Source: Bacteroidetes bacterium 47-18 (GTDB lineage Bacteria; Bacteroidota; Bacteroidia; Chitinophagales; Chitinophagaceae). Taken from it: a stretch of DNA of 64,000 nucleotides. The notes below the pieces were generated by a model. The model had not been told where the DNA came from. It worked only from the letters and a program-made list of their open reading frames with translations, and did not search any database. Both the position numbers and the translations under genes were made by a program. Within the stretch, counting starts at the first letter, position 1. The number at the start of each line of letters is the position of its first letter. The stretch spans positions 248,001 through 312,000 of the forward strand of contig MKSF01000013.1 of NCBI GenBank assembly GCA_001897155.1. The letters run 5' to 3'. Positions 1-64,000 of this stretch are shown here, piece after piece.

Positions 1-69
1 GATACCCCAACTGGAAGCAAGGCTGCCCCAGGTCTGTATAAACTTTTCTTTGGCTTCATTCAGTTTCAT
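1..69 (-). CDS. GbsR/MarR-like transcriptional regulator (N-terminal fragment)
   Basis: Only the first 23 codons are in the window; the gene runs off the left edge. The peptide starts MKLNEAKEKFIQTWGSLA and then SSWGI. This resembles the opening of the GbsR/MarR-type winged-helix regulators common in Bacteroidota, in which an N-terminal helix with a W-G-x-L-A-x-x-W-G pattern precedes the DNA-binding domain. The start is the ATG at 69. The family call rests on this short stretch and on memory of the family, so target and ligand are unknown. Confidence 0.6.
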   Translation of the reverse strand, partial: MKLNEAKEKFIQTWGSLASSWGI

Positions 70-206
70 AGCTCAAATCTACACATAATTTTTTAAACTT
101 TCAAAAAAAATTGAAAATATTTCCCGCGATACCCGCAGTTATATTGTTCACGGTCGCAGCAGCAGTATAGCAGCACCTGCCGGTCCTTGAACTGCTATAC
201 GGGTAC

Positions 207-241
207 CCATAAAAATGCCTGAGTCAATTACTCAGGCATTT
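207..241 (-). terminator. Terminator overlapping the end of the response regulator gene
   Basis: Stem AAATGCCTGAG (213-223) pairs with CTCAGGCATTT (231-241) around a 7-base loop. Read on the minus strand it is followed by TTTTTATG. The stem's first arm is the last coding codons and the stop codon lies in the loop, so coding sequence doubles as terminator. Confidence 0.8.
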
Positions 242-932
242 CAAATTTATATCCCACACCCTTTACCGTTGTAATGACGTCCAGGTTCAGCTTTTGTCTT
301 ATTTTCCGGATATGGACATCTATAGTACGGTCTCCCACTATCACATCCGTTCCCCACACCGTATTCAGTATCTCATTCCGCAGGAATACCCGGCCGGGCT
401 TGGAAGCCAGCAGGCTCAGCAGCTCAAATTCCTTCTTGGCCAGCACCAGCTCCTCGTTCTTATAATAGACCGTAAATTTTGTCCGGTTGATCTCCAGGTC
501 GCCGAAAGCGATCACCTCCTCGTCATTATCAGTGGCGGCAGGCTTCTCGGTATTGGCCCTCCTGAGCGCAGCCTTAACCCGGGTCAGCAGCAGCTCCGTT
601 TTAATGGGCTTGGCTATATAGTCGTCCGCCCCGGCCTCCAGGCCTTTGATCTCAGACGCTTCATCGCTCATAGCTGTCAGGAAAATAATAACGGTAGCGT
701 CGAAATCCGGGTTGCTTCTCAGCTCCCTGATAGCCTGCATGCCATCCTTGATGGGCATCATCATATCCAGCAATATCAGGTCGGGCTTAAAAAGCTTCGC
801 ATTTCTCACGGCCTCCACACCATCATAGGCGGACATGGTTTCAAAACCCTCCTTATTGAGATTATATTTAATAAACTCAACGATATCCTGCTCATCGTCC
901 ACTATCAGTATCTTACCTTTCGATGATTCCAT
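228..932 (-). CDS. Two-component response regulator, OmpR/PhoB type
   Basis: Cytoplasmic DNA-binding response regulator of 234 residues. An N-terminal receiver domain has the acidic pair (VDDEQD), the phospho-acceptor Asp in LILLDMMMP (about residue 56) and the conserved Lys in IAKP. It is followed by a C-terminal winged-helix domain ending in the typical RTIDVHIRKIRQKL and VKGVGYKF motifs. The frame is open to a GTG at 950, but the ATG at 932 (MESSKGKILIVDDEQ) puts the receiver domain at its normal distance from the N-terminus and is preferred. No histidine kinase gene is adjacent, so the partner and regulon are unknown. The gene stands alone between the GbsR-like fragment and the MscS gene. 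Its 3' end is part of its own terminator. Confidence 0.93.
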   Translation of the reverse strand: MESSKGKILIVDDEQDIVEFIKYNLNKEGFETMSAYDGVEAVRNAKLFKPDLILLDMMMPIKDGMQAIRELRSNPDFDATVIIFLTAMSDEASEIKGLEAGADDYIAKPIKTELLLTRVKAALRRANTEKPAATDNDEEVIAFGDLEINRTKFTVYYKNEELVLAKKEFELLSLLASKPGRVFLRNEILNTVWGTDVIVGDRTIDVHIRKIRQKLNLDVITTVKGVGYKFEMPE

Positions 933-992
933 ATTTATAAAATTTTCCACAAAACTATATAATGGTTTTGTAAACCCAGTATTATATTTTTG

Positions 993-2141
993 TTACCCGC
1001 CGTTCGTCACCTCGTTGATCTCCTCACCCTGGAGCTGGGTAGCCGTAGGATAAGGGAATCCCCTGGCATACCTGTACATGATGTCATAGATGATGTAATT
1101 GATATCTTCCTTTACCTTCCCGAAATCCACGCCCTCACTTACCTGCACAAAGTAAGCGACGGCAAAATTGACGGAAGAGTCCCCGAAATTATCCAGTTGG
1201 ATGGTAGCTGATCCCACGGTTTGCGGGTGGTCCTCTATCTTCTCTTTCAGCAGGTCGCTTACCTGCTTCAGCGTAGCCTCCGATAAGCCATACACTGCGC
1301 CCAGCTCAAATTTAACACGCCTCATACCGCGCTCTGAAAAGTTCTCCAGGTTATTATCGATCAGCTTTTTATTGGGAATGGAAACCACGGTCTTATCAAA
1401 ACTCCGTATCTGTATATGGCGGAAGCCCAGCTTTTCCACCACACCTTCCACCCCGTTCACCTTCACCCAGTCCCCGATAAGGAAAGGCTTGTCAATCATG
1501 ATCAGAATAGAGGCCAGCAGGTTCTCCAGGCTGTCCTTCAGAGCGAAGGCTACCGCAATACCGCCGATACCCAGGCCCGCCACCAAAGCGGTCACGTCCA
1601 CCTGGAAGACCGTTTTCAGGATGGTAAAGACGCTTATGGTCCATATCAGCACCTTCAGGATGTCCCTCACCAGCGGATAGACCTGCTGACGCACCTTATC
1701 TCCCCTATGTATGAAGGAATCTATCAGGATACGGGATATAAAATCCAGGATCCTGCTGAACAGCAGCGCCACATAAAAGATCAGGCAGAAATAGAATACG
1801 AGATCGATAACATCCAGCAGCGTGACATGCATACCTTCCTTACCCTTGGAGGCAGCCCTGCGGATAATGGTAAGGTCGTCAATAACAGGCGATACACGCT
1901 GGACGGCCAGGTAAAAGAAGTTGGTAACGATCAGTCCCTGGAACGGATGCAGCACCAGCTCCTGGAACAATTGCAGGTAACGCTTGTCGGCATATTTTCC
2001 CAGCAGACTGAAGATGATCTTGGAAAGGACATTGGATAAATAACGGCGGAGGGTAAACGCGGTTAATAAAAGTATGCCCGCTATAATGTAGTTCAATAAG
2101 GTGACGTCCCAGTATTTTTCAAACAAAAAATCTGTATTCAT
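993..2141 (-). CDS. MscS-family mechanosensitive ion channel
   Basis: Inner-membrane protein of 382 residues. Several hydrophobic segments in the N-terminal half lead into the pore-lining helix of the MscS family, rich in small residues (GLGIGGIAVAFALKDS, about residues 180-200). The soluble beta-domain follows, with GVEGVVEKLGFRHIQIRSFD and the VSIPNKKL motif. MscS channels open under membrane tension and release solutes after hypo-osmotic shock. The start is the ATG at 2141. The gene is longer than E. coli MscS (286 residues) because of extra N-terminal membrane helices. It is divergent from ridA with a 145-base AT-rich gap that must hold both promoters; I see no clear consensus promoter there. 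Confidence 0.93.
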   Translation of the reverse strand: MNTDFLFEKYWDVTLLNYIIAGILLLTAFTLRRYLSNVLSKIIFSLLGKYADKRYLQLFQELVLHPFQGLIVTNFFYLAVQRVSPVIDDLTIIRRAASKGKEGMHVTLLDVIDLVFYFCLIFYVALLFSRILDFISRILIDSFIHRGDKVRQQVYPLVRDILKVLIWTISVFTILKTVFQVDVTALVAGLGIGGIAVAFALKDSLENLLASILIMIDKPFLIGDWVKVNGVEGVVEKLGFRHIQIRSFDKTVVSIPNKKLIDNNLENFSERGMRRVKFELGAVYGLSEATLKQVSDLLKEKIEDHPQTVGSATIQLDNFGDSSVNFAVAYFVQVSEGVDFGKVKEDINYIIYDIMYRYARGFPYPTATQLQGEEINEVTNGG

Positions 2142-2286
2142 GGTGTTCCGCTTTGATTTTTACAAAATTTCATACAAATATGAATTAAATAATATTTTTT
2201 TTCGGATATTGTTCGATGAAAAATTAGGATTAATTTCACAGTTACACTTTTGAATAGTAATTTAGTGCCTAAATTTTCAAGCGACG

Positions 2287-2667
2287 ATGGATAAACATAT
2301 CATTAATTCAGAACAGGCTCCTGATCCTATCGGCCCGTATAATCACGCGGTCAGAACGGGCAACTTATTATTTATATCCGGACAGATACCATTTGACAAG
2401 GCCAGCGACCGGCTGATCACATCCGGGATACAGGATGAGACCCAAAAGGTAATGGAAAACCTGGAAGCCATCTTAACAGCAGCAGGCGCTACTTTCGGCA
2501 ACGTGGTGAAGGCCACCATCTTCCTGACAGATATGGGACAATTCAGCCAGGTAAACGAGGTATACGGCCGCTATTTCGCTGAAAACGCCCCCGCAAGGGA
2601 ATGCATCCAGGTAGCAGCTTTACCCAGAGGCGTTAACGTGGAAATATCCGTTATCGCCGCCCTGTAA
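2287..2667 (+). CDS. ridA: RidA family enamine/imine deaminase
   Basis: Protein of 126 residues matching the YjgF/YER057c/UK114 (RidA) family over its whole length: AIGPYN-like motif (PDPIGPYNHAV), GNLLFISGQIP, the NLEAILTAAGA helix, VVKATIFLTDM and the C-terminal PARECIQVAALPRGVNVEI segment with the conserved substrate-binding Arg. RidA hydrolyses reactive 2-aminoacrylate and related imines made by PLP enzymes, protecting other enzymes from damage. The protein is a cytoplasmic homotrimer in known cases. It is followed 44 bases later by an exported protein of unknown function, probably an independent gene. Confidence 0.95.
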   Translation: MDKHIINSEQAPDPIGPYNHAVRTGNLLFISGQIPFDKASDRLITSGIQDETQKVMENLEAILTAAGATFGNVVKATIFLTDMGQFSQVNEVYGRYFAENAPARECIQVAALPRGVNVEISVIAAL

Positions 2668-2711
2668 TTTTCAACTGACAAACAGGACAAACACCATTCA
2701 AACTTCTTTGT

Positions 2712-3548
2712 ATGAAAAACACCTTACTTAAAATTACAGCTATTGCTTTACTGAGCCTCCTGGCCGGTGAGACCCAGGCACAGTTCAATAGCCTGTACTA
2801 CAACAATAACAGGAAACGCCCTACTTTAAGACTCAGGATGCTGCAGCGTATGGATATCGGCTTTCATGCCGGCTTCGGCAAAGCCTTCTTTGATCAGAAG
2901 ATAAGCATGATGCGCCCCTGGTGGGATGAGAATTCTCAATCCAATGTTGATGTGGTGTTCAGTGAAGAAAATACTTTCAGGCTGAAAGGCTCCAGCTTCG
3001 GCGGCAATATAGGCTTCTACCTTCCCGTAGGATATGTTGCCAGGTTCACGCGCTTTGCGCTCAACGTGGAAGCTTATGTAACCTCTTCCAGCTACGAAAT
3101 ACAGGACTTCAAACTGTTCGGTACCCCCACAGGCGCACCGCTGGGTAATATCACCTGCTTAAGCATTGCCGTTCCGATAGGCTTTGATATCAAATGGGGT
3201 GGCCAGTCTACCCTGAGCAGGCATAGCTGGGCCTCCACAGGCATAGGCGGCGGTATAGCGCCCACTTATTATATGGTCACGCCCGCCACTACAGGTCCGA
3301 ATGCCAAGGAGCTCGCCGTAAGGCCGTATGTAAAGGCGGAATTCGGCTTCCTGACGGGTATCTTCTGGAAAGTGAAAGGCATGGTCTTCTTCAATAAAGT
3401 GACACCGGGACACTGGGTAACCGGCAACCCGGAAGCGGTAACAACGGCCGAACCTTACGTGGACCAGACCATGAGACTGAACAGGTTTACCTACAGCCTC
3501 GCGTTAAGCTTCAATATCGGCTCGCTCAAATGGAGCAGGGACTGGTAA
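2712..3548 (+). CDS. Predicted outer-membrane beta-barrel protein
   Basis: A 278-residue protein with a clear Sec signal peptide (MKNTLLKITAIALLSLLAG, cleavage after TQA). The remainder alternates polar and aromatic/hydrophobic residues, is rich in Gly, Tyr and Phe, and ends in strand-like segments (RFTYSLALSFNIGSL), as expected for a small outer-membrane beta-barrel of the kind common in Bacteroidota. No enzymatic motif is visible and no named family was recognised. It lies between ridA and a TIGR02117-type gene, so context does not suggest a job. Confidence 0.7.
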   Translation: MKNTLLKITAIALLSLLAGETQAQFNSLYYNNNRKRPTLRLRMLQRMDIGFHAGFGKAFFDQKISMMRPWWDENSQSNVDVVFSEENTFRLKGSSFGGNIGFYLPVGYVARFTRFALNVEAYVTSSSYEIQDFKLFGTPTGAPLGNITCLSIAVPIGFDIKWGGQSTLSRHSWASTGIGGGIAPTYYMVTPATTGPNAKELAVRPYVKAEFGFLTGIFWKVKGMVFFNKVTPGHWVTGNPEAVTTAEPYVDQTMRLNRFTYSLALSFNIGSLKWSRDW

Positions 3549-3630
3549 CAGCATATTATACAGATAGATGGTAAGCGGCAGGAAATTTTCTGTCGCTTTT
3601 TCTTTATATTCACATCATATTTCCACGATA

Positions 3631-4305
3631 ATGAAGCGGGCGCTGCTGTACATACAAAATATCATCTTTGGCATTATCCTTTTCCTCACCCTGGTACTGT
3701 GCGCAGAATGGATATGCTCCAGGATCACCGTACGCACCCTGCAGCCCGGGGGCGATATCACCGTGTACCTGCTGTCCAACGGCGCTCACACCGATATCGT
3801 GCTCCCGGTACGTAACCATATTATAGACTGGGACACCGTTTTCTCATCGGGGAATACGCTGGCGCGGGACACAACCCTTCCCTACCTGGGCATCGGCTGG
3901 GGCGATAAGGGATTTTACCTGGAAACACCCACCTGGTCGGACCTTACGGTATCCACAGCCTTTCACGCGATGACGGGATTGAGCAGCAGCGCTCTTCATT
4001 GCACCTATATGACCCGGCCGCAGCCGGGCGTAAGATGCGCGGCCACGCAGATCAATGCAGAACAATACCGGCAATTGATCGTTTTCATCAGGCAAACGGC
4101 CAGGGGATCCTCACCGCATGCAATACCCCTCCTGATCAGGACCAGTGCGGTGTACGGACGCCATGACGCATTCTATGAAGCCCATGGCAGCTACCATCTT
4201 TTCAATACCTGCAATACCTGGACGAACAGAGCGCTGAAAAAAGCCGGCATGAAGGCCGCGGTATGGCTGTTATTTGAAAAGCAACTGATTGATATATATA
4301 AATAA
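3631..4305 (+). CDS. TIGR02117 (DUF2459) family protein
   Basis: A 224-residue protein counted from the ATG at 3631 (MKRALLYIQN); the frame is open further upstream to 3568, but the 3631 start gives a clean N-terminal membrane anchor (IIFGIILFLTLVLCAEWI). The soluble part carries the family hallmarks: YLLSNGAHTDIVLPV, a WGDKGFYLETPTW segment and the C-terminal YHLFNTCNTWTNRALKKAG motif with Cys and His. The family is of unknown function and is seen in many Proteobacteria and Bacteroidota. The Asn-Thr-Cys-Asn-Thr-Trp motif suggests a possible NlpC/P60-like thiol hydrolase fold, which is inference. The next gene begins 7 bases after the stop. Confidence 0.8.
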   Translation: MKRALLYIQNIIFGIILFLTLVLCAEWICSRITVRTLQPGGDITVYLLSNGAHTDIVLPVRNHIIDWDTVFSSGNTLARDTTLPYLGIGWGDKGFYLETPTWSDLTVSTAFHAMTGLSSSALHCTYMTRPQPGVRCAATQINAEQYRQLIVFIRQTARGSSPHAIPLLIRTSAVYGRHDAFYEAHGSYHLFNTCNTWTNRALKKAGMKAAVWLLFEKQLIDIYK

Positions 4306-4312
4306 CCTACTT

Positions 4313-4705
4313 ATGGCATTTGTAACAGGAATACTGGAGCGGGAGCAGTACACGACCGTGCTGAACAGCAGGCAGCACCGCATAGTGAGTGACGAACCGG
4401 AAAAGCTGGGCGGAAAAGACGCAGGTATGAGCCCTACCGAGCTGCTGGCAGCATCCCTTGCGTCCTGTACCTGCATCACGATGAAAATGTATGCCGACCG
4501 TAAAGGCTGGTCGCTACAGCAACTGAGAACAGAGGTGCATGTGCATCTGGATATCAGGACCGGGGACTGCAACATTGAGAAAACGGTATATATAGAAGGT
4601 ACGCTTACCCCGGAGGACAAAGCAAGGCTTTTCAAGATAGCGGGCGCCTGCCCCGTGCATAAACTACTGGCCAAAACATCCGATATTACCAGCACATTAG
4701 GGTAA
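4313..4705 (+). CDS. OsmC/Ohr family peroxiredoxin-like protein
   Basis: A 130-residue protein from the ATG at 4313. It shows the OsmC/Ohr pattern: GGKDAGMSPTELLAASLASCTCITMKM with the first (peroxidatic) Cys on the central helix, and KIAGACPVHKLLAKT with the second Cys. These proteins reduce organic hydroperoxides with the two Cys residues, using lipoyl or other thiol donors. It starts 7 bases after the TIGR02117 gene and ends 10 bases before the next membrane protein, so an operon from 3631 to murF is likely. A TAATTTTG sequence spanning its stop codon (4703-4710) matches the phylum's -7 box and could start a second transcript. Confidence 0.9.
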   Translation: MAFVTGILEREQYTTVLNSRQHRIVSDEPEKLGGKDAGMSPTELLAASLASCTCITMKMYADRKGWSLQQLRTEVHVHLDIRTGDCNIEKTVYIEGTLTPEDKARLFKIAGACPVHKLLAKTSDITSTLG

Positions 4706-4715
4706 TTTTGCAAAC

Positions 4716-5228
4716 ATGAAACCATCGTTATCGCATACCTTTTTAGTATGGCTGCTGCTCTGTACTGTTACAAAGGCGCTCTATCACAGCGATGCAGGAC
4801 TGCTGTTCATACCGCTGGCCACCCTTTTATGCGTGATCGCCCTGTGGTACAGGCCGGCCGGCAAAAGGCGGGTGCGGTTGCTGATACCCCTGTTCGGCGG
4901 CTATGTACTGATAGCCTGCCTGGCAGGCATCTATGTCCTCTCGGAAGCTTATATACCCTTTAACCTGTTGTTCCAGGCATTAGGCCTGCTGAGCATTACC
5001 GGTGTGCTGGCATTGTTCAGCCCCGCATTGGGATATTCGCTGAAGCAGCCTGCATATTACACCAGCTTCGCCGTATTCCTGGTGCTGTCAGGTATTACGG
5101 AAGCCCTGCATGCACTGCCGCCGGTGCGAAAGGTCTTACCTTATTTTTATATACTCATCTGCCTCTGGCAGCTCAGCATTTTTATTTACATCCACCTGCT
5201 TACCAGGCGGCAACAGCATACGATATGA
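4716..5228 (+). CDS. Integral membrane protein of unknown function
   Basis: A 170-residue protein made almost entirely of hydrophobic segments; I count about six possible membrane helices. It resembles the short membrane proteins of the YhhN/lysoplasmalogenase kind in size and layout, but I cannot name a diagnostic motif. Its last four bases, ATGA, also form the start of the glycosyltransferase gene, which implies translational coupling, so it may act in the same envelope process as the glycosyltransferase and MurF. Confidence 0.75.
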   Translation: MKPSLSHTFLVWLLLCTVTKALYHSDAGLLFIPLATLLCVIALWYRPAGKRRVRLLIPLFGGYVLIACLAGIYVLSEAYIPFNLLFQALGLLSITGVLALFSPALGYSLKQPAYYTSFAVFLVLSGITEALHALPPVRKVLPYFYILICLWQLSIFIYIHLLTRRQQHTI

Positions 5229-6334
5229 CAATAGGTTTCGACGCCAAAAGAGCATTTCTGAATAACACGGGACTGGGCAATTACAGCAGGACGGTCATAC
5301 AGTCCATGTGCGAGCATTTCCCGGAGCACCATTATTATGCCTTCACGCCCAGGACCGGGCCCGGTGTCTACGCCGAGCAACTGCTCCGTTATGAGCATAT
5401 AGAGCTGATCACCGCCCCTCCCCTGATGCCCAAAAGCCTCTGGCGGAGCTGGGGCATTGTCAATACCATACAGGAAAAAGACCTGGAAGTGTATCATGGC
5501 CTGAGCAATGAGCTGCCTTTTAATGCCGGGCGGATGTCCTGCAAAAAGGTAGTTACCATTCACGACCTGATCTTTGAAAGCCATCCCGGGCTGTACAAGC
5601 CCATTGACAGGAAGATCTATCATTACAAATTCAAAAACGCCTGTATCCATGCCGACAGCGTGATTGCCATCAGCGCCTACACCAAGAACGAGATCGTGAA
5701 CAGGTATGGCATACCGGAAGCGAAGATACAGGTAGTGTACCAGGATGCCGCCCCGATATTCAAGCAGGAGTATGCACAGCACCAGCTGGATTATATCCGG
5801 GAAAAGTACCGGCTGCCCGATACATTTATTCTGCAGGTGGGCACCCTGGAGAAAAGGAAGAACGCCGCGGTGACCATCAACGCCCTCCCGCATCTGCGGC
5901 ACAAAGTGCCCCTGGTGCTGGTAGGCCGCGCTACCGAATACAGGCAGGAGCTGGATGCCCTTATGGACCGGCAGGGACTCGGCAGGGAAGTATTGTTCCT
6001 GGAAGATGTCAGCTATTACGACCTGCCGCTCATCTACCGGCAGGCTACGGTCTTTGTATACCCCTCCCGTATCGAGGGCTTCGGCATCCCGGTGCTGGAA
6101 GGACTGTACAGCGGCGTGCCCGTTATAGCAGCCACCGGGTCCTGCCTGGAAGAAGCGGGAGGCAGTGAAACCCTCTATTTTGACCCGGACGATCCCGTGG
6201 CGCTGGCGGGACATATAGACCGGGTCACCGGCGGTGATTTCAGGGTCAATAAAACCAGGCTCCTGCAGCACTTATCTCAGTTTGAACCATTACATTTGTC
6301 ACAGCAATTAATGACCATTTATCAAGCGACCTAA
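5225..6334 (+). CDS. Glycosyltransferase, GT4 / group 1 family
   Basis: A 369-residue GT-B fold glycosyltransferase. The N-terminal half has TIGFDAKRAFLNNTGLGNYSR and the acceptor-side motif KVVTIHDLIFESHP. The C-terminal nucleotide-sugar domain has ILQVGTLEKRKN and the E-x7-E type motif in PSRIEGFGIPVLEGLYSG followed by PVIAATGSCLEEAGG. Such enzymes transfer a sugar from an NDP-sugar with retention of configuration, usually into polysaccharide or glycolipid. The gene starts within the upstream gene (ATGA overlap at 5225) and ends 1 base before murF, so it is co-expressed with cell-wall synthesis. The acceptor is unknown. Confidence 0.93.
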   Translation: MTIGFDAKRAFLNNTGLGNYSRTVIQSMCEHFPEHHYYAFTPRTGPGVYAEQLLRYEHIELITAPPLMPKSLWRSWGIVNTIQEKDLEVYHGLSNELPFNAGRMSCKKVVTIHDLIFESHPGLYKPIDRKIYHYKFKNACIHADSVIAISAYTKNEIVNRYGIPEAKIQVVYQDAAPIFKQEYAQHQLDYIREKYRLPDTFILQVGTLEKRKNAAVTINALPHLRHKVPLVLVGRATEYRQELDALMDRQGLGREVLFLEDVSYYDLPLIYRQATVFVYPSRIEGFGIPVLEGLYSGVPVIAATGSCLEEAGGSETLYFDPDDPVALAGHIDRVTGGDFRVNKTRLLQHLSQFEPLHLSQQLMTIYQAT

Positions 6335-6335
6335 T

Positions 6336-7622
6336 ATGACCATAGAAGCCTTATATCAGATATACCTGAAATATCCGCGCATCAGCACCGATACCCGTAA
6401 GATCCAGCCGGGCGATATTTATGTGGCCCTGAAAGGCGAGCATTTCAACGGTAACCAGTTCGCTCACCAGGCGCTGGCGCTGGGCGCCGCTTACTGCATC
6501 GTGGATGAAAGCCACGGCGAGCCGCATCCGCATATTATCCGGGTAGCGGACAGCCTGGGAACATTGCAGTCCCTGGCCGGCTATCACCGGCAGCAGCTGT
6601 CCATACCCGTCATAGGCATCACGGGATCTAACGGGAAAACAACTACCAAAGAACTCATGGCCGCCGTGCTGCGTGCCCAGTACAGGACCACCGCTACCGA
6701 AGGCAACCTCAACAATCATATAGGCGTTCCCCTTACCCTGCTGAGCATCACTCCCGATACTGAAATAGCCATAGTGGAAATGGGCGCCAATCATGCAGGC
6801 GAGATCGCCGGTTACTGCCGGTATGCCCGCCCCGATTTTGCGCTCATCAATAATTGCGGCAAGGCCCACCTGGAAGGCTTTGGCAGCATAGAAGGCGTAC
6901 GGCGGGCCAAAGGAGAGCTGTACGACTTTATCCGTGAGCATGACGGGACCATCTTTATCAATAATGACCTGGATTACCTGCAGGATATGGCACGCGGCAT
7001 TACCCGGAGGTTCAGTTACGGCCAGAGCAATGCCGACATCATAGGCAGGGATGTCAGTGACACTCCCCTGCTGAAAGTAGCGGTGCTGAACCATATGCTG
7101 GAATCTGAGATCAGGACCCGGCTTACGGGGTCGTATAACCTGCCCAATGTACTGGCGGCTATCGCCGTGGGTATCTATTTCAAGATACCCATTGAAGCCA
7201 TCAGGGAAGCGCTGGAAGCCTATGTGCCGGGCAACAGCAGGTCTCAATGGATAAAGACGGGCAGAAATGAGCTGATCCTGGATGCCTATAATGCCAATCC
7301 TTCCAGTATGGAAGCGGCTATCAGGAATTTTGCCGCTATACCTGCTCCCTCCAAGATATTATTATTGGGCAGTATGAAAGAAGTAGGTAATTACAGCACT
7401 GCCGAGCACCAGAAAGTAGTGGACCTGTGCAGGGAGCTGGGGCTGAAGCAGGTGTTCCTTGTAGGCAGCGAATTTGCCGCAGCCGATATGAAAGGTTATC
7501 CATGGTTTACGGACAGCCTTTCCTTAAAGACTTATATACAATCCCAGCAATGGCGCCAGCAACTGATACTGATCAAGGGCTCCCGGGGTTCCAGGATGGA
7601 AGTCGTAACAGAAGCCCTGTAA
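6336..7622 (+). CDS. murF: UDP-N-acetylmuramoyl-tripeptide-D-alanyl-D-alanine ligase
   Basis: A 428-residue cytoplasmic Mur ligase. It adds D-Ala-D-Ala to the UDP-MurNAc-tripeptide, the last cytoplasmic step of the peptidoglycan precursor. The N-terminal domain has STDTRKIQPGDIYVALKGE. The ATP-binding P-loop is GITGSNGKTTTKE (about residues 94-106), followed by GNLNNHIGVPLTLL and EMGANHAGEI. The C-terminal domain has ILDAYNANPSSMEAAI, a MurF signature. It is the last gene of a same-strand run beginning around 3631 and is followed by a strong bidirectional terminator. It lies apart from the main dcw cluster, as is common for murF in Chitinophagaceae. Confidence 0.96.
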   Translation: MTIEALYQIYLKYPRISTDTRKIQPGDIYVALKGEHFNGNQFAHQALALGAAYCIVDESHGEPHPHIIRVADSLGTLQSLAGYHRQQLSIPVIGITGSNGKTTTKELMAAVLRAQYRTTATEGNLNNHIGVPLTLLSITPDTEIAIVEMGANHAGEIAGYCRYARPDFALINNCGKAHLEGFGSIEGVRRAKGELYDFIREHDGTIFINNDLDYLQDMARGITRRFSYGQSNADIIGRDVSDTPLLKVAVLNHMLESEIRTRLTGSYNLPNVLAAIAVGIYFKIPIEAIREALEAYVPGNSRSQWIKTGRNELILDAYNANPSSMEAAIRNFAAIPAPSKILLLGSMKEVGNYSTAEHQKVVDLCRELGLKQVFLVGSEFAAADMKGYPWFTDSLSLKTYIQSQQWRQQLILIKGSRGSRMEVVTEAL

Positions 7623-7643
7623 TATCCGCACCACAATAACAGC

Positions 7644-7677
7644 AAAACGCTGCAGGCAATTATGCCTGCAGCGTTTT
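7644..7677. terminator. Bidirectional terminator between murF and lysE
   Basis: Perfect 15-bp stem, AAAACGCTGCAGGCA (7644-7658) against its complement (7663-7677), with an ATTA loop. The ends are A-rich on the left and T-rich on the right, so it can stop transcription from murF and from the opposite side. Confidence 0.88.
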
Positions 7678-7734
7678 ATTATAACCCATCATTCACTTTC
7701 TTTTTCCCTGCCGTAATGATCTATATAAAGGCAT

Positions 7735-8382
7735 TTAATGGGTATTAATGTTGATCCCGAAATACACTTTCAGCAGCAGGCCTACTCCCAGGCCTAATAT
7801 AATGAGTGAAGATATCTTATTGAGATACATTATCTTGCGGAGCGTCAGGTGACGCCTTATCTTATCAGCCAGCAGTACTTTCAGGAAATCTATCAGCAGG
7901 ACCAGCCCGAGACAGGATCCGAACAGCACCAGCCTGACATCCCAGGGTTCACCCGTAACAATGGTAGCGGTAGTGACCCAGTAAATGATAACACCGGGAT
8001 TGAGCGTATTCATCATAAACCCGCTCAGGCCTATTTTCAGGTAGGTCGTACCGCTTATCTGCAGCTCCTGGATATTCCGTGGCGGCTTTTTTGGCTTATA
8101 TCTTTTAAGCACACCATACAATCCCATGGCCACGAAAAGCGCCCCCCCGATATATCCTACTTCCCGCTGGTGGTCGTTCAGGAACGACAGCCACCCGGAG
8201 GCCATATTGGCCAGTGTCACGTATATGATATCGCTCAGCGAAACACCCAGCACAAAAGCTATGCCTGCCTTATAGCTGTGGTGCATACTGTAGCGGATGA
8301 CAGCAAACAGGGTAGGCCCGACGGATATGGCTATAAACAGCCCGATGACAACACCCTGTATGATGGCACTTGTATAGCTCAT
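7735..8382 (-). CDS. LysE/RhtB family amino-acid exporter
   Basis: A 215-residue inner-membrane protein with six predicted helices. The LysE signature opens the protein: GVVIGLFIAISVGPTLFAVIRYSM, and GIAFVLGVSLSDIIYV follows. The second half starts at about residue 115 with the usual GFMMNTLNPGVIIYW repeat of the motif. LysE-type carriers export basic or hydroxy/hydrophobic amino acids or related small molecules; the substrate cannot be read from sequence. It is transcribed away from the prfC gene start, 69 bases downstream of prfC's stop... both genes are on the minus strand and prfC lies upstream, so read-through from prfC is possible. Confidence 0.92.
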   Translation of the reverse strand: MSYTSAIIQGVVIGLFIAISVGPTLFAVIRYSMHHSYKAGIAFVLGVSLSDIIYVTLANMASGWLSFLNDHQREVGYIGGALFVAMGLYGVLKRYKPKKPPRNIQELQISGTTYLKIGLSGFMMNTLNPGVIIYWVTTATIVTGEPWDVRLVLFGSCLGLVLLIDFLKVLLADKIRRHLTLRKIMYLNKISSLIILGLGVGLLLKVYFGININTH

Positions 8383-8451
8383 GCTCTATTAATTTTATGG
8401 ATACAGTGCAGTACCAGACTTAAAATTCCCTGTTCAGGTTCGGTCATAATA

Positions 8452-10032
8452 TTAAAACTCACTTTTGAAGTGGAACTGTATATCCGGATTGTTCTGTATC
8501 TCGGTATTCAGGTACCACTCGCTCTGGGCCAGGTACACCAGGTGCCCGTCCTTATCCTCCATAATATTGGCTTGCTTGAAGCGGATAAATTCCTCGATCT
8601 TTTTCTTATCTCCCGTTATCCAGCAGGCCTTGTAAAAGGACAAAGGTACAAAATCCACTTTGGCGCCATATTCCTGCAGCAGCCTGTATTGTATCACCTC
8701 AAACTGCAGGTCGCCCACGCAGCCGATAATCTTCCTGTTGCCGCTATGCTGCGTAAAGAGCTGCGCCACTCCCTCATCTGTGAGCTGGCTCAGGCCTTTT
8801 TCCAGTTGCTTGGTCTTCATCGGGTCCTTATTGACCACCTCCTTGAATATCTCGGGCGAAAAGCTGGGTATGCCCGTGTACATAAAATCAGCGCCTTCCG
8901 TCAGGGTATCTCCTATCTTAAAGTTACCGGTATCGAACAGGCCCACCACATCGCCGGGAAAGGCGTCATCGATCACCTCTTTGCTCCGGGCCAGGAAAGA
9001 ATAGGGGTTACTGAATTTTATATCTTTATCCAGCCGTACGTGGTGGTAATTCTTATTTCTCTCAAACCGCCCCGAGCACACCCTCAGGAACGCGATACGG
9101 TCGCGGTGGCGCGGGTCCAGGTTGGCGTGTATCTTGAAAATAAAGCCGCTGAATTTAGGTTCTGTAGGCTCAATGCTGTCGCCCTTATCATTTTTCCTCG
9201 GCAAAGGCGAAGGCGCTATCCTTATAAAAGTGTCCAGCATTTCCCCCACCCCGAAGTTATTGACCGCGGAGCCAAAGAAGACCGGCGCCGTCTTTCCTTT
9301 CCTATAGATGTCCACATCCAGCTCACCATACACACCGTCCAGCAGCTCCACATCTTCCCGGAGCTGGGCGGCATCCCGCTCTCCAACCTTCTGGTCCAGC
9401 AGCGGGTCGTTGATATCGGCAATGGGAATGCTGTTATCATCGGTAGCCTTCTGCCCCGGCGTAAAGAGTTTCAGGCTGCGCTCATACAGGTTGTACACCC
9501 CTTTAAAATCCTTGCCCATATTGATAGGCCAGGTAAGGGGATGCAGTGAAATGTTCAGCTCTTTTTCTATCTCTTCCAGCAGGTCGAAAGGAAACTTGCC
9601 GTCACGGTCCATTTTATTGATATATACGATCACCGGCGTGTCACGCATCCTGCAGACCTCCATCAGCTTACGGGTCTGCTCTTCCACCCCGTTCACCGCG
9701 TCCACTACCAGGATAACGCTGTCCACCGCGGTAAGGGTACGGTAGGTATCTTCCGCAAAGTCCTTGTGACCCGGCGTATCCAGCAGGTTGATAAGAGTAT
9801 CCTTATATTCAAACGACATGACCGAAGTAGCCACCGAGATACCTCTCTGGCGCTCTATCTCCATAAAATCGGAAGTCGCGCCTTTCTTTATTTTATTGCT
9901 TTTCACAGCACCCGCGGTCTGGATGGCGCCACCAAACAGCAGGAATTTTTCAGTGAGGGTCGTCTTACCCGCATCCGGGTGCGCGATCACCGCAAATGTC
10001 TTACGTTTTTGTATTTCGTCTGTATATTTCAT
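8452..10032 (-). CDS. prfC: Peptide chain release factor 3
   Basis: A 526-residue translational GTPase that removes RF1/RF2 from the ribosome after termination. The GTPase motifs are all present: G1 [13 protein letters not shown], switch [13 protein letters not shown]3 DTPGHKDF, G4 NKMD. The length and the C-terminal [17 protein letters not shown] segment separate it from EF-G and fit RF3 (529 residues in E. coli). The start is the ATG at 10032. It is a single gene between dcd and lysE. A very long open frame on the opposite strand (7849-9549) is a codon-composition shadow, not a gene. Confidence 0.97.
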
Positions 10033-10127
10033 AAGTAATACCTTCTCATGACGAAAAGGAAATAATTGAACTATTTAATAATCACACACTGCCGGACCGG
10101 CATCCGTACCACGCTTTAAAAGCAAAA

Positions 10128-10162
10128 GCATAATCACAGCCGTATTACTCACCTGATTATGC
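10128..10162. terminator. Hairpin between dcd and prfC
   Basis: GCATAATCA (10128-10136) pairs with TGATTATGC (10154-10162) around a 17-base loop, just past the dcd stop codon. It probably ends the minus-strand dcd transcript, although no long T-run follows. Confidence 0.5.
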
Positions 10163-10179
10163 CTTGCGAACATTCTATA

Positions 10180-10716
10180 CTAAAACTCGTTACGCCACAT
10201 CATACTCTCCACGGGCCTGATGGTACGCTCCGTATATTTGGCATTCTGCTTTTTATTATACAGGTTCTCCACCTCCCCGTCTACCGGGAAATAAATAAGC
10301 TGCCCTATCGGCATACCTTCGTAGATCCTTACCGGGTGTACGCACGATATCTCCAGGGTCCAGGTATTGCAGAAGCCCACATCTCCCTTACCGGCGGTCG
10401 CGTGGATATCAATACCCAGGCGGCCCGTGGAAGATTTGCCTTCCAGGAAAGGGACGTGTTTATGGGTTTCCGTATATTCCTGCGTTACGCCCAGGTACAA
10501 TACGCCGGGCTGCAGCACATATCCCTCTTCCGGGATCTCGAAATGCCGGATCTTATTATGCCTGCGGGCATCCAGCTCCTTATCCTCGTACACCGCCAGG
10601 TATCTGCCCAGGTGCACATCATAGGAGTTGCTGCCTAAGTGCTCACGAACGAAAGGTTCTATGACTATAGAACCTTTGCCGATCTCTTCCAGTATCCGTT
10701 TATCTGATAGAATCAT
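10180..10716 (-). CDS. dcd: dCTP deaminase
   Basis: A 178-residue trimeric enzyme of the dCTP deaminase/dUTPase fold that converts dCTP to dUTP, the precursor route to dTMP. Visible family features are the N-terminal MILSDKRILEEI, SYDVHLGRYL, the nucleotide-binding EGKSSTGRLG loop, and the TWTLEISC segment that carries the catalytic Glu in this family. C-terminal IGQLIYFPVDG follows. It lies 39 bases downstream of the 171-residue unknown gene on the same strand and is probably co-transcribed with it. Confidence 0.95.
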   Translation of the reverse strand: MILSDKRILEEIGKGSIVIEPFVREHLGSNSYDVHLGRYLAVYEDKELDARRHNKIRHFEIPEEGYVLQPGVLYLGVTQEYTETHKHVPFLEGKSSTGRLGIDIHATAGKGDVGFCNTWTLEISCVHPVRIYEGMPIGQLIYFPVDGEVENLYNKKQNAKYTERTIRPVESMMWRNEF

Positions 10717-10755
10717 TATCCTGATTTATAATATAAATTAATCCTGCCTGCGGGC

Positions 10756-11271
10756 TTAAGCGGGCAGGTTCACCCGTCCGGCCAGCCAACTGTCCTTCAG
10801 CGGCTGCAGCCAGCTCTCCAGCAGCTCCTGCCGGTTAGTCACCACGTTATTGAACAGCAAGGTGTCACCGTTGATATAGCCTTTATCAATGGCGTATTGC
10901 ACCTGGCTGAAAGGCAGCACCTCCGGCTTGTCCTTAACCAGGAACGTAATGGAAAGCCTGTCGAACAACTGGACATCATACTGCTTCTCGAGGCTTTTAA
11001 GTATCCTTACCGAACTGTCGATGCTGCACCCGCTCACCTGCACATCCCTTTCATCTGCCATCATCACGACAAACCTCCCGAACAGCAACTGCGCCCATCC
11101 TTTCACGGGAGCGCCATGCGCCTGCCATTGCAGGTAGAACTGCTCCAGCTGCTCCTGCACCTCCCGCTGCTCTTTTTCTACAAACGGCCTGCTGCTCTGG
11201 TACACCCACACCCTGCTCTCCGGGGCAAAATCTGCGGGGATCAATTCCGATATAGTGGATTTTGTAATCAT
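10756..11271 (-). CDS. Conserved Bacteroidota protein of unknown function
   Basis: A 171-residue protein from the ATG at 11271 (MITKSTISELIP). The frame is open up to 11355, but the promoter-like box at 11280-11287 lies inside that extension and the 11271 start fits the family as I remember it. Characteristic stretches are ESRVWVYQSSRPF, VQVSGCSIDSSVRILKSLE and LFDRLSITFL. Homologues are often labelled 'ABC transporter ATPase' in databases, but no Walker A or ABC signature is present, so that label is unsupported. The invariant-looking SGCSIDSS suggests a functional Cys. It is followed by dcd. Confidence 0.8.
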   Translation of the reverse strand: MITKSTISELIPADFAPESRVWVYQSSRPFVEKEQREVQEQLEQFYLQWQAHGAPVKGWAQLLFGRFVVMMADERDVQVSGCSIDSSVRILKSLEKQYDVQLFDRLSITFLVKDKPEVLPFSQVQYAIDKGYINGDTLLFNNVVTNRQELLESWLQPLKDSWLAGRVNLPA

Positions 11272-11279
11272 ATAAGGTG

Positions 11280-11314
11280 CAAAATTACTAAATAATACCG
11301 TTTGTTCGATCAAA
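11280..11314 (-). promoter_or_regulatory. Predicted promoter for the 10756-11271 gene
   Basis: On the minus strand TAATTTTG (11287-11280) matches the Bacteroidota -7 box TAnnTTTG and TTTG (11314-11311) lies 23 bases upstream as a -33 box. The predicted transcript start would be only about 3 bases before the ATG at 11271, so the message may be nearly leaderless. Confidence 0.6.
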
Positions 11315-11417
11315 GTTTTTGCCCCGGCCGGTACGCTCCGTTCCGGGGCAGGCATCAGAAAGGCACAGGCCGGCAGTACGTAATAATGATTTCCGGTACC
11401 ATACCGGCGGACATTTT

Positions 11418-11445
11418 TTTGCTATGTATAGAAAGATTAATTTTG
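11418..11445 (+). promoter_or_regulatory. Predicted glnS promoter
   Basis: TTTG (11418-11421), 16 bases, TAATTTTG (11438-11445) matches the Bacteroidota primary sigma consensus. Transcription would begin near 11452, leaving a leader of about 29 bases before glnS. Confidence 0.65.
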
Positions 11446-11480
11446 CGTTTTATTATATCATATATACCTGATCAGGAACA

Positions 11481-13136
11481 ATGGAAGAGCGTTCATTAAA
11501 TTTTATCGAAGAAATCATAGAAAATGATTTGAAAACGGGCAAGGTTTCCGGTGTACATACCAGGTTCCCACCTGAACCCAACGGTTATCTCCACATCGGC
11601 CATGCTGCCAGCATCTGCCTGAACTTCGGGCTGGCGCAGCGGTACAACGGCAAGTGCAATCTCCGATTTGATGATACGAACCCTTCTACTGAAGAAACGG
11701 AATATGTAGAGAGCATCATGAATGATGTCAGGTGGCTGGGCTTTGAGTGGGACAACCTCTTTTATGCCTCTGATTATTTTGACACCTTATACGGCTATGC
11801 CCTCAAGCTCATCCGCAAAGGGCTGGCTTACGTAGATGATATGACTGCCGAGGAAATAGCGGCCACCAAAGGCGATATCGGTATCCCGGGAAAGGAAAGT
11901 CCCGCCCGCAACCGCAGCATACAGGAAAACCTGCACCTCTTTGAAGAGATGAAAGCCGGCAAGTATAAAGACGGCGAGAAGGTGCTGCGCGCCAGGATAG
12001 ATATGGCACATCCCAATCTCCTGATGCGCGATCCTATCCTGTACCGTATCAAGCACGCGCATCATCACCGTACCGGGGATAAGTGGTGCATCTACCCTAT
12101 GTATGATTTTGCACATGGGCAAAGCGACAGCATAGAGCATATTACCCACTCTATCTGTACGCTGGAGTTCATCCACCACCGACCCTTATACGACTGGTTT
12201 ATTGAACAGCTGGAAATATTCCCTTCCAAACAATATGAGTTCGCCCGCCGCAGCGTTTCCTATATGATCACCAGCAAGCGGAAATTGCTGCAGCTGGTAA
12301 ACGAAAAGGTAGTGAGCGGCTGGGATGATCCCCGTATGCCCACCATTTCCGGTATGCGCCGGAGAGGCTATACCGCGGCCAGCCTTCGGAATTTTGCCGA
12401 TACCATAGGCATTGCCAAACGGGAGAACCTTACGGACATCGCCCTGCTGGAGCATTGTGTACGCGAGGACCTGAATAAGGTAGCCGCCAGGGCTATGGCG
12501 GTCATTGACCCCGTAAAGCTGGTGATCACCAATTACGAAAGCGATGGAGAGCTGCTGAAAGCGGAAAATAATCCCGAGGATGATAAGGCCGGGTACAGGG
12601 ATATACCTTTCGGCAGGGAGCTGTGGATAGAACGGGATGATTTTATGGAAGACCCTCCGAAAAAATATTTCCGCCTTGGTCCGGGCCTCAAGGTAAGGCT
12701 GAAGCACGCCTACATTGTAGAGTGTACAGGATTTGACAAAGACGCGGACGGCCGTGTGACAACAGTATATTGCCAGTACTTCCCGGATTCCAAAAGCGGC
12801 AGCGATACCAGCGGCATCAAGGTGAAAGGCACCATCCACTGGGTCAACGCAGCTACCGCCCTGACCGCTGAAGTACGGCTGTACGACCGCCTTTTTACGG
12901 TGGAAAATCCCGCCGCGGCGGAAGGCAGCATACTGGATTATATCAACCCGGAATCCTTAACAGTGCAAACAGCCTATATAGAGCCGTCACTGGCCTCGTC
13001 CGGAGACCTGGATCATTTCCAGTTCCTGCGCCTGGGCTATTTCTGCACGGACAGGGACAGCACACCGGAAAAGCCGGTCTTCAACAAGACCATAGGATTG
13101 AAAGACAGCTGGGCCAAAGAACAGAAGAAAGCCTGA
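11481..13136 (+). CDS. glnS: Glutaminyl-tRNA synthetase
   Basis: A 551-residue class Ib aminoacyl-tRNA synthetase. The HIGH motif is in RFPPEPNGYLHIGHAASICLN, and the KMSKS loop is the variant MITSKRKLLQL. GlnRS-type landmarks include RFDDTNPSTEETEYVESI, YRIKHAHHHRTGDKWCIYPMYDFAHG and the HSICTLEFIHHRPLYDW segment. The two C-terminal beta-barrel domains for anticodon recognition follow (KVKGTIHWVN, then FQFLRLGYFC). The start is the first ATG after a good promoter. The presence of GlnRS means Gln-tRNA is charged directly rather than only by transamidation. Confidence 0.97.
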   Translation: MEERSLNFIEEIIENDLKTGKVSGVHTRFPPEPNGYLHIGHAASICLNFGLAQRYNGKCNLRFDDTNPSTEETEYVESIMNDVRWLGFEWDNLFYASDYFDTLYGYALKLIRKGLAYVDDMTAEEIAATKGDIGIPGKESPARNRSIQENLHLFEEMKAGKYKDGEKVLRARIDMAHPNLLMRDPILYRIKHAHHHRTGDKWCIYPMYDFAHGQSDSIEHITHSICTLEFIHHRPLYDWFIEQLEIFPSKQYEFARRSVSYMITSKRKLLQLVNEKVVSGWDDPRMPTISGMRRRGYTAASLRNFADTIGIAKRENLTDIALLEHCVREDLNKVAARAMAVIDPVKLVITNYESDGELLKAENNPEDDKAGYRDIPFGRELWIERDDFMEDPPKKYFRLGPGLKVRLKHAYIVECTGFDKDADGRVTTVYCQYFPDSKSGSDTSGIKVKGTIHWVNAATALTAEVRLYDRLFTVENPAAAEGSILDYINPESLTVQTAYIEPSLASSGDLDHFQFLRLGYFCTDRDSTPEKPVFNKTIGLKDSWAKEQKKA

Positions 13137-13159
13137 CTTATCCATATTACATCATAAAT

Positions 13160-13186
13160 ACGGGCCGTATTGTGCCCGTCTTTTTT
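13160..13186 (+). terminator. glnS terminator
   Basis: ACGGGC (13160-13165) pairs with GCCCGT (13174-13179), followed by a T-run (13181-13186). It lies 24 bases after the glnS stop, and its T-run touches the end of the convergent AMP-ligase gene. Confidence 0.75.
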
Positions 13187-14714
13187 ATTGTAATAAGAGC
13201 TTACAGGCTTCATAGTCTATCTTGGAATAATGCCGCGGATCCCTGGGCAGATGCGGCAGCAGCCTTACATCGGCAATACCTGTGTTCAGGCTGTGAATAT
13301 TTTGTACCGCCCGTACCGGGTCTGCTCCCCTGACCACCTCCGCCACAATAACGGGTCCCGAAGCCCCCTGCAATACCGTACCTGCTGCCACACCCGCTGC
13401 CGATTGCAAAAGGTTTTCTATAAGGAAGGGCGCAATGATCGTGTCGCCATATGGTATCAGCGTACTGCAGCGTCCGGTCAGGTACAGGTGCCCATCCTTC
13501 ATAAAGCCGCTGTCACCCGTGCGGTGCCAGCATTGCTCCCGGGTGAATATCTTATTGCGCAGCAGTGCATCCGGGTTATTATAGTAGGCATCCAGCACAT
13601 GAGGACCTGCCACAATGATCTCCCCTATAGTTCCGGGTGGCAGGGACCAGCCATACAGCACATCATCCGCAGCAGCTTCCAGCGGCTCATCCTTATACGG
13701 TATAATAAGCACTTCCGCTACAGGTGCAGGCCTGCCCACATTCAGCCCTTCCGTAAAGGATGCCGCCTCGAAACGCAATAACCCGGAAGCCTCAATGCTG
13801 CTAATAGGTTCCGCTTCGGTAGAGCCGTACACGATCTTTATCCTTGCCTGCGGAAAGGCTTTTATATATTGCCGGGCTTCCCTCGGGAATACCGGCGCCC
13901 CTCCGGTAACCACCTTTCCCGGATATGGCATTTCCATATTACGTGCTGATACATAGGCCGCGAGCTGCTGTATGAAGAATGGCGATCCGATGAGCATGTC
14001 CGCCTTATACTGACCGAGCTGCGATACGATACGGGCCGTATCCATCTTACGCTTCTTTTTAGGATTGAAGGTGGCTATTACAGCCGTACAGCCCAATCCC
14101 AAACTCAAAAATAATACGATGGGCAACGCGATGATGCCTGTTTCTCCTGCTGCTATTCCCAGCTCCGCTTCCAGGGCATCAAACTGGTGGCGTAAAAAGC
14201 CATGGGTACGCTTTGCCGCTTTAGGCGTGCCGGTGCTGCCGGTAGTAAACGTGATCAGCGCGGTATCTGCTGTACCCGTTTCCGGTATCGCCCGGACCGT
14301 TACATGCTTACGGAACCCTTTTCCCAGGTGAACGGGAATACGCCTTATGGTAGCGGAAACCAAAGACAGCAGCCTTACCTTCCAGCCGCCTATCACCGCC
14401 CTGCACTGCGCGATATCACAGCACAGCTCCAGGCGCTTCAGGCTCACCCACTCATCCACGAAGACCGCCACCGCTCCTATCCGGAACAGCGCCAGCACTA
14501 TCCTGTACAGGTCAACGGACATCGGGATGAACACCAGCACATTATCGCCTTTACGGATCCCTTTGGACAGGAAATATTGCGCGGTACGGTCCACCTGGTC
14601 CGCCAGCTCCCCGAAAGTGACCTGCTGATGACCGTCAATGATAGCAATACGTTCGGGTGCTTCCTGCGCCCTGCCAAAGAAAAGACTGGTAATATTGAAC
14701 GGCCGTTGCATCAT
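13185..14714 (-). CDS. Acyl-AMP ligase (AMP-binding family), last gene of lipid operon
   Basis: A 509-residue ANL-superfamily adenylate-forming enzyme. The P-loop is TFTTGSTGTPKAAKR (about residues 155-170). VYGSTEAEPIS is the A5 motif, HRTGDSGFMKDGHLYLTGR gives the A7/A8 hinge region, and the C-terminal HYSKIDY carries the catalytic Lys position. These enzymes activate a carboxylic acid, usually a fatty acid, with ATP and then pass it to CoA or another acceptor. The first ATG pair (14714 and 14711) overlaps the stop of the upstream GNAT gene by ATGA. It is the fourth and last gene of a tightly coupled lipid operon, which suggests its acyl-AMP or acyl-CoA product feeds the GNAT protein. There is no peptide-synthetase module. 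Confidence 0.85.
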   Translation of the reverse strand: MMQRPFNITSLFFGRAQEAPERIAIIDGHQQVTFGELADQVDRTAQYFLSKGIRKGDNVLVFIPMSVDLYRIVLALFRIGAVAVFVDEWVSLKRLELCCDIAQCRAVIGGWKVRLLSLVSATIRRIPVHLGKGFRKHVTVRAIPETGTADTALITFTTGSTGTPKAAKRTHGFLRHQFDALEAELGIAAGETGIIALPIVLFLSLGLGCTAVIATFNPKKKRKMDTARIVSQLGQYKADMLIGSPFFIQQLAAYVSARNMEMPYPGKVVTGGAPVFPREARQYIKAFPQARIKIVYGSTEAEPISSIEASGLLRFEAASFTEGLNVGRPAPVAEVLIIPYKDEPLEAAADDVLYGWSLPPGTIGEIIVAGPHVLDAYYNNPDALLRNKIFTREQCWHRTGDSGFMKDGHLYLTGRCSTLIPYGDTIIAPFLIENLLQSAAGVAAGTVLQGASGPVIVAEVVRGADPVRAVQNIHSLNTGIADVRLLPHLPRDPRHYSKIDYEACKLLLQ

Positions 14715-15718
14715 AATGTCTTTCCGAAAAGCATGTAAGTTTTAAAAATACGGCCGTTAAAATGCCCGGATATTGCCGTCGAGGTACCCTGGTTGTACAT
14801 AAATGCATGGATAATGCTGGTATAGCCCCGGGCCGCAGCTTCCCGGTAAACCTGGGCCGCCATAAGATGCCCCAATCCCCTGAAACGCGGGTCTGGATCT
14901 CTCGCTATTGTTTTAATGATCAGCGTCCTGCTGGCTGTATCATACAGGTCATCTATACATAAAAAGACACCAGCGACAGCCCCCGCGGCATCCTCTGCCA
15001 GGAGCACGAATTCTTTTTTCAGGTATGGCTGCAGCGGCAGGTATTTATCCAGGAAATCTTCCAGGGTTATCGGCGTGTACAGGAAATTCCGGGAGAAGGC
15101 CTGCAGCAGGAAAGGGTGCAGCCGCACCAGCTCTTCGCGATAAGCTGCCAGGTCTAAAGATCGTAGCCTGATCCCTGCCGGCTCCAATGCTGTCTTTATA
15201 CTACTGATCATCTCCTCATCTACGGAGAGGTCCTCCGTGAGGCCGGACCCATATTCCCCGATGGTCGTCCAGCCATTCTCTTTCCATTGCTGTATGTAAT
15301 AAGGCCGGTGCAGGGGTTCGGTAAAGAACAGCGGCAGTTCCGCCTCGTTGATAAAACGGTATTGTTCCCAGGTAGAGCCGTTCATAGGGCCTATCATATA
15401 TCCTGCTCCTGATGTTCCGGCATAGGCTTCCAGGTGACCCAGCAAAGCGGCGGCAGCAGCAGCACCTGGAATACACTCGTAATGGCCTATACAAACGGTA
15501 TCTGCTCCCTTATATTGAAGGGCAGGGTTCCGGTAAACAGCAGCCCGGGCTACGGGCATACCTTCCGAGATCAATACCCAGCAGCTATCCAGGTGCCGGT
15601 GCGCCGGGAATTCGCGCTGCTTTACAGCCTGCTCCTGTGGCGAAGGATAGCATTGTGCTATGCAATCCGTGAACAGGTGGAAATCTGCGGCGCCGGGATA
15701 AGTGCGTACCGGCGTCAT
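14711..15718 (-). CDS. GNAT-fold acyltransferase, lipid operon
   Basis: A 335-residue protein from the ATG at 15718 (MTPVRTYPGAADF); the frame extends further up, but this ATG overlaps the upstream stop as ATGA, like every junction in this operon. The C-terminal half has the GNAT acyl-CoA-binding pattern: IIKTIARDPDPRFRGLGHLMAAQVYREAAARGYTS with R-x-x-G-x-G/A. A conserved-looking MIGPMNGSTWEQYRF lies in the middle. GNAT enzymes transfer acyl groups from CoA or ACP to amines. Between a DUF3419 enzyme that makes amino-lipids and an acyl-activating ligase, an N-acyltransferase acting on a lipid amino group is the simplest guess; this is inference. Confidence 0.75.
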   Translation of the reverse strand: MTPVRTYPGAADFHLFTDCIAQCYPSPQEQAVKQREFPAHRHLDSCWVLISEGMPVARAAVYRNPALQYKGADTVCIGHYECIPGAAAAAALLGHLEAYAGTSGAGYMIGPMNGSTWEQYRFINEAELPLFFTEPLHRPYYIQQWKENGWTTIGEYGSGLTEDLSVDEEMISSIKTALEPAGIRLRSLDLAAYREELVRLHPFLLQAFSRNFLYTPITLEDFLDKYLPLQPYLKKEFVLLAEDAAGAVAGVFLCIDDLYDTASRTLIIKTIARDPDPRFRGLGHLMAAQVYREAAARGYTSIIHAFMYNQGTSTAISGHFNGRIFKTYMLFGKTL

Positions 15719-16398
15719 AAGCCCAACATATTTCCGGAGAGTACCAGTCCCAACAGTACCGATAGCGGTATGGTCAGGTTGTCCCATCCTTTTTTACTGA
15801 ATGCTTCCACAGCGGAAGATAACAGGCCAATCAGCAGGGCTGCGCCCAGGAGCAGTGCAGGACTGCCGTCAAAGCCGGTAACCAGCGCAAAGCTTATAAC
15901 AAGAAGGGCAGCGCAGATACAGAATACCAGGCTCCCCATCAGGGTTTTGCTCCCGGCTCCCGTGGTGTACCTGCCCAATGGCCATTTCCGGCCGGTAAGC
16001 GCGGCGGCCGGGTCGCAGACCGCCAGGATGATAACAGGCAGGTAGTAGTAAATGAACCGGCCGCCATAATGATCGTATGCCAGATAACAGGTATAGACCG
16101 CCAGCGGGTAAGCCAGGCTGCCTACGGATTGCCTTTCAATGGCATTAATGGAGGGCAGCAGCTTCCATTTTAGACTCGCTGTAAGGATCACGGCAAAGGT
16201 GGCGCATAATAATAGCACCAGCCAGTGATTACCCAGCATAAGAGGGAATAAAAGCGCCAGCAGGCCCGTACCCAGGTGCACCAGCTTACGGGTATATTCC
16301 GCTTTCACTTTAAATAGATGATACAGCAGCTCGGCCAGCGCGAAGAGCAGCAGAAAAGCCCCTGCCAGTATCAGCGTGTTCGTAATATCTTTACTCAT
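15715..16398 (-). CDS. CTP-type lipid kinase / cytidylyltransferase homologue
   Basis: A 227-residue integral membrane protein with about seven helices. It shows the DGK1/SEC59/VTE5 (dolichol, phytol and diacylglycerol kinase) pattern: ALAELLYHLFKVKAEYTRKLVHLGTG, then ILAVCDPAAALTGR and GSKTLMGSLVF. These enzymes use CTP to phosphorylate a lipid alcohol; the wider family includes CdsA, and automated tools often call it phosphatidate cytidylyltransferase. The CdsA C-terminal signature is absent. It overlaps both neighbours by ATGA, so it is made together with the DUF3419 transferase, GNAT and acyl ligase. Diacylglycerol is the obvious shared substrate because DUF3419/BtaA enzymes also act on it. 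Confidence 0.8.
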   Translation of the reverse strand: MSKDITNTLILAGAFLLLFALAELLYHLFKVKAEYTRKLVHLGTGLLALLFPLMLGNHWLVLLLCATFAVILTASLKWKLLPSINAIERQSVGSLAYPLAVYTCYLAYDHYGGRFIYYYLPVIILAVCDPAAALTGRKWPLGRYTTGAGSKTLMGSLVFCICAALLVISFALVTGFDGSPALLLGAALLIGLLSSAVEAFSKKGWDNLTIPLSVLLGLVLSGNMLGL

Positions 16399-17510
16399 TG
16401 TTTCTGATCTGTAATGAACCGTTGATAAAAGAATCCTTTGTCTTTGGCTGTCAGCGCCCGTGACAGCCCGTCCAGGCAGCGCAGCTCTGCCGGCAGTATG
16501 CTGCTCAGCATACGGGGCACCATCAGGTTCCAGTACGCCACCCGGCCGCCGGAGTGAAGACCGTCCACCAATTGGCGACCCGTCTCCCGGAAGGTTTCCC
16601 TGTCCATATATTCAAAGATATTGGAAAGATTCATTTTATCCATACTCCCGTATTTTTTCAAGGCATCCTGTGCATATCCCTGCTCCAGCTGCAGGGCCTG
16701 AATATTATCTTTTATCTTGTCATAGTTCGTTTCCTGCAGATAGTGCGGCAATAACGTCCCGAAATCACCCGTAAGGTTATACCGGAGCATAAAATTACGC
16801 TGCGCCTCTATGGACCGAAGCTGCCGTTCGGCCTGCCCAAAAATAAAACGGGCAACAGGCACTTCGACCTCCTTCAGGAATTCAGGGTCCCTTCCGAACC
16901 TTCCCATAACGAACCTGCTGAAGAAGATTTTAAACAGGGCTTTCCACCTGAAGCTGTTCCAGGTAGTCTCGTAAAACAGCTCCTGTTCCTGACCGCTCTT
17001 GGGCGCCAGTAAGGCCTGCACGGTGCGCCGTGAGTGGATAAAAGGCAAAATACGCCTGACAAAGAAACGGAAGTAACGCTCAAACTTACCCTGGTGGATC
17101 ACCCCGGCTTCCAGGCTTTCCCTGTTATGATCCCAGAAATAGCGGCACTCCCTGCTTAAATGTCCTGCAAGGCTCCTGTACATATCCCACCGCCCGGAGG
17201 AAGGCACGAAGCCCAGCAATACCAGGGTGGAAGAACGATTCAGGTATTGAAAGCAGGCTTTCTTAAGCTCCACCAGGAACAGTTGCGAAGGGTTGATATC
17301 TACTGCCACCAGGAGACCTGGCGCAGCGGTCAGCAAGGACAAGCTGTTATCCCCGGCAGAACCGACAGACAGCACTTTCTGCCCTGCAGTTACCTGCAGC
17401 CCTTCCAACAGGATATCCGCATCTTCCCAGCAATTGGCATAACGGATAAAATCAAAGGCTACCTTATGATCCAGTTGTTTTGTCTCAGTATGTACAGTAT
17501 TGTTTGTCAT
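16395..17510 (-). CDS. DUF3419 / BtaA-like S-adenosylmethionine:diacylglycerol 3-amino-3-carboxypropyl transferase
   Basis: A 371-residue protein from the ATG at 17510, which has an upstream AGAGGG as ribosome binding site; the frame extends to 17591. The N-terminal YANCWEDADILLEGLQV, then KVLSVGSAGDNSLSLL and VAVDINPSQLFLVELKKACF, match the SAM-binding fold of DUF3419/BtaA, and the C-terminal half has the NIFEYMDRETF and GGRVAYWNLMVPR segments of that family. BtaA moves the aminocarboxypropyl group of SAM onto diacylglycerol to give diacylglyceryl-homoserine, first step of betaine lipids. No BtaB N-methyltransferase follows. It is the first gene of the four-gene operon. Two short inverted repeats lie in its leader (17534-17557). 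Confidence 0.83.
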   Translation of the reverse strand: MTNNTVHTETKQLDHKVAFDFIRYANCWEDADILLEGLQVTAGQKVLSVGSAGDNSLSLLTAAPGLLVAVDINPSQLFLVELKKACFQYLNRSSTLVLLGFVPSSGRWDMYRSLAGHLSRECRYFWDHNRESLEAGVIHQGKFERYFRFFVRRILPFIHSRRTVQALLAPKSGQEQELFYETTWNSFRWKALFKIFFSRFVMGRFGRDPEFLKEVEVPVARFIFGQAERQLRSIEAQRNFMLRYNLTGDFGTLLPHYLQETNYDKIKDNIQALQLEQGYAQDALKKYGSMDKMNLSNIFEYMDRETFRETGRQLVDGLHSGGRVAYWNLMVPRMLSSILPAELRCLDGLSRALTAKDKGFFYQRFITDQKQ

Positions 17511-17698
17511 GCAATGGCTACCCTCTTTTATACTTACCCCCTGTAAGCTGCCCGACCGGCAGACATCTAAATTAAGTAAATAAATGTTCAATAGTGAAAA
17601 GATGCAAGGTCATTATGGCGGAATTAAAAATCATCCGGTTTTTAGCATTTGTGGTGAAAACGCTTAGGCGTCTGCATAAATTGTATTTTTACAGTTGT

Positions 17699-18175
17699 AT
17701 GTTAAAAGACCATCCTATGCAATTGAAAATAGTTTTATTAATGATCGTTTCATTATTGTCATTTACTGTAACCGCACAAAAAAATACTTCTACGGCCGAA
17801 AGTACTATAGACACATTGATATCCCGGATAGCCAGCAAAGATATACCGGGCTTAAAGCAGCTTACAACACGCCAGATATATTGCCTTTTATGTTTTAAAC
17901 AACCCAACTTTAAGAAGGACCCTTATTCAGTCAGGAAAAAACAGTTTTATCAAAAATATTTCCGGAACATTTTTGATCAAGACCTTTTAGACCGCATTAA
18001 AAGAAATGAAAGGATCATTATAGCAACGCCCACGGAATCCTATGATTACCTGGTCTTATATACTATTTACAGGCCTGATGAATTAGTAAAAGGCCATGAA
18101 GGGGTTCAATTCGGATTGTGGCTGAAAGAAGAAAACGGTATATTAAAGCTATCGGGAGTTGAAACCATCCCCTGA
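17699..18175 (+). CDS. Small exported protein of unknown function
   Basis: About 158 residues from the ATG at 17699, or 152 from the ATG at 17717 (MQLKIVLLMIVSLLSFTVTAQ), which begins directly with a Sec signal peptide and is the better start. The mature part is basic and rich in Lys, Tyr and Phe (a CLLCFKQPNF Cys pair near the middle) and ends with a QFGLWLKEENGILKLSGVETI strand pattern. No family is recognised. Its base composition is more AT-rich than its neighbours, hinting at recent acquisition or low expression. It is divergent from the lipid operon. Confidence 0.65.
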   Translation: MLKDHPMQLKIVLLMIVSLLSFTVTAQKNTSTAESTIDTLISRIASKDIPGLKQLTTRQIYCLLCFKQPNFKKDPYSVRKKQFYQKYFRNIFDQDLLDRIKRNERIIIATPTESYDYLVLYTIYRPDELVKGHEGVQFGLWLKEENGILKLSGVETIP

Positions 18176-18211
18176 TATACCAGGGTACCCTGCCAAGCAT
18201 ATAATGATCCT

Positions 18212-18243
18212 CTCCCGGCAAACCCTGGTGTAATTGCCGGGAG
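18212..18243. terminator. Strong hairpin after the small exported protein
   Basis: Perfect 10-bp GC-rich stem CTCCCGGCAA (18212-18221) with TTGCCGGGAG (18234-18243), loop of 12 bases. There is no T-run, so it may be an attenuating or stabilising hairpin as much as a terminator. Confidence 0.6.
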
Positions 18244-18301
18244 GTAAGATAAAAATATTCCCGGCACCGGACGGCAATAGGCTCCCTTCGCGGCTACATT
18301 G

Positions 18302-18309
18302 TATCTTTG
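18302..18309 (+). promoter_or_regulatory. Predicted -7 promoter box
   Basis: TATCTTTG matches TAnnTTTG and lies 31 bases before the ATG at 18341, a standard spacing for a short leader. The -33 side is weak. Confidence 0.55.
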
Positions 18310-18340
18310 CCGGCCATACCCGGAATAATATACTTTCCTT

Positions 18341-18988
18341 ATGATACAACAAGCTATAGTTCGTTTACTGCTGCCGGCTATATTAGCCATACTATCCTAT
18401 AACAACCCTTCACCCGGTGATCAGCATACGCACCCGGACACCCTTGCAGTCGCGGAACGGGCAGACATCATACCCGCCGGGCTACCCGCACCGGATGAGC
18501 TGTCGGCATTCGTACCGGAGCACTATAGCATCCTGGACACCGCAGCAGGCGACCTTAACCAGGATAAGAAGGATGATCTTATCCTGGTGCTGAAAAGAAA
18601 TGGCGAAGATACTTTAGTGAACACCGGAGAGCCGGACAGGCCACTGCTGATCCTGATAAGGGATGACCATAACCGTTTACAGCAGGTAAGGCGTAATGAT
18701 AATACCATTTACTGTATTGGCTGCGGAGGTATAATGGGGGACCCTTATGTGGGCATCGTCATCAGGAACGGCTATTTCTCTGTGGAGCACTACGGGGGCA
18801 GCGCCTGGCGGTGGACCAGGATCATTACCTATAAATACGTCGCAGCAGACCAGGAATGGTACCTGCATAAAGACGGGTCGGAAAGCTTCCACGCTTCGGA
18901 GCCCGACAAAATAAAAACCACGATCAGGACTACGAGAGACTTTGGTAATATAAAATTTGAGGATTTTGATATCTATGAGGACAGGTAA
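18341..18988 (+). CDS. Exported protein with an FG-GAP-like calcium-binding loop
   Basis: A 215-residue protein. An N-terminal hydrophobic segment (AIVRLLLPAILAILSY) probably directs export. The middle has TAAGDLNQDKKDDLILVLK, a D-x-N-x-D-x-x-x-D calcium-binding loop as found in FG-GAP/VCBS repeats and dockerins, then IYCIGCGGIMGDPYVGI, with two Cys, and EHYGGSAWRWTRIITYKY. The whole arrangement recurs in Bacteroidota proteins of unknown function. A good promoter box precedes it. The rhomboid gene follows 57 bases later. Confidence 0.75.
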   Translation: MIQQAIVRLLLPAILAILSYNNPSPGDQHTHPDTLAVAERADIIPAGLPAPDELSAFVPEHYSILDTAAGDLNQDKKDDLILVLKRNGEDTLVNTGEPDRPLLILIRDDHNRLQQVRRNDNTIYCIGCGGIMGDPYVGIVIRNGYFSVEHYGGSAWRWTRIITYKYVAADQEWYLHKDGSESFHASEPDKIKTTIRTTRDFGNIKFEDFDIYEDR

Positions 18989-19045
18989 GCCCGCCTGCTC
19001 TAAAACTACAATAAACGACATTTAAGAACCAAGCATTTAATTATT

Positions 19046-20518
19046 ATGGCATTTGGATTTCCCCCTAAATACAGTGAAAATATACACCTTTACGATTGGG
19101 ATAAAGAGGAATTTATTTTTACAGCCCTTGAAGCGGCTAAACAGCAAGACTGGAATATCAGCAGTATAAGCAGTACAGGTTTTGTGGCATATACCCCTTT
19201 TTCCTGGAGATCATGGAGCGAAAAAGTAACTGTCAGCATAGCAGACGATATCGCGCATATCCGGAGCGAGTGTACCGGTAACCAGTTATTTGACAGCGGC
19301 AAGAATAAGAAGAATATAAAACAATTACTGGAAAGCATTGATGTGGTCAGAACGACCCTGACACGGGAAGCAATAGATGCCGGGCTGGAGAGCCTCAGGG
19401 CGGATTACAATATCATAGCGGACGAACAGTTGCTCTTTTCCCCGGATAGCAATGAGGACAGTGGCTTCTTATCACTTTTCAAACCCAGGAAAGGCTATTT
19501 TATGACCCCGATACTTGTGGGCATCAATATCCTGGTATTTATAATCATGGTCCTTTCGGGCGTGGACGTCTTTCAGCCCGACACGCAAAGCCTGATCGAT
19601 TGGGGCGCCAATTTTAAGCCATTGACACTGGAAGGCGAATGGTGGCGGCTTTTTACAGCCTGCTTCATACATATCGGTGTATTCCACCTGCTGCTCAATA
19701 TGTATGCCCTGCTTTATATAGGGCTTATGCTGGAACCCTACCTGGGTAAATCCCGTTTTCTCGCGGCTTACCTGCTGTCGGGCGTGTTCGCAAGCATGGC
19801 CAGCCTGTGGTGGCATGACCTGACGGTCAGCGCCGGCGCTTCCGGTGCCATATTCGGGATGTATGGTGTATTCCTGGCTTTGCTGACCACCAGCCTCATA
19901 GAGAAATCCGCCCAAAAGGCACTGCTGGTCAGTATAGTCTTTTTTATTGTCTATAATATACTCAACGGGTTGAAGCCCGGCAGCGGCATTGATAATGCCG
20001 CGCATATCGGAGGGCTGCTAAGCGGCCTGGTCACAGGATATGTGCTGGTGCCAAGCCTGAGACAATATTATGACAACACCATTAAATTTTCAACCATCGG
20101 GATGCTGACCATAGCGCTGCTGTTTACAGGCTTTTACCTGTTCCGGAGCCTGCCCAATGATATTGCCAGGTATGATGAAAAAATGCAGCGATTCGTCTCA
20201 CTGGAATCTATGGCCCTGGAAGTGCTCCAGCTCCCTGAGAGTACGCCCGAAGACCGCTTATTGGCAGAGCTCCGGGAAAGGGGTATCTATTACTGGAGGG
20301 AAAGCCTGGGCATCATGGAAGAAGTGGAGCAGATGCAACTGCCCGAACCTTTGATCCAAAGAAATGCAAAGCTGAAGGAGTATTGCGAGCTCAGGATAAA
20401 AAGCTACGAATTGCTGTACAAATCGATAGCAGAGGATACAGATCAGTACGATGATGAAATCAATAGCTGTGTAAAGAAAATAGAGGTTATCATCAATGAG
20501 CTCTCAGCACAGCAATAA
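19046..20518 (+). CDS. Rhomboid-family intramembrane serine protease with C-terminal extension
   Basis: A 490-residue protein in three parts. Residues 1-150 form a soluble N-terminal domain without a recognised family. Residues 155-365 are the rhomboid core, with HIGVFHLLLNMYAL, the catalytic Ser in SAGASGAIFGMYGVFL (about residue 274) and the catalytic His in NAAHIGGLLSGLV. Rhomboids cleave transmembrane segments of other proteins inside the membrane. The last 120 residues after the final helix form a charged, probably coiled extension (LRERGIYYWRESLGIMEEVEQ). Both catalytic residues are present, so it should be active; its substrate is unknown. Two hairpins after the stop probably end the transcript. 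Confidence 0.92.
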   Translation: MAFGFPPKYSENIHLYDWDKEEFIFTALEAAKQQDWNISSISSTGFVAYTPFSWRSWSEKVTVSIADDIAHIRSECTGNQLFDSGKNKKNIKQLLESIDVVRTTLTREAIDAGLESLRADYNIIADEQLLFSPDSNEDSGFLSLFKPRKGYFMTPILVGINILVFIIMVLSGVDVFQPDTQSLIDWGANFKPLTLEGEWWRLFTACFIHIGVFHLLLNMYALLYIGLMLEPYLGKSRFLAAYLLSGVFASMASLWWHDLTVSAGASGAIFGMYGVFLALLTTSLIEKSAQKALLVSIVFFIVYNILNGLKPGSGIDNAAHIGGLLSGLVTGYVLVPSLRQYYDNTIKFSTIGMLTIALLFTGFYLFRSLPNDIARYDEKMQRFVSLESMALEVLQLPESTPEDRLLAELRERGIYYWRESLGIMEEVEQMQLPEPLIQRNAKLKEYCELRIKSYELLYKSIAEDTDQYDDEINSCVKKIEVIINELSAQQ

Positions 20519-20530
20519 CACCGAAGCATT

Positions 20531-20579
20531 ATGCCTGCTTACAGGCATTATAATGGAACAGGATCGGTAAACCTGTTCC
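20531..20579 (+). terminator. Tandem hairpins after the rhomboid gene
   Basis: ATGCCTG/CAGGCAT (20531-20537 and 20542-20548) is followed by GGAACAGG/CCTGTTCC (20555-20562 and 20572-20579) and an AT-rich tail. Confidence 0.6.
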
Positions 20580-20768
20580 ATTATTCGTTATTAAAGCAAG
20601 CATTCAAATAACACATTTCATTAACATATTTTTATATAAATATATTTTAATATTACATATTTATTAACTTTATTTGTCGGGTATTTGCAAATACAGCGTT
20701 TCCTGCGCTTTGCTGGAAACACCTCTTTTCGCGAAAAGTATTATTTTACTATTCTAAAACCCAGAATT

Positions 20769-20846
20769 ATGAAAAAAGTATTCATTGCGATTATCCTCTC
20801 ATCATCACTCTCTAACGATTTCCTGCAGCATTATAGTTCCGGCTAA
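20769..20846 (+). CDS. Possible 25-residue exported peptide or gene remnant
   Basis: Within the 375-base gap after the rhomboid gene lies an ATG frame reading MKKVFIAIILSSSLSNDFLQ and then HYSSG before a TAA. The start looks exactly like a Bacteroidota Sec signal peptide but stops after 25 residues. It may be the truncated 5' end of a lost exported protein, or a genuine small peptide. An AT-rich stretch (20600-20680) and an imperfect inverted repeat (TTTCCTGCG...TTTGCTGGAAA) precede it. Nothing else was recognised in this gap. Confidence 0.35.
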   Translation: MKKVFIAIILSSSLSNDFLQHYSSG

Positions 20847-20894
20847 AAAAATATTTTTTACAATACCAGTCCCTGTGAACCGCGCGGGATCCTG

Positions 20895-21113
20895 TTACCT
20901 GCGCATAACTGAATCCACAGTGGAGTCACTGCTCCGGACCGAATTGGTATAGGTATCGGGATTATTGGGTATTTCAGGGTCTGGTGTATGAGGAAAATGG
21001 ACATTATTGTCTTTATCCATGTCATTGTAGTCCTTATTGTTATCTTCACAAGCCACGGCCAGGGATGTTAAAAAGACGAGCAACAGTACCGGAATCAGAT
21101 TGGGCTTATACAT
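20895..21113 (-). CDS. Small lipoprotein
   Basis: A 72-residue protein from the ATG at 21113 (MYKPNLIPVLLLVFLTSLAVAC); an ATG three codons upstream (21122) is also possible. The lipobox is LAVAC, so the mature protein would be a lipid-anchored peptide of about 51 residues, highly acidic and rich in Asp, Asn and Pro (EDNNKDYNDMDKDNNVHF). It is probably disordered. Function unknown. It lies 70 bases downstream of the DUF892 gene and may belong to the same stress transcript. Confidence 0.65.
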   Translation of the reverse strand: MYKPNLIPVLLLVFLTSLAVACEDNNKDYNDMDKDNNVHFPHTPDPEIPNNPDTYTNSVRSSDSTVDSVMRR

Positions 21114-21182
21114 ATTATTCATAATAATTCGGTTTATGGGTAAAGAGAATACATTCATTAAAAAAAACTGTTCCTTGTTGAT

Positions 21183-21746
21183 CTATTCCTGATCCGGCTC
21201 ATCCGGTTCATCCGGGGCTTTGAAATTGATCTCATGCATGGCTATTTCCGACAGCAGGAGATCTGTGTGCTCTTCATCCTGCAGCGTCTTCTGCAGCAGC
21301 CCGGCCATCCTGTCCTGGCCCAGGGTATATGCGATAGCTACCAGTCCGCCGTAACAGGCGATCTCATAGTGCTCTACCTTCCGGGCAGCTATAACAAGCG
21401 TGGCGTCCCTTGTGGCAGTGCCTTCGGCCGTTTGGGTAATGATCTCATCCGCTTCTTTCAGAATACCTTCCATCGCCAGGCACTTTTTAGCCTGCGGCTG
21501 TTCATTGAGCCATTCAAACACCTTTTCCAGGCGTGCAATATGCTTCCTGGTATCATGCTCATGGTCTTTAAAAGCCCTGATCAATACCGGGTGGCTGGTG
21601 GCTTTCTGTAATTTTTTCAGTCCTGTCATGATCTCCTGCTCAGCCCAGTAGATCTCTTTTAAGGAGGCCAGGAAAAACTCCCGGAGCGGCGTCGCACTGT
21701 AGGAAGAACGTATTTTTTCAGGAACAGTAGGTGTTGCTTGAGGCAT
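21183..21746 (-). CDS. Ferritin-like DUF892 (YciE-type) protein
   Basis: A 187-residue protein from the ATG at 21746 (MPQATPTVPEKIR). It is nearly all helical and matches the DUF892/YciE family: LREFFLASLKEIYWAEQEIMTGLKKL, FKDHEHDTRKHIARLEKVF, the VEHYEIACYGGLVAIAYTLG helix and DEEHTDLLLSEIA. The Glu and E-x-x-H pairs on helices 1, 2, 3 and 4 form the di-iron-like site of ferritin-fold proteins. YciE is a general-stress protein in enterobacteria; the enzymatic role is not known. The neighbours (KGG protein, DUF4142, dehydrogenases) support a stress role. The C-terminus is an acidic PDEPDEPDQE tail. Confidence 0.88.
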   Translation of the reverse strand: MPQATPTVPEKIRSSYSATPLREFFLASLKEIYWAEQEIMTGLKKLQKATSHPVLIRAFKDHEHDTRKHIARLEKVFEWLNEQPQAKKCLAMEGILKEADEIITQTAEGTATRDATLVIAARKVEHYEIACYGGLVAIAYTLGQDRMAGLLQKTLQDEEHTDLLLSEIAMHEINFKAPDEPDEPDQE

Positions 21747-21774
21747 ACGATAAAGTTTTAGCTGGTTGGTAGTA

Positions 21775-21804
21775 TCAGAAAGGCTGCGGCCGCAGCCTTT
21801 CTGA
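21775..21804. terminator. Perfect 30-bp palindrome between KGG and DUF892 genes
   Basis: Positions 21775-21789 are the exact complement of 21790-21804 (left arm TCAGAAAGGCTGCGG) with no spacer. It lies 29 bases past the KGG stop on the minus strand, so it can act as a partial terminator or processing hairpin between the two genes. It lacks a T-run. Confidence 0.6.
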
Positions 21805-21832
21805 CAACCAATGTGTGAATACAAAAATTACA

Positions 21833-22615
21833 TCAGAAGTTGGACCGGCGGCCGCCTCCGTGAGAGGCACGGCCTCCCATTGCTGCTATACGCCGTACCT
21901 GGGCTTTGCTCATAGCTGCAAAGCCTCTTTTGCTGCCCGAGGCAGAACCGGAGCTACCCCTGGAAGAGCCGGAAGACCCCCTGGAACCACCGGAACTCCT
22001 GCCGGAGCTGCCTGAATTACCACCCCTTGATGAACCGCCGCTTCTGGAAGAGCCGCCGGAGGAGGAATTACTGCCCCTGGAACCACCGGAACCTCTGCCG
22101 GATGATGATGAACCTCCCCTGCCCGATGAGCCGGAACGTGATGAGCCGGAATTACCACCACCGCCGGAACTCCGACCGCCGCCATGGGAAGCACGGCCAC
22201 CCTTGGCAGCTATACGACGTACTTCTTCACGGTCCATGGACGCAAATCCTCGGCCTCCTGATCTCCTGCCGGACCTGGATGAGCCGCCGTAATCGTCATC
22301 ATCATCATAGTCTTCGTCATCCTCGTAGTCATCATAATCTTCATCGTCATCATAATCATCGTAGTCATCATCGCCGTAATCGTCATCATCATAATGATCA
22401 TAGTCATCATCAAACTCCTCACCATTTTCGGCATCTTCATAGCCTGCCTGGTAACCGGCCCTGAAGCCTTCTTCGTAAGAGTCATCATCATGGTAGCTGT
22501 CATCCTGGTGACTGCCGCTGCCGCGATTGGAACTACCTGTATTACTTCTTCTGGACGAGCTGTTTCCTGAACGGCCCGATGAGCCTGATTGGCTTCTTGT
22601 TGAACGCATTGCCAT
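21833..22615 (-). CDS. KGG-motif stress protein with Asp/Tyr-rich and Gly/Ser-rich low-complexity regions
   Basis: A 260-residue protein. Residues 1-40 are Ser/Arg/Gly-rich. Residues 40-115 are a run of Asp, Glu and Tyr. About residues 123-147 carry GFASMDREEVRRIAAKGG, and the last 32 residues repeat it as GFAAMSKAQVRRIAAMGGRA followed by SHGGGR. Between them lies a long Gly/Ser/Arg tract. The two motifs are the KGG stress motif (family of GsiB and plant LEA-like proteins), seen in desiccation and general-stress proteins. The rest should be intrinsically disordered. It is probably a cytoplasmic protectant or nucleic-acid binder; that is inference. A promoter-like motif shared with another gene of this island sits upstream. 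Confidence 0.85.
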   Translation of the reverse strand: MAMRSTRSQSGSSGRSGNSSSRRSNTGSSNRGSGSHQDDSYHDDDSYEEGFRAGYQAGYEDAENGEEFDDDYDHYDDDDYGDDDYDDYDDDEDYDDYEDDEDYDDDDDYGGSSRSGRRSGGRGFASMDREEVRRIAAKGGRASHGGGRSSGGGGNSGSSRSGSSGRGGSSSSGRGSGGSRGSNSSSGGSSRSGGSSRGGNSGSSGRSSGGSRGSSGSSRGSSGSASGSKRGFAAMSKAQVRRIAAMGGRASHGGGRRSNF

Positions 22616-22635
22616 AGCTAAAAGTTTTATTGGTT

Positions 22636-22668
22636 AACAATACTAGCTCTAATGCCAATTCCGGGCCA
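22636..22668 (-). promoter_or_regulatory. Shared stress-promoter motif upstream of the KGG gene
   Basis: On the minus strand TGGCCCGGAATT (22668-22657), 14 bases, TATTGTT (22642-22636), with 20 bases to the ATG. The same two boxes with the same 14-base spacing stand before the Asn/Gln-rich gene (26053-26021). The layout resembles an ECF-sigma promoter. Confidence 0.5.
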
Positions 22669-22922
22669 TAATATACCGCTATTGATTCCTAAACCGTTAT
22701 ACATTATCCCGGAAAACCTATGTAGATTACTTTACTCAAATGGGGTTGGACAAAAATAAACTGAGTAATAAATTCCTTGCGGCAAGCCACCTCTTATTAT
22801 AGCATACGCAGGCCGTGAGCATTCCTATACTCTTGGCTTACAGCCATAAAAAGGCCATTCGACATTTTCAGTCAATGGCCAGGCCTGAAAACGGAAGGTT
22901 CCGTCTCTACGGCAAACAAAAC
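22669..22922. other. Intergenic region with a short hairpin
   Basis: Together with the promoter motif this makes a 307-base gap between the KGG and alcohol dehydrogenase genes. GGCCATT (22853-22859) pairs with AATGGCC (22874-22880), a possible terminator for the dehydrogenase transcript on the minus strand. Nothing else was recognised. Confidence 0.5.
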
Positions 22923-24092
22923 TTACGCCCAGGGATCCAGTACCACCTTGACACAGTCATCTTTCTTCTCTTTAAAAATATCGTAGGCATGAGCGATCTC
23001 CGCAAGCGGCAGCCGGTGACTTATAATATCATCCAGGCGGACCTTTCCTGCCTGCACCTCCTGCAGCAGCAGGTCCATATATTTATGTGCGGGCGCCTGT
23101 CCGCCGCGCAGCGTAATGCCTTTATCAAAGAACTGGCCTACCGGAAAATTGTCATAAGGCATCGGGTAAACACCCAGAACGGAAATAAAGCCACCACGCC
23201 GTACCGCGCTCATACAGGCTTCCAGCACTTTTACCGAGCCTTTTTCCATATTGATGACAGCTTTGGTACGGTCCCAGAGGCTACGGTCCGGCTCAAACCC
23301 GACAGCGTCGATACAGACATCCGTACCTCTTCCCCCGGTCAGCTCCCGTATGGCCGCCACTACATCTTCCGCCTTATCCTCCCACAGTACGGTATGGCAA
23401 TCCGCCACCTGCCGCGCCTTTTCCAGCCGGTACGCCTGCGTATCCACCATGATCACCCTTCCTGCGTTCCGGAGACGGGCAGCCTTTAAGGTCATCAGGC
23501 CCACCGGGCCGGCGCCGAAAATAGTAATGCTTTCGCCTCCCTTCACGCCGGCCCAGTCTATACCCGTATATCCCGTAGGGAAGATATCCGTAAGGAACAG
23601 TACGGCTTCATCCGTCATACCCCCGGGAACAAGCCGGGGCCCGAAATCGCCATAAGGCACTCTTACATACTGCGCCTGGCCGCCATCGTACCCGCCGTAC
23701 AGGTCGGTATAGCCGAAAAGACCGCCGCCTTTTTCGGTCAGCACACCGCCTTCGGGTCCGTAATGCTCCGGGTTGCTGTTCTCACAATGGCCGGGAAGCA
23801 GGGAGTTGCAAAAGAAGCAATGCCCGCAGGCTACAGGAAAGGGCACAATGACCCTGTCACCTTTCTTGAGCGACCGTACGCCCTTACCCGTTTCTTCCAC
23901 AATCCCCATGAATTCATGCCCCATCACCATACTACGCGCCTGCGGAATGCCGCCGCTGTAAATATGCAGGTCTGAGCCGCATATCGCGGTAGCCGTCACT
24001 TTAACGATAATATCTCCGTCTTCCTTTATAGAAGGGTCTTCTACAGTATCGTAGGTGATACGACCGGGAGCGTGGAATACAGCTGCTTTCAT
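22923..24092 (-). CDS. Zinc-dependent alcohol dehydrogenase, FdhA-like
   Basis: A 389-residue medium-chain dehydrogenase. The catalytic zinc ligands are in ATAICGSDLHIYSG and MGHEFMGIVEE, and the structural zinc cysteines in ACGHCFFCNSLLPGHCENSN. The NAD-binding loop is ITIFGAGPVGLMTLKAARL. Length and the insert between the zinc site and the Rossmann fold fit the glutathione-independent formaldehyde dehydrogenase-like branch often seen in stress islands. Substrate not certain. It follows the SDR gene by 27 bases on the same strand, so the two oxidoreductases are probably co-transcribed. Confidence 0.92.
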   Translation of the reverse strand: MKAAVFHAPGRITYDTVEDPSIKEDGDIIVKVTATAICGSDLHIYSGGIPQARSMVMGHEFMGIVEETGKGVRSLKKGDRVIVPFPVACGHCFFCNSLLPGHCENSNPEHYGPEGGVLTEKGGGLFGYTDLYGGYDGGQAQYVRVPYGDFGPRLVPGGMTDEAVLFLTDIFPTGYTGIDWAGVKGGESITIFGAGPVGLMTLKAARLRNAGRVIMVDTQAYRLEKARQVADCHTVLWEDKAEDVVAAIRELTGGRGTDVCIDAVGFEPDRSLWDRTKAVINMEKGSVKVLEACMSAVRRGGFISVLGVYPMPYDNFPVGQFFDKGITLRGGQAPAHKYMDLLLQEVQAGKVRLDDIISHRLPLAEIAHAYDIFKEKKDDCVKVVLDPWA

Positions 24093-24119
24093 ACTTTAAT
24101 TTTTTTTTATTATGCTCAA

Positions 24120-24914
24120 TTATACCTCACCGTCTGCCGGTTCCTGCTGACTTTTCATATTGTCGGCCGCTATGCTGTCGGGCATAATATTGCTCATCCA
24201 GACATTCAGCTTGTTCTTAAATCCTGATACCACCATATCCGCATTGGCCATAAGTGCCTTATACCCGTCCCGCGCGACATCCGCAGGGTCGGCCAGCTGA
24301 TCTTTGTCCTGCGCGATCCTGGATTGCTCCATACCTGCTTTGCGGAAAAAATCGGTATCGGTAGCACCCGGCAGCAAGGCAGTGATCACGATCCCCCGGT
24401 CCTTCACCTCGCTTCGCAGGGCTTCGGAGAAAGACTGAACGAAAGCCTTGGTGCCATGGTACACGGACTGCCAGGGTCCGGGTGATTTGCTGGCAATAGA
24501 GGACAGGTTCAGTATCCTTCCCCTGCCGCGCATCAGCATATCTTTCAGGAAAAACTTGCTCAATACTACCATCGAGCAGATATTCAGGTTAATGATGGCC
24601 AGCTCCCGCCTGATATCCGTATATTCAAAGAGGCCGTAAAGCCCCTGGCCCGCATTATTCACCAATATTTCCACTACCCGGCCTTCCGACACCAGCTCAT
24701 TGTAGAGATCAAAAGCAGCCTGGGGATCAAAGAGATCACGTTGCTTGATGATCACCTCCACACCGTAAGGTAACAATTGCTCCTTTGCTTTCAGCAGCTC
24801 TCCCGTAAACCGGGCTACCAGTATCAGGTCGTGACCGTTCTTTGCGAATTCTTCCGCCAGCGCCAGGCCGATGCCCATAGAGCCGCCGGTGATCAGGGTG
24901 TAATGCTTTTCCAT
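24120..24914 (-). CDS. Short-chain dehydrogenase/reductase
   Basis: A 264-residue classical SDR. The cofactor-binding motif is TGGSMGIGLALAEEFA at the N-terminus, NNAGQGLYG follows at about residue 88, and the catalytic residues are the Ser in LNLSSIAS and the YHGTK motif (Tyr-x-x-x-Lys). Substrate unknown; such enzymes reduce or oxidise a wide range of alcohols and ketones. The start is the ATG at 24914. It lies 44 bases downstream of the DUF4142 gene and 27 bases upstream of the alcohol dehydrogenase. Confidence 0.92.
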   Translation of the reverse strand: MEKHYTLITGGSMGIGLALAEEFAKNGHDLILVARFTGELLKAKEQLLPYGVEVIIKQRDLFDPQAAFDLYNELVSEGRVVEILVNNAGQGLYGLFEYTDIRRELAIINLNICSMVVLSKFFLKDMLMRGRGRILNLSSIASKSPGPWQSVYHGTKAFVQSFSEALRSEVKDRGIVITALLPGATDTDFFRKAGMEQSRIAQDKDQLADPADVARDGYKALMANADMVVSGFKNKLNVWMSNIMPDSIAADNMKSQQEPADGEV

Positions 24915-24958
24915 AGTTCAGTACTTTTTGGGGATTATAAAGACGGGACAGCCATGAT

Positions 24959-25519
24959 CTACTTTCCTTTATTCTTCTTATTGTCCTTTTTGCTATTTTT
25001 CAGGTTATCCTGCACATTCCTGGCGTGCTCCAGGTGCTGCTCCAGGGTAGGCAGCGTCCTGGCCGCCCAGCTCTTCAGGTCTGCGTCGGTTCCTTTATCC
25101 ACTGCCCTTTTAAACAGGGCGATGGTCGCTTCGTGATCCCGGATCATTTTTTTCATAAAGGCCTCATCAAAATCAGCAGCGCTCTTGCCTGACAGATCAT
25201 CATGATCTTTTTGCATATCATTGGGAACCCCTGCGGGAACAAATATATTCTTACGCTGGGCCAGTTGCTTCAGCTCGTCATTCGCTTTCTGGTGGTCCGT
25301 GACCATCATTTTTCCAAAATTCCTGACAGCTTCCGAAGTGCCCCTGTTCTGGGCGAGCTTCCCAAGCATGACCTCAGCCATGCCTCTTTCCGCGGCTTCT
25401 TTCACAAACGCCTCATCAGAGAATCCCATCAGGCCCTGGGCAGAAACGGAAATATTCCATAGCAGCATACAAAGGCCCAGGATGCCCGCCAGCCTGGTAA
25501 TTGTAATGATCTTTATCAT
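24959..25519 (-). CDS. Exported DUF4142 ferritin-like protein
   Basis: A 186-residue protein with a signal peptide (ITRLAGILGLCMLLWNISVSAQG) and a helical mature domain matching DUF4142: SDEAFVKEAAERGMAEVMLGKLAQNRG, RNFGKMMVTDHQKANDELKQLA, FDEAFMKKMIRDHEATIALF and LPTLEQHLEHARNVQ. The paired His/Glu residues on the helices suggest a metal-binding ferritin-like bundle in the periplasm. The C-terminus is a Lys/Asn-rich tail (NSKKDNKKNKGK). DUF4142 genes are often multiple in Bacteroidota and lie with stress genes, as here. Mechanism unknown. Confidence 0.9.
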   Translation of the reverse strand: MIKIITITRLAGILGLCMLLWNISVSAQGLMGFSDEAFVKEAAERGMAEVMLGKLAQNRGTSEAVRNFGKMMVTDHQKANDELKQLAQRKNIFVPAGVPNDMQKDHDDLSGKSAADFDEAFMKKMIRDHEATIALFKRAVDKGTDADLKSWAARTLPTLEQHLEHARNVQDNLKNSKKDNKKNKGK

Positions 25520-25799
25520 AATATCTGAATTTTAAAGATTAAAGAATTTAAAGAGGCAGGATACCCTCTTCCTCCTGAAGGCATCATAAAAACAACCTCC
25601 GTCAGAGCGGCTGAAAAACCCGGGCCCGGAGCATTCTATGAAACATCCTTAAGAGCATTAAACCGGCGCATTAGGGGAAAGCGCACATATCCTTATGTAA
25701 GGTCTGGCTCTGATTTAGTATTCACAGGAATATTAAGGCCTGCCGGTTCTCATCTTCTCAACGGAGGTTGACCAATGGCGATATCCTGGCAAATTATAA

Positions 25800-25830
25800 G
25801 GCAGACCGGCAATAAGCCGGCTGATCTGCC
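25800..25830 (-). terminator. Terminator of the Asn/Gln-rich gene
   Basis: Two-part stem: GGCAGA (25800-25805) with TCTGCC (25825-25830), and CCGGC (25806-25810) with GCCGG (25816-25820). It directly follows the stop codon of the small minus-strand gene. Confidence 0.65.
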
Positions 25831-25833
25831 CCA

Positions 25834-25998
25834 CTACCTGTTAGTGGTGTTTTTCTTATCCTCCTGCTGATTTTTTTCATTCTTTTTGGGAGGATGGCCG
25901 GTATTGGAGTTCCGGGTCTGGTTGGTTTGGTTGTGTCCCTGCGTATTACCAGTATTGGCCTGGTTGGTTGGTTGCTGGTTTTGATCTTTAGTAGCCAT
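25834..25998 (-). CDS. 54-residue Asn/Gln/Thr-rich hydrophilic protein
   Basis: An ATG frame at 25998 reads MATKDQNQQPTNQANTGNTQ and continues with GHNQTNQTRNSNTGHPPKKN to a charged EKNQQEDKKN tail and a TAG at 25834. It is extremely rich in Asn, Gln and Thr and has no hydrophobic core, so it should be disordered. A terminator hairpin follows immediately and a bipartite promoter-like motif shared with the KGG gene stands upstream, which together make a real gene likely. It is probably a small stress protectant; no family recognised. Confidence 0.7.
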   Translation of the reverse strand: MATKDQNQQPTNQANTGNTQGHNQTNQTRNSNTGHPPKKNEKNQQEDKKNTTNR

Positions 25999-26020
25999 AG
26001 TGAAAAAATTTTAAAAGTGA

Positions 26021-26053
26021 AACGATATAAGATACACTTCTAATTCCGGGCCA
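26021..26053 (-). promoter_or_regulatory. Shared stress-promoter motif upstream of the Asn/Gln-rich gene
   Basis: TGGCCCGGAATT (26053-26042), 14 bases, TATCGTT (26027-26021), then 22 bases to the ATG, all on the minus strand. It is the partner of the motif at 22636-22668. Confidence 0.5.
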
Positions 26054-26717
26054 AATCAAGGCTCATATGATTATCAGTATTTTACAGAGTACCCGACCAG
26101 AAATGACGGGGTAATAGTTACCCAAAGGCGCTGAAAAGTGTAGAATATTTGGCACACCGGAGGCCGGGAAGCGAGGGGGCATTACAGGGAAACACCGTAA
26201 CGGCGGGGCGCATACACTGTCCGGTTGTAAGCGTGAATATGCTGGCTACAGTGCGAATCTTATCCCGGAACGGTTCCGGGGCCGGCTAAAAAAAACGGCT
26301 GCTATAAAAATAACAGCCATAAACCAAAAAACCGGGTCTTACCATCTTTAGTTTCTTCAATAATTTATATATGAGGACATAGGAATCTTATTAAATTGTA
26401 CCGGAATAAACCAGTAAAAAACAATTAATTAGCGACCTAAGGTAGTACAATATTTTTAAAATTAAAACTTTAGTCCAATTATTTTTTTAACCGCCTGTTT
26501 CTTTTCAGCATACCCGCTTTTAACGGAACAAAACGAAGTTCCCGACAGCAGGGCATGGAGCCGTGCGGCAACAGGAATCCGGGGAAATTTGCGTCATTTT
26601 AATGGAAATTTCATATCTTTATATGCGTTCTTTCATTTAAAGCGGCGTCCATGACCGGGCTGTTATGGTATACCGGTTAAAATGAAGATCAATTTTTAAG
26701 AAATAATTTCACCCGGC
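26054..26717. other. AT-rich intergenic region with a candidate desaturase promoter
   Basis: A 664-base non-coding stretch. It contains a hairpin GGCTG/CAGCC around 26297-26320. At 26588-26621 TTTG, 22 bases, TATCTTTA nearly matches the phylum's promoter (last base of the -7 box differs) and would start transcription about 90 bases before the desaturase ATG. No gene or RNA family was recognised in the rest. Confidence 0.5.
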
Positions 26718-27791
26718 ATGCCCAAAGTAACCTATAACAACAAACAAGCCACATTTTTCCCCGCCCTTAAAAAAGAAATAGACGCTTACTTCGCTCAAAA
26801 CAGCCTGAAAAAGACAGGCAACTGGCGGCTTTACTCCAAAACCATTATCCTGGTTTCCACTTCCGTAATTTTATACACCCTGCTGCTTTTCGTACCTATG
26901 CCGGGCATCGCAGGGATATTGCTGAGCGGTCTGTTCGGCTTTGTGCTGGCGCTTATCGGCTTCAATGTCATGCACGATGCCTGCCACGGCAGCTATTCCA
27001 CCAACGGCAGGGTCAATGAGCTCCTGGGTTATACCCTGAATGCGCTGGGCGGCAACAGCTTTATGTGGAAGCAAAAGCACAACATCATTCACCATACCTA
27101 TACCAATGTGGACGGCATGGATGATGATATCGCCAAAAGTCCCTTCATCAGGATGTGCAGCACCCAGAAGTGGGTTCCTGCCCACAAGGTCCAGCACCTT
27201 TACCTCTCCTTTCTCTACGCGGTCAGCACGCTCTTCTGGATCTTCTGGCAGGACTTTTATAAGTACTTTACCAAAAAGGTCTATACAAGCAAACTGCCTG
27301 CCATGTCGCGCAAAGACCACCTGATCTTCTGGACCAGCAAGGCCCTTTATATTGTCTTCTACATAGCGCTGCCCATAATGCTGCATGGCTGGTTACACTG
27401 GCTGGTGGCGTACCTCGTGCTCAATGCTGTGATGGGCCTTACCTTATCCGTTATATTCCAGCTGGCCCACGTAGTGGAAGAGACCGAATTCACCTATGTA
27501 GGCATTGACGACGCGGTAACGATAGAAAACGAATGGGCTGTGCACCAGGTAAAGACTACAGCCAACTTCTCTCCCGGCAGCAGGATCGTGACCTACCTTG
27601 CCGGCGGGCTGAACTACCAGATAGAGCATCACCTGTTCCCCCGTATAAGCCATATCCATTACCCTGCCTTAAGCCCCATTGTAAAAAGGAAGTGCGAGGA
27701 ATTCAACCTGCCCTACCTTTCCAATCCCAGCTTCTTTACAGCCCTGTCCTCCCACTTCAGGCTCATAAAGGAACTGGGCGCGCACCTCTGA
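26718..27791 (+). CDS. Membrane fatty-acid desaturase (front-end/DesA-like type)
   Basis: A 357-residue integral membrane di-iron desaturase. The three histidine boxes are HDACHGS (about residue 90), HNIIHHTYT (about residue 119) and QIEHHLFP (about residue 300), each in the usual position relative to four membrane helices. The QxxHH third box is typical of front-end and linoleoyl-type desaturases. It introduces a double bond into acyl chains using oxygen and ferredoxin or cytochrome electrons, keeping membranes fluid in the cold. No cytochrome b5 domain is fused. It opens a cold-response cluster of RNA-binding and cold-shock genes on the same strand. Confidence 0.92.
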   Translation: MPKVTYNNKQATFFPALKKEIDAYFAQNSLKKTGNWRLYSKTIILVSTSVILYTLLLFVPMPGIAGILLSGLFGFVLALIGFNVMHDACHGSYSTNGRVNELLGYTLNALGGNSFMWKQKHNIIHHTYTNVDGMDDDIAKSPFIRMCSTQKWVPAHKVQHLYLSFLYAVSTLFWIFWQDFYKYFTKKVYTSKLPAMSRKDHLIFWTSKALYIVFYIALPIMLHGWLHWLVAYLVLNAVMGLTLSVIFQLAHVVEETEFTYVGIDDAVTIENEWAVHQVKTTANFSPGSRIVTYLAGGLNYQIEHHLFPRISHIHYPALSPIVKRKCEEFNLPYLSNPSFFTALSSHFRLIKELGAHL

Positions 27792-27849
27792 AAAAAGATC
27801 AGCAAATGTTAATTATCAAAATAGCTATATATTCTCCAAATAAATAAAC

Positions 27850-27857
27850 TAACTTTG
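27850..27857 (+). promoter_or_regulatory. Predicted -7 box of the cold-response cluster
   Basis: TAACTTTG matches TAnnTTTG exactly. Transcription would begin near 27864 and give a T-rich, roughly 115-base leader before the first RRM gene, reminiscent of the long leaders of cold-shock mRNAs. Confidence 0.6.
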
Positions 27858-27978
27858 CAGCATCAAATATTTTGATAGGCACCTGCCTCTGCATTCTCTG
27901 TCATAGTTTAGAATACACATTTTTTTCTCTCTCAGTTTTCGCGTTTTCAGCTGCCACCTTATTCTTAAATACTTTGTC

Positions 27979-28254
27979 ATGACTATTTTTGTCGGCAACC
28001 TGAATTTTCGCACTACGGAAAAGCAGCTACATGACCTGTTCGCTGCTTACGGCACCATTCAATCGGTTAAGATCATTACGGATGTATTCTCAGGCCACTC
28101 CCGGGGATTCGCATTTATAAGAATGACCTCCTCCGATGAAGCAAGGGAAGCGCTCCGAAGGCTGGATAGCTGCTACCTGGATAATAACCAGCTCATACTC
28201 CGGGAAGCCAGGCCCAGGACGCAGGCAGACCTTTTTAAAAAGCCGCGTCTCTGA
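27979..28254 (+). CDS. RRM-domain RNA-binding protein
   Basis: A 91-residue protein consisting of one RNA recognition motif. RNP2 is TIFVGNLNF at the N-terminus and RNP1 is SGHSRGFAFIRMTS at about residues 38-52, with the aromatic residues that stack on RNA. A short basic tail follows (REARPRTQADLFKKPRL). Single-RRM proteins of this kind are common in cyanobacteria and Bacteroidota and are often cold-induced RNA chaperones. A long leader with a consensus promoter precedes it and a second RRM gene follows 37 bases later. Confidence 0.93.
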   Translation: MTIFVGNLNFRTTEKQLHDLFAAYGTIQSVKIITDVFSGHSRGFAFIRMTSSDEAREALRRLDSCYLDNNQLILREARPRTQADLFKKPRL

Positions 28255-28291
28255 CCTCTCCACGTTCTTTCACCTGCTAAAGCGCCTGAAT

Positions 28292-28522
28292 ATGAAAATA
28301 TACATAAGCAACCTTGATATCAATGTTTCGGAACAGGCATTGTTCAACCTTTTTATCTCCTTTGGCACCATTACAGCGGTCACCATTATAAGGAGCACAA
28401 CAGGAAGGTCTACCGGCAGCGCCTATGTGGTAATGAAAGAAGATGTAGACGGCAGAAGGGCGGTAAAAACACTTCACCATACAAATTTTATGAACAGGTA
28501 CCTGGTTATATACGCAGTATAG
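28292..28522 (+). CDS. Second, shorter RRM-domain RNA-binding protein
   Basis: A 76-residue protein from the ATG at 28292 ([18 protein letters not shown]). RNP2 is KIYISNLD and RNP1 is [11 protein letters not shown]; the usual aromatic positions of RNP1 are reduced (Ala and Tyr instead of Phe/Phe), so its RNA affinity or specificity may differ from the first copy. There is no C-terminal basic tail. It is a tandem paralogue of the gene at 27979 and sits 50 bases before the DEAD-box helicase. Confidence 0.88.
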
Positions 28523-28572
28523 CCGGTCCACAATTAACAACCGGGAGCACGTCTCCTGCAAACAATCAAAAC

Positions 28573-29715
28573 ATGAATTTCGATCAATTAGATTTAATAC
28601 AACCTATACGCCGGGCCGTTGCCGATGCAGGCTATACAGCCGCTACCGAGATACAGGCCAAGGCCATTCCCCATATACTGAAGGGAAAGGACATTTTAGG
28701 ATGTGCCCAGACAGGTACAGGTAAAACCGCTGCCTTTGCCATTCCGATATTGCAGCAACTGCAGGCCACCCAGCCCCAGCCTTCGCGCATCCGCGCCCTG
28801 GTGCTGACACCAACCCGTGAGCTGGCCCTCCAGATAGAAGAGAGCTTCAATACTTACAGTAAATACCTGGGCATACGCAACCTCTCCATTTTTGGTGGCG
28901 TACCGCAGGGCAAGCAGGTAACCGGCCTGAAAAAGGGCGTTGATATCCTTATTGCCACACCGGGCAGGCTGCAGGACCTGATGCAGCAGGGCTACATCAA
29001 CCTGGGGAGCATAGAGATCCTGGTACTGGATGAGGCAGACCAGATGCTGGACATGGGATTTGTCAACGACGTAAAAAGGATCCTTACACATATCCCCGTA
29101 TCCAGACAAACACTGTTCTTTTCCGCCACGATGCCTAAAGCCATCCGGAAATTTGCCAATACCATACTGAACCAGCCGGTGGAAGTGTCTGTGACACCCG
29201 TATCTTCAACGGCGCAAACTGTTCAGCAATCCGTTTACTTTGTAGAGAAGAAAGAAAAGCCCGGACTGCTTATCCACCTGCTGAATGACAGGTCGATCGC
29301 CCGCTCGCTGGTCTTTACACGTACCAAGCACGGAGCTGATAAATTGGTAAAGCAACTGGGGCAGAAAGGCATCTTCGCAGCGGCGATACACGGCAATAAA
29401 TCACAGAATGCCAGGCAAAGAGCCCTGGAAGACTTCAAGAGCAGCAGGATAAGGGTGCTGGTAGCTACGGATATAGCCGCCAGGGGCATCGACATAGACG
29501 AGCTGCCGTATGTGGTCAATTACGAACTGCCCAACGTACCTGAGACCTATGTGCACAGGATAGGACGGACAGGACGTGCCGGCAAGGAAGGTGTGGCAGT
29601 CTCCTTTTGCGGTAGTGAGGAGCAGGAAGACCTGCAGAATATACAGAAGCTGATAGGCTTCCGGATGCCTGTAAAAGCCTCTATAACCAATAGCAGGCAA
29701 TTAATGAATCTTTAA
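28573..29715 (+). CDS. DEAD-box ATP-dependent RNA helicase
   Basis: A 380-residue helicase with all core motifs: the Q motif region ([14 protein letters not shown]...[11 protein letters not shown]), [17 protein letters not shown], the DEAD box in [17 protein letters not shown] in FFSATMPK, and in domain 2 [19 protein letters not shown] and [11 protein letters not shown]. It unwinds short RNA duplexes and is of the RhlE kind by length. It lacks the usual long basic C-terminal tail, ending 20 residues after the helicase core. Between RRM and cold-shock genes it is likely to resolve RNA structures at low temperature. Confidence 0.95.
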
Positions 29716-29732
29716 AAATCAACAAATACAAT

Positions 29733-30164
29733 ATGGCGGATACTTATTCCAAAAAAGCATTACAACAAAAAAAAGCTAAGAAAAAGCAGGACAAGCAGGA
29801 ACGGAGAGAAGAGCGTAAAACGAATAACGACAAGGGTAAAAGCCTGGAAGAAATGACAGTGTACCTGGATGAATACGGTAACATAACCGATGTGCCGCCC
29901 GAAAAACAGAAAAGAAGCAAGATACCTGTACAGGATCTTCCCGAAGGGGCCGCTGCCGCGGAAGACAGGGAATATACCGGCATTGTATCATTGTTCTTTA
30001 CCGATAAGGCGTACGGCTTCATTACAGAGGACAATACAAGGGCCAATATCTTTGTACACAGCAACAAGACACGCGAACCGATAAAAGAGAAAGACAGGGT
30101 GGTTTACGAAAAAGAAAAAACACCAAAAGGGTACGCTGCAATAAATGTCAGAAAAATCAAGTAA
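29733..30164 (+). CDS. Cold-shock-domain protein with basic N-terminal extension
   Basis: A 143-residue protein. The first 35 residues are a highly charged Lys/Arg/Gln tract (KKALQQKKAKKKQDKQERR), then a short linker, then a cold-shock domain (about residues 78-143): GIVSLFFTDKAYGFITED with the RNP1-like segment, NIFVHSN for RNP2, and KTPKGYAAINVRKI at the end. CSD proteins bind single-stranded RNA and melt structures. It starts 17 bases after the helicase and is followed by the small CspA-like gene. Confidence 0.92.
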   Translation: MADTYSKKALQQKKAKKKQDKQERREERKTNNDKGKSLEEMTVYLDEYGNITDVPPEKQKRSKIPVQDLPEGAAAAEDREYTGIVSLFFTDKAYGFITEDNTRANIFVHSNKTREPIKEKDRVVYEKEKTPKGYAAINVRKIK

Positions 30165-30197
30165 CTTTATACACAATTAATAATCAAATCAACAACA

Positions 30198-30389
30198 ATG
30201 CAAGAAGGTACAGTAAAATTCTTTAATGAATCAAAAGGTTTCGGATTTATAACTCCTCAAAATGGTACGGAAGATATCTTCGTGCACATCAGCGGTCTCC
30301 AGGCACCTATCCGGGAAAATGACAAAGTAGTTTATGAAGTGCAGCAGGGCAGAAAAGGCCTGAATGCCGTAAATGTCAGACTGGCATAA
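30198..30389 (+). CDS. CspA-type cold-shock protein
   Basis: A 63-residue single cold-shock domain: EGTVKFFNESKGFGFITPQ with RNP1, then EDIFVHISG for RNP2 and the C-terminal GRKGLNAVNVRLA. It is a compact RNA/ssDNA-binding beta-barrel that acts as an RNA chaperone. It is the last gene of the cold cluster, 33 bases after the previous CSD gene, and a textbook terminator follows 27 bases after its stop. Confidence 0.95.
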   Translation: MQEGTVKFFNESKGFGFITPQNGTEDIFVHISGLQAPIRENDKVVYEVQQGRKGLNAVNVRLA

Positions 30390-30416
30390 TACACACTACA
30401 ATGTGAATATCCTGAA

Positions 30417-30454
30417 GCAGCAAAGCAGTTAAACCGCTTTGCTGCATTTTTTTT
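30417..30454 (+). terminator. Cold-cluster terminator
   Basis: GCAGCAAAGC (30417-30426) pairs perfectly with GCTTTGCTGC (30436-30445) and is followed by ATTTTTTTTA. Confidence 0.92.
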
Positions 30455-30457
30455 ATA

Positions 30458-31021
30458 ACTGACTATCTATATATAGGCAACAAAGCTATTATAAGCTACA
30501 AATTATTATAAGAGATTCCTCACATCCGTTCGCAATGACCAACACCCTCAGTTCCCTCATAGTAAAAGAGGTCTCTGGCCAGCAGAGGGGACACTGTTCA
30601 GCGAAGCGTATCGGTAATAAAAGCTACTGACTATCTATATATAGGCAACAAAGCCATTATATGTCTAGGATGCTACTAAGTTGTATAAGAGATTCCTCAT
30701 ATCCGTTCGGAATGACTACACACGATACAGTACATTTCACTCCGTTGTTGGTGTTCTTCACCAACAACCCTATAAGGCTTTATCAGGGAGCTCCACTCCG
30801 CCGTCTTACGAAATAAAATAAACTGACTGTGTCTATATATCAACAAAACCAAAAGTGCGCGTACGCAAGATAAGCTACAAGTATAAGAGATTCCTCACAT
30901 CCGCTCGCAATGACCAATACCCTCAGTTCCCTCATAGTAAAAGTGGTCTCTGGCCAGCAGAGAGGGCACTGCTCAGCGAAACGTATCCGTAATAAAAGGT
31001 TGTTGCCTGTAAGCAGATAAT
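30458..31021. repeat. Three imperfect direct repeats of a dispersed intergenic element
   Basis: Units begin at 30458, 30626 and 30822, each with ACTGACT...CTATATAT, then TATAAGAGATTCCTCA followed by CATCCGTTCGCAATGACC or a close variant. Units 1 and 3 continue with CCCTCAGTTCCCTCATAGTA, GGTCTCTGGCCAGCAGAG and CAGCGAAGCGTATC; unit 2 carries a different segment instead, including the hairpin GTTGTTGGTG/CACCAACAAC (30744-30767). Unit 3 ends in CCTGTAAGCAGATA. No protein is encoded. A further copy in reverse orientation lies at 39872-40001. Confidence 0.8.
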
Positions 31022-31278
31022 CACTTTTTTTATATAACTATCTATATCAACAGGAAACAAGCTATCGGATAGGCTGTCACGGGATTTTGATCAATGAGAG
31101 CTGCAGCGCTTTATAAAGCTGTTCCGGGTTGTTCCGCTATGCCATAACGCGGGAAATGCCGTTTTATCCAACCGCAATATCCACCGCAAAGTACGGAGCC
31201 GCCTTTCGTTGCGTGCATCCGGGCAACCGGTTTTTATCCCTTACTTATCCCGGGCAAAGCACGGTTCCGTCACCTGTT
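31022..31278. other. Intergenic DNA downstream of the repeats
   Basis: About 255 non-coding bases up to the end of the convergent desaturase gene. I see no convincing gene, RNA or terminator here. Confidence 0.5.
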
Positions 31279-32001
31279 TTATTTAAGCTTAATAACACGC
31301 AGGTAATTCAGCAGCCGCATGCTCTGGAAGCCCATATCCCATTCAAACCATCTTGCTGCATTATTGGGACGTGTGGGATGCTTATGGTGATTGTTATGAT
31401 ACGCCTCTCCCCAGAAGATCAGGTCTACAGGCAGTATATTTTTAGAAGTATTGCTTACCTTAAAATTCTCATACCCGAACTTATGTGCCCACCAGTTGAC
31501 CACTACGCCCTGGAAGGACCCCATGGCTACGGTAACAGGGAACAGCAGCCACTGCCACCAGGCGGTAGCCAGCAGGCTGTAGATAAGCGCATATATGGCT
31601 ATCCAGCATAAGCGGGCAATGCCGCTGTGCGCTATCCTGTCAAATGCTTCCCATTCCGGTAGATTCTTTTTGTACTTTTCCGCCGCCTGCGTTTTGCCTA
31701 TATACAGGTTGAAATAACTGTTCCTGGTCACCCACATCATTAAAAAGGGATTGGGTTCGTTGTGAGGAGAATGAGGGTCTTCCGGCTGGTCTGTATGCGC
31801 ATGGTGTAAACGGTGCATCAGGCCATAGGCATAGGCGCTAATGTAAGAAGAGCCCTGTGTAATAAAGCAACCTATATAGAATAACCTTTCCCAGGGGCGC
31901 GACATAGTGAACATATTATGCGCCGCATAGCGATGATGAAAGACGGACTGAAAAAATAAAGAGGCATACCAATGTATGATAAAGAAAAGCAGCAAAGCCA
32001 T
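31279..32001 (-). CDS. Acyl-CoA (delta-9 type) fatty-acid desaturase
   Basis: A 240-residue membrane desaturase from the ATG at 32001 (MALLLFFIIHWYASLFFQ). The frame is open to 32106, but a consensus promoter box at 32104-32111 lies over that upstream start, so the shorter protein is preferred. The histidine boxes are HHRYAAH, HRLHHAH and HNNHHKHP, in the order and spacing of stearoyl-CoA desaturases. It makes monounsaturated acyl chains. It converges on the cold cluster across the repeat region, so both desaturases flank the RNA-chaperone genes. Its leader has a 10-bp hairpin ending 7 bases from the start codon. Confidence 0.9.
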   Translation of the reverse strand: MALLLFFIIHWYASLFFQSVFHHRYAAHNMFTMSRPWERLFYIGCFITQGSSYISAYAYGLMHRLHHAHTDQPEDPHSPHNEPNPFLMMWVTRNSYFNLYIGKTQAAEKYKKNLPEWEAFDRIAHSGIARLCWIAIYALIYSLLATAWWQWLLFPVTVAMGSFQGVVVNWWAHKFGYENFKVSNTSKNILPVDLIFWGEAYHNNHHKHPTRPNNAARWFEWDMGFQSMRLLNYLRVIKLK

Positions 32002-32008
32002 AAATAAT

Positions 32009-32047
32009 GGATGTTGTTGTGTGAGAAAAAAAATGAAAACAACATCC
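32009..32047 (-). promoter_or_regulatory. Leader hairpin next to the desaturase start codon
   Basis: GGATGTTGTT (32009-32018) pairs perfectly with AACAACATCC (32038-32047), loop 19 bases, mostly A/T. On the minus-strand mRNA the hairpin ends 7 bases before the ATG and would cover the ribosome-binding region. Confidence 0.55.
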
Positions 32048-32103
32048 AATATGTAAAATGAGTGCTGAATATCTTTAAAGATAACGCAAATAAAGCATAT
32101 AGC

Positions 32104-32111
32104 CAAATATA
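32104..32111 (-). promoter_or_regulatory. Predicted -7 box of the desaturase gene
   Basis: TATATTTG on the minus strand matches TAnnTTTG. It would start transcription near 32097 and leave a leader of about 95 bases. No clear -33 box. Confidence 0.5.
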
Positions 32112-32203
32112 GATGTCATTTAATGGTCATGCTTTTGAACTCTGATAGAACGGTCACTATTATAATGACACCGCTTCGCGGTTAATATGGATAAATATAA
32201 TTG

Positions 32204-32572
32204 CTATAATAATTTCAGCCTTTCAGGCTTATTGCAATAGCTGTAACCTGCCCCTGAAAGGGTAGCTGAATTGTCTGATGATCATGCTGATCCCTTGCTC
32301 AATATACACATCGGACTATAATAATGTCAGCCCTGCAGGCTTATTGCAATAGCTGTAACCTGCTCCTGAAAGGGTAACTGAATTGTCTGATGATCATGCC
32401 GATCACTTGCTCAATATACACATCGGACTATAATAATGTCAGCCTTTCAGGCTTATTGCAATAGCTGTAACCTGACCCTGAAAGGGTAGCTGAATTGTCT
32501 GATGATCATGCCGATCACTTGCTCAATATACACATCGAACTATAATAATGTCAGCCTTTCAGGCTTATTGCG
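32204..32572. repeat. 112-bp-period tandem repeat, 3.3 copies
   Basis: Units begin at 32204, 32316, 32428 and 32540 (last one partial), each exactly 112 bases from the next. Each opens with CTATAATAATGTCAGCC (TTTCAGCC in the first), has two small inverted repeats AGCCTttcAGGCT and CCCTgaaAGGG that are also complementary to each other, and ends ...AATATACACATCGGA. Differences between units are a few point changes. There is no open frame through the array. Confidence 0.93.
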
Positions 32573-32880
32573 GACAGCGGGAGCTAAGGCCGGCTATAAA
32601 GGACACCCCTACCATTACGCTTAATCCTGCACATGCTACCGGGCGGCTGAAGGTATAAGAAAAAGCACACCCGGAAGAGTGTGCTTCGCTACATCGTATT
32701 GAACTATGAACGGCTGTATTTAAAGTTATGTATCTTATATTATGTATCGGTATTTCCGATGCCTGCCTGCTCCGTTAAATTATCTTCTGCTTATCGTGAT
32801 TCCGGCATTTCCCCAATGATGCCGTCCTGGCAAAAGCGCCTGTTCTTACGTCCCCCTGCACGCAAAACACACGCTCCTTC
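32573..32880. terminator. Intergenic region with hairpin AGCACAC/GTGTGCT
   Basis: A 308-base stretch between the tandem repeat and the small membrane protein. The only clear structure is the hairpin 32664-32670 with 32679-32685. It could terminate transcription of the small minus-strand gene. Nothing else recognised. Confidence 0.45.
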
Positions 32881-33018
32881 TTAAGGAAGCTTGAAGATCA
32901 GGTCGCCGGTGATATAGGCATATAAAACATACAAAGCAACTGCTACAGTATATGCCAGCGATGCAGCAGTAAAATACATTACCAGCCGGTAAAGGAAATC
33001 TAGGGTCTTCTGTTTCAT
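32881..33018 (-). CDS. 45-residue single-pass membrane peptide
   Basis: An ATG frame at 33018 reads MKQKTLDFLYRLVMYFTAAS and continues LAYTVAVALYVLYAYITGDL before IFKLP and a TAA. A basic N-terminus followed by about 25 hydrophobic residues gives one transmembrane helix with the N-terminus inside. No family recognised; small membrane proteins of this kind often modulate larger partners. It lies alone between repeats and the PEP-synthase-like gene. Confidence 0.5.
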   Translation of the reverse strand: MKQKTLDFLYRLVMYFTAASLAYTVAVALYVLYAYITGDLIFKLP

Positions 33019-33232
33019 AGGTTTTCGTATTTTTCGGGGTTAAAAAATAAATTTCAAAAACTGACTACAAAACATTTCATGGATAGATGTATCTAATAGA
33101 ATTGGAGTCCGTTTATCAGGGCCGATCAGTTCTTCATATTAGATATTTCTGTCTGGATAACAACCAGTTTATATTTTTGTTCACAATAGCGGATATTTTT
33201 TTCTGATATTTTTATGATATCCTGCTTTTGCA

Positions 33233-35860
33233 TCAGGGCTCAGCCTGCCCTTCTGTATGCTCAGGGGATGTTATGATACGGATATACCCGCTGCTGCCAT
33301 CCATCTCTACCACATCACCGGTATGCAAGCGCTGCAGCAGGCCCGTCACTCCTACAATGCACGGCTTGCCCATCTCCCGCGAGACAATGGCGGAATGGCT
33401 TAGCAGGCTGCCTCTTTCCACTATAATGCCGGACGCGCCGGGAAAAAGGGTCACCCAGCCGGGATCCGTGCTGGAAGTCACCAGGATAGCGCCTTCCATA
33501 TCCGATACTGACGTGGGGTCGGTCACTACCTTCACCGGTGCGCGTACGATGCCGGGACAGCAGCCGGTCCCCTTCAGGTCACCAGTTGTGACCTCCACCT
33601 TAAGGCGGGAATAGAAGTCATTGGCATGATACACTATGCCATAGGTGGCAAAACGCTCTGCAGGGACGGGCATAGCCTTGTACGCCTCCGATTCCCCCTT
33701 ACGATGCACTGCCAGGGCACGGATATCCTGTGTCACACTGCGGCCTTCTATAAAAGCAAATATCTCCTCCCGTGTAAGGTAAAAGATGTCCCTGGGGTCT
33801 GCCAGGATACGTTCGGCATACCAGCGCTGTCCCATAGCCGAGAATAGGGCCCTCACGATCCCGAATGCCCTTGTCCGCTCATAGCGCAGGTTCTCACGCG
33901 CGCTTACCAGCTCACGGGTCTTCGACAGGGCTTTCCTTATCCACCATTTTTTCAGGAACCGGCCTTTCAAAGCCGGCCCCAGCGCGTTTTCCGCCCGTTC
34001 CCTGATCGCCTGCTCGGCATGGGTATCAATACTGGCTGCCGTGATGCCCGAATGCACATAGGATTTCAGCACCCTGATGAACAGGCGGGGATCCTGCGAG
34101 TAGGAAACCGTTTCCAGCTTCAGCTCTCCTATACAGCGCTCCCCTAAATCATCAATGTACCGCTCTATTTCCCTGCGCAGCTCTATATACGCAGCATCTG
34201 AAGATACCTTTGTCCATACCGCGTCTGCATCCTGCTCCGCAAACAGCTTTTTCCAGGCAGGGTTATCGCTGATCATCGTGGCCAGCGCAATGCTCCTGTG
34301 GATAGGCTGGGTGGAAATAATATCCCGGCTGCCGCACAGCAGGTCGTTGTGTATATTGGGGCTACCTGGGATGCAGGACGCAGTCTGCTTCTGCAGTATG
34401 CCGAACCAGACCATGGCAAAAAAGTCATTCAGCAGGGGCGCTTTCCATTCATTCAGCAACTGCCGCTCAAAATCAAGATACAGGTCCATCAACTGGTGAG
34501 CCGACAGCCGGCTCATATTCATACGCTTGTACCGCCCTATCACCTCATCCAATAAACGCTGGAACGCCGCCCGCTCTGCCGGGAGACGCTTATACCTGTA
34601 CAGCATCTGTACCGCCATCCGGGTAACGCGCCACCACGCCTTTCCTCTGGACAGGGGTGTATGGCCCGGCAGGTCAAAGCGCTCCTTTACCCCCATCATC
34701 TGCTCCATGAAGCGCGCGTTAATGCTATATCCCGGTACCAGTGCCAGCATCCGGTACCAGGTCTTCAGGTTGTAATAGACCCTGCCGTTCATGAACCCCA
34801 GCGTATTTTTAAACACGCGGTCATTATCCTGCAGCGTCTGCCCGTCCACGCCCAGGAATTCGCAGAACAGCCGGTAAGCTCCTTCATACGACCGGCTGAT
34901 AAAGGAAAAGGTCAGTGGCGTGGTTACGCCCGGGTAGGATTCAACAATGTTGCTGTTATCCCACAGGGTGTACACATCGCTGCTGTCCGCCAGCTTATGC
35001 AGTACCGTCACCGCACGGGACTGTAATACATACAGGTGACCCTCCTTCCGGGCGAATTCAACATCCTGGTAAGTACCGAAGACCCGATATACGGTATCCA
35101 GCACCGATGTCACTTCCAGTATCGTCTCATCATCCAGCGCTGCTGCCTGCTGCAGCTCCACGGGGACACTCTCTGTACGGGTTCCGCCTTCCGGACGGTC
35201 ATCCTGCACGACCCGCTGCTGCTTGAGGACGATCTGCCTGCTGATACCACCATCTTCCGCAACGGTATAAACGTCCGCATCCAATGCTCCCGATACCAGT
35301 CCTTCGCCCAGTCCCCATACGGCGCTGATGACCTTTTGCTTCCTGTTGCCATCCGACGGGTGGATACCGAAGGCCACCCCCGCAGCATCCGCTGCTATCA
35401 TTTCCTGTATAATAACGGCTATGCCCGGCTGCGCCTGCAGGTTATTGGTTTCCCTGTAAGCAGCCACCCGGCCGGAAAATGCGGACAGCCACACTTCCCT
35501 GATCTTAGCGGGAATATCTTCCGCCCTTACAAACAGGAAAGATTCAAACTGGCCCGCAAACGAGGTTTCCGCCCCGTCTTCCTCTACAGCCGATGAACGT
35601 ACCGCAAACCAGGAAGTGCCGGGAAAATCAGCCTTTATTTTGTGTATTAACGTTTCATCAAAAGTATGACCCATGATGCGTCTCCTGACCTCTCCGGGTT
35701 CCTGCGCTCCCTGCAATACCGCTTCCAGCGTTTCCGCGGGTATTACCATCCACCCGGGAACGCTGAGTCCCGCCTGCTCCAGCCGGGCCAGGTGCCAGGC
35801 CTTCCCGCCTATGGAGCCTATAGCGGCTGTTGCAGCCTCTGTATGCCGTATGATCTTCAT
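33233..35860 (-). CDS. PEP-synthase/rifampin-phosphotransferase-like dikinase
   Basis: An 875-residue protein. Residues about 1-310 are the PPDK/PEP-synthase ATP-binding domain (GGKAWHLARLEQAGLSVPGW, WFAVRSSAVEEDGAETSFAG, VIIQEMIAADAAGVAFG). Residues 310-780 are a helical central region. About 790-860 form the swivelling phospho-histidine domain with GSLLSHSAIVSREMGKPCIV, the His being the phosphate carrier. The C-terminal PEP-binding TIM barrel of true PEP synthase is missing, so the architecture matches rifampin phosphotransferase: ATP domain, substrate domain, His domain. The reaction should transfer the beta-phosphate of ATP to a small molecule or lipid alcohol. It is the last gene of the HMGR-UbiA operon (ATGA overlap at 35857), so an isoprenoid or phospholipid substrate is suggested. 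Confidence 0.85.
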   Translation of the reverse strand: MKIIRHTEAATAAIGSIGGKAWHLARLEQAGLSVPGWMVIPAETLEAVLQGAQEPGEVRRRIMGHTFDETLIHKIKADFPGTSWFAVRSSAVEEDGAETSFAGQFESFLFVRAEDIPAKIREVWLSAFSGRVAAYRETNNLQAQPGIAVIIQEMIAADAAGVAFGIHPSDGNRKQKVISAVWGLGEGLVSGALDADVYTVAEDGGISRQIVLKQQRVVQDDRPEGGTRTESVPVELQQAAALDDETILEVTSVLDTVYRVFGTYQDVEFARKEGHLYVLQSRAVTVLHKLADSSDVYTLWDNSNIVESYPGVTTPLTFSFISRSYEGAYRLFCEFLGVDGQTLQDNDRVFKNTLGFMNGRVYYNLKTWYRMLALVPGYSINARFMEQMMGVKERFDLPGHTPLSRGKAWWRVTRMAVQMLYRYKRLPAERAAFQRLLDEVIGRYKRMNMSRLSAHQLMDLYLDFERQLLNEWKAPLLNDFFAMVWFGILQKQTASCIPGSPNIHNDLLCGSRDIISTQPIHRSIALATMISDNPAWKKLFAEQDADAVWTKVSSDAAYIELRREIERYIDDLGERCIGELKLETVSYSQDPRLFIRVLKSYVHSGITAASIDTHAEQAIRERAENALGPALKGRFLKKWWIRKALSKTRELVSARENLRYERTRAFGIVRALFSAMGQRWYAERILADPRDIFYLTREEIFAFIEGRSVTQDIRALAVHRKGESEAYKAMPVPAERFATYGIVYHANDFYSRLKVEVTTGDLKGTGCCPGIVRAPVKVVTDPTSVSDMEGAILVTSSTDPGWVTLFPGASGIIVERGSLLSHSAIVSREMGKPCIVGVTGLLQRLHTGDVVEMDGSSGYIRIITSPEHTEGQAEP

Positions 35861-36237
35861 TGGTTACCTCCTTTTCTGTTGATGATCCTGATATACTGCC
35901 TGCGGCACAGCCATTCCGTAAATACGCCCTGTACCAGCCACAGCACCACATGGAAATAACGCGGGCGGAGTATGCCTATAATATTGGTCTGCCGGTCAAT
36001 TCCGAAGTGCCGCTGGATGAGCGTATCGGTAGTGTTGACAGTGAGCTGCAGCGGACCGGACAATGGCATCCAGTACGTTTCCAGGAAAGCAAGGCAGACC
36101 GCGAAAATGGCAATGTTCACCAGCCTGTGATGCCGCACCATCCTGGCGCCCCAGAAGAAGTAAAGGGTAGCCCCCGTAAAGATGCAGTGGATAACGGTGA
36201 TCCACAGGTATATCAGGTATACTATTATAATGCTCAT
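35857..36237 (-). CDS. Small membrane protein of the isoprenoid/phospholipid operon
   Basis: A 126-residue protein with three or four hydrophobic helices (IIIVYLIYLWITVIHCIF, LVNIAIFAVCLAFLETYW, FHVVLWLVQGVFTEWL) and a soluble loop between (TTDTLIQRHFGIDRQTNI). No family recognised. It overlaps its neighbours at both ends by ATGA (with UbiA at 36234-36237 and with the dikinase at 35857-35860), so its level is tied to theirs. It could be a partner subunit of one of them. Confidence 0.75.
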   Translation of the reverse strand: MSIIIVYLIYLWITVIHCIFTGATLYFFWGARMVRHHRLVNIAIFAVCLAFLETYWMPLSGPLQLTVNTTDTLIQRHFGIDRQTNIIGILRPRYFHVVLWLVQGVFTEWLCRRQYIRIINRKGGNQ

Positions 36238-37199
36238 ACGTTCAGTAATCTTTCTATCATCGGTACGCCTCCCAGCGTGAGATACATAGCTATGGTCCAG
36301 GCGGCGGACGCGCCTTCTATCATTTTGCCTGCCCTGCGGCTTTTATGTTTCAGGTACAATAACGCGGGCGTGCAGCATACGACATATATCACGGACAGGA
36401 TGATGGTGCCCGTAGTGCCGTAACCGGCATATGCGGAGGCCAGGATGCTGAGCAGCAGGGAAAGCGAGAGCATTCCTATCCATAAAACGGCCGACCCGGC
36501 CGGTCCCAGCATGGCAGAATAGGTCAGCACTCCTTCCGATTCCTGCTCAGGAGCCCGGATCTTCCTCCCAATCTCCAGCACGATGCCGCTCATAAAGGAA
36601 ACAGCGAAAAAGTACAGCAGCCCGCCGGGAGCCCGCACACCTTCCAGCATCCAGTCCAGCCCGCTGGCATAAATATCAATAAGGGGAATGATCAGCATGT
36701 GGGAGACCACGTACCAGAACTGGTGACGCTTCAGCCAGTCCGCCACAAAAAATTCTTTGGACATCAACAGCAAATAGCCCAATGCCAGGGCGTAAAGCAG
36801 CAGCATCTTCGGGAAGACAACAGCGTTAAGCCCCACCTGCAGGCATACAACGATGATCCCTATATTCCGCAATTCCCTGAAGCTGACCAGTCCCCTCGGC
36901 ACCGGCAATTCCCTGCGGTACAGCGCGTCTTCCTTAGCATCCTTGAACTCATCGAAGATCCGGACCAGCAAGAAAAGGCTGACGGTCGTAAAGACGCCTG
37001 CCAGGAATACTTTCCAGCTTACAAAGCCATCCTCGCCCCTGCAGATCCTGGAATAGGCCACGGCTGAAAAGCTGAAAGCCGCAACCAGCAGGCCATGGCC
37101 TGCCAGGGGGAAGCGTTCCTTCTGGTATATATACAAACGCTTCCATAAAGGCGCATTGTTCTCTTCCGGCCTGCTGTAAGGATTTGTCAGGGTTTCCAT
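36234..37199 (-). CDS. UbiA-superfamily prenyltransferase
   Basis: A 321-residue integral membrane protein with about nine helices. The first Asp-rich motif is in RIFDEFKDAKEDALYRREL, the Mg/diphosphate-binding site of UbiA enzymes, followed by VPRGLVSFRELRNIG. The second motif, normally Asp-rich, is here EIGRKIRAPEQESEG, with Glu and Arg in place of Asp, which sets it apart from UbiA, MenA and heme O synthase. UbiA enzymes attach a prenyl chain to an aromatic or polar acceptor; in archaea a homologue makes ether lipids. In an operon with HMG-CoA reductase and CDP-alcohol enzymes the acceptor may be a lipid or polyol. Confidence 0.85.
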   Translation of the reverse strand: METLTNPYSRPEENNAPLWKRLYIYQKERFPLAGHGLLVAAFSFSAVAYSRICRGEDGFVSWKVFLAGVFTTVSLFLLVRIFDEFKDAKEDALYRRELPVPRGLVSFRELRNIGIIVVCLQVGLNAVVFPKMLLLYALALGYLLLMSKEFFVADWLKRHQFWYVVSHMLIIPLIDIYASGLDWMLEGVRAPGGLLYFFAVSFMSGIVLEIGRKIRAPEQESEGVLTYSAMLGPAGSAVLWIGMLSLSLLLSILASAYAGYGTTGTIILSVIYVVCCTPALLYLKHKSRRAGKMIEGASAAWTIAMYLTLGGVPMIERLLNV

Positions 37200-37216
37200 A
37201 TCAGTTGATTGAACTA

Positions 37217-37923
37217 TTAAAAAATCAGCCAGCAGACGGCCCCGGCCATCATATAGCTGTCAAACCTGTCCAGGATACCGCCATGGCCGGGTATCAGCCT
37301 GCTGTAGTCCTTAATGCCACATTTCCTTTTGTATAAGGACGCCAGCAGGCGCCGGTCATGGCAGCCGTAGCCAGGACAAGCGTCTTCATAACCAGGTGCG
37401 ATACGGGCAGGCCTGTAATATCCTGCAGCAGCAAGGAAGTAATGACGACGCTGACATAGCCCCCGATCACACCCGCCAGGGTCTTTTCCGGGCTGATGAC
37501 AGGGAATATCTTTTTTCTTCCCAGCAACTGGCCTGTGATCTGGGCAAATCCGTCAAAGACAAAGACAATGGTGTACACGAATAAAAGCCCGTCCGTATCC
37601 TGCCCGAACGCATGCAGGCAGAAAGCGGCGGCTACCGGTATATATATGCCCAGGCTTTTCCACAGCAGCGGGCGGTTGCGGGCAGACCGCAGCCAGGCCG
37701 CAAGCATCTCGTACAGACCGGTCCCCGCAATGGCCAGCACCAGCAACGGCAGCAGGCCGTAAAAGATACAGGCAACAGTGACGCTCACCACCAGCAGGTA
37801 AAAAATATATTTTACCCACCGGTCCCGGGCAGCATAGGCCTTATTCCTGCGATTGATGATCACGATCGCCAGTCCGCCGAACAGGAAATACCCTGCAATG
37901 ATATAGATCAGCGCCTGTATCAT
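37217..37923 (-). pseudogene. cdsA: CdsA-type phosphatidate cytidylyltransferase, frameshifted near the 3' end
   Basis: The main frame (37294-37923) encodes about 200 residues of a multi-helix CdsA-like protein ([17 protein letters not shown]) but leaves frame at AAMTGACW and stops. One base lower, reading resumes as [20 protein letters not shown], then [14 protein letters not shown], to a stop at 37217: the exact CdsA signature S-x-x-K-R-x4-K-D-x-S...P-x-H-G-G-x-x-D-R-x-D. Restoring a single base between 37349 and 37350 (GGCGCCTG to GGCGACCTG) would give the expected GD-L-L. CdsA makes CDP-diacylglycerol from CTP and phosphatidate. As written the catalytic end is lost. It overlaps the upstream gene by one base (TAATG). 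Confidence 0.85.
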
Positions 37924-38504
37924 TACTGTGTAGATTTATTGGCTTTTAGCACGAGGAAAACACTTTTGACATTGGACCTTAAACGGGGCAAATATATTAC
38001 CAGCACCAGCTCTTCCAGGTATGCAAGGTAAGAGCAGGCTATCATAAAGTAAAAATAGGCGGGATGGAATCCCCAGACAAAATAGGTCACAATAAAAATA
38101 CCCTGGATATAGCCCACCGCCTTGTTGGACCACAGGTGAAAGCTGGGAAAACGCCGGAAGCGTATAAGGGATATGACCTGGGGCAGCAGCCACAGCACCA
38201 GCATCAGTATAAAAGGTACCCTGTAAGTATGTACGAACGCGCTTTCCAGTACGATCATGCCCGTAAACGCCATCAGGTAAGTACCGATATCAGCAAGCGA
38301 ATCCAGCCTCGCGCCGAATTCGGTCTGCATCCGGAAGGTCCTGGCGATCCACCCGTCCAGGATGTCCGTCACCAGGTTGACCGCTATCAGCGTAATGAAC
38401 AGGGACTTATTGCCATCCGCAATGCTATATACTATAAAAGGCAATGCCGCCAGCCTGTATGCCGACAGGATATTGGGTATATTGATCACTTTTTCTTTTG
38501 TCAT
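37923..38504 (-). CDS. CDP-alcohol phosphatidyltransferase
   Basis: A 193-residue integral membrane enzyme. It carries the full CAP motif D-G-x2-A-R-x8-G-x3-D-x3-D as DGWIARTFRMQTEFGARLDS, then LAD (about residues 50-72). Such enzymes replace CMP of a CDP-activated lipid with an alcohol, giving phosphatidylglycerol-phosphate, phosphatidylserine, phosphatidylinositol and similar lipids; the alcohol cannot be told from the motif. It lies between HMG-CoA reductase (38 bases upstream) and CdsA (1-base overlap), and so probably uses the CDP-lipid that CdsA makes. Confidence 0.92.
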   Translation of the reverse strand: MTKEKVINIPNILSAYRLAALPFIVYSIADGNKSLFITLIAVNLVTDILDGWIARTFRMQTEFGARLDSLADIGTYLMAFTGMIVLESAFVHTYRVPFILMLVLWLLPQVISLIRFRRFPSFHLWSNKAVGYIQGIFIVTYFVWGFHPAYFYFMIACSYLAYLEELVLVIYLPRLRSNVKSVFLVLKANKSTQ

Positions 38505-38542
38505 ACGTAAGCAATGTTTACAATACAGCGCGGAAGCATCCG

Positions 38543-39823
38543 CTATTTCTGCTGCCTGCCGAATTTTTTATGGGCATCGGAAAAATGTCCCGCTGAGAGC
38601 GCCGCCGCAATGCTTAATTCCCCGGCCAGGATGACAGCACCGCAGATCTCCGCATATTTCCGGGCATTGCCTGCCCCATAGCAGCCCATCAGCTCCAGGC
38701 ACTCCCGCTGTGTAGGCAGCGAAGTGCCCCCGCCCACCGTTCCGACGATCAGGTTGGGAAGCGTGACACTGGCATACAGGGAGCCGTCAGGTCTTTTTTC
38801 CATACGGGTAATGCCTGTTGCGGCTTCCGCCACACAGGCCACATCCTGGCCGGTAGCCATAAACAGGGCTGCCAGGCCATTGGCGTAATGGCCATGCGCG
38901 CCGATAGCACCGCTTTGTACAATACCGATGGTGGAAGACTGCCAGTAGGTGGCCATAGCATCCACGGAAGTCTTTAAGACCCGCTCCACAATGGCTTCCG
39001 GCAGCACGATCTCCGCCGTCACCTTCTTGCCTCTCGTTGCATTGAAGGATTGCGCCGTGGCCTTTTTATCACCGGAATAGTTGCTTTCAATGCACCATTG
39101 CTCCGGCGCGGCAGGACAATGGGCCACCATATAACGGCAGATGGCATCCGTACAGATGGTCACCATATTCTGACCCGCCGCATCCCCTGTTGTGTATTCA
39201 AAGGTCAGGATCAGGTGATTGCCTTCAATATTCACTTTCATTTCATGCAGCAGGGCATAATTGCTGTGCGCGGCTACGATTTCATGAAAAGCATCCATCT
39301 GCGTCAGCGCCCACCCCAGGAATGTTCCCAGCTCCGTAATACTGTTAAACTTAAATAAGGGACTGCGCTGCACCGCTTCTACCAGGCATATGGAGGTGAC
39401 ACCTCCTGCCAGGTAACAGGCTTTGGCGCCCCTGTGGTAAGAAGCCACCAGGGCTCCCTCGCTGGTAGCGAGGGACACAAAGTAATCGCCGCTGGCCTCG
39501 GTACCCAGCACCCTTACGGGGCCGATAACACCGGTGGGCACCTGCGTCATACCGATATAGTTCTCAATATTGCCAGCCAGCCTGTTAAGGTCGTCCGGTT
39601 GCCGCTGGCCTGTAAGAAAAGCCGGCATATAGCCTGTTTCCTCTTTCAGGAATGCCAGCCGGGCATCTGTGCTGTCCCTGCTTACCCCGAATTCCAGCGG
39701 CAGACCGTCCTTCCTGGGATGATCTACCGTTTTCTGCCGGATCGCGGCAATGATATTTTCTATTTTCCTGGTTGCATCAATTTTCGATAGCGCCGCCCTG
39801 GCCCTGTGCTCATTTGAAGACAT
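38543..39823 (-). CDS. HMG-CoA reductase
   Basis: A 426-residue enzyme matching class I HMG-CoA reductase: NYIGMTQVPTGVIGPVRV, then SLATSEGALVASYHRGAKA (catalytic Glu), TGDAAGQNMVTICTDA, the Lys region NYSGDKKATAQSF, GAIGAHGHYANGLAALF, NLIVGTVGGGTSLPTQ, and LSAGHFSDAHKKFGR with the catalytic His. It reduces HMG-CoA to mevalonate with two NADPH, the committed step of the mevalonate route to isoprenoids. No other mevalonate-pathway gene is in the window. It heads the six-gene operon; TATCTTTA at 39851-39844 (minus strand) could be its -7 box with a 14-base leader. Confidence 0.95.
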   Translation of the reverse strand: MSSNEHRARAALSKIDATRKIENIIAAIRQKTVDHPRKDGLPLEFGVSRDSTDARLAFLKEETGYMPAFLTGQRQPDDLNRLAGNIENYIGMTQVPTGVIGPVRVLGTEASGDYFVSLATSEGALVASYHRGAKACYLAGGVTSICLVEAVQRSPLFKFNSITELGTFLGWALTQMDAFHEIVAAHSNYALLHEMKVNIEGNHLILTFEYTTGDAAGQNMVTICTDAICRYMVAHCPAAPEQWCIESNYSGDKKATAQSFNATRGKKVTAEIVLPEAIVERVLKTSVDAMATYWQSSTIGIVQSGAIGAHGHYANGLAALFMATGQDVACVAEAATGITRMEKRPDGSLYASVTLPNLIVGTVGGGTSLPTQRECLELMGCYGAGNARKYAEICGAVILAGELSIAAALSAGHFSDAHKKFGRQQK

Positions 39824-39871
39824 ACATCATATTAATTATACCTTAAAGATACGGGTATTTGCCTAAAGACT

Positions 39872-40001
39872 ATCTGCTTACAGGAAACAATCTCTTATAC
39901 AGATACGCTTGGCTGAGAAGTGCCTCTCTGCGGGCCGGGGAGCCACTTTACCATAAAGGCATTGTGAGGTATGCCGGTCATTCCTAGCGGCCGTGAGGCA
40001 T
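39872..40001 (-). repeat. Inverted copy of the 30.5-31.0 kb dispersed repeat
   Basis: Read on the minus strand it carries CCTCACGGCCGCTAGGAATG, ACC, GGCCCGCAGAGAGGCAC, CAGCCAAGCGTATCTGTATAA and CCTGTAAGCAGATA, in the same order and spacing as unit 3 at 30889-31021. It is clearly related but diverged. Confidence 0.75.
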
Positions 40002-40030
40002 CTATTATGCCCGGAATAGTTATAAAAGTA

Positions 40031-40062
40031 AAAGGAGGAGATGTCAATCCATCTCCTCCTTT
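40031..40062. terminator. Terminator after the DUF5362 gene
   Basis: AAAGGAGGAGAT (40031-40042) pairs perfectly with ATCTCCTCCTTT (40051-40062), loop 8 bases; on the minus strand the downstream side is T-rich (TTTTACTTTTATAA). Confidence 0.85.
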
Positions 40063-40085
40063 AATAAGGTTTTATGCAGACCGTA

Positions 40086-40538
40086 TTACAGCGCCGCCAG
40101 CATGGCTATGCCGCCGAACAGGAATACCAGTAAGTATATACTCAGCAAGATGATCATGAGGATACCCAGGATCATATACATCGTTTTCTGGTATTTGAAT
40201 CCCTCAGCAACCAGTGAGCTGTTATTGCTTTGCAGACCAGCCTTGATACAGGTAGAAAATTTATACAGGCAATAAATAGGATACATATAGAGCAGTATCA
40301 GCACAATATAAAAGATCATCATCCCGGCAAACACTCCTCCGCCCATAGGATATCCCATGGTATAGCTTAAAGCGGACCCGGATCCCATAAGGCCAATTAT
40401 TGTAATCAGCGCGAGGCCTGTGAATATAAACCCTACAATAGACAAAAACTTGGTCCAGCCCACAGTCTGCAGCAGGTATTGCCTGGCATCACCGTTCAAT
40501 AAACTTTCTTCCTTAAAAATGTTGTCGTTATAATTCAT
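40086..40538 (-). CDS. DUF5362-type membrane protein
   Basis: A 150-residue protein with four hydrophobic helices. The N-terminus LNGDARQYLLQTVGWTKFLS, followed by IVGFIFTGLALITIIGLMG, is typical of the DUF5362 family of Bacteroidota; the loop between helices 3 and 4 (KFSTCIKAGLQSNNSSLVAE) is also characteristic. Function unknown. It follows the lipoprotein gene by 48 bases and is closed by a strong terminator. Confidence 0.8.
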   Translation of the reverse strand: MNYNDNIFKEESLLNGDARQYLLQTVGWTKFLSIVGFIFTGLALITIIGLMGSGSALSYTMGYPMGGGVFAGMMIFYIVLILLYMYPIYCLYKFSTCIKAGLQSNNSSLVAEGFKYQKTMYMILGILMIILLSIYLLVFLFGGIAMLAAL

Positions 40539-40586
40539 ATTAGAAAAATTAAGAAATACAAATAAAATATAAATTATACAAAATTC

Positions 40587-41066
40587 CTAATTTTTCTGAA
40601 ACTCAAATTGGATGGTACGTGTTTCACCGTTGCGCTCATATTTAATGTCATAAGAGCCTGTCAGCTTGGTCGCCAGGTCATTTAAGGTACCTTCACCCGA
40701 AACCAGGGTATAGCCATCCGGAAGCTTCTGATTCTCATCGAACTTAAATGTTGTTTTACTGGTTAATTTTGCCACTACGTTCTTGGCATCCCAGAAATCA
40801 TCAAACAATAATACGGACAAATCAGTAGTAGAGCTTTTTATAATTATTTTATCCCTCCAACTCAATGCATCTTCATCCGTCCATACTCCTACATAATGCT
40901 TGGCCCAGATATCCTCACATAAGGTGCCGGACTGACCGGGAGGACAAATACAGACACCGTCCTCACATTCATAAGGACAAGGAATAGTGTCACATTTTTT
41001 TGAATTGTTACAGGCGCTCAAAACCACCATACTTCCCGCAAGGAATGATAAAAATTTTAATTTCAT
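40587..41066 (-). CDS. Lipoprotein with an EGF-like cysteine cluster
   Basis: A 159-residue protein from the ATG at 41066 (MKLKFLSFLAGSMVVLSAC); the frame extends to 41120, but a consensus promoter box lies there. The lipobox is VLSAC. Directly after the lipid-modified Cys comes a Cys-rich stretch, KKCDTIPCPYECEDGVCICP, then PGQSGTLCED, six Cys in the spacing of an EGF-like/laminin-type module. A beta-rich domain of about 110 residues follows with the pattern VGVWTDEDALSWRDKIIIKSS. Such proteins recur in Chitinophagaceae; role unknown. It is the first gene after the ATP synthase operon. Confidence 0.8.
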   Translation of the reverse strand: MKLKFLSFLAGSMVVLSACNNSKKCDTIPCPYECEDGVCICPPGQSGTLCEDIWAKHYVGVWTDEDALSWRDKIIIKSSTTDLSVLLFDDFWDAKNVVAKLTSKTTFKFDENQKLPDGYTLVSGEGTLNDLATKLTGSYDIKYERNGETRTIQFEFQKN

Positions 41067-41085
41067 AACATTTTTTTTAAAGCCG

Positions 41086-41093
41086 CAAAGATA
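41086..41093 (-). promoter_or_regulatory. Predicted -7 box of the EGF-like lipoprotein gene
   Basis: TATCTTTG on the minus strand, exact TAnnTTTG, 20 bases before the ATG at 41066. Confidence 0.6.
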
Positions 41094-41264
41094 ATAAATA
41101 TTCTTTAAAACAGATAACATATTATTAAATAAATAGCAATAACGATATGAAAATAATTGATAATTGATAATTGTACGGGGCAGGTGAGCCTTTTAATGAC
41201 AAAAAATCAATGCCCAGAAAATACATATACCAACTATCAAAGCAGCAGCTCTGCTTACATGTAA

Positions 41265-41294
41265 AACAGCAGCCAACTTAAGCCGGCTGCTGTT
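41265..41294 (-). terminator. ATP synthase operon terminator
   Basis: AACAGCAGCC (41265-41274) pairs perfectly with GGCTGCTGTT (41285-41294), loop 10 bases; minus-strand reading continues TTTTAC. It lies 25 bases after the atpA stop. Confidence 0.85.
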
Positions 41295-41318
41295 CTTATA
41301 TCAATTTTCTAAGTACTA

Positions 41319-42896
41319 TTATTGGAATTGAGGGATCAGGCCTTTAGCGAGATTTACCATTTCATCAATACCATCCTGTGGCAGGTTACCTTTCTTGAAT
41401 TCCTGCAATACATGCGGTAATTTGTTTTCCATTTCCAGCATGAACTGCTCTTCAAACGCTTTTACTTTCTTAACAGGCACCTCTCTTAAGAGATTGTTGG
41501 TACCCAGGTAAATAATAGCGATCTGCTTTTCTACCGGGAAAGGGTTGAACTGGGTTTGCTTCAGAATCTCCACGTTACGGGCACCTTTGTCAATAACCGT
41601 TTTGGTAGCAGCATCCAGGTCACCGCCGAATTTGGAGAAGGCCTCCATCTCGCGGTACAGGGCCTGGTCTAATTTCAGGGTACCGGAAACTTTCTTCATT
41701 GATTTGATCTGCGCGGAACCACCCACACGGCTTACAGAGATACCTACGTTGATGGCAGGACGTATACCGGAGTTGAACAGGTTGGTCTCCAGGAAGATCT
41801 GCCCGTCAGTGATGGAGATCACGTTGGTAGGGATATAAGCGGAAACGTCACCGGCCTGGGTTTCAATGATCGGTAAGGCCGTCAGTGAACCACCACCTTT
41901 TACCAGGTGCTTTATGGACTCAGGAAGATCGTTCATGTTCCTGGCGATCTCGTCATTGTTGATCACTTTCGCAGCTCTTTCCAGTAAACGGGAGTGCAGG
42001 TAGAATACGTCTCCGGGATAAGCCTCACGGCCCGGCGGACGGCGTAACAGCAGGGATACCTCACGGTAAGCCACCGCCTGCTTGGAAAGATCATCATATA
42101 CTACCAGCGCAGGACGGCCGGTATCACGGAAGTACTCCCCGATAGCTGCACCCGCGAACGGCGCGTAGAATTGTAAAGGAGCAGGCTCGGAAGCGGATGC
42201 GGCCACAACGATCGTGTAAGCCATAGCACCGTTATCTTCCAGGGTTTTTAATACCTGAGCCACTGTAGAGGCTTTCTGACCTACCGCTACATATATACAG
42301 TACACCGGTTTGCCGGCTTCGTAAAATTCCTTCTGGTTGATGATGGTATCCAGGCAGATAGCAGTTTTACCGGTACCACGGTCACCGATCACCAGCTCAC
42401 GCTGACCACGGCCGATCGGGATCATAGCATCCACGGCCTTCAGACCTGTCTGCAGCGGCTCTTTTACAGGCTCACGGTAGATAACGCCCGGCGCTTTACG
42501 CTCGATAGGCATTTCATACAGCTCTCCCGTAATAGGACCTTTACCATCAATAGGCTCGCCTAAAGTATTTACCACGCGGCCTACCATACCTTCGCCTACT
42601 TTGATAGAGGCGATACGGCCGGTACGGCGCACTTTGGATCCTTCTTTAATATTTTTGCTGTCACCCATCAGCACCACACCCACATTATCCTCTTCCAGGT
42701 TCAGGGCTATGGCCTGGGTCTTGTCTTCGAACTCAACAAGCTCACCCTGACGAACACCGCCAAGGCCGTAAACACGGGCAATACCGTCACCTATTGTAAG
42801 AACAGTACCTACTTCCTCCAACTCTGCCGAAGCATTGAAGTTGCTTAATTGCTGGCGCAAGATCGCCGATATTTCATCCGGTTTAATTTCAACCAT
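41319..42896 (-). CDS. atpA: F1 ATP synthase subunit alpha
   Basis: A 525-residue subunit of the F1 catalytic head. The non-catalytic nucleotide site has the Walker [10 protein letters not shown] (about residue 171), followed by [12 protein letters not shown]; the [19 protein letters not shown] segment near residue 380 includes the arginine finger. The N-terminal beta-barrel begins at residue 25 with [18 protein letters not shown]. The gene ends the operon and is followed directly by a strong terminator; atpG, which often follows in other bacteria, is not here. It starts 50 bases after atpH. Confidence 0.98.
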
Positions 42897-42946
42897 GACT
42901 TTATGAATTATGAATGATTAAAATAATATTGTTTCAATTGTATCTT

Positions 42947-43507
42947 TTAGATATCCGCAACATAGATATTTTTGGTAAACTGGCTCTTGACATCCATCAG
43001 GTCCCTTCTTACGGATGCGTCAAAGAGCTTGTCCCCGACCTGCAGCACGAAACCGCCGATCAGATCCGGCTCCACCGTTATATCTATCTCTACTTTACCG
43101 TCCTTCATTTCTGCGGCTACCTTGCCGGCAACCAGGCTTTTCAGCTCTTCATCAATGGGAGCGGCAGTGGTCAGCTTCACAGTATGCACATGGTTCAGTT
43201 TCTTGTATTGCGCTATATATCCTGCTGCTATCTCCGCCAGGTTCGCCTCACGTCCCTTACTGATCAGCAGATCAATGAACATGGTCGTGATCTTTTGCAA
43301 AGCATCTCCGAAAACAGCCTTCAGGATCGCCGCTTTTTTATCTCCTTTGATAATAGGGCTTGCTACAGCGAGCGACAGTTCCCTGCTGGATGCCAACGTC
43401 TTACCGATCAGCTCCATATCAGACAGCACTGCTTCCAGGCTATGGCTCTCCTTAGCGATATCAATCAGGGATTTGGCGTAACGTGATGCTAAACGTGGGT
43501 TTTGCAT
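42947..43507 (-). CDS. atpH: F1 ATP synthase subunit delta
   Basis: A 186-residue stalk subunit (OSCP type). N-terminal RLASRYAKSLIDIAKESHSL, the central TTMFIDLLISKGREANLAEI, and the C-terminal VEPDLIGGFVLQVGDKLFDA are all typical of subunit delta. It links the b-subunit stator to the top of the alpha-beta head. It lies 82 bases after atpF and 50 bases before atpA. Confidence 0.95.
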   Translation of the reverse strand: MQNPRLASRYAKSLIDIAKESHSLEAVLSDMELIGKTLASSRELSLAVASPIIKGDKKAAILKAVFGDALQKITTMFIDLLISKGREANLAEIAAGYIAQYKKLNHVHTVKLTTAAPIDEELKSLVAGKVAAEMKDGKVEIDITVEPDLIGGFVLQVGDKLFDASVRRDLMDVKSQFTKNIYVADI

Positions 43508-43589
43508 ATTATAGTTATGTATTTATAGGGTTCCTGAATAAGACCTGCCGAAACGGGACCGCTCAGGAAAACCCAGGGAAATTAGTTAA

Positions 43590-44090
43590 TTAGTTCAGAG
43601 ATATCTCAGCAGCCAGGGATTTCGCATATTCACGCTGGGCAGAGGCCTCCGCAAATTCTTTACGCAATACCTTCTCCGCTACTTCAATAGCCAGGTTACC
43701 GATCTCATTTTTCACTTCAACCAAAGCTGCATTACGCTGCTGCGCGATCTGGGCATGTGCATTTACCAGGATCTTATCCGCTTCGACCTTAGCCTGCTCT
43801 TTGGCTTCGTTAATGATCTTGTCCTTCGTCTCTTTCGCCTCTTTTAATAACTGGGTACGCTCTTCTCTTGCCTGTGCTAATAATTTTTCATTTTCAGCCT
43901 GCATAGATGCCATTTCAGCTCTTACCTTTTCGGCAGCGGCTATATTATTGGCAATGGTCGTTTCACGCTCAGACAGCATATTCAGTATTGGCTTCCAGGC
44001 AAATTTCTTTAGTATCAGGAACACAATAATAAACGCTACTAAGGTCCAGGCAAACAAACCTAAAGCGGGGGTCAGAATTGATGGTAACAT
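43590..44090 (-). CDS. atpF: F0 ATP synthase subunit b
   Basis: A 166-residue subunit: one N-terminal membrane helix (LFAWTLVAFIIVFLILKKFAW) and a long charged helix of about 120 residues (KAEAD/KEAK-type heptads), forming the peripheral stalk dimer. The KPILNMLSERETTIANNI segment after the helix is typical. Length 166 fits the family (156 in E. coli). Confidence 0.95.
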   Translation of the reverse strand: MLPSILTPALGLFAWTLVAFIIVFLILKKFAWKPILNMLSERETTIANNIAAAEKVRAEMASMQAENEKLLAQAREERTQLLKEAKETKDKIINEAKEQAKVEADKILVNAHAQIAQQRNAALVEVKNEIGNLAIEVAEKVLRKEFAEASAQREYAKSLAAEISLN

Positions 44091-44210
44091 ATTGTTGATT
44101 TACAAAAATTGTATTAAAAAAGATACTGATAATTGTTTTAAAATTTCTGGTAATCCATCGCCCTGTGCTTTGAATTACCAGAATGAGCTTTTCCTAAAGG
44201 CTGTAAATGA

Positions 44211-44507
<297 letters not shown>

Positions 44508-44521
44508 TTACTTTCTAATTA

Positions 44522-45607
44522 TTAATGATGCGCTGCACCTTCAAAGCCATGCGCCTCATCAGGATGATGCGCTTCATCTACCGACTGACCGATAAACACG
44601 GCTGTCAGGTTGGTGAAGATAAAGGCCTGGATAGCAGCTACCAGTAACTCCAGGGCATACATAAACAATGTGAATGCCAGGGATACCGGAGCAAAGCCCC
44701 ATCCCGCCACTTCATTCATCAGCGCAAAGATAAAGATCATTGAAATGATGCTCAGTATGATGATGTGTCCTGCCAGGATATTGGCAAACAGACGGATCAT
44801 TAAGGCTATCGGCTTGATGAACAGGGAAATGATCTCTATAATGGTCAGCAGTATATTGATACCCATAGGTACGCCCGGCGGGTTGAACAGGTGACCCCAG
44901 AAGTGCTTGTTCGCGCTGAACAGCATCACGATGAAGGTAACCAGCGCCAGCGCAGCCGTTACCGCGATATTACCGGTAAAGTTGGCCGCTCCCGGCAGCA
45001 GACCGAGCATATTGTTGATCCATATAAAGAAGAAGAACGTCAGCAGCAAGGGCATAAATCTCATATATTTATGACCGATATTAGGCTTGGCTACTTCGTC
45101 CCTGATGAAAACGATACACATTTCCAGGAAGTTCTGCATACCTTTAGGGGCTACGTGCGCGCCGCTCCTGGTGTATTTCTTAGCTATTGCCAGGAACATC
45201 CACAGCATCAGCGCCACCCCGATCAGCATAGACATTACATTCTTGGTGATCGAAAAGTCCAGGAATGCCTGGCCATCCGCGCGGGTAATGGTGTGCAGGT
45301 GATGATCGGCCTGGTAGCCGTTCACTTCCGCATGACCGTGCTCAAACCTGGAGGACATGAAAATATCCAGTGTTCCCTGCTCCTTATTATATAAGATAAC
45401 AGGCAGCGGAACCGAAACAGGATGGTTATCCCAGTCAAAGAAGTGCCAGTCATAGGCATCCTGTACGTGTCCCAGGATAGTACTGCTTGCATCAAACCCT
45501 GTTTCTTCATGACCTGCTTCGGCATGAGATTCGGCTAATGCAGGTGCAATGCTCCCTAAAGTCATTAAAAAGAATAAAACTATAAATTGCTTAATGCTGT
45601 GTAACAC
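44522..45607 (-). CDS. atpB: F0 ATP synthase subunit a
   Basis: About 361 residues counted from the GTG at 45607. The frame is open to a TTG at 45628, but that codon lies in the predicted -7 promoter box, so the GTG giving a leader of about 12 bases is preferred. An N-terminal signal peptide (FIVLFFLMTLGSIAPALAES) and a long periplasmic domain precede the membrane part, as usual in Bacteroidota. The half-channel helices carry the essential Arg in PIALMIRLFANILAGHII. A His-rich tail ends the protein (HHPDEAHGFEGAAHH). It is the first gene of atpBEFHA. Confidence 0.93.
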   Translation of the reverse strand: MLHSIKQFIVLFFLMTLGSIAPALAESHAEAGHEETGFDASSTILGHVQDAYDWHFFDWDNHPVSVPLPVILYNKEQGTLDIFMSSRFEHGHAEVNGYQADHHLHTITRADGQAFLDFSITKNVMSMLIGVALMLWMFLAIAKKYTRSGAHVAPKGMQNFLEMCIVFIRDEVAKPNIGHKYMRFMPLLLTFFFFIWINNMLGLLPGAANFTGNIAVTAALALVTFIVMLFSANKHFWGHLFNPPGVPMGINILLTIIEIISLFIKPIALMIRLFANILAGHIIILSIISMIFIFALMNEVAGWGFAPVSLAFTLFMYALELLVAAIQAFIFTNLTAVFIGQSVDEAHHPDEAHGFEGAAHH

Positions 45608-45625
45608 CTTTTTCGAAATTTTGTG

Positions 45626-45656
45626 CAAAGGTACGCTGCAAAAAATTCATAACAAA
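45626..45656 (-). promoter_or_regulatory. ATP synthase operon promoter
   Basis: On the minus strand TTTG (45656-45653), 19 bases, TACCTTTG (45633-45626): an exact match to TTTG-N19-TAnnTTTG. Transcription would start near 45619. Confidence 0.8.
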
Positions 45657-45771
45657 GCTGCAAAAAATATTTTTCTTTAATGCCTTGCTAATCGTCCTGC
45701 TGTACGCTCCCCTGCAATGTCAGAAGATAATGAACCGGGCTTTCCCTGCGGCTGAACCGTACTCAAAAAAC

Positions 45772-45812
45772 AAAGACCATCTGACTTTCTGAATGAAAAA
45801 TCAGTGGTCTTT
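45772..45812 (-). terminator. rplM-rpsI-rpsB operon terminator
   Basis: AAAGACCA (45772-45779) pairs with TGGTCTTT (45805-45812), with a second CTGA/TCAG pairing inside. On the minus strand it continues GTTTTTTGAG. Confidence 0.8.
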
Positions 45813-45888
45813 ATTTTATATACATATAGTAGGATGCATTTTAAGTGAGATACGAAAGGAATTCCGTGGGAAAAAGCGTGGTGGAAAA

Positions 45889-46743
45889 CTATTTCTTGGT
45901 TGTTCCTGTTGGTTTACGGGAACGTGAACCTGCTGCGCTTTTCTTAGGAGCGCTTTTCTTGGCACCACCTTCTTCTTCATCCAGATCCAGACCTCTCATT
46001 CTTTCCGTTACTTCTTCTTCCTGCTCTTCTACCTCTGCTTCTTTATTGGCGGCTCTTTCTTCAAGACCTTCCAGGATAGCGGCAGTCAGGTAGTTGGTAA
46101 TGATGGCGATGGATTTTGTAGCGTCATCATTGGACGGGATAGCGAAATCCACCTTGGTAGGATCGGAGTTCGTATCTACCATGGCGAAGGTAGAGATACC
46201 CAGGCGTTTGGCTTCAGACAGCGCGATATGCTCGTGGCTGATATCCACAATGAATAAAGCGGCGGGAGTGCGGTTCATCTGAGCGATACCACCCAGCACT
46301 TTCTCCATTTTATCCTTGGAACGGGTCAGGGTCAGGCGCTCTTTTTTAGTTACGCTGTCCAGGGTACCGTCATTCAGCATTTTCTCAATGCCCTGCATTT
46401 TCTTAACGCTCTTACGGATAGTCTGGAAGTTGGTCAGCATACCACCCAGCCATCTTTCCGTAACATAAGGCATATTCACTTTGCTTGCCGCTTCGGCTAC
46501 GATTTCCTTAGCCTGTTTTTTAGTAGCAACAAACATGATTTTCTTTCCACTCTTAGCGATCTGTTTCAAAGCAGCCGCGGCATCTTCCAGGCCTGCGATA
46601 GTTTTATTCAGGTCTATGATGTGGATACCATTTTTCTCAGTGAAGATAAACGGCAGCATTTTCGGATTCCATTTTTTACGTTGGTGACCAAAGTGAACGC
46701 CCGCTTCAAGTAATTGCTGATGTAATGATTTATTTTCTTCCAT
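45889..46743 (-). CDS. rpsB: Ribosomal protein S2
   Basis: A 284-residue small-subunit protein. Typical segments are LLEAGVHFGHQRKKWNPKM, FIFTEKNGIHIIDLNKT, MFVATKKQAKEIV, VTERWLGGMLTNFQTIRKS and IPSNDDATKSI. A C-terminal extension of about 45 residues is first acidic (EVEEQEEEVTERMRGL) and then Lys/Ser/Arg-rich (KKSAPKKSAAGSRSRKP), longer than E. coli S2. It is the last gene of rplM-rpsI-rpsB; tsf, which usually follows, is not in the window. Confidence 0.97.
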   Translation of the reverse strand: MEENKSLHQQLLEAGVHFGHQRKKWNPKMLPFIFTEKNGIHIIDLNKTIAGLEDAAAALKQIAKSGKKIMFVATKKQAKEIVAEAASKVNMPYVTERWLGGMLTNFQTIRKSVKKMQGIEKMLNDGTLDSVTKKERLTLTRSKDKMEKVLGGIAQMNRTPAALFIVDISHEHIALSEAKRLGISTFAMVDTNSDPTKVDFAIPSNDDATKSIAIITNYLTAAILEGLEERAANKEAEVEEQEEEVTERMRGLDLDEEEGGAKKSAPKKSAAGSRSRKPTGTTKK

Positions 46744-46832
46744 CTTTTGGAATATTGAATAAGTTTTAAAATTATTATTTTTTCAACTGCCGGCCCGTAT
46801 ACGCATTCCGCTGTCAGGCCGCCAGGCACATA

Positions 46833-47222
46833 TTAACGTTTAGAGAACTGGAAGCTGCGACGAGCACCTGCTTTACCGAATTTCTTACGCTCAACAACAC
46901 GGGGATCGCGTTTCATCAGTCCCGCTTTTTTCAGCTCAGGACGATATTCTGCGTTCAGTTCGCACAGGGAACGCGCAATACCCAATTTGATAGCTTCAGC
47001 CTGTCCTTTTGGACCACCACCTTTCACATTTACTTTCACATCGAACTGGCCTTCCGCTCCGATAGTTTTGAAAGGCAGCTCTACCTGATTCTGTAAATAT
47101 ATAAGTGGAAAGTAATTTTTGTAATCTTTACCGTTTACAGTAATGTTGCCTGCGCCTTTTGACAAGTAAACGCGAGCAACTGCTTCTTTACGGCGACCTA
47201 CATTATTAATTTGTTTTTCCAT
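46833..47222 (-). CDS. rpsI: Ribosomal protein S9
   Basis: A 129-residue small-subunit protein: NNVGRRKEAVARVYLSKGAG at the start, then GGGPKGQAEAIKLGIARSL and the basic C-terminal tail GLMKRDPRVVERKKFGKAGA, RRSFQFSKR, whose end contacts tRNA in the P site. It lies 37 bases after rplM and 89 bases before rpsB. Confidence 0.97.
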   Translation of the reverse strand: MEKQINNVGRRKEAVARVYLSKGAGNITVNGKDYKNYFPLIYLQNQVELPFKTIGAEGQFDVKVNVKGGGPKGQAEAIKLGIARSLCELNAEYRPELKKAGLMKRDPRVVERKKFGKAGARRSFQFSKR

Positions 47223-47259
47223 TGTATTAAAATATCTATAAACCTATACAGGTGATGAA

Positions 47260-47709
47260 TTAAAATTTGAATTCTTTTGGTTTCTGAGCTGTGTGAGGAT
47301 GCTCTGCGCCTTCGTACACAAATAATTTTTTGTACATAGCACGACCCAGGCGGTTTTTAGGCAACATACCCTTTACGGCACGCTCAATGACGTGGTTAGG
47401 ACGACGGCCCAACAAATCCTTTGCTTTCTCGATTTTCTGACCACCCTGGTAGCCGGAGTAGTTCTGGTATTCTTTCTGGTCTAATTTTTTACCGGAAAAA
47501 GAGATCTTCGCAGAGTTGATCACGATTACATAATCTCCGCAATCGAAGTGAGGCGTGTAATAAGCTTTGTTTTTACCGCGTAATACAGCTGCAACTTTAG
47601 AAGCAAAACGGCCTAAAGGCTGGTTAGTAGCGTCTGCAACATACCAATCACGCACAACGATCTTATCGTTTGCGGATATTGTTCTGTAGCTTAATTGATT
47701 AAGTGACAT
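47260..47709 (-). CDS. rplM: Ribosomal protein L13
   Basis: A 149-residue large-subunit protein from the ATG at 47709 (MSLNQLSYRTISAND); the frame is open to 47763 but that is longer than L13 and not needed. Family segments are VVRDWYVADATNQPLGRFAS, then HFDCGDYVIVINS and the VKGMLPKNRLGRAMYKKL signature. The leader of about 86 bases between promoter and start could hold autoregulation. First gene of the operon. Confidence 0.96.
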   Translation of the reverse strand: MSLNQLSYRTISANDKIVVRDWYVADATNQPLGRFASKVAAVLRGKNKAYYTPHFDCGDYVIVINSAKISFSGKKLDQKEYQNYSGYQGGQKIEKAKDLLGRRPNHVIERAVKGMLPKNRLGRAMYKKLFVYEGAEHPHTAQKPKEFKF

Positions 47710-47801
47710 TTGAATGTATCTTTTTGCTTTATTGATAAATATCTTTTCATAAGCCGGCAACATATTATTATTTCAACAAAAATGTACCGGATTTGAGACC
47801 G

Positions 47802-47833
47802 CAAAATTATAACTACTTCGGATAGCTACCAAA
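47802..47833 (-). promoter_or_regulatory. Ribosomal operon promoter
   Basis: On the minus strand TTTG (47833-47830), 20 bases, TAATTTTG (47809-47802): a near-ideal Bacteroidota promoter. Transcription would start near 47795, giving a leader of about 86 bases before rplM. Confidence 0.8.
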
Positions 47834-48136
47834 CATTTCGGAACATTTTTTACAAACATCCTCACAAAATATTGATTTTCAATAAAATTTTTGCCCAAAA
47901 GTTTTCAACACCAGGTATCGGAGCATTATTAGGGAATGGGAAATATTCAGGAGTATAAACCGGTGAAACGCATCACCAACAGAGGGATAACATTCATTTA
48001 CGTTCAATAGGCAGCGGACAGGCAAAAAATGCTGCAGCTACAGTCCCGGATCAGCCGGGGCATATCATTTCCACCCTTCGACAGGCTCAGGGTGGCAATG
48101 CAGTCCGGCCTGTGGTATCATACCGGGCCTGTAATT
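47834..48136. other. Intergenic region with a palindromic repeat
   Basis: About 300 non-coding bases. The one clear structure is CCACCCT/AGGGTGG (48071-48077 and 48089-48095) around TTCGACAGGCTC, a palindrome of the common CCCTTCGACAxGCTCAGGG type found dispersed in many bacterial genomes. Confidence 0.55.
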
Positions 48137-48703
48137 TTAATGTCTTTGCCGGCTTCTTAATACACTATCTGTCCACAGGTTCTGCTCTTCCACAGATCGC
48201 TGCCTGTAATAGCGTGCCAGGGAATCATAGCTTAAATCCTGTCCTCTTAAAAAGCCAACGTGCGCATAGTCCAGGTTTTTTTTCAAAGGAATTATCTGGG
48301 TGTACATATTCTCTGCCTGCTGATCATATTGCTGCCTGGTAAAATAAATGATCTCATTGTCCACATTCAGAAGTACCTTGAGAGCAGGCAGATCGGCCTG
48401 CTCCTCAATGTTACAACGGTCATAAAGATATATTGTATCCCCTGCACAAAAATATCTGCCTGCTTCCCTGACCTGGTTGTCACAAAATCCCATTACATAC
48501 GTATTATCTTCTCTTAAATACAGCATTGCAACAGGAGCCCGGAACACCCTGCCCTGCAAATCCATTTCAACCTTTACCCTATCCATAATATTCAGCTTAC
48601 ACGTTGTATATATTCCCGGATAAGACGTACCCGACCGGGCTGTCATTTCCCTTTCCCTGCAGGCGCACCATAACAATAAGTAAAAAAAGAAAACGTATCT
48701 CAT
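48137..48703 (-). CDS. Lipoprotein of unknown function
   Basis: A 188-residue protein from the ATG at 48703 (MRYVFFFYLLLWCACRERE); an ATG at 48715 adds four residues. The lipobox is LLWCAC. The mature part has MDLQGRVFRAPVAMLYLRED, a DTIYLYDRCNIEE segment and a basic, Tyr/Arg-rich C-terminus. No family recognised. It lies one base after the stop of the next lipoprotein gene, so the two form an operon. Confidence 0.7.
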   Translation of the reverse strand: MRYVFFFYLLLWCACREREMTARSGTSYPGIYTTCKLNIMDRVKVEMDLQGRVFRAPVAMLYLREDNTYVMGFCDNQVREAGRYFCAGDTIYLYDRCNIEEQADLPALKVLLNVDNEIIYFTRQQYDQQAENMYTQIIPLKKNLDYAHVGFLRGQDLSYDSLARYYRQRSVEEQNLWTDSVLRSRQRH

Positions 48704-48704
48704 A

Positions 48705-49366
48705 TCAATTTTCAATTATGCTAAGAATATGCGCAGCATCCTTTCCTGTAAAATAATCCAGATCTCCCTGAATATTATCTAAATATTGAATTATTAAGGT
48801 ATCTGTAGTATGAAATCTAAAATCCGCTAAGAACATCTCTGCTTTACTTTTCATATCTTCATCAACAGGTATATTCGTAGGATCACCATTTCTAATCTTA
48901 TTAATAACCGCTAATAAATCTACGCCAAATTGCAAATAATCAAGATAAGTACTTGCATTTATCATATTATTTTCAATAGCAATACGGCTCAATTCATAAT
49001 AATAAGTTATATACCACTGACCCATTGTAGAATTTATAAGAAAAGAGTCTCGTAAAACATACATAGCATTTTTATTATTTAATTGCTGTGTTGTAATGTC
49101 TGACACATAAGACAGAGCTTCAGTTTCACTGCAATCATCATTTGGAATACAATCTCTGCCTTGGCAATGAAAAGTATTATTTGAAGATGTCCCACACCCT
49201 TTACAATAATTAGCACCAGAAAAATCATCATTTAGATATGGAGTTGCTGGTTGAAATCCCATCATCAATTTCACGTTATCCCAATACGAATAATTTTTAA
49301 TTTTTGAGCAAGCATTAATGGTTAGAATAAAAAAATGACTAAGATTAAATAGATATATCTCTTCAT
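48705..49366 (-). pseudogene. Lipoprotein gene with a one-base frameshift in its signal peptide
   Basis: A downstream frame (usable from a GTG at 49274) encodes 189 residues with no export signal. Upstream, an ATG at 49366 reads MKRYIYLILVIFLF and stops. One additional base in the A-run 49329-49335 (seven A, eight needed) would join them as MKRYIYLILVIFFILTINAC and then SKIKNYSYWDNVKLMMGF: a perfect lipoprotein signal peptide and lipobox (TINAC). The mature protein begins with Cys-rich FSGANYCKGCGTSSNN and is then helical. No family known. Codon use is AT-rich compared with neighbours. The missing base may be phase variation, decay or a sequencing error. Confidence 0.8.
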
Positions 49367-49515
49367 GATTACAAGGTTTGGGTTTAAAAAATTAATTAAT
49401 ACTAAAATAATAATATTTATAAAAATAAAAAATATCATTATTTAATAATAGATTTTTTTGTATTCCAACCGGGCAAGCCTTATAAAATAATCTCCCTATT
49501 TTTACCGCAAAAACG

Positions 49516-50067
49516 ATGTCCTACTGTTCCTTTATAAGCACCATGCAACCCGAAGCAAGAAAAGCCCTGCATCAAAACTACCACGATAACCATTACGGCT
49601 TTCCTATCCATAATGACGATGAGCTGTTCGGTCGCCTGCTTATGGAGATCAACCAGGCCGGCCTGAGCTGGGAAACCATCCTGAAAAAAGAAGCAGCCTT
49701 CAGGGAGGCCTACAGCAATTTCCGCATTGCCGAAGTAGCCGCCTATACCGACAAGGACAGAGAAAGGTTGCTGCAGGATGCCGGCATTATAAGAAACCGG
49801 CTCAAGATCAATGCCGCCATCGAAAATGCGAAAACCATCCTGCTGCTCCGGGAGCAATACGGCTCCTTTGCAGGGTGGCTGGACCACCATCATCCCCTGT
49901 CTAAAGACGCCTGGGTAAAGCTGTTCAAAAAGACCTTCCGGTTTACCGGCGGTGAGATAGTAGGAGAATTCCTGATGAGCACCGGCTATCTCAAAGGTGC
50001 CCATTCGGAAGATTGCCCCGTATATCAACAAGTGCTGAAAGCAGCGCCCAGGTGGATGACCACATAA
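49516..50067 (+). CDS. tag: DNA-3-methyladenine glycosylase I
   Basis: A 183-residue base-excision repair enzyme of the Tag family (HhH fold). It opens with Cys4 (MSYCSF), then YHDNHYGFPIHNDDELFGRL, EINQAGLSWETILKKEAAFR and LLQDAGIIRNRLKINAAIEN; the C-terminal HSEDCPVY supplies the remaining His/Cys of the zinc site that anchors the N- and C-termini in Tag. It excises 3-methyladenine from alkylated DNA. It is a single gene, divergent from the lipoprotein pair; the AT-rich gap before it shows no clear promoter. Confidence 0.94.
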   Translation: MSYCSFISTMQPEARKALHQNYHDNHYGFPIHNDDELFGRLLMEINQAGLSWETILKKEAAFREAYSNFRIAEVAAYTDKDRERLLQDAGIIRNRLKINAAIENAKTILLLREQYGSFAGWLDHHHPLSKDAWVKLFKKTFRFTGGEIVGEFLMSTGYLKGAHSEDCPVYQQVLKAAPRWMTT

Positions 50068-50149
50068 GCACCTTACCTGCTCCCCGGAGCACACTCACCT
50101 CCAGTTTTTCTTCCTTAAATACCCACTCCGCTTTTTATTTTATAAGACC

Positions 50150-50305
50150 GTCTGAAAGGTCGTCATTCGATCGGAACGAAATGTAGCCGGGAACTATGCT
50201 CAACGAGCTCAATCTGACTTATTGCGTATGAGGTTTTGCTTCGCAAGGGAATAGTTCCTCCATTTCGCTACGCTCCGCACGGAATGGCTAAGGTATTTTT
50301 CAGAC
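50150..50305. repeat. 156-bp palindromic element with terminal inverted repeats
   Basis: The ends are GTCTGAAA (50150-50157) and TTTCAGAC (50298-50305). Inside, GGAACTAT and ATAGTTCC are also complementary, and further partial pairings suggest a large cruciform. There is no open frame. It may be a miniature (MITE-like) or REP-like element. It lies in a 509-base gap between tag and the T9SS cargo gene; the rest of the gap is AT-rich and carries the promoter box below. Confidence 0.65.
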
Positions 50306-50467
50306 ATCCTCCTTTTCCTTGCCTCTCTTTTTACACCGAAGTGTAAATTACTAATAAGCAAGCAGTTACTGCCGGGGCTGCCAGAGCTTAATATCCCCGT
50401 AATATTACCGGGGTATTACCATTCCATTAATTGTAATATACGGCCCCGGACGGGTCGTATTCTCTTC

Positions 50468-50475
50468 TATTTTTG
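50468..50475 (+). promoter_or_regulatory. Predicted -7 box of the T9SS cargo gene
   Basis: TATTTTTG, exact TAnnTTTG; transcription near 50482 would give a leader of about 95 bases. The -33 side is weak. Confidence 0.5.
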
Positions 50476-50576
50476 TATCAGCATTTTAAAAAAAGCAGAC
50501 AGATCACCTTTTAATCTTCCAACATAAAAAGACGCATACAACAGCTTTTTTCCGAAAAACATATACAAATATTTTT

Positions 50577-53500
50577 ATGAAAAAACCATTACACAGCTTA
50601 CTCTTACTGGGTGCCTTCCTGACAGTAGCCGGCTGGTTACAGGCACAGACACCTGTACCGATGGCCAGCCAGAACGGGCTTGTTTATGTAGAGAACTTTA
50701 ACGACATCAGCAACTGGAGCAACAATTTCACCTCCGGCGTTGGTGCCAGCCGGTGGAAGGGCATCGCCACAGGTGGTTCCGGCAGTATTCCCGCCGCTAC
50801 CAGGATCACCACTGCCACCACCAGCTTCTCCACCGGCACCACCGGCGGCGTGCAGAAAGGCAATGGCAATATCGTTTTATTATCTACAGGCAGTACGGAA
50901 AACAGCTCTTCCGCAGCGATAGACCTCTATCTGAATTTTACGGGAGTGAATGCCGGCTCCATCAGCTTTAACTGGCAGGCGGTCAGCAACAGCACGGGGA
51001 ACCGTCCCGGCTCTTTAAGGATATACACCACTACGGACGGCAACAATTTTACCGAACTGACTACGGCCGGCGTTCTGGATGTGTATAACAACAGCAATAC
51101 GTCCGGCACTATCTCCAATGTCAGCCTGCCGGCATCGTTCAATAACTCGGCCACGGCCCGTATCCGCTTCTATTACCATAACGGTTCCGCAGGTACCGGG
51201 AGCGGAAGCCGGCCCAAGATATCCATAGATGACCTTACCATCACGGCCACCACAGGATGTACCGCGCCCACCACCCCCAGCTCCAACATCAGTATCTCCG
51301 GCATCCGCTCCAACGGCGCGAACTTGAGTTGGAATGCCGGGAACGGGGACGGCAGCATGCTGGTGCTCAGACCTGCCCAGGCAGCCAGCGTCCTGCCTTC
51401 CAGCGGAACAGCCTATACCGCCAATACCAGTTACAGCCTGGCAGGACAGATCAATGCGGACAACCGCGTAGTCTTCAGGGATGCGGGCACCAGTGTGAAC
51501 GATATTTCAGAGCTGAGCCCGGCCACCTCCTATACCGCCACCGTATATGAGTATAACAATACGCTCTCCTGTTATGCCACCACCAATGCACCCTCTGCCT
51601 CCTTCTACACCTATAGCACGGAACCACAAAACCATGCCTCGGCCTTTAACGCTACCGCGGCAGCCTATAACCAGGTCAACCTCAGCTTCAGCGCGTTCAG
51701 CACCATTCCCAATGCCAGCGGCTATATCATACTTCAGAAAGTAAACGGGACACCCACCGCACTACCCACTGACGGACAGGCCTACGCCTTACAAAGCACC
51801 CTGGGAGACGCAACGGTTGCAGCCATTATTACTGCTGCCAGCCAGGTTTCCCAAAGCATTACCAGCCTGAATGCCACGACCAGCTATAGCTATACACTGA
51901 TCCCTTTCAACTGGGACGGCACCCATACCGCTACTTATAATTATTATACCGAAGCGGCCATACCGTTTACCAGCGCTACGACCCTTATGGGACCCAGCAA
52001 CCTTTCGGACATCACAGATAACGGCTCCCCGGCCTTCTACACTTCCAATATCGATTATACACAATACCAGGCCACCACTATCAATAACATCGGTACAGGC
52101 AGCAACGGCAGCCTTGCCGTAATGAGCCTCCTGCTACGGGACGGGGGAAGCGCAGGGACGGACCCTGATAATTACGCTACAGAGCTGACAGCGCTGACGC
52201 TCAGCTACACCGGCGCCACCAATACCATCAAAAGCGCGGCGCTGTTCGACGGCAGCACCAAAATAGCCGATGCCGCGGTTTCCGGCAATACCTTAACCTT
52301 TTCCGGCCTTACTAACGTAAGCGCCGCTGATGACGGCACCAGGGAGCTGACCCTGGCCGTCTCCTTTAATACCGCCGTTACGGACAATGACAAGCTGGTA
52401 TTTACAGTGACAGGCGTTACGGCCGGTAACGCGGGCAGCACTTCGCAATTCTCTGCCGCTGACGGTGGCGGCGCTTCCAGTGACAATACATCCAATGATT
52501 ATAATAGGATAGCCGTAACTGCCGGCCGTATAGCCTTTACAACGCAACCCGTATCCGTGAATGTGAATGTCCCTATGGTCCCGGCGCCCGTGGTAAGCGC
52601 TGTGGATATATACGGCAATACAGACGTGGACTTTACAGGCGCCGTTTCCGTCACATCGTCCGGCACGCTCGCGAATACGCCGCTTGTCAACAGCCTGTCG
52701 AACGGCAGCGCCGTATTTACCAATATCACGCATACGGCAACAGGTACCAATCTCCACCTGGCAGCCGCTGCCGGCAGCTTTCCTGCGGTAACCAGCAATA
52801 CCTTCATCATAGACGAGATACCGTATGCCACCGGCGATTACAGGACCACAGGCAATGGTAGCTGGCCCGGCGGCAGCAGTGCAGCATCATGGGAGCAGCT
52901 TACCGTCAACGGGTGGCAATCCGGTACCCCTCCATCCAGCAACTATACCGGCGGTAAGCTGTACATAAGGCACACTATAACCTCCTCGGCCGTATTCGGC
53001 ACACCGGCCTTTGTCATACTGGAAGGCGCCAGGCTGACCGTTACCCACAATGCCACCATCGCTGCCGCACATGTGTACAGCGGCGGTATATTTGAAGCCG
53101 CGGGCCCGATAACCATAAGCAGCAGCGCCACACCCAATTTCATCCTGGACAGTGCAGCCACGCTGATCATCAATACCAGCACCATAGGCAGCATGCACGC
53201 TTTCTGGAACGGCAATGAAAATTTCAAGCCTAAATCCAATACCATTATCTATAACTGGAAATATACGGGATCCAGCGGTGACCAGCGTATTATCAACCCT
53301 ACACCGCAAATATCCCTTAATGAAAAAGGTTATTACTTCGGGCACCTGACCTTTGAGGGCACATCCACATCGGCCTTCAGCTTTACCCAGATAGGCAATG
53401 GCAACACTTACTATTTATGCTCGGATAACCTGACCGTTGACAACAGGTCTTCCTTCAGCACAGCGCTGAACAACAGCAGCGCCAGCGCCAATATTTATAT

Positions 53501-55235
53501 CGGGGGCAACCTGACCACCAGGGGCAATTCCTTCGCCTTCTTCCTGACCAATTCCACCAACAGCCCTGCGGCCCATATACAGGGCGACCTGTTCCTTGAG
53601 GCAACAACCAATAATATACAGCAGCAAAGCAATAACAGCGTTGTTACCAGTATCAATATCCACGGTGACCTGGTCATCGGGAACGGCGCCACCCTGTCTA
53701 CCGGCAACAACAACGCGGACAGGAATTATATCAATTTTGCCAATAAGGGAGAACAGCATATCCGGATGAACGGAGGTACCTTATCCGCCAGTCACATGAC
53801 CTTACAGGTACAGGACAGCTCCATTACCAAACTGGGGACTGACCTTGCTACCAGCACCAACACCAGGATCATCGTCCTTTCCGGGGGCACCTTTCATACC
53901 AATACCTACAATGTGACCGGCACCGGGTCGTTTAGTGATACCAGCGGAGGACACCTGGTCATCACATCTCCCGACGGTATCTGGTCCGGCGGCACACAGG
54001 GAAATATCCAAACCGCCACCCGCCTGTTCAGCAGCAACGGCATCTATGAATATGCGGGCAGCATCCCGCAGGTTACGGGAACAGCCCTGCCCGCCAATGC
54101 AGGCCGGCTGATCATCAATAATGCAGCAGGTATAAGCTTAACCCAGGCCACTGCCGTTAACGACGGCATAGAGCTCCGCAGCGGCCTGCTGAGCACAACT
54201 GCTTCCAACATCCTCACCCTTAACGAGAGCGCAATGGTTACAGGCGGCGATCATACCAGCTATGTGGATGGGCCCGTACGTGCCAAAACCGCTCATACCA
54301 GCCCGGTATTGCTGCCTGTAGGGAACAACAACAGGTATGCGCCCGTACAGATAACCGCAGCAGGAGCCACCCCTGTAACTTATCTGGCAGCATACTTTAA
54401 CGGCAGTAACATCACCGTCAACAGCACCAGCCTCGGCAGCAGCAGCCTGAGCCGCGTGGACAGCTTCCAGTACTGGGATATTTCAAGACCGGAAGGAACG
54501 GAGAACGCCTATATCACACTGCCTTTCGACGGCAGCAGCGCACTCGGCTCACTGGCCAATGCAGTAGTAGCCCACTACAATACAGCCTCCAGTAATTGGG
54601 AAAGCGCGGGACAAATCGGCACCAGCGGCACGGTATCCGGCGGTACCGTCACCTCCGGACTGGTGAGCTCCTTCAGTCCCTTTACCATAGGCGACCTCCC
54701 TGCCACCCCGCTATTCATCGAGCTGGCCGCCTTTGATGTGACCCGGACAACGGACGGTGTAGCGATCCGCTGGCAAACAGCACGTGAAGATGCAGGAGAT
54801 GTATTCCAGGTGGAACATAGCACCGGGGACAACGTATTCACAGGCATTGCCAGCATCCCTGCAAAAGGAAGCCCATCCTCCTACCAGGTCACAGACAGGA
54901 GCTACCGGGAAGGCACAAACCTCTACAGGCTCAGGCTCCTGCATAACGATGGCACCTATACTTACAGCACGACCAGGCTGATCTTTATAGCGCCTGCATC
55001 ATCCGGCATTGTCCTATATCCTAACCCGGCAGCAGATATCTTGCATATCCGGCTGTCTTTAGGGGGTGACGGGTCCCTGCTGATCGCTGGTGCTGCGGGC
55101 AGGGAAGTGTACCAGGCTGCTGTTACAGCACCGGACCACATCAGCATAGATATCAGCCAATGGGCACCGGGCACCTATTTCGTCCAATACCGTATTAACG
55201 GACAATCCTATCACACCAAATTCATCAAGCAGTAA
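50577..55235 (+). CDS. Large secreted or surface protein with T9SS type A sorting domain
   Basis: A 1552-residue protein. Signal peptide MKKPLHSLLLLGAFLTVAGW, cleaved after LQAQ. About residues 20-230 look like a lectin/jelly-roll beta domain (GSISFNWQAVSNSTGNRPG, RPKISIDDLTITA). Residues 230-480 hold two fibronectin-III-like units ending in TSYTATVYEYNN and TSYSYTLIPFNW. Thr/Ser/Asn/Gly-rich beta-repeat segments follow to about 1380. The last 75 residues are the type IX sorting domain: IVLYPNPAADILHIRLSLG, GREVYQAAV, WAPGTYFVQY and KFIKQ. It should be exported by Sec, then by T9SS, and released or anchored on the surface. No catalytic motif seen; adhesion is a guess. Confidence 0.92.
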   Translation: MKKPLHSLLLLGAFLTVAGWLQAQTPVPMASQNGLVYVENFNDISNWSNNFTSGVGASRWKGIATGGSGSIPAATRITTATTSFSTGTTGGVQKGNGNIVLLSTGSTENSSSAAIDLYLNFTGVNAGSISFNWQAVSNSTGNRPGSLRIYTTTDGNNFTELTTAGVLDVYNNSNTSGTISNVSLPASFNNSATARIRFYYHNGSAGTGSGSRPKISIDDLTITATTGCTAPTTPSSNISISGIRSNGANLSWNAGNGDGSMLVLRPAQAASVLPSSGTAYTANTSYSLAGQINADNRVVFRDAGTSVNDISELSPATSYTATVYEYNNTLSCYATTNAPSASFYTYSTEPQNHASAFNATAAAYNQVNLSFSAFSTIPNASGYIILQKVNGTPTALPTDGQAYALQSTLGDATVAAIITAASQVSQSITSLNATTSYSYTLIPFNWDGTHTATYNYYTEAAIPFTSATTLMGPSNLSDITDNGSPAFYTSNIDYTQYQATTINNIGTGSNGSLAVMSLLLRDGGSAGTDPDNYATELTALTLSYTGATNTIKSAALFDGSTKIADAAVSGNTLTFSGLTNVSAADDGTRELTLAVSFNTAVTDNDKLVFTVTGVTAGNAGSTSQFSAADGGGASSDNTSNDYNRIAVTAGRIAFTTQPVSVNVNVPMVPAPVVSAVDIYGNTDVDFTGAVSVTSSGTLANTPLVNSLSNGSAVFTNITHTATGTNLHLAAAAGSFPAVTSNTFIIDEIPYATGDYRTTGNGSWPGGSSAASWEQLTVNGWQSGTPPSSNYTGGKLYIRHTITSSAVFGTPAFVILEGARLTVTHNATIAAAHVYSGGIFEAAGPITISSSATPNFILDSAATLIINTSTIGSMHAFWNGNENFKPKSNTIIYNWKYTGSSGDQRIINPTPQISLNEKGYYFGHLTFEGTSTSAFSFTQIGNGNTYYLCSDNLTVDNRSSFSTALNNSSASANIYIGGNLTTRGNSFAFFLTNSTNSPAAHIQGDLFLEATTNNIQQQSNNSVVTSINIHGDLVIGNGATLSTGNNNADRNYINFANKGEQHIRMNGGTLSASHMTLQVQDSSITKLGTDLATSTNTRIIVLSGGTFHTNTYNVTGTGSFSDTSGGHLVITSPDGIWSGGTQGNIQTATRLFSSNGIYEYAGSIPQVTGTALPANAGRLIINNAAGISLTQATAVNDGIELRSGLLSTTASNILTLNESAMVTGGDHTSYVDGPVRAKTAHTSPVLLPVGNNNRYAPVQITAAGATPVTYLAAYFNGSNITVNSTSLGSSSLSRVDSFQYWDISRPEGTENAYITLPFDGSSALGSLANAVVAHYNTASSNWESAGQIGTSGTVSGGTVTSGLVSSFSPFTIGDLPATPLFIELAAFDVTRTTDGVAIRWQTAREDAGDVFQVEHSTGDNVFTGIASIPAKGSPSSYQVTDRSYREGTNLYRLRLLHNDGTYTYSTTRLIFIAPASSGIVLYPNPAADILHIRLSLGGDGSLLIAGAAGREVYQAAVTAPDHISIDISQWAPGTYFVQYRINGQSYHTKFIKQ

Positions 55236-55262
55236 CCACTGCACCCGGCCTGACACCAATGA

Positions 55263-55306
55263 AAAAGTAAAGCGGTTGTCCTGAAATGGACAACCGCTTT
55301 ACTTTT
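55263..55306 (+). terminator. Terminator of the T9SS cargo gene
   Basis: A 19-bp perfect stem: AAAAGTAAAGCGGTTGTCC (55263-55281) with its complement (55288-55306), loop TGAAAT. A-rich on the left and T-rich on the right, so it works on both strands. Confidence 0.9.
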
Positions 55307-55421
55307 GATATTCCGCTATTCGTGCTTAATGACCCATAAATTTATTTTATCCGCTGCCGGTGTTCCTTACCAAGGGACTCATAAAAAAGCGATACAATTC
55401 CCGGGCAGCTTCGCCGCATGA

Positions 55422-55892
55422 TCAGCTCCAGAACACCCGGAAGGAAGGACGGCTGGTCAACGGTGAAAAGGACCAGGGTATAGAGCTGAGTATCAGCAGC
55501 AGGCCTATGCCGAACCATACAGCCATTGTCCTGAATTTACCAGTGCCTGATAATTGCCGTTTTGCTTTCAGAGAGCCTATCGTGATCACTGCTGCCGCCA
55601 GCAACATGACCGTAATATGCTCCATACCAAAAAAGCGAAGCTCTCTTTCATGTACCGCTTCCTTAAAATGCTCATAAAAATAGCGAACCAGGGGACTCAC
55701 ACTGTAAAGCCCCAATCCCAGCACCAACTGTATATGAACTATAGCGGCTGTCCAGCGCCTCATCCCGTTATCAGCCACCGTAAAGGCGCTCCCTGAACGC
55801 CATCCATAAAAGGAACGGGCTACGCTCAGGAATAAGGCAGCCAGCACCAGCCATCGGCAGAAAGAATGAGCGACCAGTAAGCAAGAGTACAT
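55422..55892 (-). CDS. Four-helix membrane protein of unknown function
   Basis: A 156-residue protein with four hydrophobic helices. The N-terminal LLVAHSFCRWLVLAALFLSV, with His in the first helix, and the GMEHITVMLLAAAVITIGSL helix, also with His, resemble haem-ligand positions of small cytochrome-b561-like or DUF-type Bacteroidota membrane proteins, but a haem is not proven. It lies in an isolated minus-strand position, 267 bases after the ZIP gene. That gap (55893-56159) shows nothing clear. Confidence 0.7.
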   Translation of the reverse strand: MYSCLLVAHSFCRWLVLAALFLSVARSFYGWRSGSAFTVADNGMRRWTAAIVHIQLVLGLGLYSVSPLVRYFYEHFKEAVHERELRFFGMEHITVMLLAAAVITIGSLKAKRQLSGTGKFRTMAVWFGIGLLLILSSIPWSFSPLTSRPSFRVFWS

Positions 55893-56159
55893 ACGCGTAT
55901 AAGCTTCTATTAATTATTGCAGGCAAAATATATTTTCCTGCAAGGCGCGTAACAGCTTATCCGCTCTTCCGCGAGGCAGGAACGGCACAAAGATAATAAC
56001 CACAGCAATAATATGCTGCTTACACCCCAGCCCGGGTCTGCAGCGCGGCGAACAAATAACCTTCAGCAGTGGTCTTTCCAAAGCTGCCAACAATATTGAA
56101 TAACCCGGTAGCAGCAACAGTAATAATGTTACACCTGTTACTTCCCGGCATACTTTACG

Positions 56160-56978
56160 CTATCCCAGCACCACATCCAGCGTCATCATCACAATAAAGC
56201 CCCCGATAAAGCCCAGAGTAGCCATATCAGAATTCTGGTTTTGCTGTGCTTCAGGAATAACCTCTTCCACCACCACAAAGATCATAGCGCCGGCAGCGAA
56301 TGCCAGGGCATAAGGCAATATCGGCGTGAAAGTAGCTACCGCCAGGGCGCCCAGCACTCCGGCAACGGGCTCTACAAGCGCGGAGGCCTGCCCGTAGAAA
56401 AAGCTTTTGTTCCTGCTCATTCCCATTCTCCGCAACGGCATGGCCACGGCAATCCCTTCCGGGAAGTTCTGCAGGCCTATCCCTACCGCCAGGGCTACGG
56501 CGCCACCGATACTCGCCTCAGGAATACCTGCCGCCACCCCGCCGAACAAGACGCCCACAGCAAGCCCTTCCGGTATGTTATGCAGCGTAATGGCCAGTAT
56601 CATCAGCGTGGTCCGCTGCCAGGGTGTTTTGACACCCTCCACCTGCTTAAAGTTCACATGGACATGCGGCAGTATCCTGTCGATGCCATAGAGAAAGCCC
56701 GCGCCTACCAGGAAGCCCGTAACAGCCGGCACCACCTTCACAAATCCTTCTCCGTCACTCATATTGATGGCAGGGATCAGCAGGCTCCAGATGCTGGCGG
56801 CCACCATCACGCCGCCTGTAAAGCCCAGCATACCGTCCAGCAGGGTCTTATTCATACTCCGGAACAGGAATACAAAAGCAGCGCCCAAAGCCGTGACCAG
56901 CCAGGTGAACAACGTGGCATATAAAGCGGCCCATACCGGATCGATCGTTTCAAAATACTGTATAACAGCAGTTAACAT
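56160..56978 (-). CDS. ZIP-family metal transporter
   Basis: A 272-residue inner-membrane protein with eight helices. The ZIP signature helices are intact: ILAITLHNIPEGLAVGVLFG with H-N-x-x-E-G in helix 4, and VGIGLQNFPEGIAVAMPLRR in helix 5. FVVVEEVIPEAQQN in the C-terminal part carries additional acidic residues. ZIP proteins import Zn2+, Fe2+, Mn2+ and others into the cytoplasm. It is the third gene of a TonB receptor-thioredoxin-ZIP transcript, 68 bases after the thioredoxin gene. Metal identity cannot be read from the motif. Confidence 0.92.
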   Translation of the reverse strand: MLTAVIQYFETIDPVWAALYATLFTWLVTALGAAFVFLFRSMNKTLLDGMLGFTGGVMVAASIWSLLIPAINMSDGEGFVKVVPAVTGFLVGAGFLYGIDRILPHVHVNFKQVEGVKTPWQRTTLMILAITLHNIPEGLAVGVLFGGVAAGIPEASIGGAVALAVGIGLQNFPEGIAVAMPLRRMGMSRNKSFFYGQASALVEPVAGVLGALAVATFTPILPYALAFAAGAMIFVVVEEVIPEAQQNQNSDMATLGFIGGFIVMMTLDVVLG

Positions 56979-57046
56979 AAGTACTTTTTTAAATTGAACA
57001 ACAGTTTATATTATCTAGAGATATTCAACAATGTAGCCGGAGCGCT

Positions 57047-57544
57047 TCATCCCGTGCCTTCATCTGCCAGTTGCGTTATCATCCTCATCAGCGCTTCCAA
57101 TTGAGCCTCATTGAGCACACCATGATATCTGAATATTACACGATAGTCTTTATCCAGCAGTATCCAGGCAGGATAAGACAGCTCCTCTTCCCCGCCCAGG
57201 GCCACCGCCAGCTCATGAATACCGGTCTTAATACCGTTGGGCCTGTAGGTGTACTCCCTGCCGTTAAACACGATAGGCTCCCGGCTTTCCGCATCCAGCT
57301 CCATATAGTAAAACCGGGGCAGGAGCGCCCTGAAGTCTTTGTTCTTTTCCAGGTAATATTGCTGCATCCGGCAATACCGGCACCAGTCTGTGGATAGCTG
57401 TACGAGTATGGGCCTGGGCGCCGCCTTCACGCTGCTGTCTATTGCTGAATGGTGCCGGGACCTGTCTTCCGCTTTTACCGTCAGCGCTGCTAACAGCAAA
57501 ATGGCCGGGATGATCCAGAACCTGTATGGAAAACGGAAATGCAT
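57047..57544 (-). CDS. Exported thioredoxin-like protein
   Basis: A 165-residue protein with a signal peptide (WIIPAILLLAALTVKAEDR) and a thioredoxin fold: PILVQLSTDWCRYCRMQQYY with the CxxC motif CRYC, then FYYMELDAESREP and the cis-Pro region ELSYPAWILLDKDYRVIFRYH. Redox work in the periplasm. It begins 18 bases after the TonB receptor gene, so it may keep cysteines of the receptor or of a metal ligand reduced. The receptor has a CNVC pair in its plug domain, which would fit. Confidence 0.9.
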   Translation of the reverse strand: MHFRFPYRFWIIPAILLLAALTVKAEDRSRHHSAIDSSVKAAPRPILVQLSTDWCRYCRMQQYYLEKNKDFRALLPRFYYMELDAESREPIVFNGREYTYRPNGIKTGIHELAVALGGEEELSYPAWILLDKDYRVIFRYHGVLNEAQLEALMRMITQLADEGTG

Positions 57545-57562
57545 ATCATTGTCATTTTTTTA

Positions 57563-59857
57563 TCATAATAAAGTATAACGAACTCCCAGGAAAAACCTGA
57601 TGCCCTGATTAGGTCCATATACATAAGAGGGATCAAAGGTAAGCCCATAGGGATTATCAGGGGTAATGACCGCCTGCCCGGACGCATCGAACTGCACGTT
57701 TTTATCGAAGGGGTCGAAGGATCGTGCAATAATGAAGGGATTGCCTTTATTGGGTGTCCAGTTCAGGAGATTCTTGACACCGCCGTACACTTCTATGCGC
57801 TTGCCTATCGTCTTGGTCAACTGAATATTCTGGATGCTCCACCAGGGAGAATATTCTCTGCGCGGGTCTGCCTCGCTCAGCAAGGGCAGCCGCATAGGTC
57901 CGTAAAGATTGCCTGTGTAATCTATGGTCAGCCCCAGCCTGCGGAAGGTATAGCCGGCATTCCAGGTGCCCGTAAACCGCTCTGCAAACAACTGCCTTAC
58001 CTTTTCCGTGCCATCGTTATTATGGACATCCATAACGGTAGCGCCGGCCAGGATCTTCAGCCCGAAAGGAAAAACGACATCCATATTCAGGGATAAGCCT
58101 TGTGATATGGCATAGCCGTCCAGGTTATCGTAAATGATCTTATTGGGATCCGTATCATAATCAGGAATGATCTTATTGGTAAAATAGGTATAGAAAGCCG
58201 TGGCGTCCAGCCCTATGAAAACATCCCCGGCGACGATCCTTTTCACAAAATTGACATTGCCGTTCCAGGACCGCTCCGGCTTAAGCTCATTCACAAATAC
58301 CACCTGCCTGGCACCTGTGAGCGCCGCATGATCCTCTGTAAATACATTGGCCACCCGGTAGCCGTTACCTACGCTCAGGCGCAGTATGTTCCTCTTATTC
58401 GGAGAATTCCATTTATAGTTGGCGCGCGGTGTAAGAATATTCCCATGAACGGAGTTGTAATCATACCGGATGCCGAGCAACAGCTTATGATTGCTGCTGA
58501 TCGCTATCTCATCCTGCATGAACAGGCCCGGCAGATGGGTATGGGTCGGCCGGTTGATATTCACATCAGCAGCCGATGCGGTAGCCGGGGTATTATCATC
58601 ATAATACGTATAGCGGTAGGTAAGGCCCGCCAGCAGGTCATGGATGCCCAGGCCTTTACTCCAGGTGAGCTGGCCAAAGCTGATCTGCTGGGTAGCCAGG
58701 TAATAGCCGTCTCCGTAGGCGCTGTTCTGGTCGTGCAGGTTAGTGCTGAACTGCAGCATGAGCTGCTCCTTTACCGGTAACTGGTAAGCACCGAACAATT
58801 CCCAGCGGTTGGTATAGATACTCTCGCCGTACACCTCGTCTCCTCCCCTGTATTTCCGGGACCAGTTCATCTCACCGCCCCAGCGGTCTTCGTATACATA
58901 CCGTGCGGCAAGGGATAGTACACGGTTATGCTTTCTTTCAAAGTTCCACTTATTGAATAAGGAAACACGGTTCTGCAAAGTCACATCCGTGAAATTATCA
59001 TTGTTATGGTCCACAGGATTGGAATAATTGAAATAGTTGACACCCAGCAGGCTCTGCGCGGTTTTCCCTATCCTGAACTTGCCTGCTACGTCGGTATTGA
59101 CCTCTCCCCAGCTCGTACCGAAAACATCTGCAGCCAGCAGCGGCGCCTTTGTAGGAGATTTGGTAATGATATTGATAAGCCCTCCTACGGCCTCGCTTCC
59201 GTACAGGGTGGAGGCGGGTCCCTTTACAACCTCTACCCTGTCAATAAGGGACTGGGGTATGCCGCTGAGCCCGTATACCGTTGAAAGCCCGCTGACTATC
59301 GGCATCCCGTCTATCAGTATCATCGTATAAGGACCTTCAAGCCCGTTGATATGAATATCGCCCGTATTGCAGACGTTGCAATTCAGTTGCGGCCGTACGC
59401 CATTGATATTCTGAAGCGCGTCAAAAATGGAAGGCGTAGGATTGGCCTTAAAGAAGCCGGCCGAATAGACCTCTACAGGCACCGGGCTGTCCAGCTTGGA
59501 GACCTCCTTCATCGTCCCGGTAACGACCACACCGTCCAGCGATTCCTTTTCTGGCTCCATAGATACATCCAGCACTATTTCATTATCCGTAACAGTGACC
59601 TTCAACTGCTGCGTCACATAGCCGGCAGCGGACACTTCAATGGTCCATTCTCCATTCGGCACCTCATCCAGCTTATATATACCCTTATCATCGGATCCGG
59701 TATATTGCCTGATACCCCGGACCGCTATACCCGCCGCTTCCAGGGGAGCTCCTCCGGCATCCGTGATCCTGCCGCTTATCTTACCAATCTGGGCCATTGC
59801 ACTACCGCCAGCCAATAAAAGCCCGCCGGAAAAAATCAAAGTCTTAAATATGCTCAT
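57563..59857 (-). CDS. TonB-dependent outer-membrane receptor
   Basis: A 764-residue protein. Signal peptide (MSIFKTLIFSGGLLLAGGSA), then a carboxypeptidase-like beta-sandwich (GKISGRITDAGGAPLEAAGI...), the plug domain with LNCNVCNTGDIHINGLEGPY, ILIDGMPIVSGLS and ASTLYGSEAVGGLINIITK, and the 22-strand barrel ending in GIRFFLGVRYTLL. It imports a ligand across the outer membrane using TonB energy. The CxxC in the plug and the linked thioredoxin and ZIP genes point to metal or metal-complex uptake. The start is the ATG at 59857, about 25 bases after the predicted transcript start. Confidence 0.95.
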   Translation of the reverse strand: MSIFKTLIFSGGLLLAGGSAMAQIGKISGRITDAGGAPLEAAGIAVRGIRQYTGSDDKGIYKLDEVPNGEWTIEVSAAGYVTQQLKVTVTDNEIVLDVSMEPEKESLDGVVVTGTMKEVSKLDSPVPVEVYSAGFFKANPTPSIFDALQNINGVRPQLNCNVCNTGDIHINGLEGPYTMILIDGMPIVSGLSTVYGLSGIPQSLIDRVEVVKGPASTLYGSEAVGGLINIITKSPTKAPLLAADVFGTSWGEVNTDVAGKFRIGKTAQSLLGVNYFNYSNPVDHNNDNFTDVTLQNRVSLFNKWNFERKHNRVLSLAARYVYEDRWGGEMNWSRKYRGGDEVYGESIYTNRWELFGAYQLPVKEQLMLQFSTNLHDQNSAYGDGYYLATQQISFGQLTWSKGLGIHDLLAGLTYRYTYYDDNTPATASAADVNINRPTHTHLPGLFMQDEIAISSNHKLLLGIRYDYNSVHGNILTPRANYKWNSPNKRNILRLSVGNGYRVANVFTEDHAALTGARQVVFVNELKPERSWNGNVNFVKRIVAGDVFIGLDATAFYTYFTNKIIPDYDTDPNKIIYDNLDGYAISQGLSLNMDVVFPFGLKILAGATVMDVHNNDGTEKVRQLFAERFTGTWNAGYTFRRLGLTIDYTGNLYGPMRLPLLSEADPRREYSPWWSIQNIQLTKTIGKRIEVYGGVKNLLNWTPNKGNPFIIARSFDPFDKNVQFDASGQAVITPDNPYGLTFDPSYVYGPNQGIRFFLGVRYTLL

Positions 59858-59888
59858 ATACGTTACTTTAAAATAACAAACTACAACG

Positions 59889-59920
59889 CAAAAATAAATA
59901 AGTTAGATATATCTAACAAA
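59889..59920 (-). promoter_or_regulatory. Promoter of the TonB receptor operon
   Basis: On the minus strand TTTG (59920-59917), 20 bases, TATTTTTG (59896-59889), matching the Bacteroidota consensus. The gap from here to 60183 is AT-rich and shows no other feature. Confidence 0.75.
59902..59917. promoter_or_regulatory. Perfect palindromic operator inside the TonB operon promoter
   Basis: GTTAGATATATCTAAC is a perfect 16-bp palindrome lying exactly in the spacer between the -33 and -7 boxes. A repressor bound here would block RNA polymerase. Size and half-site (TTAGAT/ATCTAA) are like operators of DtxR/MntR-type metal regulators. Confidence 0.6.
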
Positions 59921-60183
59921 TATTTTTTAGCATACTTGTTTTTTTATTTTCCACCTCGGCCCGGTCCTTTATTCCCGGGCCCGGCAGCTTCAGCTTACTG
60001 ACGACTATTTAAGCAGTGGCCCTGCCCGCGGAAAGGCAATATCTGCAAGCCTGTGCCGGGGCATTCCCGGGAACCATCCAACGCTCTCAACAGGCTTTTT
60101 CCTTAAAATTTTCAAAAATATTTTGCGCAATCAAAAAGTTGCATATATATTTACAATGTAATGGTTGCTAAAAAATGTACACA

Positions 60184-60377
60184 ATGAAGCGGGCTATCTC
60201 CCATTCCATAGCAGACCTACCCGGGAAAGCTTTTCCGGTAGTGATCGCTGCCCCGGTCCACAACGGCGGACAGCGTGCACCTGGAAATACCGGCGGAGTG
60301 TGATCTGGCGCAGGATGAGCAGGGCAGGAAAAAGGAAAGCAGCAGATGAATGGCCGGAACAGCTCTGCAGAACATGA
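60184..60377 (+). pseudogene. Degraded ArsR-family regulator remnant
   Basis: Three frames carry pieces of one ArsR/SdpR-type regulator: MKRAISHSIADLPGKAFPVV from 60184 (family opening MKRDVFQAIADPTRRAI), then ECDLAQDEQGRKKE around 60296-60337 (family ECELLKQEQQGREIYY), then ADEWPEQLCRT at 60342-60377 (family EIDKWLEQFRKxW). The helix-turn-helix in between is deleted. Such regulators normally precede SRPBCC genes like the one that follows. By eye this is a multiply broken pseudogene. Confidence 0.6.
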
Positions 60378-60431
60378 GAAAATAGCTTCACACAACCTGA
60401 TAATTTATTACACCAATTAAAAAGCTCAACA

Positions 60432-60934
60432 ATGAACACAGCTCTTTTATTCGAATTCTCCGTAAACAAGGAGAACAGGACCATCCACGTTAAACGCGAG
60501 TTCAATGCCGGCCCGGACCTGGTATGGCAAGCCTGGACCACCGCAGCATTGCTGGACCAGTGGTGGGCGCCCCAACCCTACCGTACAGAGACCAAAGCTA
60601 TGGATTTCAGACCGGGGGACAATGGCTATATGCCATGATCGGCCCGGAAAACAAGCCCCATTGGTCCCTGATGGAGTATAAGGAAATAATGCCCCGGCAA
60701 AGCTTCTCCGGCCTGGACGCCTTCTGTGATGAGGAGGGCAATATCAATATGAACCTGCCCCGCTCCTTCTGGCACAACGTCTTCACAGCGGGTCAGCATA
60801 CCACAACAGTGACCATCAGCATCACTTATGACAACCAGGAAGACCTGGAAAGGATCATACAGATGGGCTTTAAAGAAGGCTTTACGATGGGGCTGCAGAA
60901 CCTGGACACATTATTATCTTCACTTCAAAAGTAA
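60432..60934 (+). pseudogene. SRPBCC (AHSA1-type) protein with a one-base frameshift
   Basis: The first frame (60432-60638) gives FEFSVNKENRTIHVKREFNA, then WQAWTTAALLDQWWAPQPYR, and stops after PGDNGYMP. The second frame continues as QWLYAMIGPENKPHWSLMEY, then the family's FTAGQHTTTVTISITYDNQE and GFKEGFTMGLQNLDTLLSS end. Adding one G to the run 60614-60618 (five to six) would restore a normal SRPBCC domain of about 167 residues, as found in AHSA1/START-like ligand-binding proteins. The preceding ArsR gene is also broken, so real decay is likely. Confidence 0.85.
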
Positions 60935-60941
60935 TATACTT

Positions 60942-61340
60942 ATGAGCATTATAAAAGCAATACAGGATTATAACGACGCGCTTGCCCCGGAAGATAAGAT
61001 GATATGCGACATATTATCACAGGAGATCGCTAAACATCTCCCTGAAGCGGAGCAGAAGATCTGGCACCGCCATCCCGTATGGTTCCTGGACGGTAATCCC
61101 ATCACCGGCTATGACAAGCTTAAGAAAGGAGTAAGACTGATGTTCTGGAGCGGACAATCCTTCGAAGAGGAGCAACTGCAGGAAAGGGGGCAGAAGTTCA
61201 AAGACGCATCCATCACCTTTACGGCTGCCGAACAGATCAATACCACAGACCTGCAGAGATGGCTGGAAAAGTCCAGGGTGATCCAATGGGATTATAAAAA
61301 CATCATCAAGCGGAAAGGTGTACTGGAAAGGCTGAAGTAA
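60942..61340 (+). CDS. DUF1801 domain protein
   Basis: A 132-residue protein from the ATG at 60942, 7 bases after the SRPBCC gene. It matches the DUF1801 (YdhG-like) family: AEQKIWHRHPVWFLDGNPIT, GYDKLKKGVRLMFWSGQSFE and FKDASITFTAAEQINTTDL, with a helical C-terminus. The family is of unknown function and is often linked to ArsR and SRPBCC genes. It appears intact although its two neighbours are broken. Confidence 0.85.
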   Translation: MSIIKAIQDYNDALAPEDKMICDILSQEIAKHLPEAEQKIWHRHPVWFLDGNPITGYDKLKKGVRLMFWSGQSFEEEQLQERGQKFKDASITFTAAEQINTTDLQRWLEKSRVIQWDYKNIIKRKGVLERLK

Positions 61341-61408
61341 AGCGCAATATATCCGGATCTGCCTGTCCCGACAGCGTGTACGCTACAGGCGCTACGACAG
61401 GCAGGCCT

Positions 61409-62167
61409 TTATTTCCACATTTTGGGTGCCGTGAAGCAGACCGTAGTGCCTTCACCGATACAGGAAGAGATGTCCAGCTTACCGCCCAGCTTACGGGCGC
61501 GTTCCCGCATACTGGTGATACCGACACCTTCCTTGAAATCAGGGGCCTGCCTGTCAAAGCCGATACCATTGTCTGTTATCTTTACAGAAAAGGAGCTGTC
61601 GTTCTTAAAGGCGAATTCCACCCCGATCCTGGACGGCCTGGCATATTTGACGCTGTTCATCAGGGTTTCCTGTACGATGCGGTATAACATGAGCTGCTTA
61701 AAGTCTGGTATCGGCTTGCGGAGCCCGCTGACCTGTACGTTGCAGGAGATCTTTTTGGAGTTCTGTATCCATTCCAGCTCTTCGGTCACCACCGTGATCA
61801 GCCCGTACCTGGAGATATAATCCGAATTAAGGCCGCGGCTGAAATGATGCGTATCAATAATGAGGCTGTCCAGTATCTTACCCACTTTCCTGATGGGCCT
61901 CATATCTTCACAGCTGCCGTTCTCCTCCATATCATTGATGTAGATACGGGCCAGCGTCATCATATTCGTTACATTATCGTGCAGCTCTACTGACAACTGC
62001 ACATACGTTCTTTCCCGGTCTTCCATCAGAGCCTTAAGATACTCCTGCTCTTTTCTTTTGGTACGCCTGGTATAGGTCACGATGATCACCACCATAAAAA
62101 ATACCATCACCGAGGTGGCCAGTATCGCAATGATCAGGAAAGGCACAATATGTTTATCTCCGCTCAT
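61409..62167 (-). CDS. Sensor histidine kinase (HisKA_3 / NarX type)
   Basis: About 252 residues from the ATG at 62167 (an ATG at 62173 adds two). One N-terminal membrane helix (IVPFLIIAILATSVMVFFMV) is followed by the H-box QLSVELHDNVTNMMTLARIY with the phospho-accepting His, and an ATPase domain with LYRIVQETLMNSVKYARPS, DNGIGFD and GVGITSMRERARKLGGKLD. There is no sensor domain of its own, so the overlapping 7-TM gene upstream may supply the input. The response regulator of the LuxR type heads the operon, completing a two-component system. Confidence 0.92.
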   Translation of the reverse strand: MSGDKHIVPFLIIAILATSVMVFFMVVIIVTYTRRTKRKEQEYLKALMEDRERTYVQLSVELHDNVTNMMTLARIYINDMEENGSCEDMRPIRKVGKILDSLIIDTHHFSRGLNSDYISRYGLITVVTEELEWIQNSKKISCNVQVSGLRKPIPDFKQLMLYRIVQETLMNSVKYARPSRIGVEFAFKNDSSFSVKITDNGIGFDRQAPDFKEGVGITSMRERARKLGGKLDISSCIGEGTTVCFTAPKMWK

Positions 62168-62813
62168 GCACATTAAGTTTCATCCGGGAATACCGCCACA
62201 GGAATACTCCCAGCAGGCTATACAATAATATATTGATACCCAGTATAATAAAATAAAAATAATCATTCTCCAGCCTTAGCTCAAAGGGATGATAGGCGCT
62301 TCTGCCCCACAGGTTGACAAGCTGGTAAAATACAAATACGGTAGCTATCCAGAACAGCGGGATCCTGTATATAACAGCCTCATCATCCCGGAGCACCATA
62401 TTATAAATGGTATATAAAGCGATCACGAGTATGAGGAAACCGGATATCTGTTCGGTAAGGTATTGGTGAACGCTGCTGAAATCGGGAAACAGCAGGATAT
62501 TGAGGGGCAGCGCCGCCATACCCGCTATCAGGAGTACCAATACCAGCCTGCCGGCCTTTTTATGTTCCGCGCTTAAATAGAAAAAGGTGCCCAGCAATAT
62601 GAATGAGATGTAATCATACAGGTTAGACAGTATATAGTTATTCCTGAAAAGCGATATGCTGTAAGCGCTCAGTATCTCATTCACCAGCGCATACAGGATA
62701 AAAAGGCACAGGAAACGCGTTGCCCTGTCCGTCTTACGCAGGCGGTACAATGCAGCTACGGCAGCAAAGCCTATGATCACATAGTATATGTACAGTACCT
62801 GTTGCTCCGTCAT
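62154..62813 (-). CDS. Seven-helix membrane protein of the signalling operon
   Basis: A 219-residue protein that is mostly hydrophobic; I count seven helices, starting with VLYIYYVIIGFAAVAALYRL and ending ILGINILLYSLLGVFLW. No family recognised. It overlaps the kinase start by 14-20 bases and directly follows the exported-protein gene (TAG-ATG with no gap), so it is translationally coupled to both. Being coupled to a kinase that has no sensor domain, it is the best candidate for a membrane sensor or signal receptor. Confidence 0.78.
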   Translation of the reverse strand: MTEQQVLYIYYVIIGFAAVAALYRLRKTDRATRFLCLFILYALVNEILSAYSISLFRNNYILSNLYDYISFILLGTFFYLSAEHKKAGRLVLVLLIAGMAALPLNILLFPDFSSVHQYLTEQISGFLILVIALYTIYNMVLRDDEAVIYRIPLFWIATVFVFYQLVNLWGRSAYHPFELRLENDYFYFIILGINILLYSLLGVFLWRYSRMKLNVHERR

Positions 62814-63263
62814 CTACTCCAGGATATGATTGCTTGCAGAACCTGTTGTGAGACATTTGGTAGGACAGGGACGGGCCTTGTTCAGCACACGCATACCGGG
62901 TGCAAATACATAATTGCCGCGACTGTTATAACCGGCCAGAATGACCGTCAGCGCACCGCTCTCCAGACCGGCCGGCAACCCTTCATTACCCGAGTTGATA
63001 TACTCCAGCGTATGCGCGAACATGATCTTGACACCGCGGATGGCCGTATCGCTCAGGTACGTCCTGATATCATCCGCATCCAGGATCAGGCTGTTCAACT
63101 GTTCCTGGGCATCCACAGCATCTATACTGCTGAGGTAGCTCTGTATCATCCTGTTGGCCGAATCTTTAGATATGAAATTAGCGGAATGGGGATCAATATT
63201 GCTGCTGCTGTATCCCATCAGCCAGGCAGCGGAAATTATACCGATTAAATTCAGTTTTGACAT
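62814..63263 (-). CDS. Small exported protein of the signalling operon
   Basis: A 149-residue protein with a short signal-like N-terminus (LIGIISAAWLMGYSSS). The mature part is acidic and helical in the middle (AVDAQEQLNSLILDADDIRT) with two Cys near the C-terminus (KARPCPTKCLTTGSA). No family recognised. It stands between the response regulator (35 bases upstream) and the 7-TM protein (0-base gap), so it may be a periplasmic ligand-binding or signal-modifying partner. Confidence 0.7.
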   Translation of the reverse strand: MSKLNLIGIISAAWLMGYSSSNIDPHSANFISKDSANRMIQSYLSSIDAVDAQEQLNSLILDADDIRTYLSDTAIRGVKIMFAHTLEYINSGNEGLPAGLESGALTVILAGYNSRGNYVFAPGMRVLNKARPCPTKCLTTGSASNHILE

Positions 63264-63298
63264 TTTATATTGGGTTTAGTGATTAGGGTTTGGCATTT

Positions 63299-63958
63299 TC
63301 AGGCATTCACGGATACGAATCCGTTCTTGATAGCGTACATCAGCAGTCCTACCCTGCTTTTAACGCCTATCTTCTGGTAAAGCTTATACCGGTGCATCTC
63401 CAGGCTTTTATGTGTAAAGCCTACCTGGTCGGCAATTTCATCCAGGGTCTTATCCTCCCCGCAGTATTTGAGCAGCAGCTCTTCCACCGCGTTGAACTCC
63501 GGTTCATCCTTGGCCTTTCTTTTCAGGCTGGTAAGCGGTGTATCGAACAGCTCGGTATTATAGATGCGGTTATTGTAGACTGCCGTTATCGCCCTGAGGA
63601 GCTCGCTGGTCCTGGAACGCTTGCCCAGGTAACCGTCAGCGCCGCACCTGACCATCCTGAGCTGGTACAGCTCCGTTTCATACCCGGAAAGTGCGATGAT
63701 CTTTATATCAGGCCATTCCTTCCTTATGAACAGGGAGGTATCAAAACCGTTCATAACCGGCATTTCTATATCCAGCAGGCATACGTGGGGAAGCTCGCTG
63801 CTTGCCTGGATGCCCCGGATCAGGTCCGACCCGTTATCCGCGGTGACGATCACTTTCACCTTCCCCGTCTGCTCCAGGTTATTGATGAGCGCATCTCTTA
63901 CAAGATGGTGATCTTCCGCATAGGCGACAAGCACAGGATAAGGTAATTCGGGTTCCAT
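63299..63958 (-). CDS. LuxR/NarL-family response regulator
   Basis: A 219-residue protein from the ATG at 63958 (MEPELPYPVLVAYAED); the frame is open to a TTG at 63973. The receiver domain has YAEDHHLVRDALI, the phospho-Asp in VCLLDIEMPVMNGFDT and the Lys in YLGKRSRTSE. The C-terminal helix-turn-helix has GEDKTLDEIADQVGFTHKSL, then EMHRYKLYQKIGVKSRVGLL. It is the output of the kinase encoded at the end of the same operon. Confidence 0.94.
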   Translation of the reverse strand: MEPELPYPVLVAYAEDHHLVRDALINNLEQTGKVKVIVTADNGSDLIRGIQASSELPHVCLLDIEMPVMNGFDTSLFIRKEWPDIKIIALSGYETELYQLRMVRCGADGYLGKRSRTSELLRAITAVYNNRIYNTELFDTPLTSLKRKAKDEPEFNAVEELLLKYCGEDKTLDEIADQVGFTHKSLEMHRYKLYQKIGVKSRVGLLMYAIKNGFVSVNA

Positions 63959-64000
63959 ATTGTCAGTTTTCAAGGTGGTATTGCAAAAATATTGTTATCA

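Follow-up and report, generated by a model that had tools for sequence, protein, structure and literature searches.

The nearest described counterparts of the genes reported here are BtaA and BtaB of the betaine lipid DGTS, the DGGGP synthase of archaeal ether lipids, the HMG-CoA reductase (HMGR) of the mevalonate pathway, and the kinases and prenyltransferase of phytol salvage. On the route to tocopherol, the transferase that acts after VTE5 and VTE6 is of the UbiA type. The VTE5 and VTE6 steps themselves are given in one source as the phosphorylation of phytol during its salvage to tocopherol (PMC9515888), and another reports that FCB bacteria have orthologues of GGGPS and DGGGPS, with no known use (PMC6431249). 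Here, we describe relatives of these proteins that are encoded together: an HMGR-like enzyme, a UbiA-like transferase, a dikinase and four further proteins, P1–P4, form one set, which is kept through several gene orders and phyla and probably builds a membrane lipid of an undescribed kind.

The window, a stretch of 64,000 nucleotides from Bacteroidetes bacterium 47-18, carries this set in two blocks. The first is a four-gene operon:

16395-17510, minus strand: P1, DUF3419 protein (371 aa; PF11899), putative SAM:lipid-alcohol 3-amino-3-carboxypropyltransferase
15715-16398, minus strand: P2, polytopic protein (227 aa; weak PF01148-type similarity), putative lipid-alcohol kinase
14711-15718, minus strand: P3, tandem GNAT (335 aa; PF00583), putative N-acyltransferase
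13185-14714, minus strand: P4, AMP-binding protein (509 aa; PF00501), acyl-AMP/acyl-CoA ligase, PRK09274/OleC-like

The second block lies at 33-40 kb:

38543-39823, minus strand: HMG-CoA reductase homologue (PF00368, 368.8 bits) with an altered substrate pocket, putative acyl-thioester reductase
37923-38504, minus strand: CDP-alcohol phosphatidyltransferase (PF01066, 73 bits), an occasional member of the cluster
37294-37923, minus strand: cytidylyltransferase (CTP_transf_1; PF01148, 52.7 bits), an occasional member of the cluster
36234-37199, minus strand: UbiA-type membrane transferase (PF01040, 41.7 bits; profile and model matches), DGGGP-synthase-like
35857-36237, minus strand: short protein (126 aa) that looks membrane-like on visual inspection, with ATGA overlaps with both neighbours
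33233-35860, minus strand: dikinase with an ATP-grasp domain (PPDK_N) and a C-terminal PEP-utilizer His domain, the architecture of rifampin phosphotransferase

A preliminary description of this DNA had recognized only the first block, as an operon with three ATGA overlaps. Its four reading frames and the junctions (16395-16398, 15715-15718 and 14711-14714) are confirmed, but the HMGR-like, UbiA-like and dikinase genes of the same window, which are part of the same gene set, were missed. The DUF3419, GNAT and AMP-binding assignments in that account also hold, as does the missing BtaB, which turns out to be a trait of the whole P1 clade and not just of this genome; its 'CTP-lipid kinase' fares less well. 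P1 matches PF11899 over residues 19-367 with 213 bits, well above the cut-off of 28.2; its sequence found no solved structure at E 1, and its profile a single one, at chance level (E 0.24). In a DUF3419 tree, in which several long branches leave the deep joins unsure, P1 falls into a clade of 85 rows (support 99/91), separate from the group of Rhizobium and Flavobacteriaceae. A BtaB methyltransferase adjoins the gene at 17/17 loci of the BtaA clade; the window contains no methyltransferase of this type, and in the P1 clade a single, weak match adjoins P1 (L075, E 4e-6). By sequence, P1 is placed outside the BtaA clade with its adjoining BtaB, and a betaine lipid (DGTS) is rejected on account of this separate clade and the missing BtaB.

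P2 matches no family above a curated cut-off. Some similarity of the PF01148 type exists, but since just 5 of 27 homologues match this family at E ≤ 0.1 (best 3.8e-4, 20.8 bits against a cut-off of 24), its designation as a CTP-lipid kinase is a weak call. A comparison with the window's own PF01148 cytidylyltransferase was not significant, nor was a control comparison with UbiA, and the P2 profile has no match in the PDB; across its homologues, R37, K38, H41, R89, G93, D129, G136, K151, G155, D206 and N207 are invariant (77/77 rows). P3 passes the PF00583 cut-off (22.0 against 20.7 bits). Its profile yields weak matches to solved structures (best E 0.046), and its AlphaFold2 model (pLDDT 95.6) adopts a tandem GNAT fold that superimposes on 7q3a with Z 22.4 (rmsd 3.8, 290 aligned residues). 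With amine N-acetyltransferases as the nearest structures, the modelled fold fits the N-acylation proposed for it. P4 scores 150 bits against PF00501 and 305.8 bits against PRK09274, whose cut-off is 478; the OleC β-lactone route was rejected for P4, which lies far under the NCBIfam OleC cut-off (176.8 against 900 bits).

The co-occurrence of the four genes elsewhere, on which the preliminary description had staked its idea, is strong and exceeds chance. In a sample of 72 loci from genome contigs, many of which end early, P2 lies within 9 kb of P1 at 60/72 loci, and P3 and P4 do so at 53/72 each. The HMGR-like, UbiA-like and dikinase genes adjoin P1 in relatives: at loci with long flanks, the dikinase is its most constant partner (30/31), followed by UbiA (29/31) and HMGR (23/31). 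All seven genes are present at 40 loci from six phyla (31/72, 8/12 and one locus on an alphaproteobacterial plasmid), in four gene orders seen 32, 4, 3 and 1 times; examples are Dyadobacter fermentans (L017) and Rubritalea profundi (L065). P1 itself occurs in about 15 phyla, and the Chloroflexota loci have neither HMGR nor P2 near it. A reciprocal search found the UbiA-like gene in 11 of 395 Bacteroidota genomes, ten of which belong to the 12 genomes with a strong P1. P1 is absent from all 35 genomes of the window organism's own family, which suggests that it was gained horizontally. Among the other members of the second block, the CDP-alcohol phosphatidyltransferase has homologues at L008, L024, L030 and L073 and the cytidylyltransferase at L008, L030 and L073; the 126-aa protein has none among the fetched loci. 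As the preliminary description had held for its four genes, we found no described pathway for the seven-gene set in the open-licence papers searched; in one of these, HMG-CoA reductase and UbiA come up in gene neighbourhoods of a different kind (PMC12419801).

The HMGR-like enzyme scores 314 bits against NCBIfam TIGR00533, under the cut-off of 441.8. The catalytic residues of class I HMGRs, Glu559, Lys691, Asp767 and His866 (human numbers), are kept in every row covering the respective site (51/51, 53/53, 53/53 and 53/53). Of the residues that hold the HMG carboxylate, Ser684 and Lys735 (human numbers), the lysine is lost in 53/53 rows and the serine is Glu or Asp in all 52 rows covering it; archaeal 6hr7 and plant 8ecg retain both. 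Among the 26 carrier genomes, Dxr is encoded in 24, HMGR in 25 and HMG-CoA synthase in one (G081), the window organism's genome having none of the latter. An ordinary mevalonate route is rejected on these counts, and genome context shows that, for almost every carrier tested, the HMGR-like enzyme has no part in a mevalonate route to IPP. In G081, the HMGR L124 lies beside an HMG-CoA-synthase-like gene and, at 42 bits, is too distant to serve as an aligned reference.

The UbiA-like transferase exceeds the PF01040 gathering score of 34.2 bits. Its first Asp motif (D83/D87/D91) is present in 60/60 rows; the second Asp-rich motif of the UbiA superfamily is replaced by E209, R212, K213 and E220, with R212 and K213 in 60/60 rows. 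DGGGP synthase, the archaeal ether-lipid enzyme, is the best PDB match of its profile (6m31, E 8e-8) and the top Foldseek match of its model; in VIA-align, DGGGP synthase and Aeropyrum UbiA are tied (Z 19.4-20.0), ahead of the membrane phosphoribosyltransferase 8j8j (Z 17.1). In the dikinase, His822 is found in 60/62 rows, the 60 being all rows that cover the site. Only PPDK_N and the mobile domain of PEP-utilizers, here at the C-terminus, were matched; PEP synthesis is rejected because no PEP/pyruvate-binding C-terminal domain was matched.

Four Bacteroidota loci (L115-L118) carry variant operons. An acyl-reductase-type gene (NAD_binding_4) is found in L115 and L116, and a gene for an AAR-like protein precedes P1 in L118, so that these operons seem to hand the reduction by the HMGR-like enzyme to another acyl reductase. 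L116 and L117 lack P2 and have a DAGK_cat gene in the operon; L115, L116 and L117 have a decarboxylase gene instead of P4.

We think that these genes are best explained as one conserved lipid pathway of seven enzymes, with an N-acylated, homoserine-headed ether lipid as its product, and hold this view with a little less than even confidence. A fatty acid would be activated by P4, and the acyl thioester converted to an alcohol by the HMGR-like enzyme. The alcohol would be phosphorylated by P2, or by a DAG-type kinase in the variants, and by the dikinase, comparable to the action of VTE5 and VTE6 on phytol. The activated chain would then be joined as an ether to a glycerol-type acceptor by the DGGGP-synthase-like UbiA enzyme, P1 would transfer the 3-amino-3-carboxypropyl group of SAM to a free hydroxyl, and P3 would acylate the amine. 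The last two steps are the safest, the phosphorylations and the ether formation the least safe. This pathway is consistent with the constancy of the set, the position of P1 apart from BtaA, the tandem GNAT fold of P3 and the match of UbiA-like to DGGGP synthase. It also accords with an HMGR-like enzyme that keeps its catalytic residues but has lost the HMG-carboxylate lysine in genomes that mostly have Dxr and no HMG-CoA synthase, and with the acyl reductases and DAGK_cat kinases of the variants, few as these are. Yet the lipid and the enzyme activities are predictions, and the assignment of P2 is weak. UbiA enzymes need allylic donors, so that a saturated alkyl chain would be an unusual substrate, and the second Asp motif of the UbiA-like enzyme is changed to E/RK/E. 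The altered pocket, including the Glu, also occurs in HMGRs outside the cluster (L125-L127), as well as in G106, which has HMG-CoA synthase and no P1 cluster. Moreover, the cluster occurs without any HMGR match in the genome of L041, G080 combines all seven genes with neither Dxr nor HMG-CoA synthase, and the Chloroflexota loci lack a nearby HMGR and P2.

Other readings distribute these roles differently. P1 might make a homoserine lipid on diacylglycerol, whose carboxylate would be activated by P4 and reduced to a primary alcohol by the HMGR-like enzyme, leaving a sphingoid-like amino alcohol to be N-acylated by P3, as a ceramide mimic, and phosphorylated by a kinase. This would give P4 and the HMGR-like enzyme a joint role, the Glu/Asp at the HMG-carboxylate serine could hold an ammonium group, and a decarboxylase replaces P4 in three variants as if the carboxylate were removed there. 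But two of the three, L115 and L116, retain an acyl reductase where the carboxylate would be gone, the Glu is shared with the HMGRs outside the cluster, and UbiA and the dikinase are left without a role; we consider this reading rather unlikely. Unlikely, too, is an isoprenoid product, an archaeal-like prenyl ether that carries a homoserine head. The UbiA-like enzyme would draw on ordinary prenyl diphosphates from the MEP pathway, P2 would act as a polyprenol kinase, and the HMGR-like enzyme would modify either an isoprenoid or a head-group acid. The UbiA family membership, the closeness to DGGGP synthase, the intact D83/D87/D91 and the prevalence of Dxr point in this direction, yet such a chain needs neither an acyl-AMP ligase nor an acyl reductase, and genes of the latter type appear in the variant operons. 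Nor did a gene for a GGGP synthase or a prenyl synthase stand out within the cluster.

The basic second motif and the match to 8j8j would also suit a UbiA-like enzyme that acts like decaprenyl-phosphate phosphoribosyltransferase, placing a sugar phosphate on a lipid phosphate from P2 or the dikinase. Given the higher scores of DGGGP synthase and Aeropyrum UbiA, and because such a reaction is not clearly connected with P1 and P3, we regard this as very unlikely. Most improbable is the initial reading as an ordinary betaine- or homoserine-lipid operon. Diacylglycerol would here be the substrate of P1 and be recycled by P2, N-acylation would fall to P3 and P4, and the remaining three genes would be chance neighbours. 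In its favour are the clear DUF3419 assignment of P1 and the uninterrupted run of the four genes in the window, but the dikinase, UbiA and HMGR genes follow P1 through four gene orders. What stands of the earlier N-acylated homoserine-lipid scheme are the co-occurrence, the clade-wide absence of BtaB and the fold of P3; a plain scheme of diacylglyceryl-homoserine, its N-acylation and the recycling of diacylglycerol leaves the HMGR-like, UbiA-like and dikinase genes unexplained.

That the set persists in four gene orders, in six phyla and on a plasmid speaks for a pathway worth keeping. If our proposal is right, a relative of HMG-CoA reductase has turned into an acyl reductase and UbiA chemistry operates in bacterial ether lipids; DUF3419 genes of the P1 clade would then be no mark of betaine lipids, which would matter for surveys using btaA-like genes as a marker. 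As a more speculative and doubtful extension, the pathway could be the bacterial equivalent of the ether-lipid chemistry of archaea. Fatty acids, perhaps in the form of trans-2-enoyl thioesters, would be reduced to (allylic) alcohols by the HMGR-derived enzyme, phosphorylated twice and joined as ethers to a glycerol-type acceptor by the DGGGPS-like UbiA enzyme. The resulting non-isoprenoid ether lipid would acquire a homoserine head derived from SAM as well as an N-acyl chain, and the route would have spread horizontally. If true, this would be a new lipid class with a new route.

Compared with BtaA/BtaB, P1 has the DUF3419 domain and presumably the aminocarboxypropyl transfer from SAM in common with BtaA, but belongs to a separate clade, lacks an adjoining BtaB and is accompanied by six other genes. 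The HMGR-like enzyme shares the fold family and the catalytic Glu, Lys, Asp and His with class I HMGRs, whereas other residues stand in place of the HMG-carboxylate Lys and Ser and of the two paired Met in the NADPH motif; unlike the HMGR of the mevalonate pathway, it resides mostly in genomes with Dxr and without HMG-CoA synthase. The dikinase combines an N-terminal ATP-grasp domain with a C-terminal mobile His domain, as do rifampin phosphotransferase, PEP synthase-like dikinases and the prodigiosin ligase PigC, but stays under every curated cut-off (best 746.7 against 883 bits). DGGGP synthase is the top solved match of the UbiA-like enzyme by profile and Foldseek, level with Aeropyrum UbiA in VIA-align; the UbiA-like enzyme differs from it in its sequence (about 15% identity), its second Asp motif and its bacterial origin. 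Finally, phytol salvage by VTE5, VTE6 and a prenyltransferase resembles the proposed pathway in its order of an alcohol, two phosphorylations and a UbiA-type transferase, while the proposed pathway would differ in using an unrelated dikinase as the second kinase, an alcohol made by a reductase and a non-aromatic acceptor.

The four genes that the preliminary description had joined into one operon are indeed present on the minus strand of the window, running from 17510 down to 13185 with an ATGA overlap at each of the three junctions, but the set to which they belong is larger, with homologues of HMG-CoA reductase (HMGR), UbiA and a dikinase as further recurrent members. P1 is a full-length member of the DUF3419 family (PF11899, 213 bits). 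The AMP-binding ligase P4 (PF00501) has PRK09274 and OleC as its top NCBIfam models, both below cut-off. The GNAT protein P3 barely exceeds the GNAT cut-off. For the polytopic kinase-like protein P2, no family match over cut-off was found. Searching the window by tblastn with the recurrent partner proteins located all three additional genes:

38543-39823, minus strand, HMGR homologue
36234-37199, minus strand, UbiA-type protein
33233-35860, minus strand, dikinase

These genes share a second operon-like run with a small-protein gene, which has an ATGA junction at either side, and with the genes for a CDP-alcohol phosphatidyltransferase and a cytidylyltransferase, which meet at TAATG. In this genome the set therefore occupies two blocks, separated by about 16 kb. 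Downstream of the dikinase gene, at a distance of about 1.1 kb, is a DesA-type fatty-acid desaturase (PF00487; 31279-32106, minus strand), which has no homologue in the fetched loci. Positions 21833-22615 (minus strand) encode a very low-complexity protein rich in Gly, Ser and Asp, in which KGG-like motifs are repeated, as judged by eye.

A scan of genome contigs for P1 yielded 72 loci, whose gene maps feature three extra recurrent genes, mostly directly upstream. They code for the HMGR homologue, the UbiA-type protein and the dikinase, which has about 860 residues and carries PPDK_N and PEP-utilizer domains. Using profiles of the window proteins together with their homologues, we found within 9 kb of P1, on contigs many of which end early, P2 in 60, the dikinase in 57, P3 and P4 in 53 each, UbiA in 48 and HMGR in 42 of the 72 loci; every locus was found via P1, so these counts are conditional on it. 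Where more than 8 kb is available on both sides (31 loci), the dikinase occurs in 30, P3, P4 and UbiA in 29 each, P2 in 26 and HMGR in 23; 21 of these loci have all six partners and one (L033) has none. Another 12 Bacteroidota loci (L108-L118, L123) were examined, and in 8 of these all six accompany P1 as well. The 40 seven-gene loci display four gene orders (seen 32, 4, 3 and 1 times) and come from Bacteroidota, Chlorobiota, Verrucomicrobiota, Kiritimatiellota, Lentisphaerota and Pseudomonadota, and P1 alone from about 15 phyla, as labelled by record titles and trees, which may err for the many metagenome bins. Several Bacteroidota loci carry an SRPBCC protein (PF10604) between P3 and P4 (L010:6156-6755 and homologues). 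Outside the main Bacteroidota clade, P2 is about 430-480 residues long in most loci (L037, L041, L050, L053, L055, L059, L065 and others). This long form has a C-terminal extension of about 220 residues, for which the members scanned gave no Pfam match above cut-off.

Reciprocally, the UbiA protein is present in 11 of 395 Bacteroidota genomes, 10 of which belong to the 12 whose P1 match is strong (E below 1e-40). An HMGR homologue with at least 50% identity occurs in nine genomes, eight with strong P1 and the ninth being G106. P1 is absent from each of 35 further genomes in the same family as the window. In the alphaproteobacterium Roseinatronobacter sp. S2, the set resides in the same order on a 137-kb plasmid (NZ_CP121116.1, locus L105; HMGR cut at the record end), a sign of horizontal transfer.

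By its place in the tree and its gene neighbours, P1 is not a BtaA. A maximum-likelihood tree with several long branches and unsure deep joins puts it in an 85-row clade (support 99/91), apart from a DUF3419 group that comprises a Rhizobium protein (L107) plus 16 from a single Bacteroidota family, presumably Flavobacteriaceae. A BtaB-like methyltransferase adjoins the gene in 17/17 loci of the latter group; in the P1 clade, a weak match lies beside P1 in L075 only, and another about 8 kb off in L023. A very divergent further DUF3419 type exists in G140 and G313; in L122, which has such a gene at 4309-5448 (minus strand), the next gene encodes a protein whose GNAT match is below threshold.

Replacements in four variant operons (L115-L118) hint at gene roles. 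L116 has a tight run of an NAD_binding_4 reductase, a DAGK_cat kinase, UbiA, the dikinase, P3, a PS-decarboxylase homologue and P1; L115 a run of the reductase, the dikinase, P1, P2, UbiA, P3 and the PS-decarboxylase homologue; and L117 DAGK_cat, P1, P3 and a PLP decarboxylase consecutively. In L118, a protein that we take to be AAR-like, with a sub-threshold Shikimate_DH match alone in Pfam, lies 7 bases before P1. Thus, an acyl-reductase-type gene is present in three variant loci missing HMGR, a DAG-type kinase in two missing P2, and a decarboxylase in L115-L117, which miss P4. L039 is also devoid of HMGR and P4, and the look at its other genes covered one TPR protein; in the Chloroflexota loci, HMGR and P2 are absent nearby and no substitute was noted. 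An MMPL/RND-like protein closing the L115 operon (2509-3633, minus strand; sub-threshold, 18.6 against 20.5 bits) is perhaps a lipid exporter.

In its model (pLDDT 95.6), P3 folds as a tandem GNAT. Its nearest structural matches are MAB_4324 (Z 22.4), a glucosamine N-acetyltransferase (19.9) and mycothiol synthase (19.3); N-myristoyltransferases score around Z 15. For UbiA, DGGGP synthase is the top profile match (E 8e-8) and ranks first by Foldseek with the model (pLDDT 93.3), and is tied in VIA-align (19.6) with Aeropyrum UbiA (Z 20.0); the second Asp motif is changed to E209/R212/K213/E220. The dikinase resembles rifampin phosphotransferase in domain order, and a PEP-binding C-terminal domain was not found.

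Our tentative first choice is a pathway to an N-acylated, homoserine-headed ether lipid, proposed to employ each of the seven genes once: activation by the ligase would be followed by reduction, two phosphorylations, ether formation by UbiA, addition of the SAM-derived head group and finally N-acylation. UbiA enzymes require allylic donors, which is the chief chemical difficulty for this order; speculatively, a reductase acting on a 2-enoyl thioester would remove it. The two phosphorylations are backed only by analogy, namely with the part of phytol salvage described as VTE5 followed by VTE6 (PMC9515888). That the head group is reduced instead is rather unlikely in our estimation, and so is an isoprenoid product.

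In nearly all carriers examined, the cluster HMGR homologue does not produce mevalonate for isoprenoids. Of 26 carriers, namely the window's genome and 25 chosen among the loci, 24 have Dxr, 25 have HMGR and one (G081) has HMG-CoA synthase; G080 lacks both Dxr and HMG-CoA synthase, G072 (the genome of L041) is without HMGR, and control genomes gave the expected outcome. In a set of 25 genomes that carry HMGR homologues, 24 of them outside the strong-P1 set and one, G070, with a cluster copy as well, only G106 has HMG-CoA synthase. Across 53 aligned rows (52 loci and the window; L119, from G106, is in no cluster), the catalytic residues are kept and the HMG-carboxylate lysine is replaced by S, V, T, A, I, M or L throughout. 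In human numbering, Ser684 is replaced by Glu or Asp, and Met657 by Gln, in all 52 covering rows; archaeal 6hr7 and plant 8ecg retain the original residues in the printed alignments. Three non-cluster homologues (L125-L127) share the altered pocket, so the changes mark a broader family and not the pathway alone; in L127, the gene adjoins a family-2 glycosyltransferase and an ArsA ATPase. This sharing counts against our preferred reading, as does G106, which combines an altered-pocket HMGR (L119, 7836-9092, minus strand) with an HMG-CoA synthase match and is devoid of P1. There seems to be a wider non-mevalonate HMGR family in Bacteroidota.

Each protein of the set is a member of a known superfamily, and no description of the seven-gene set was found in the open-licence full text searched. 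Because only the P1 step ties to a known pathway, SAM-derived amino-lipid synthesis, we treat the set as a kind of this synthesis.
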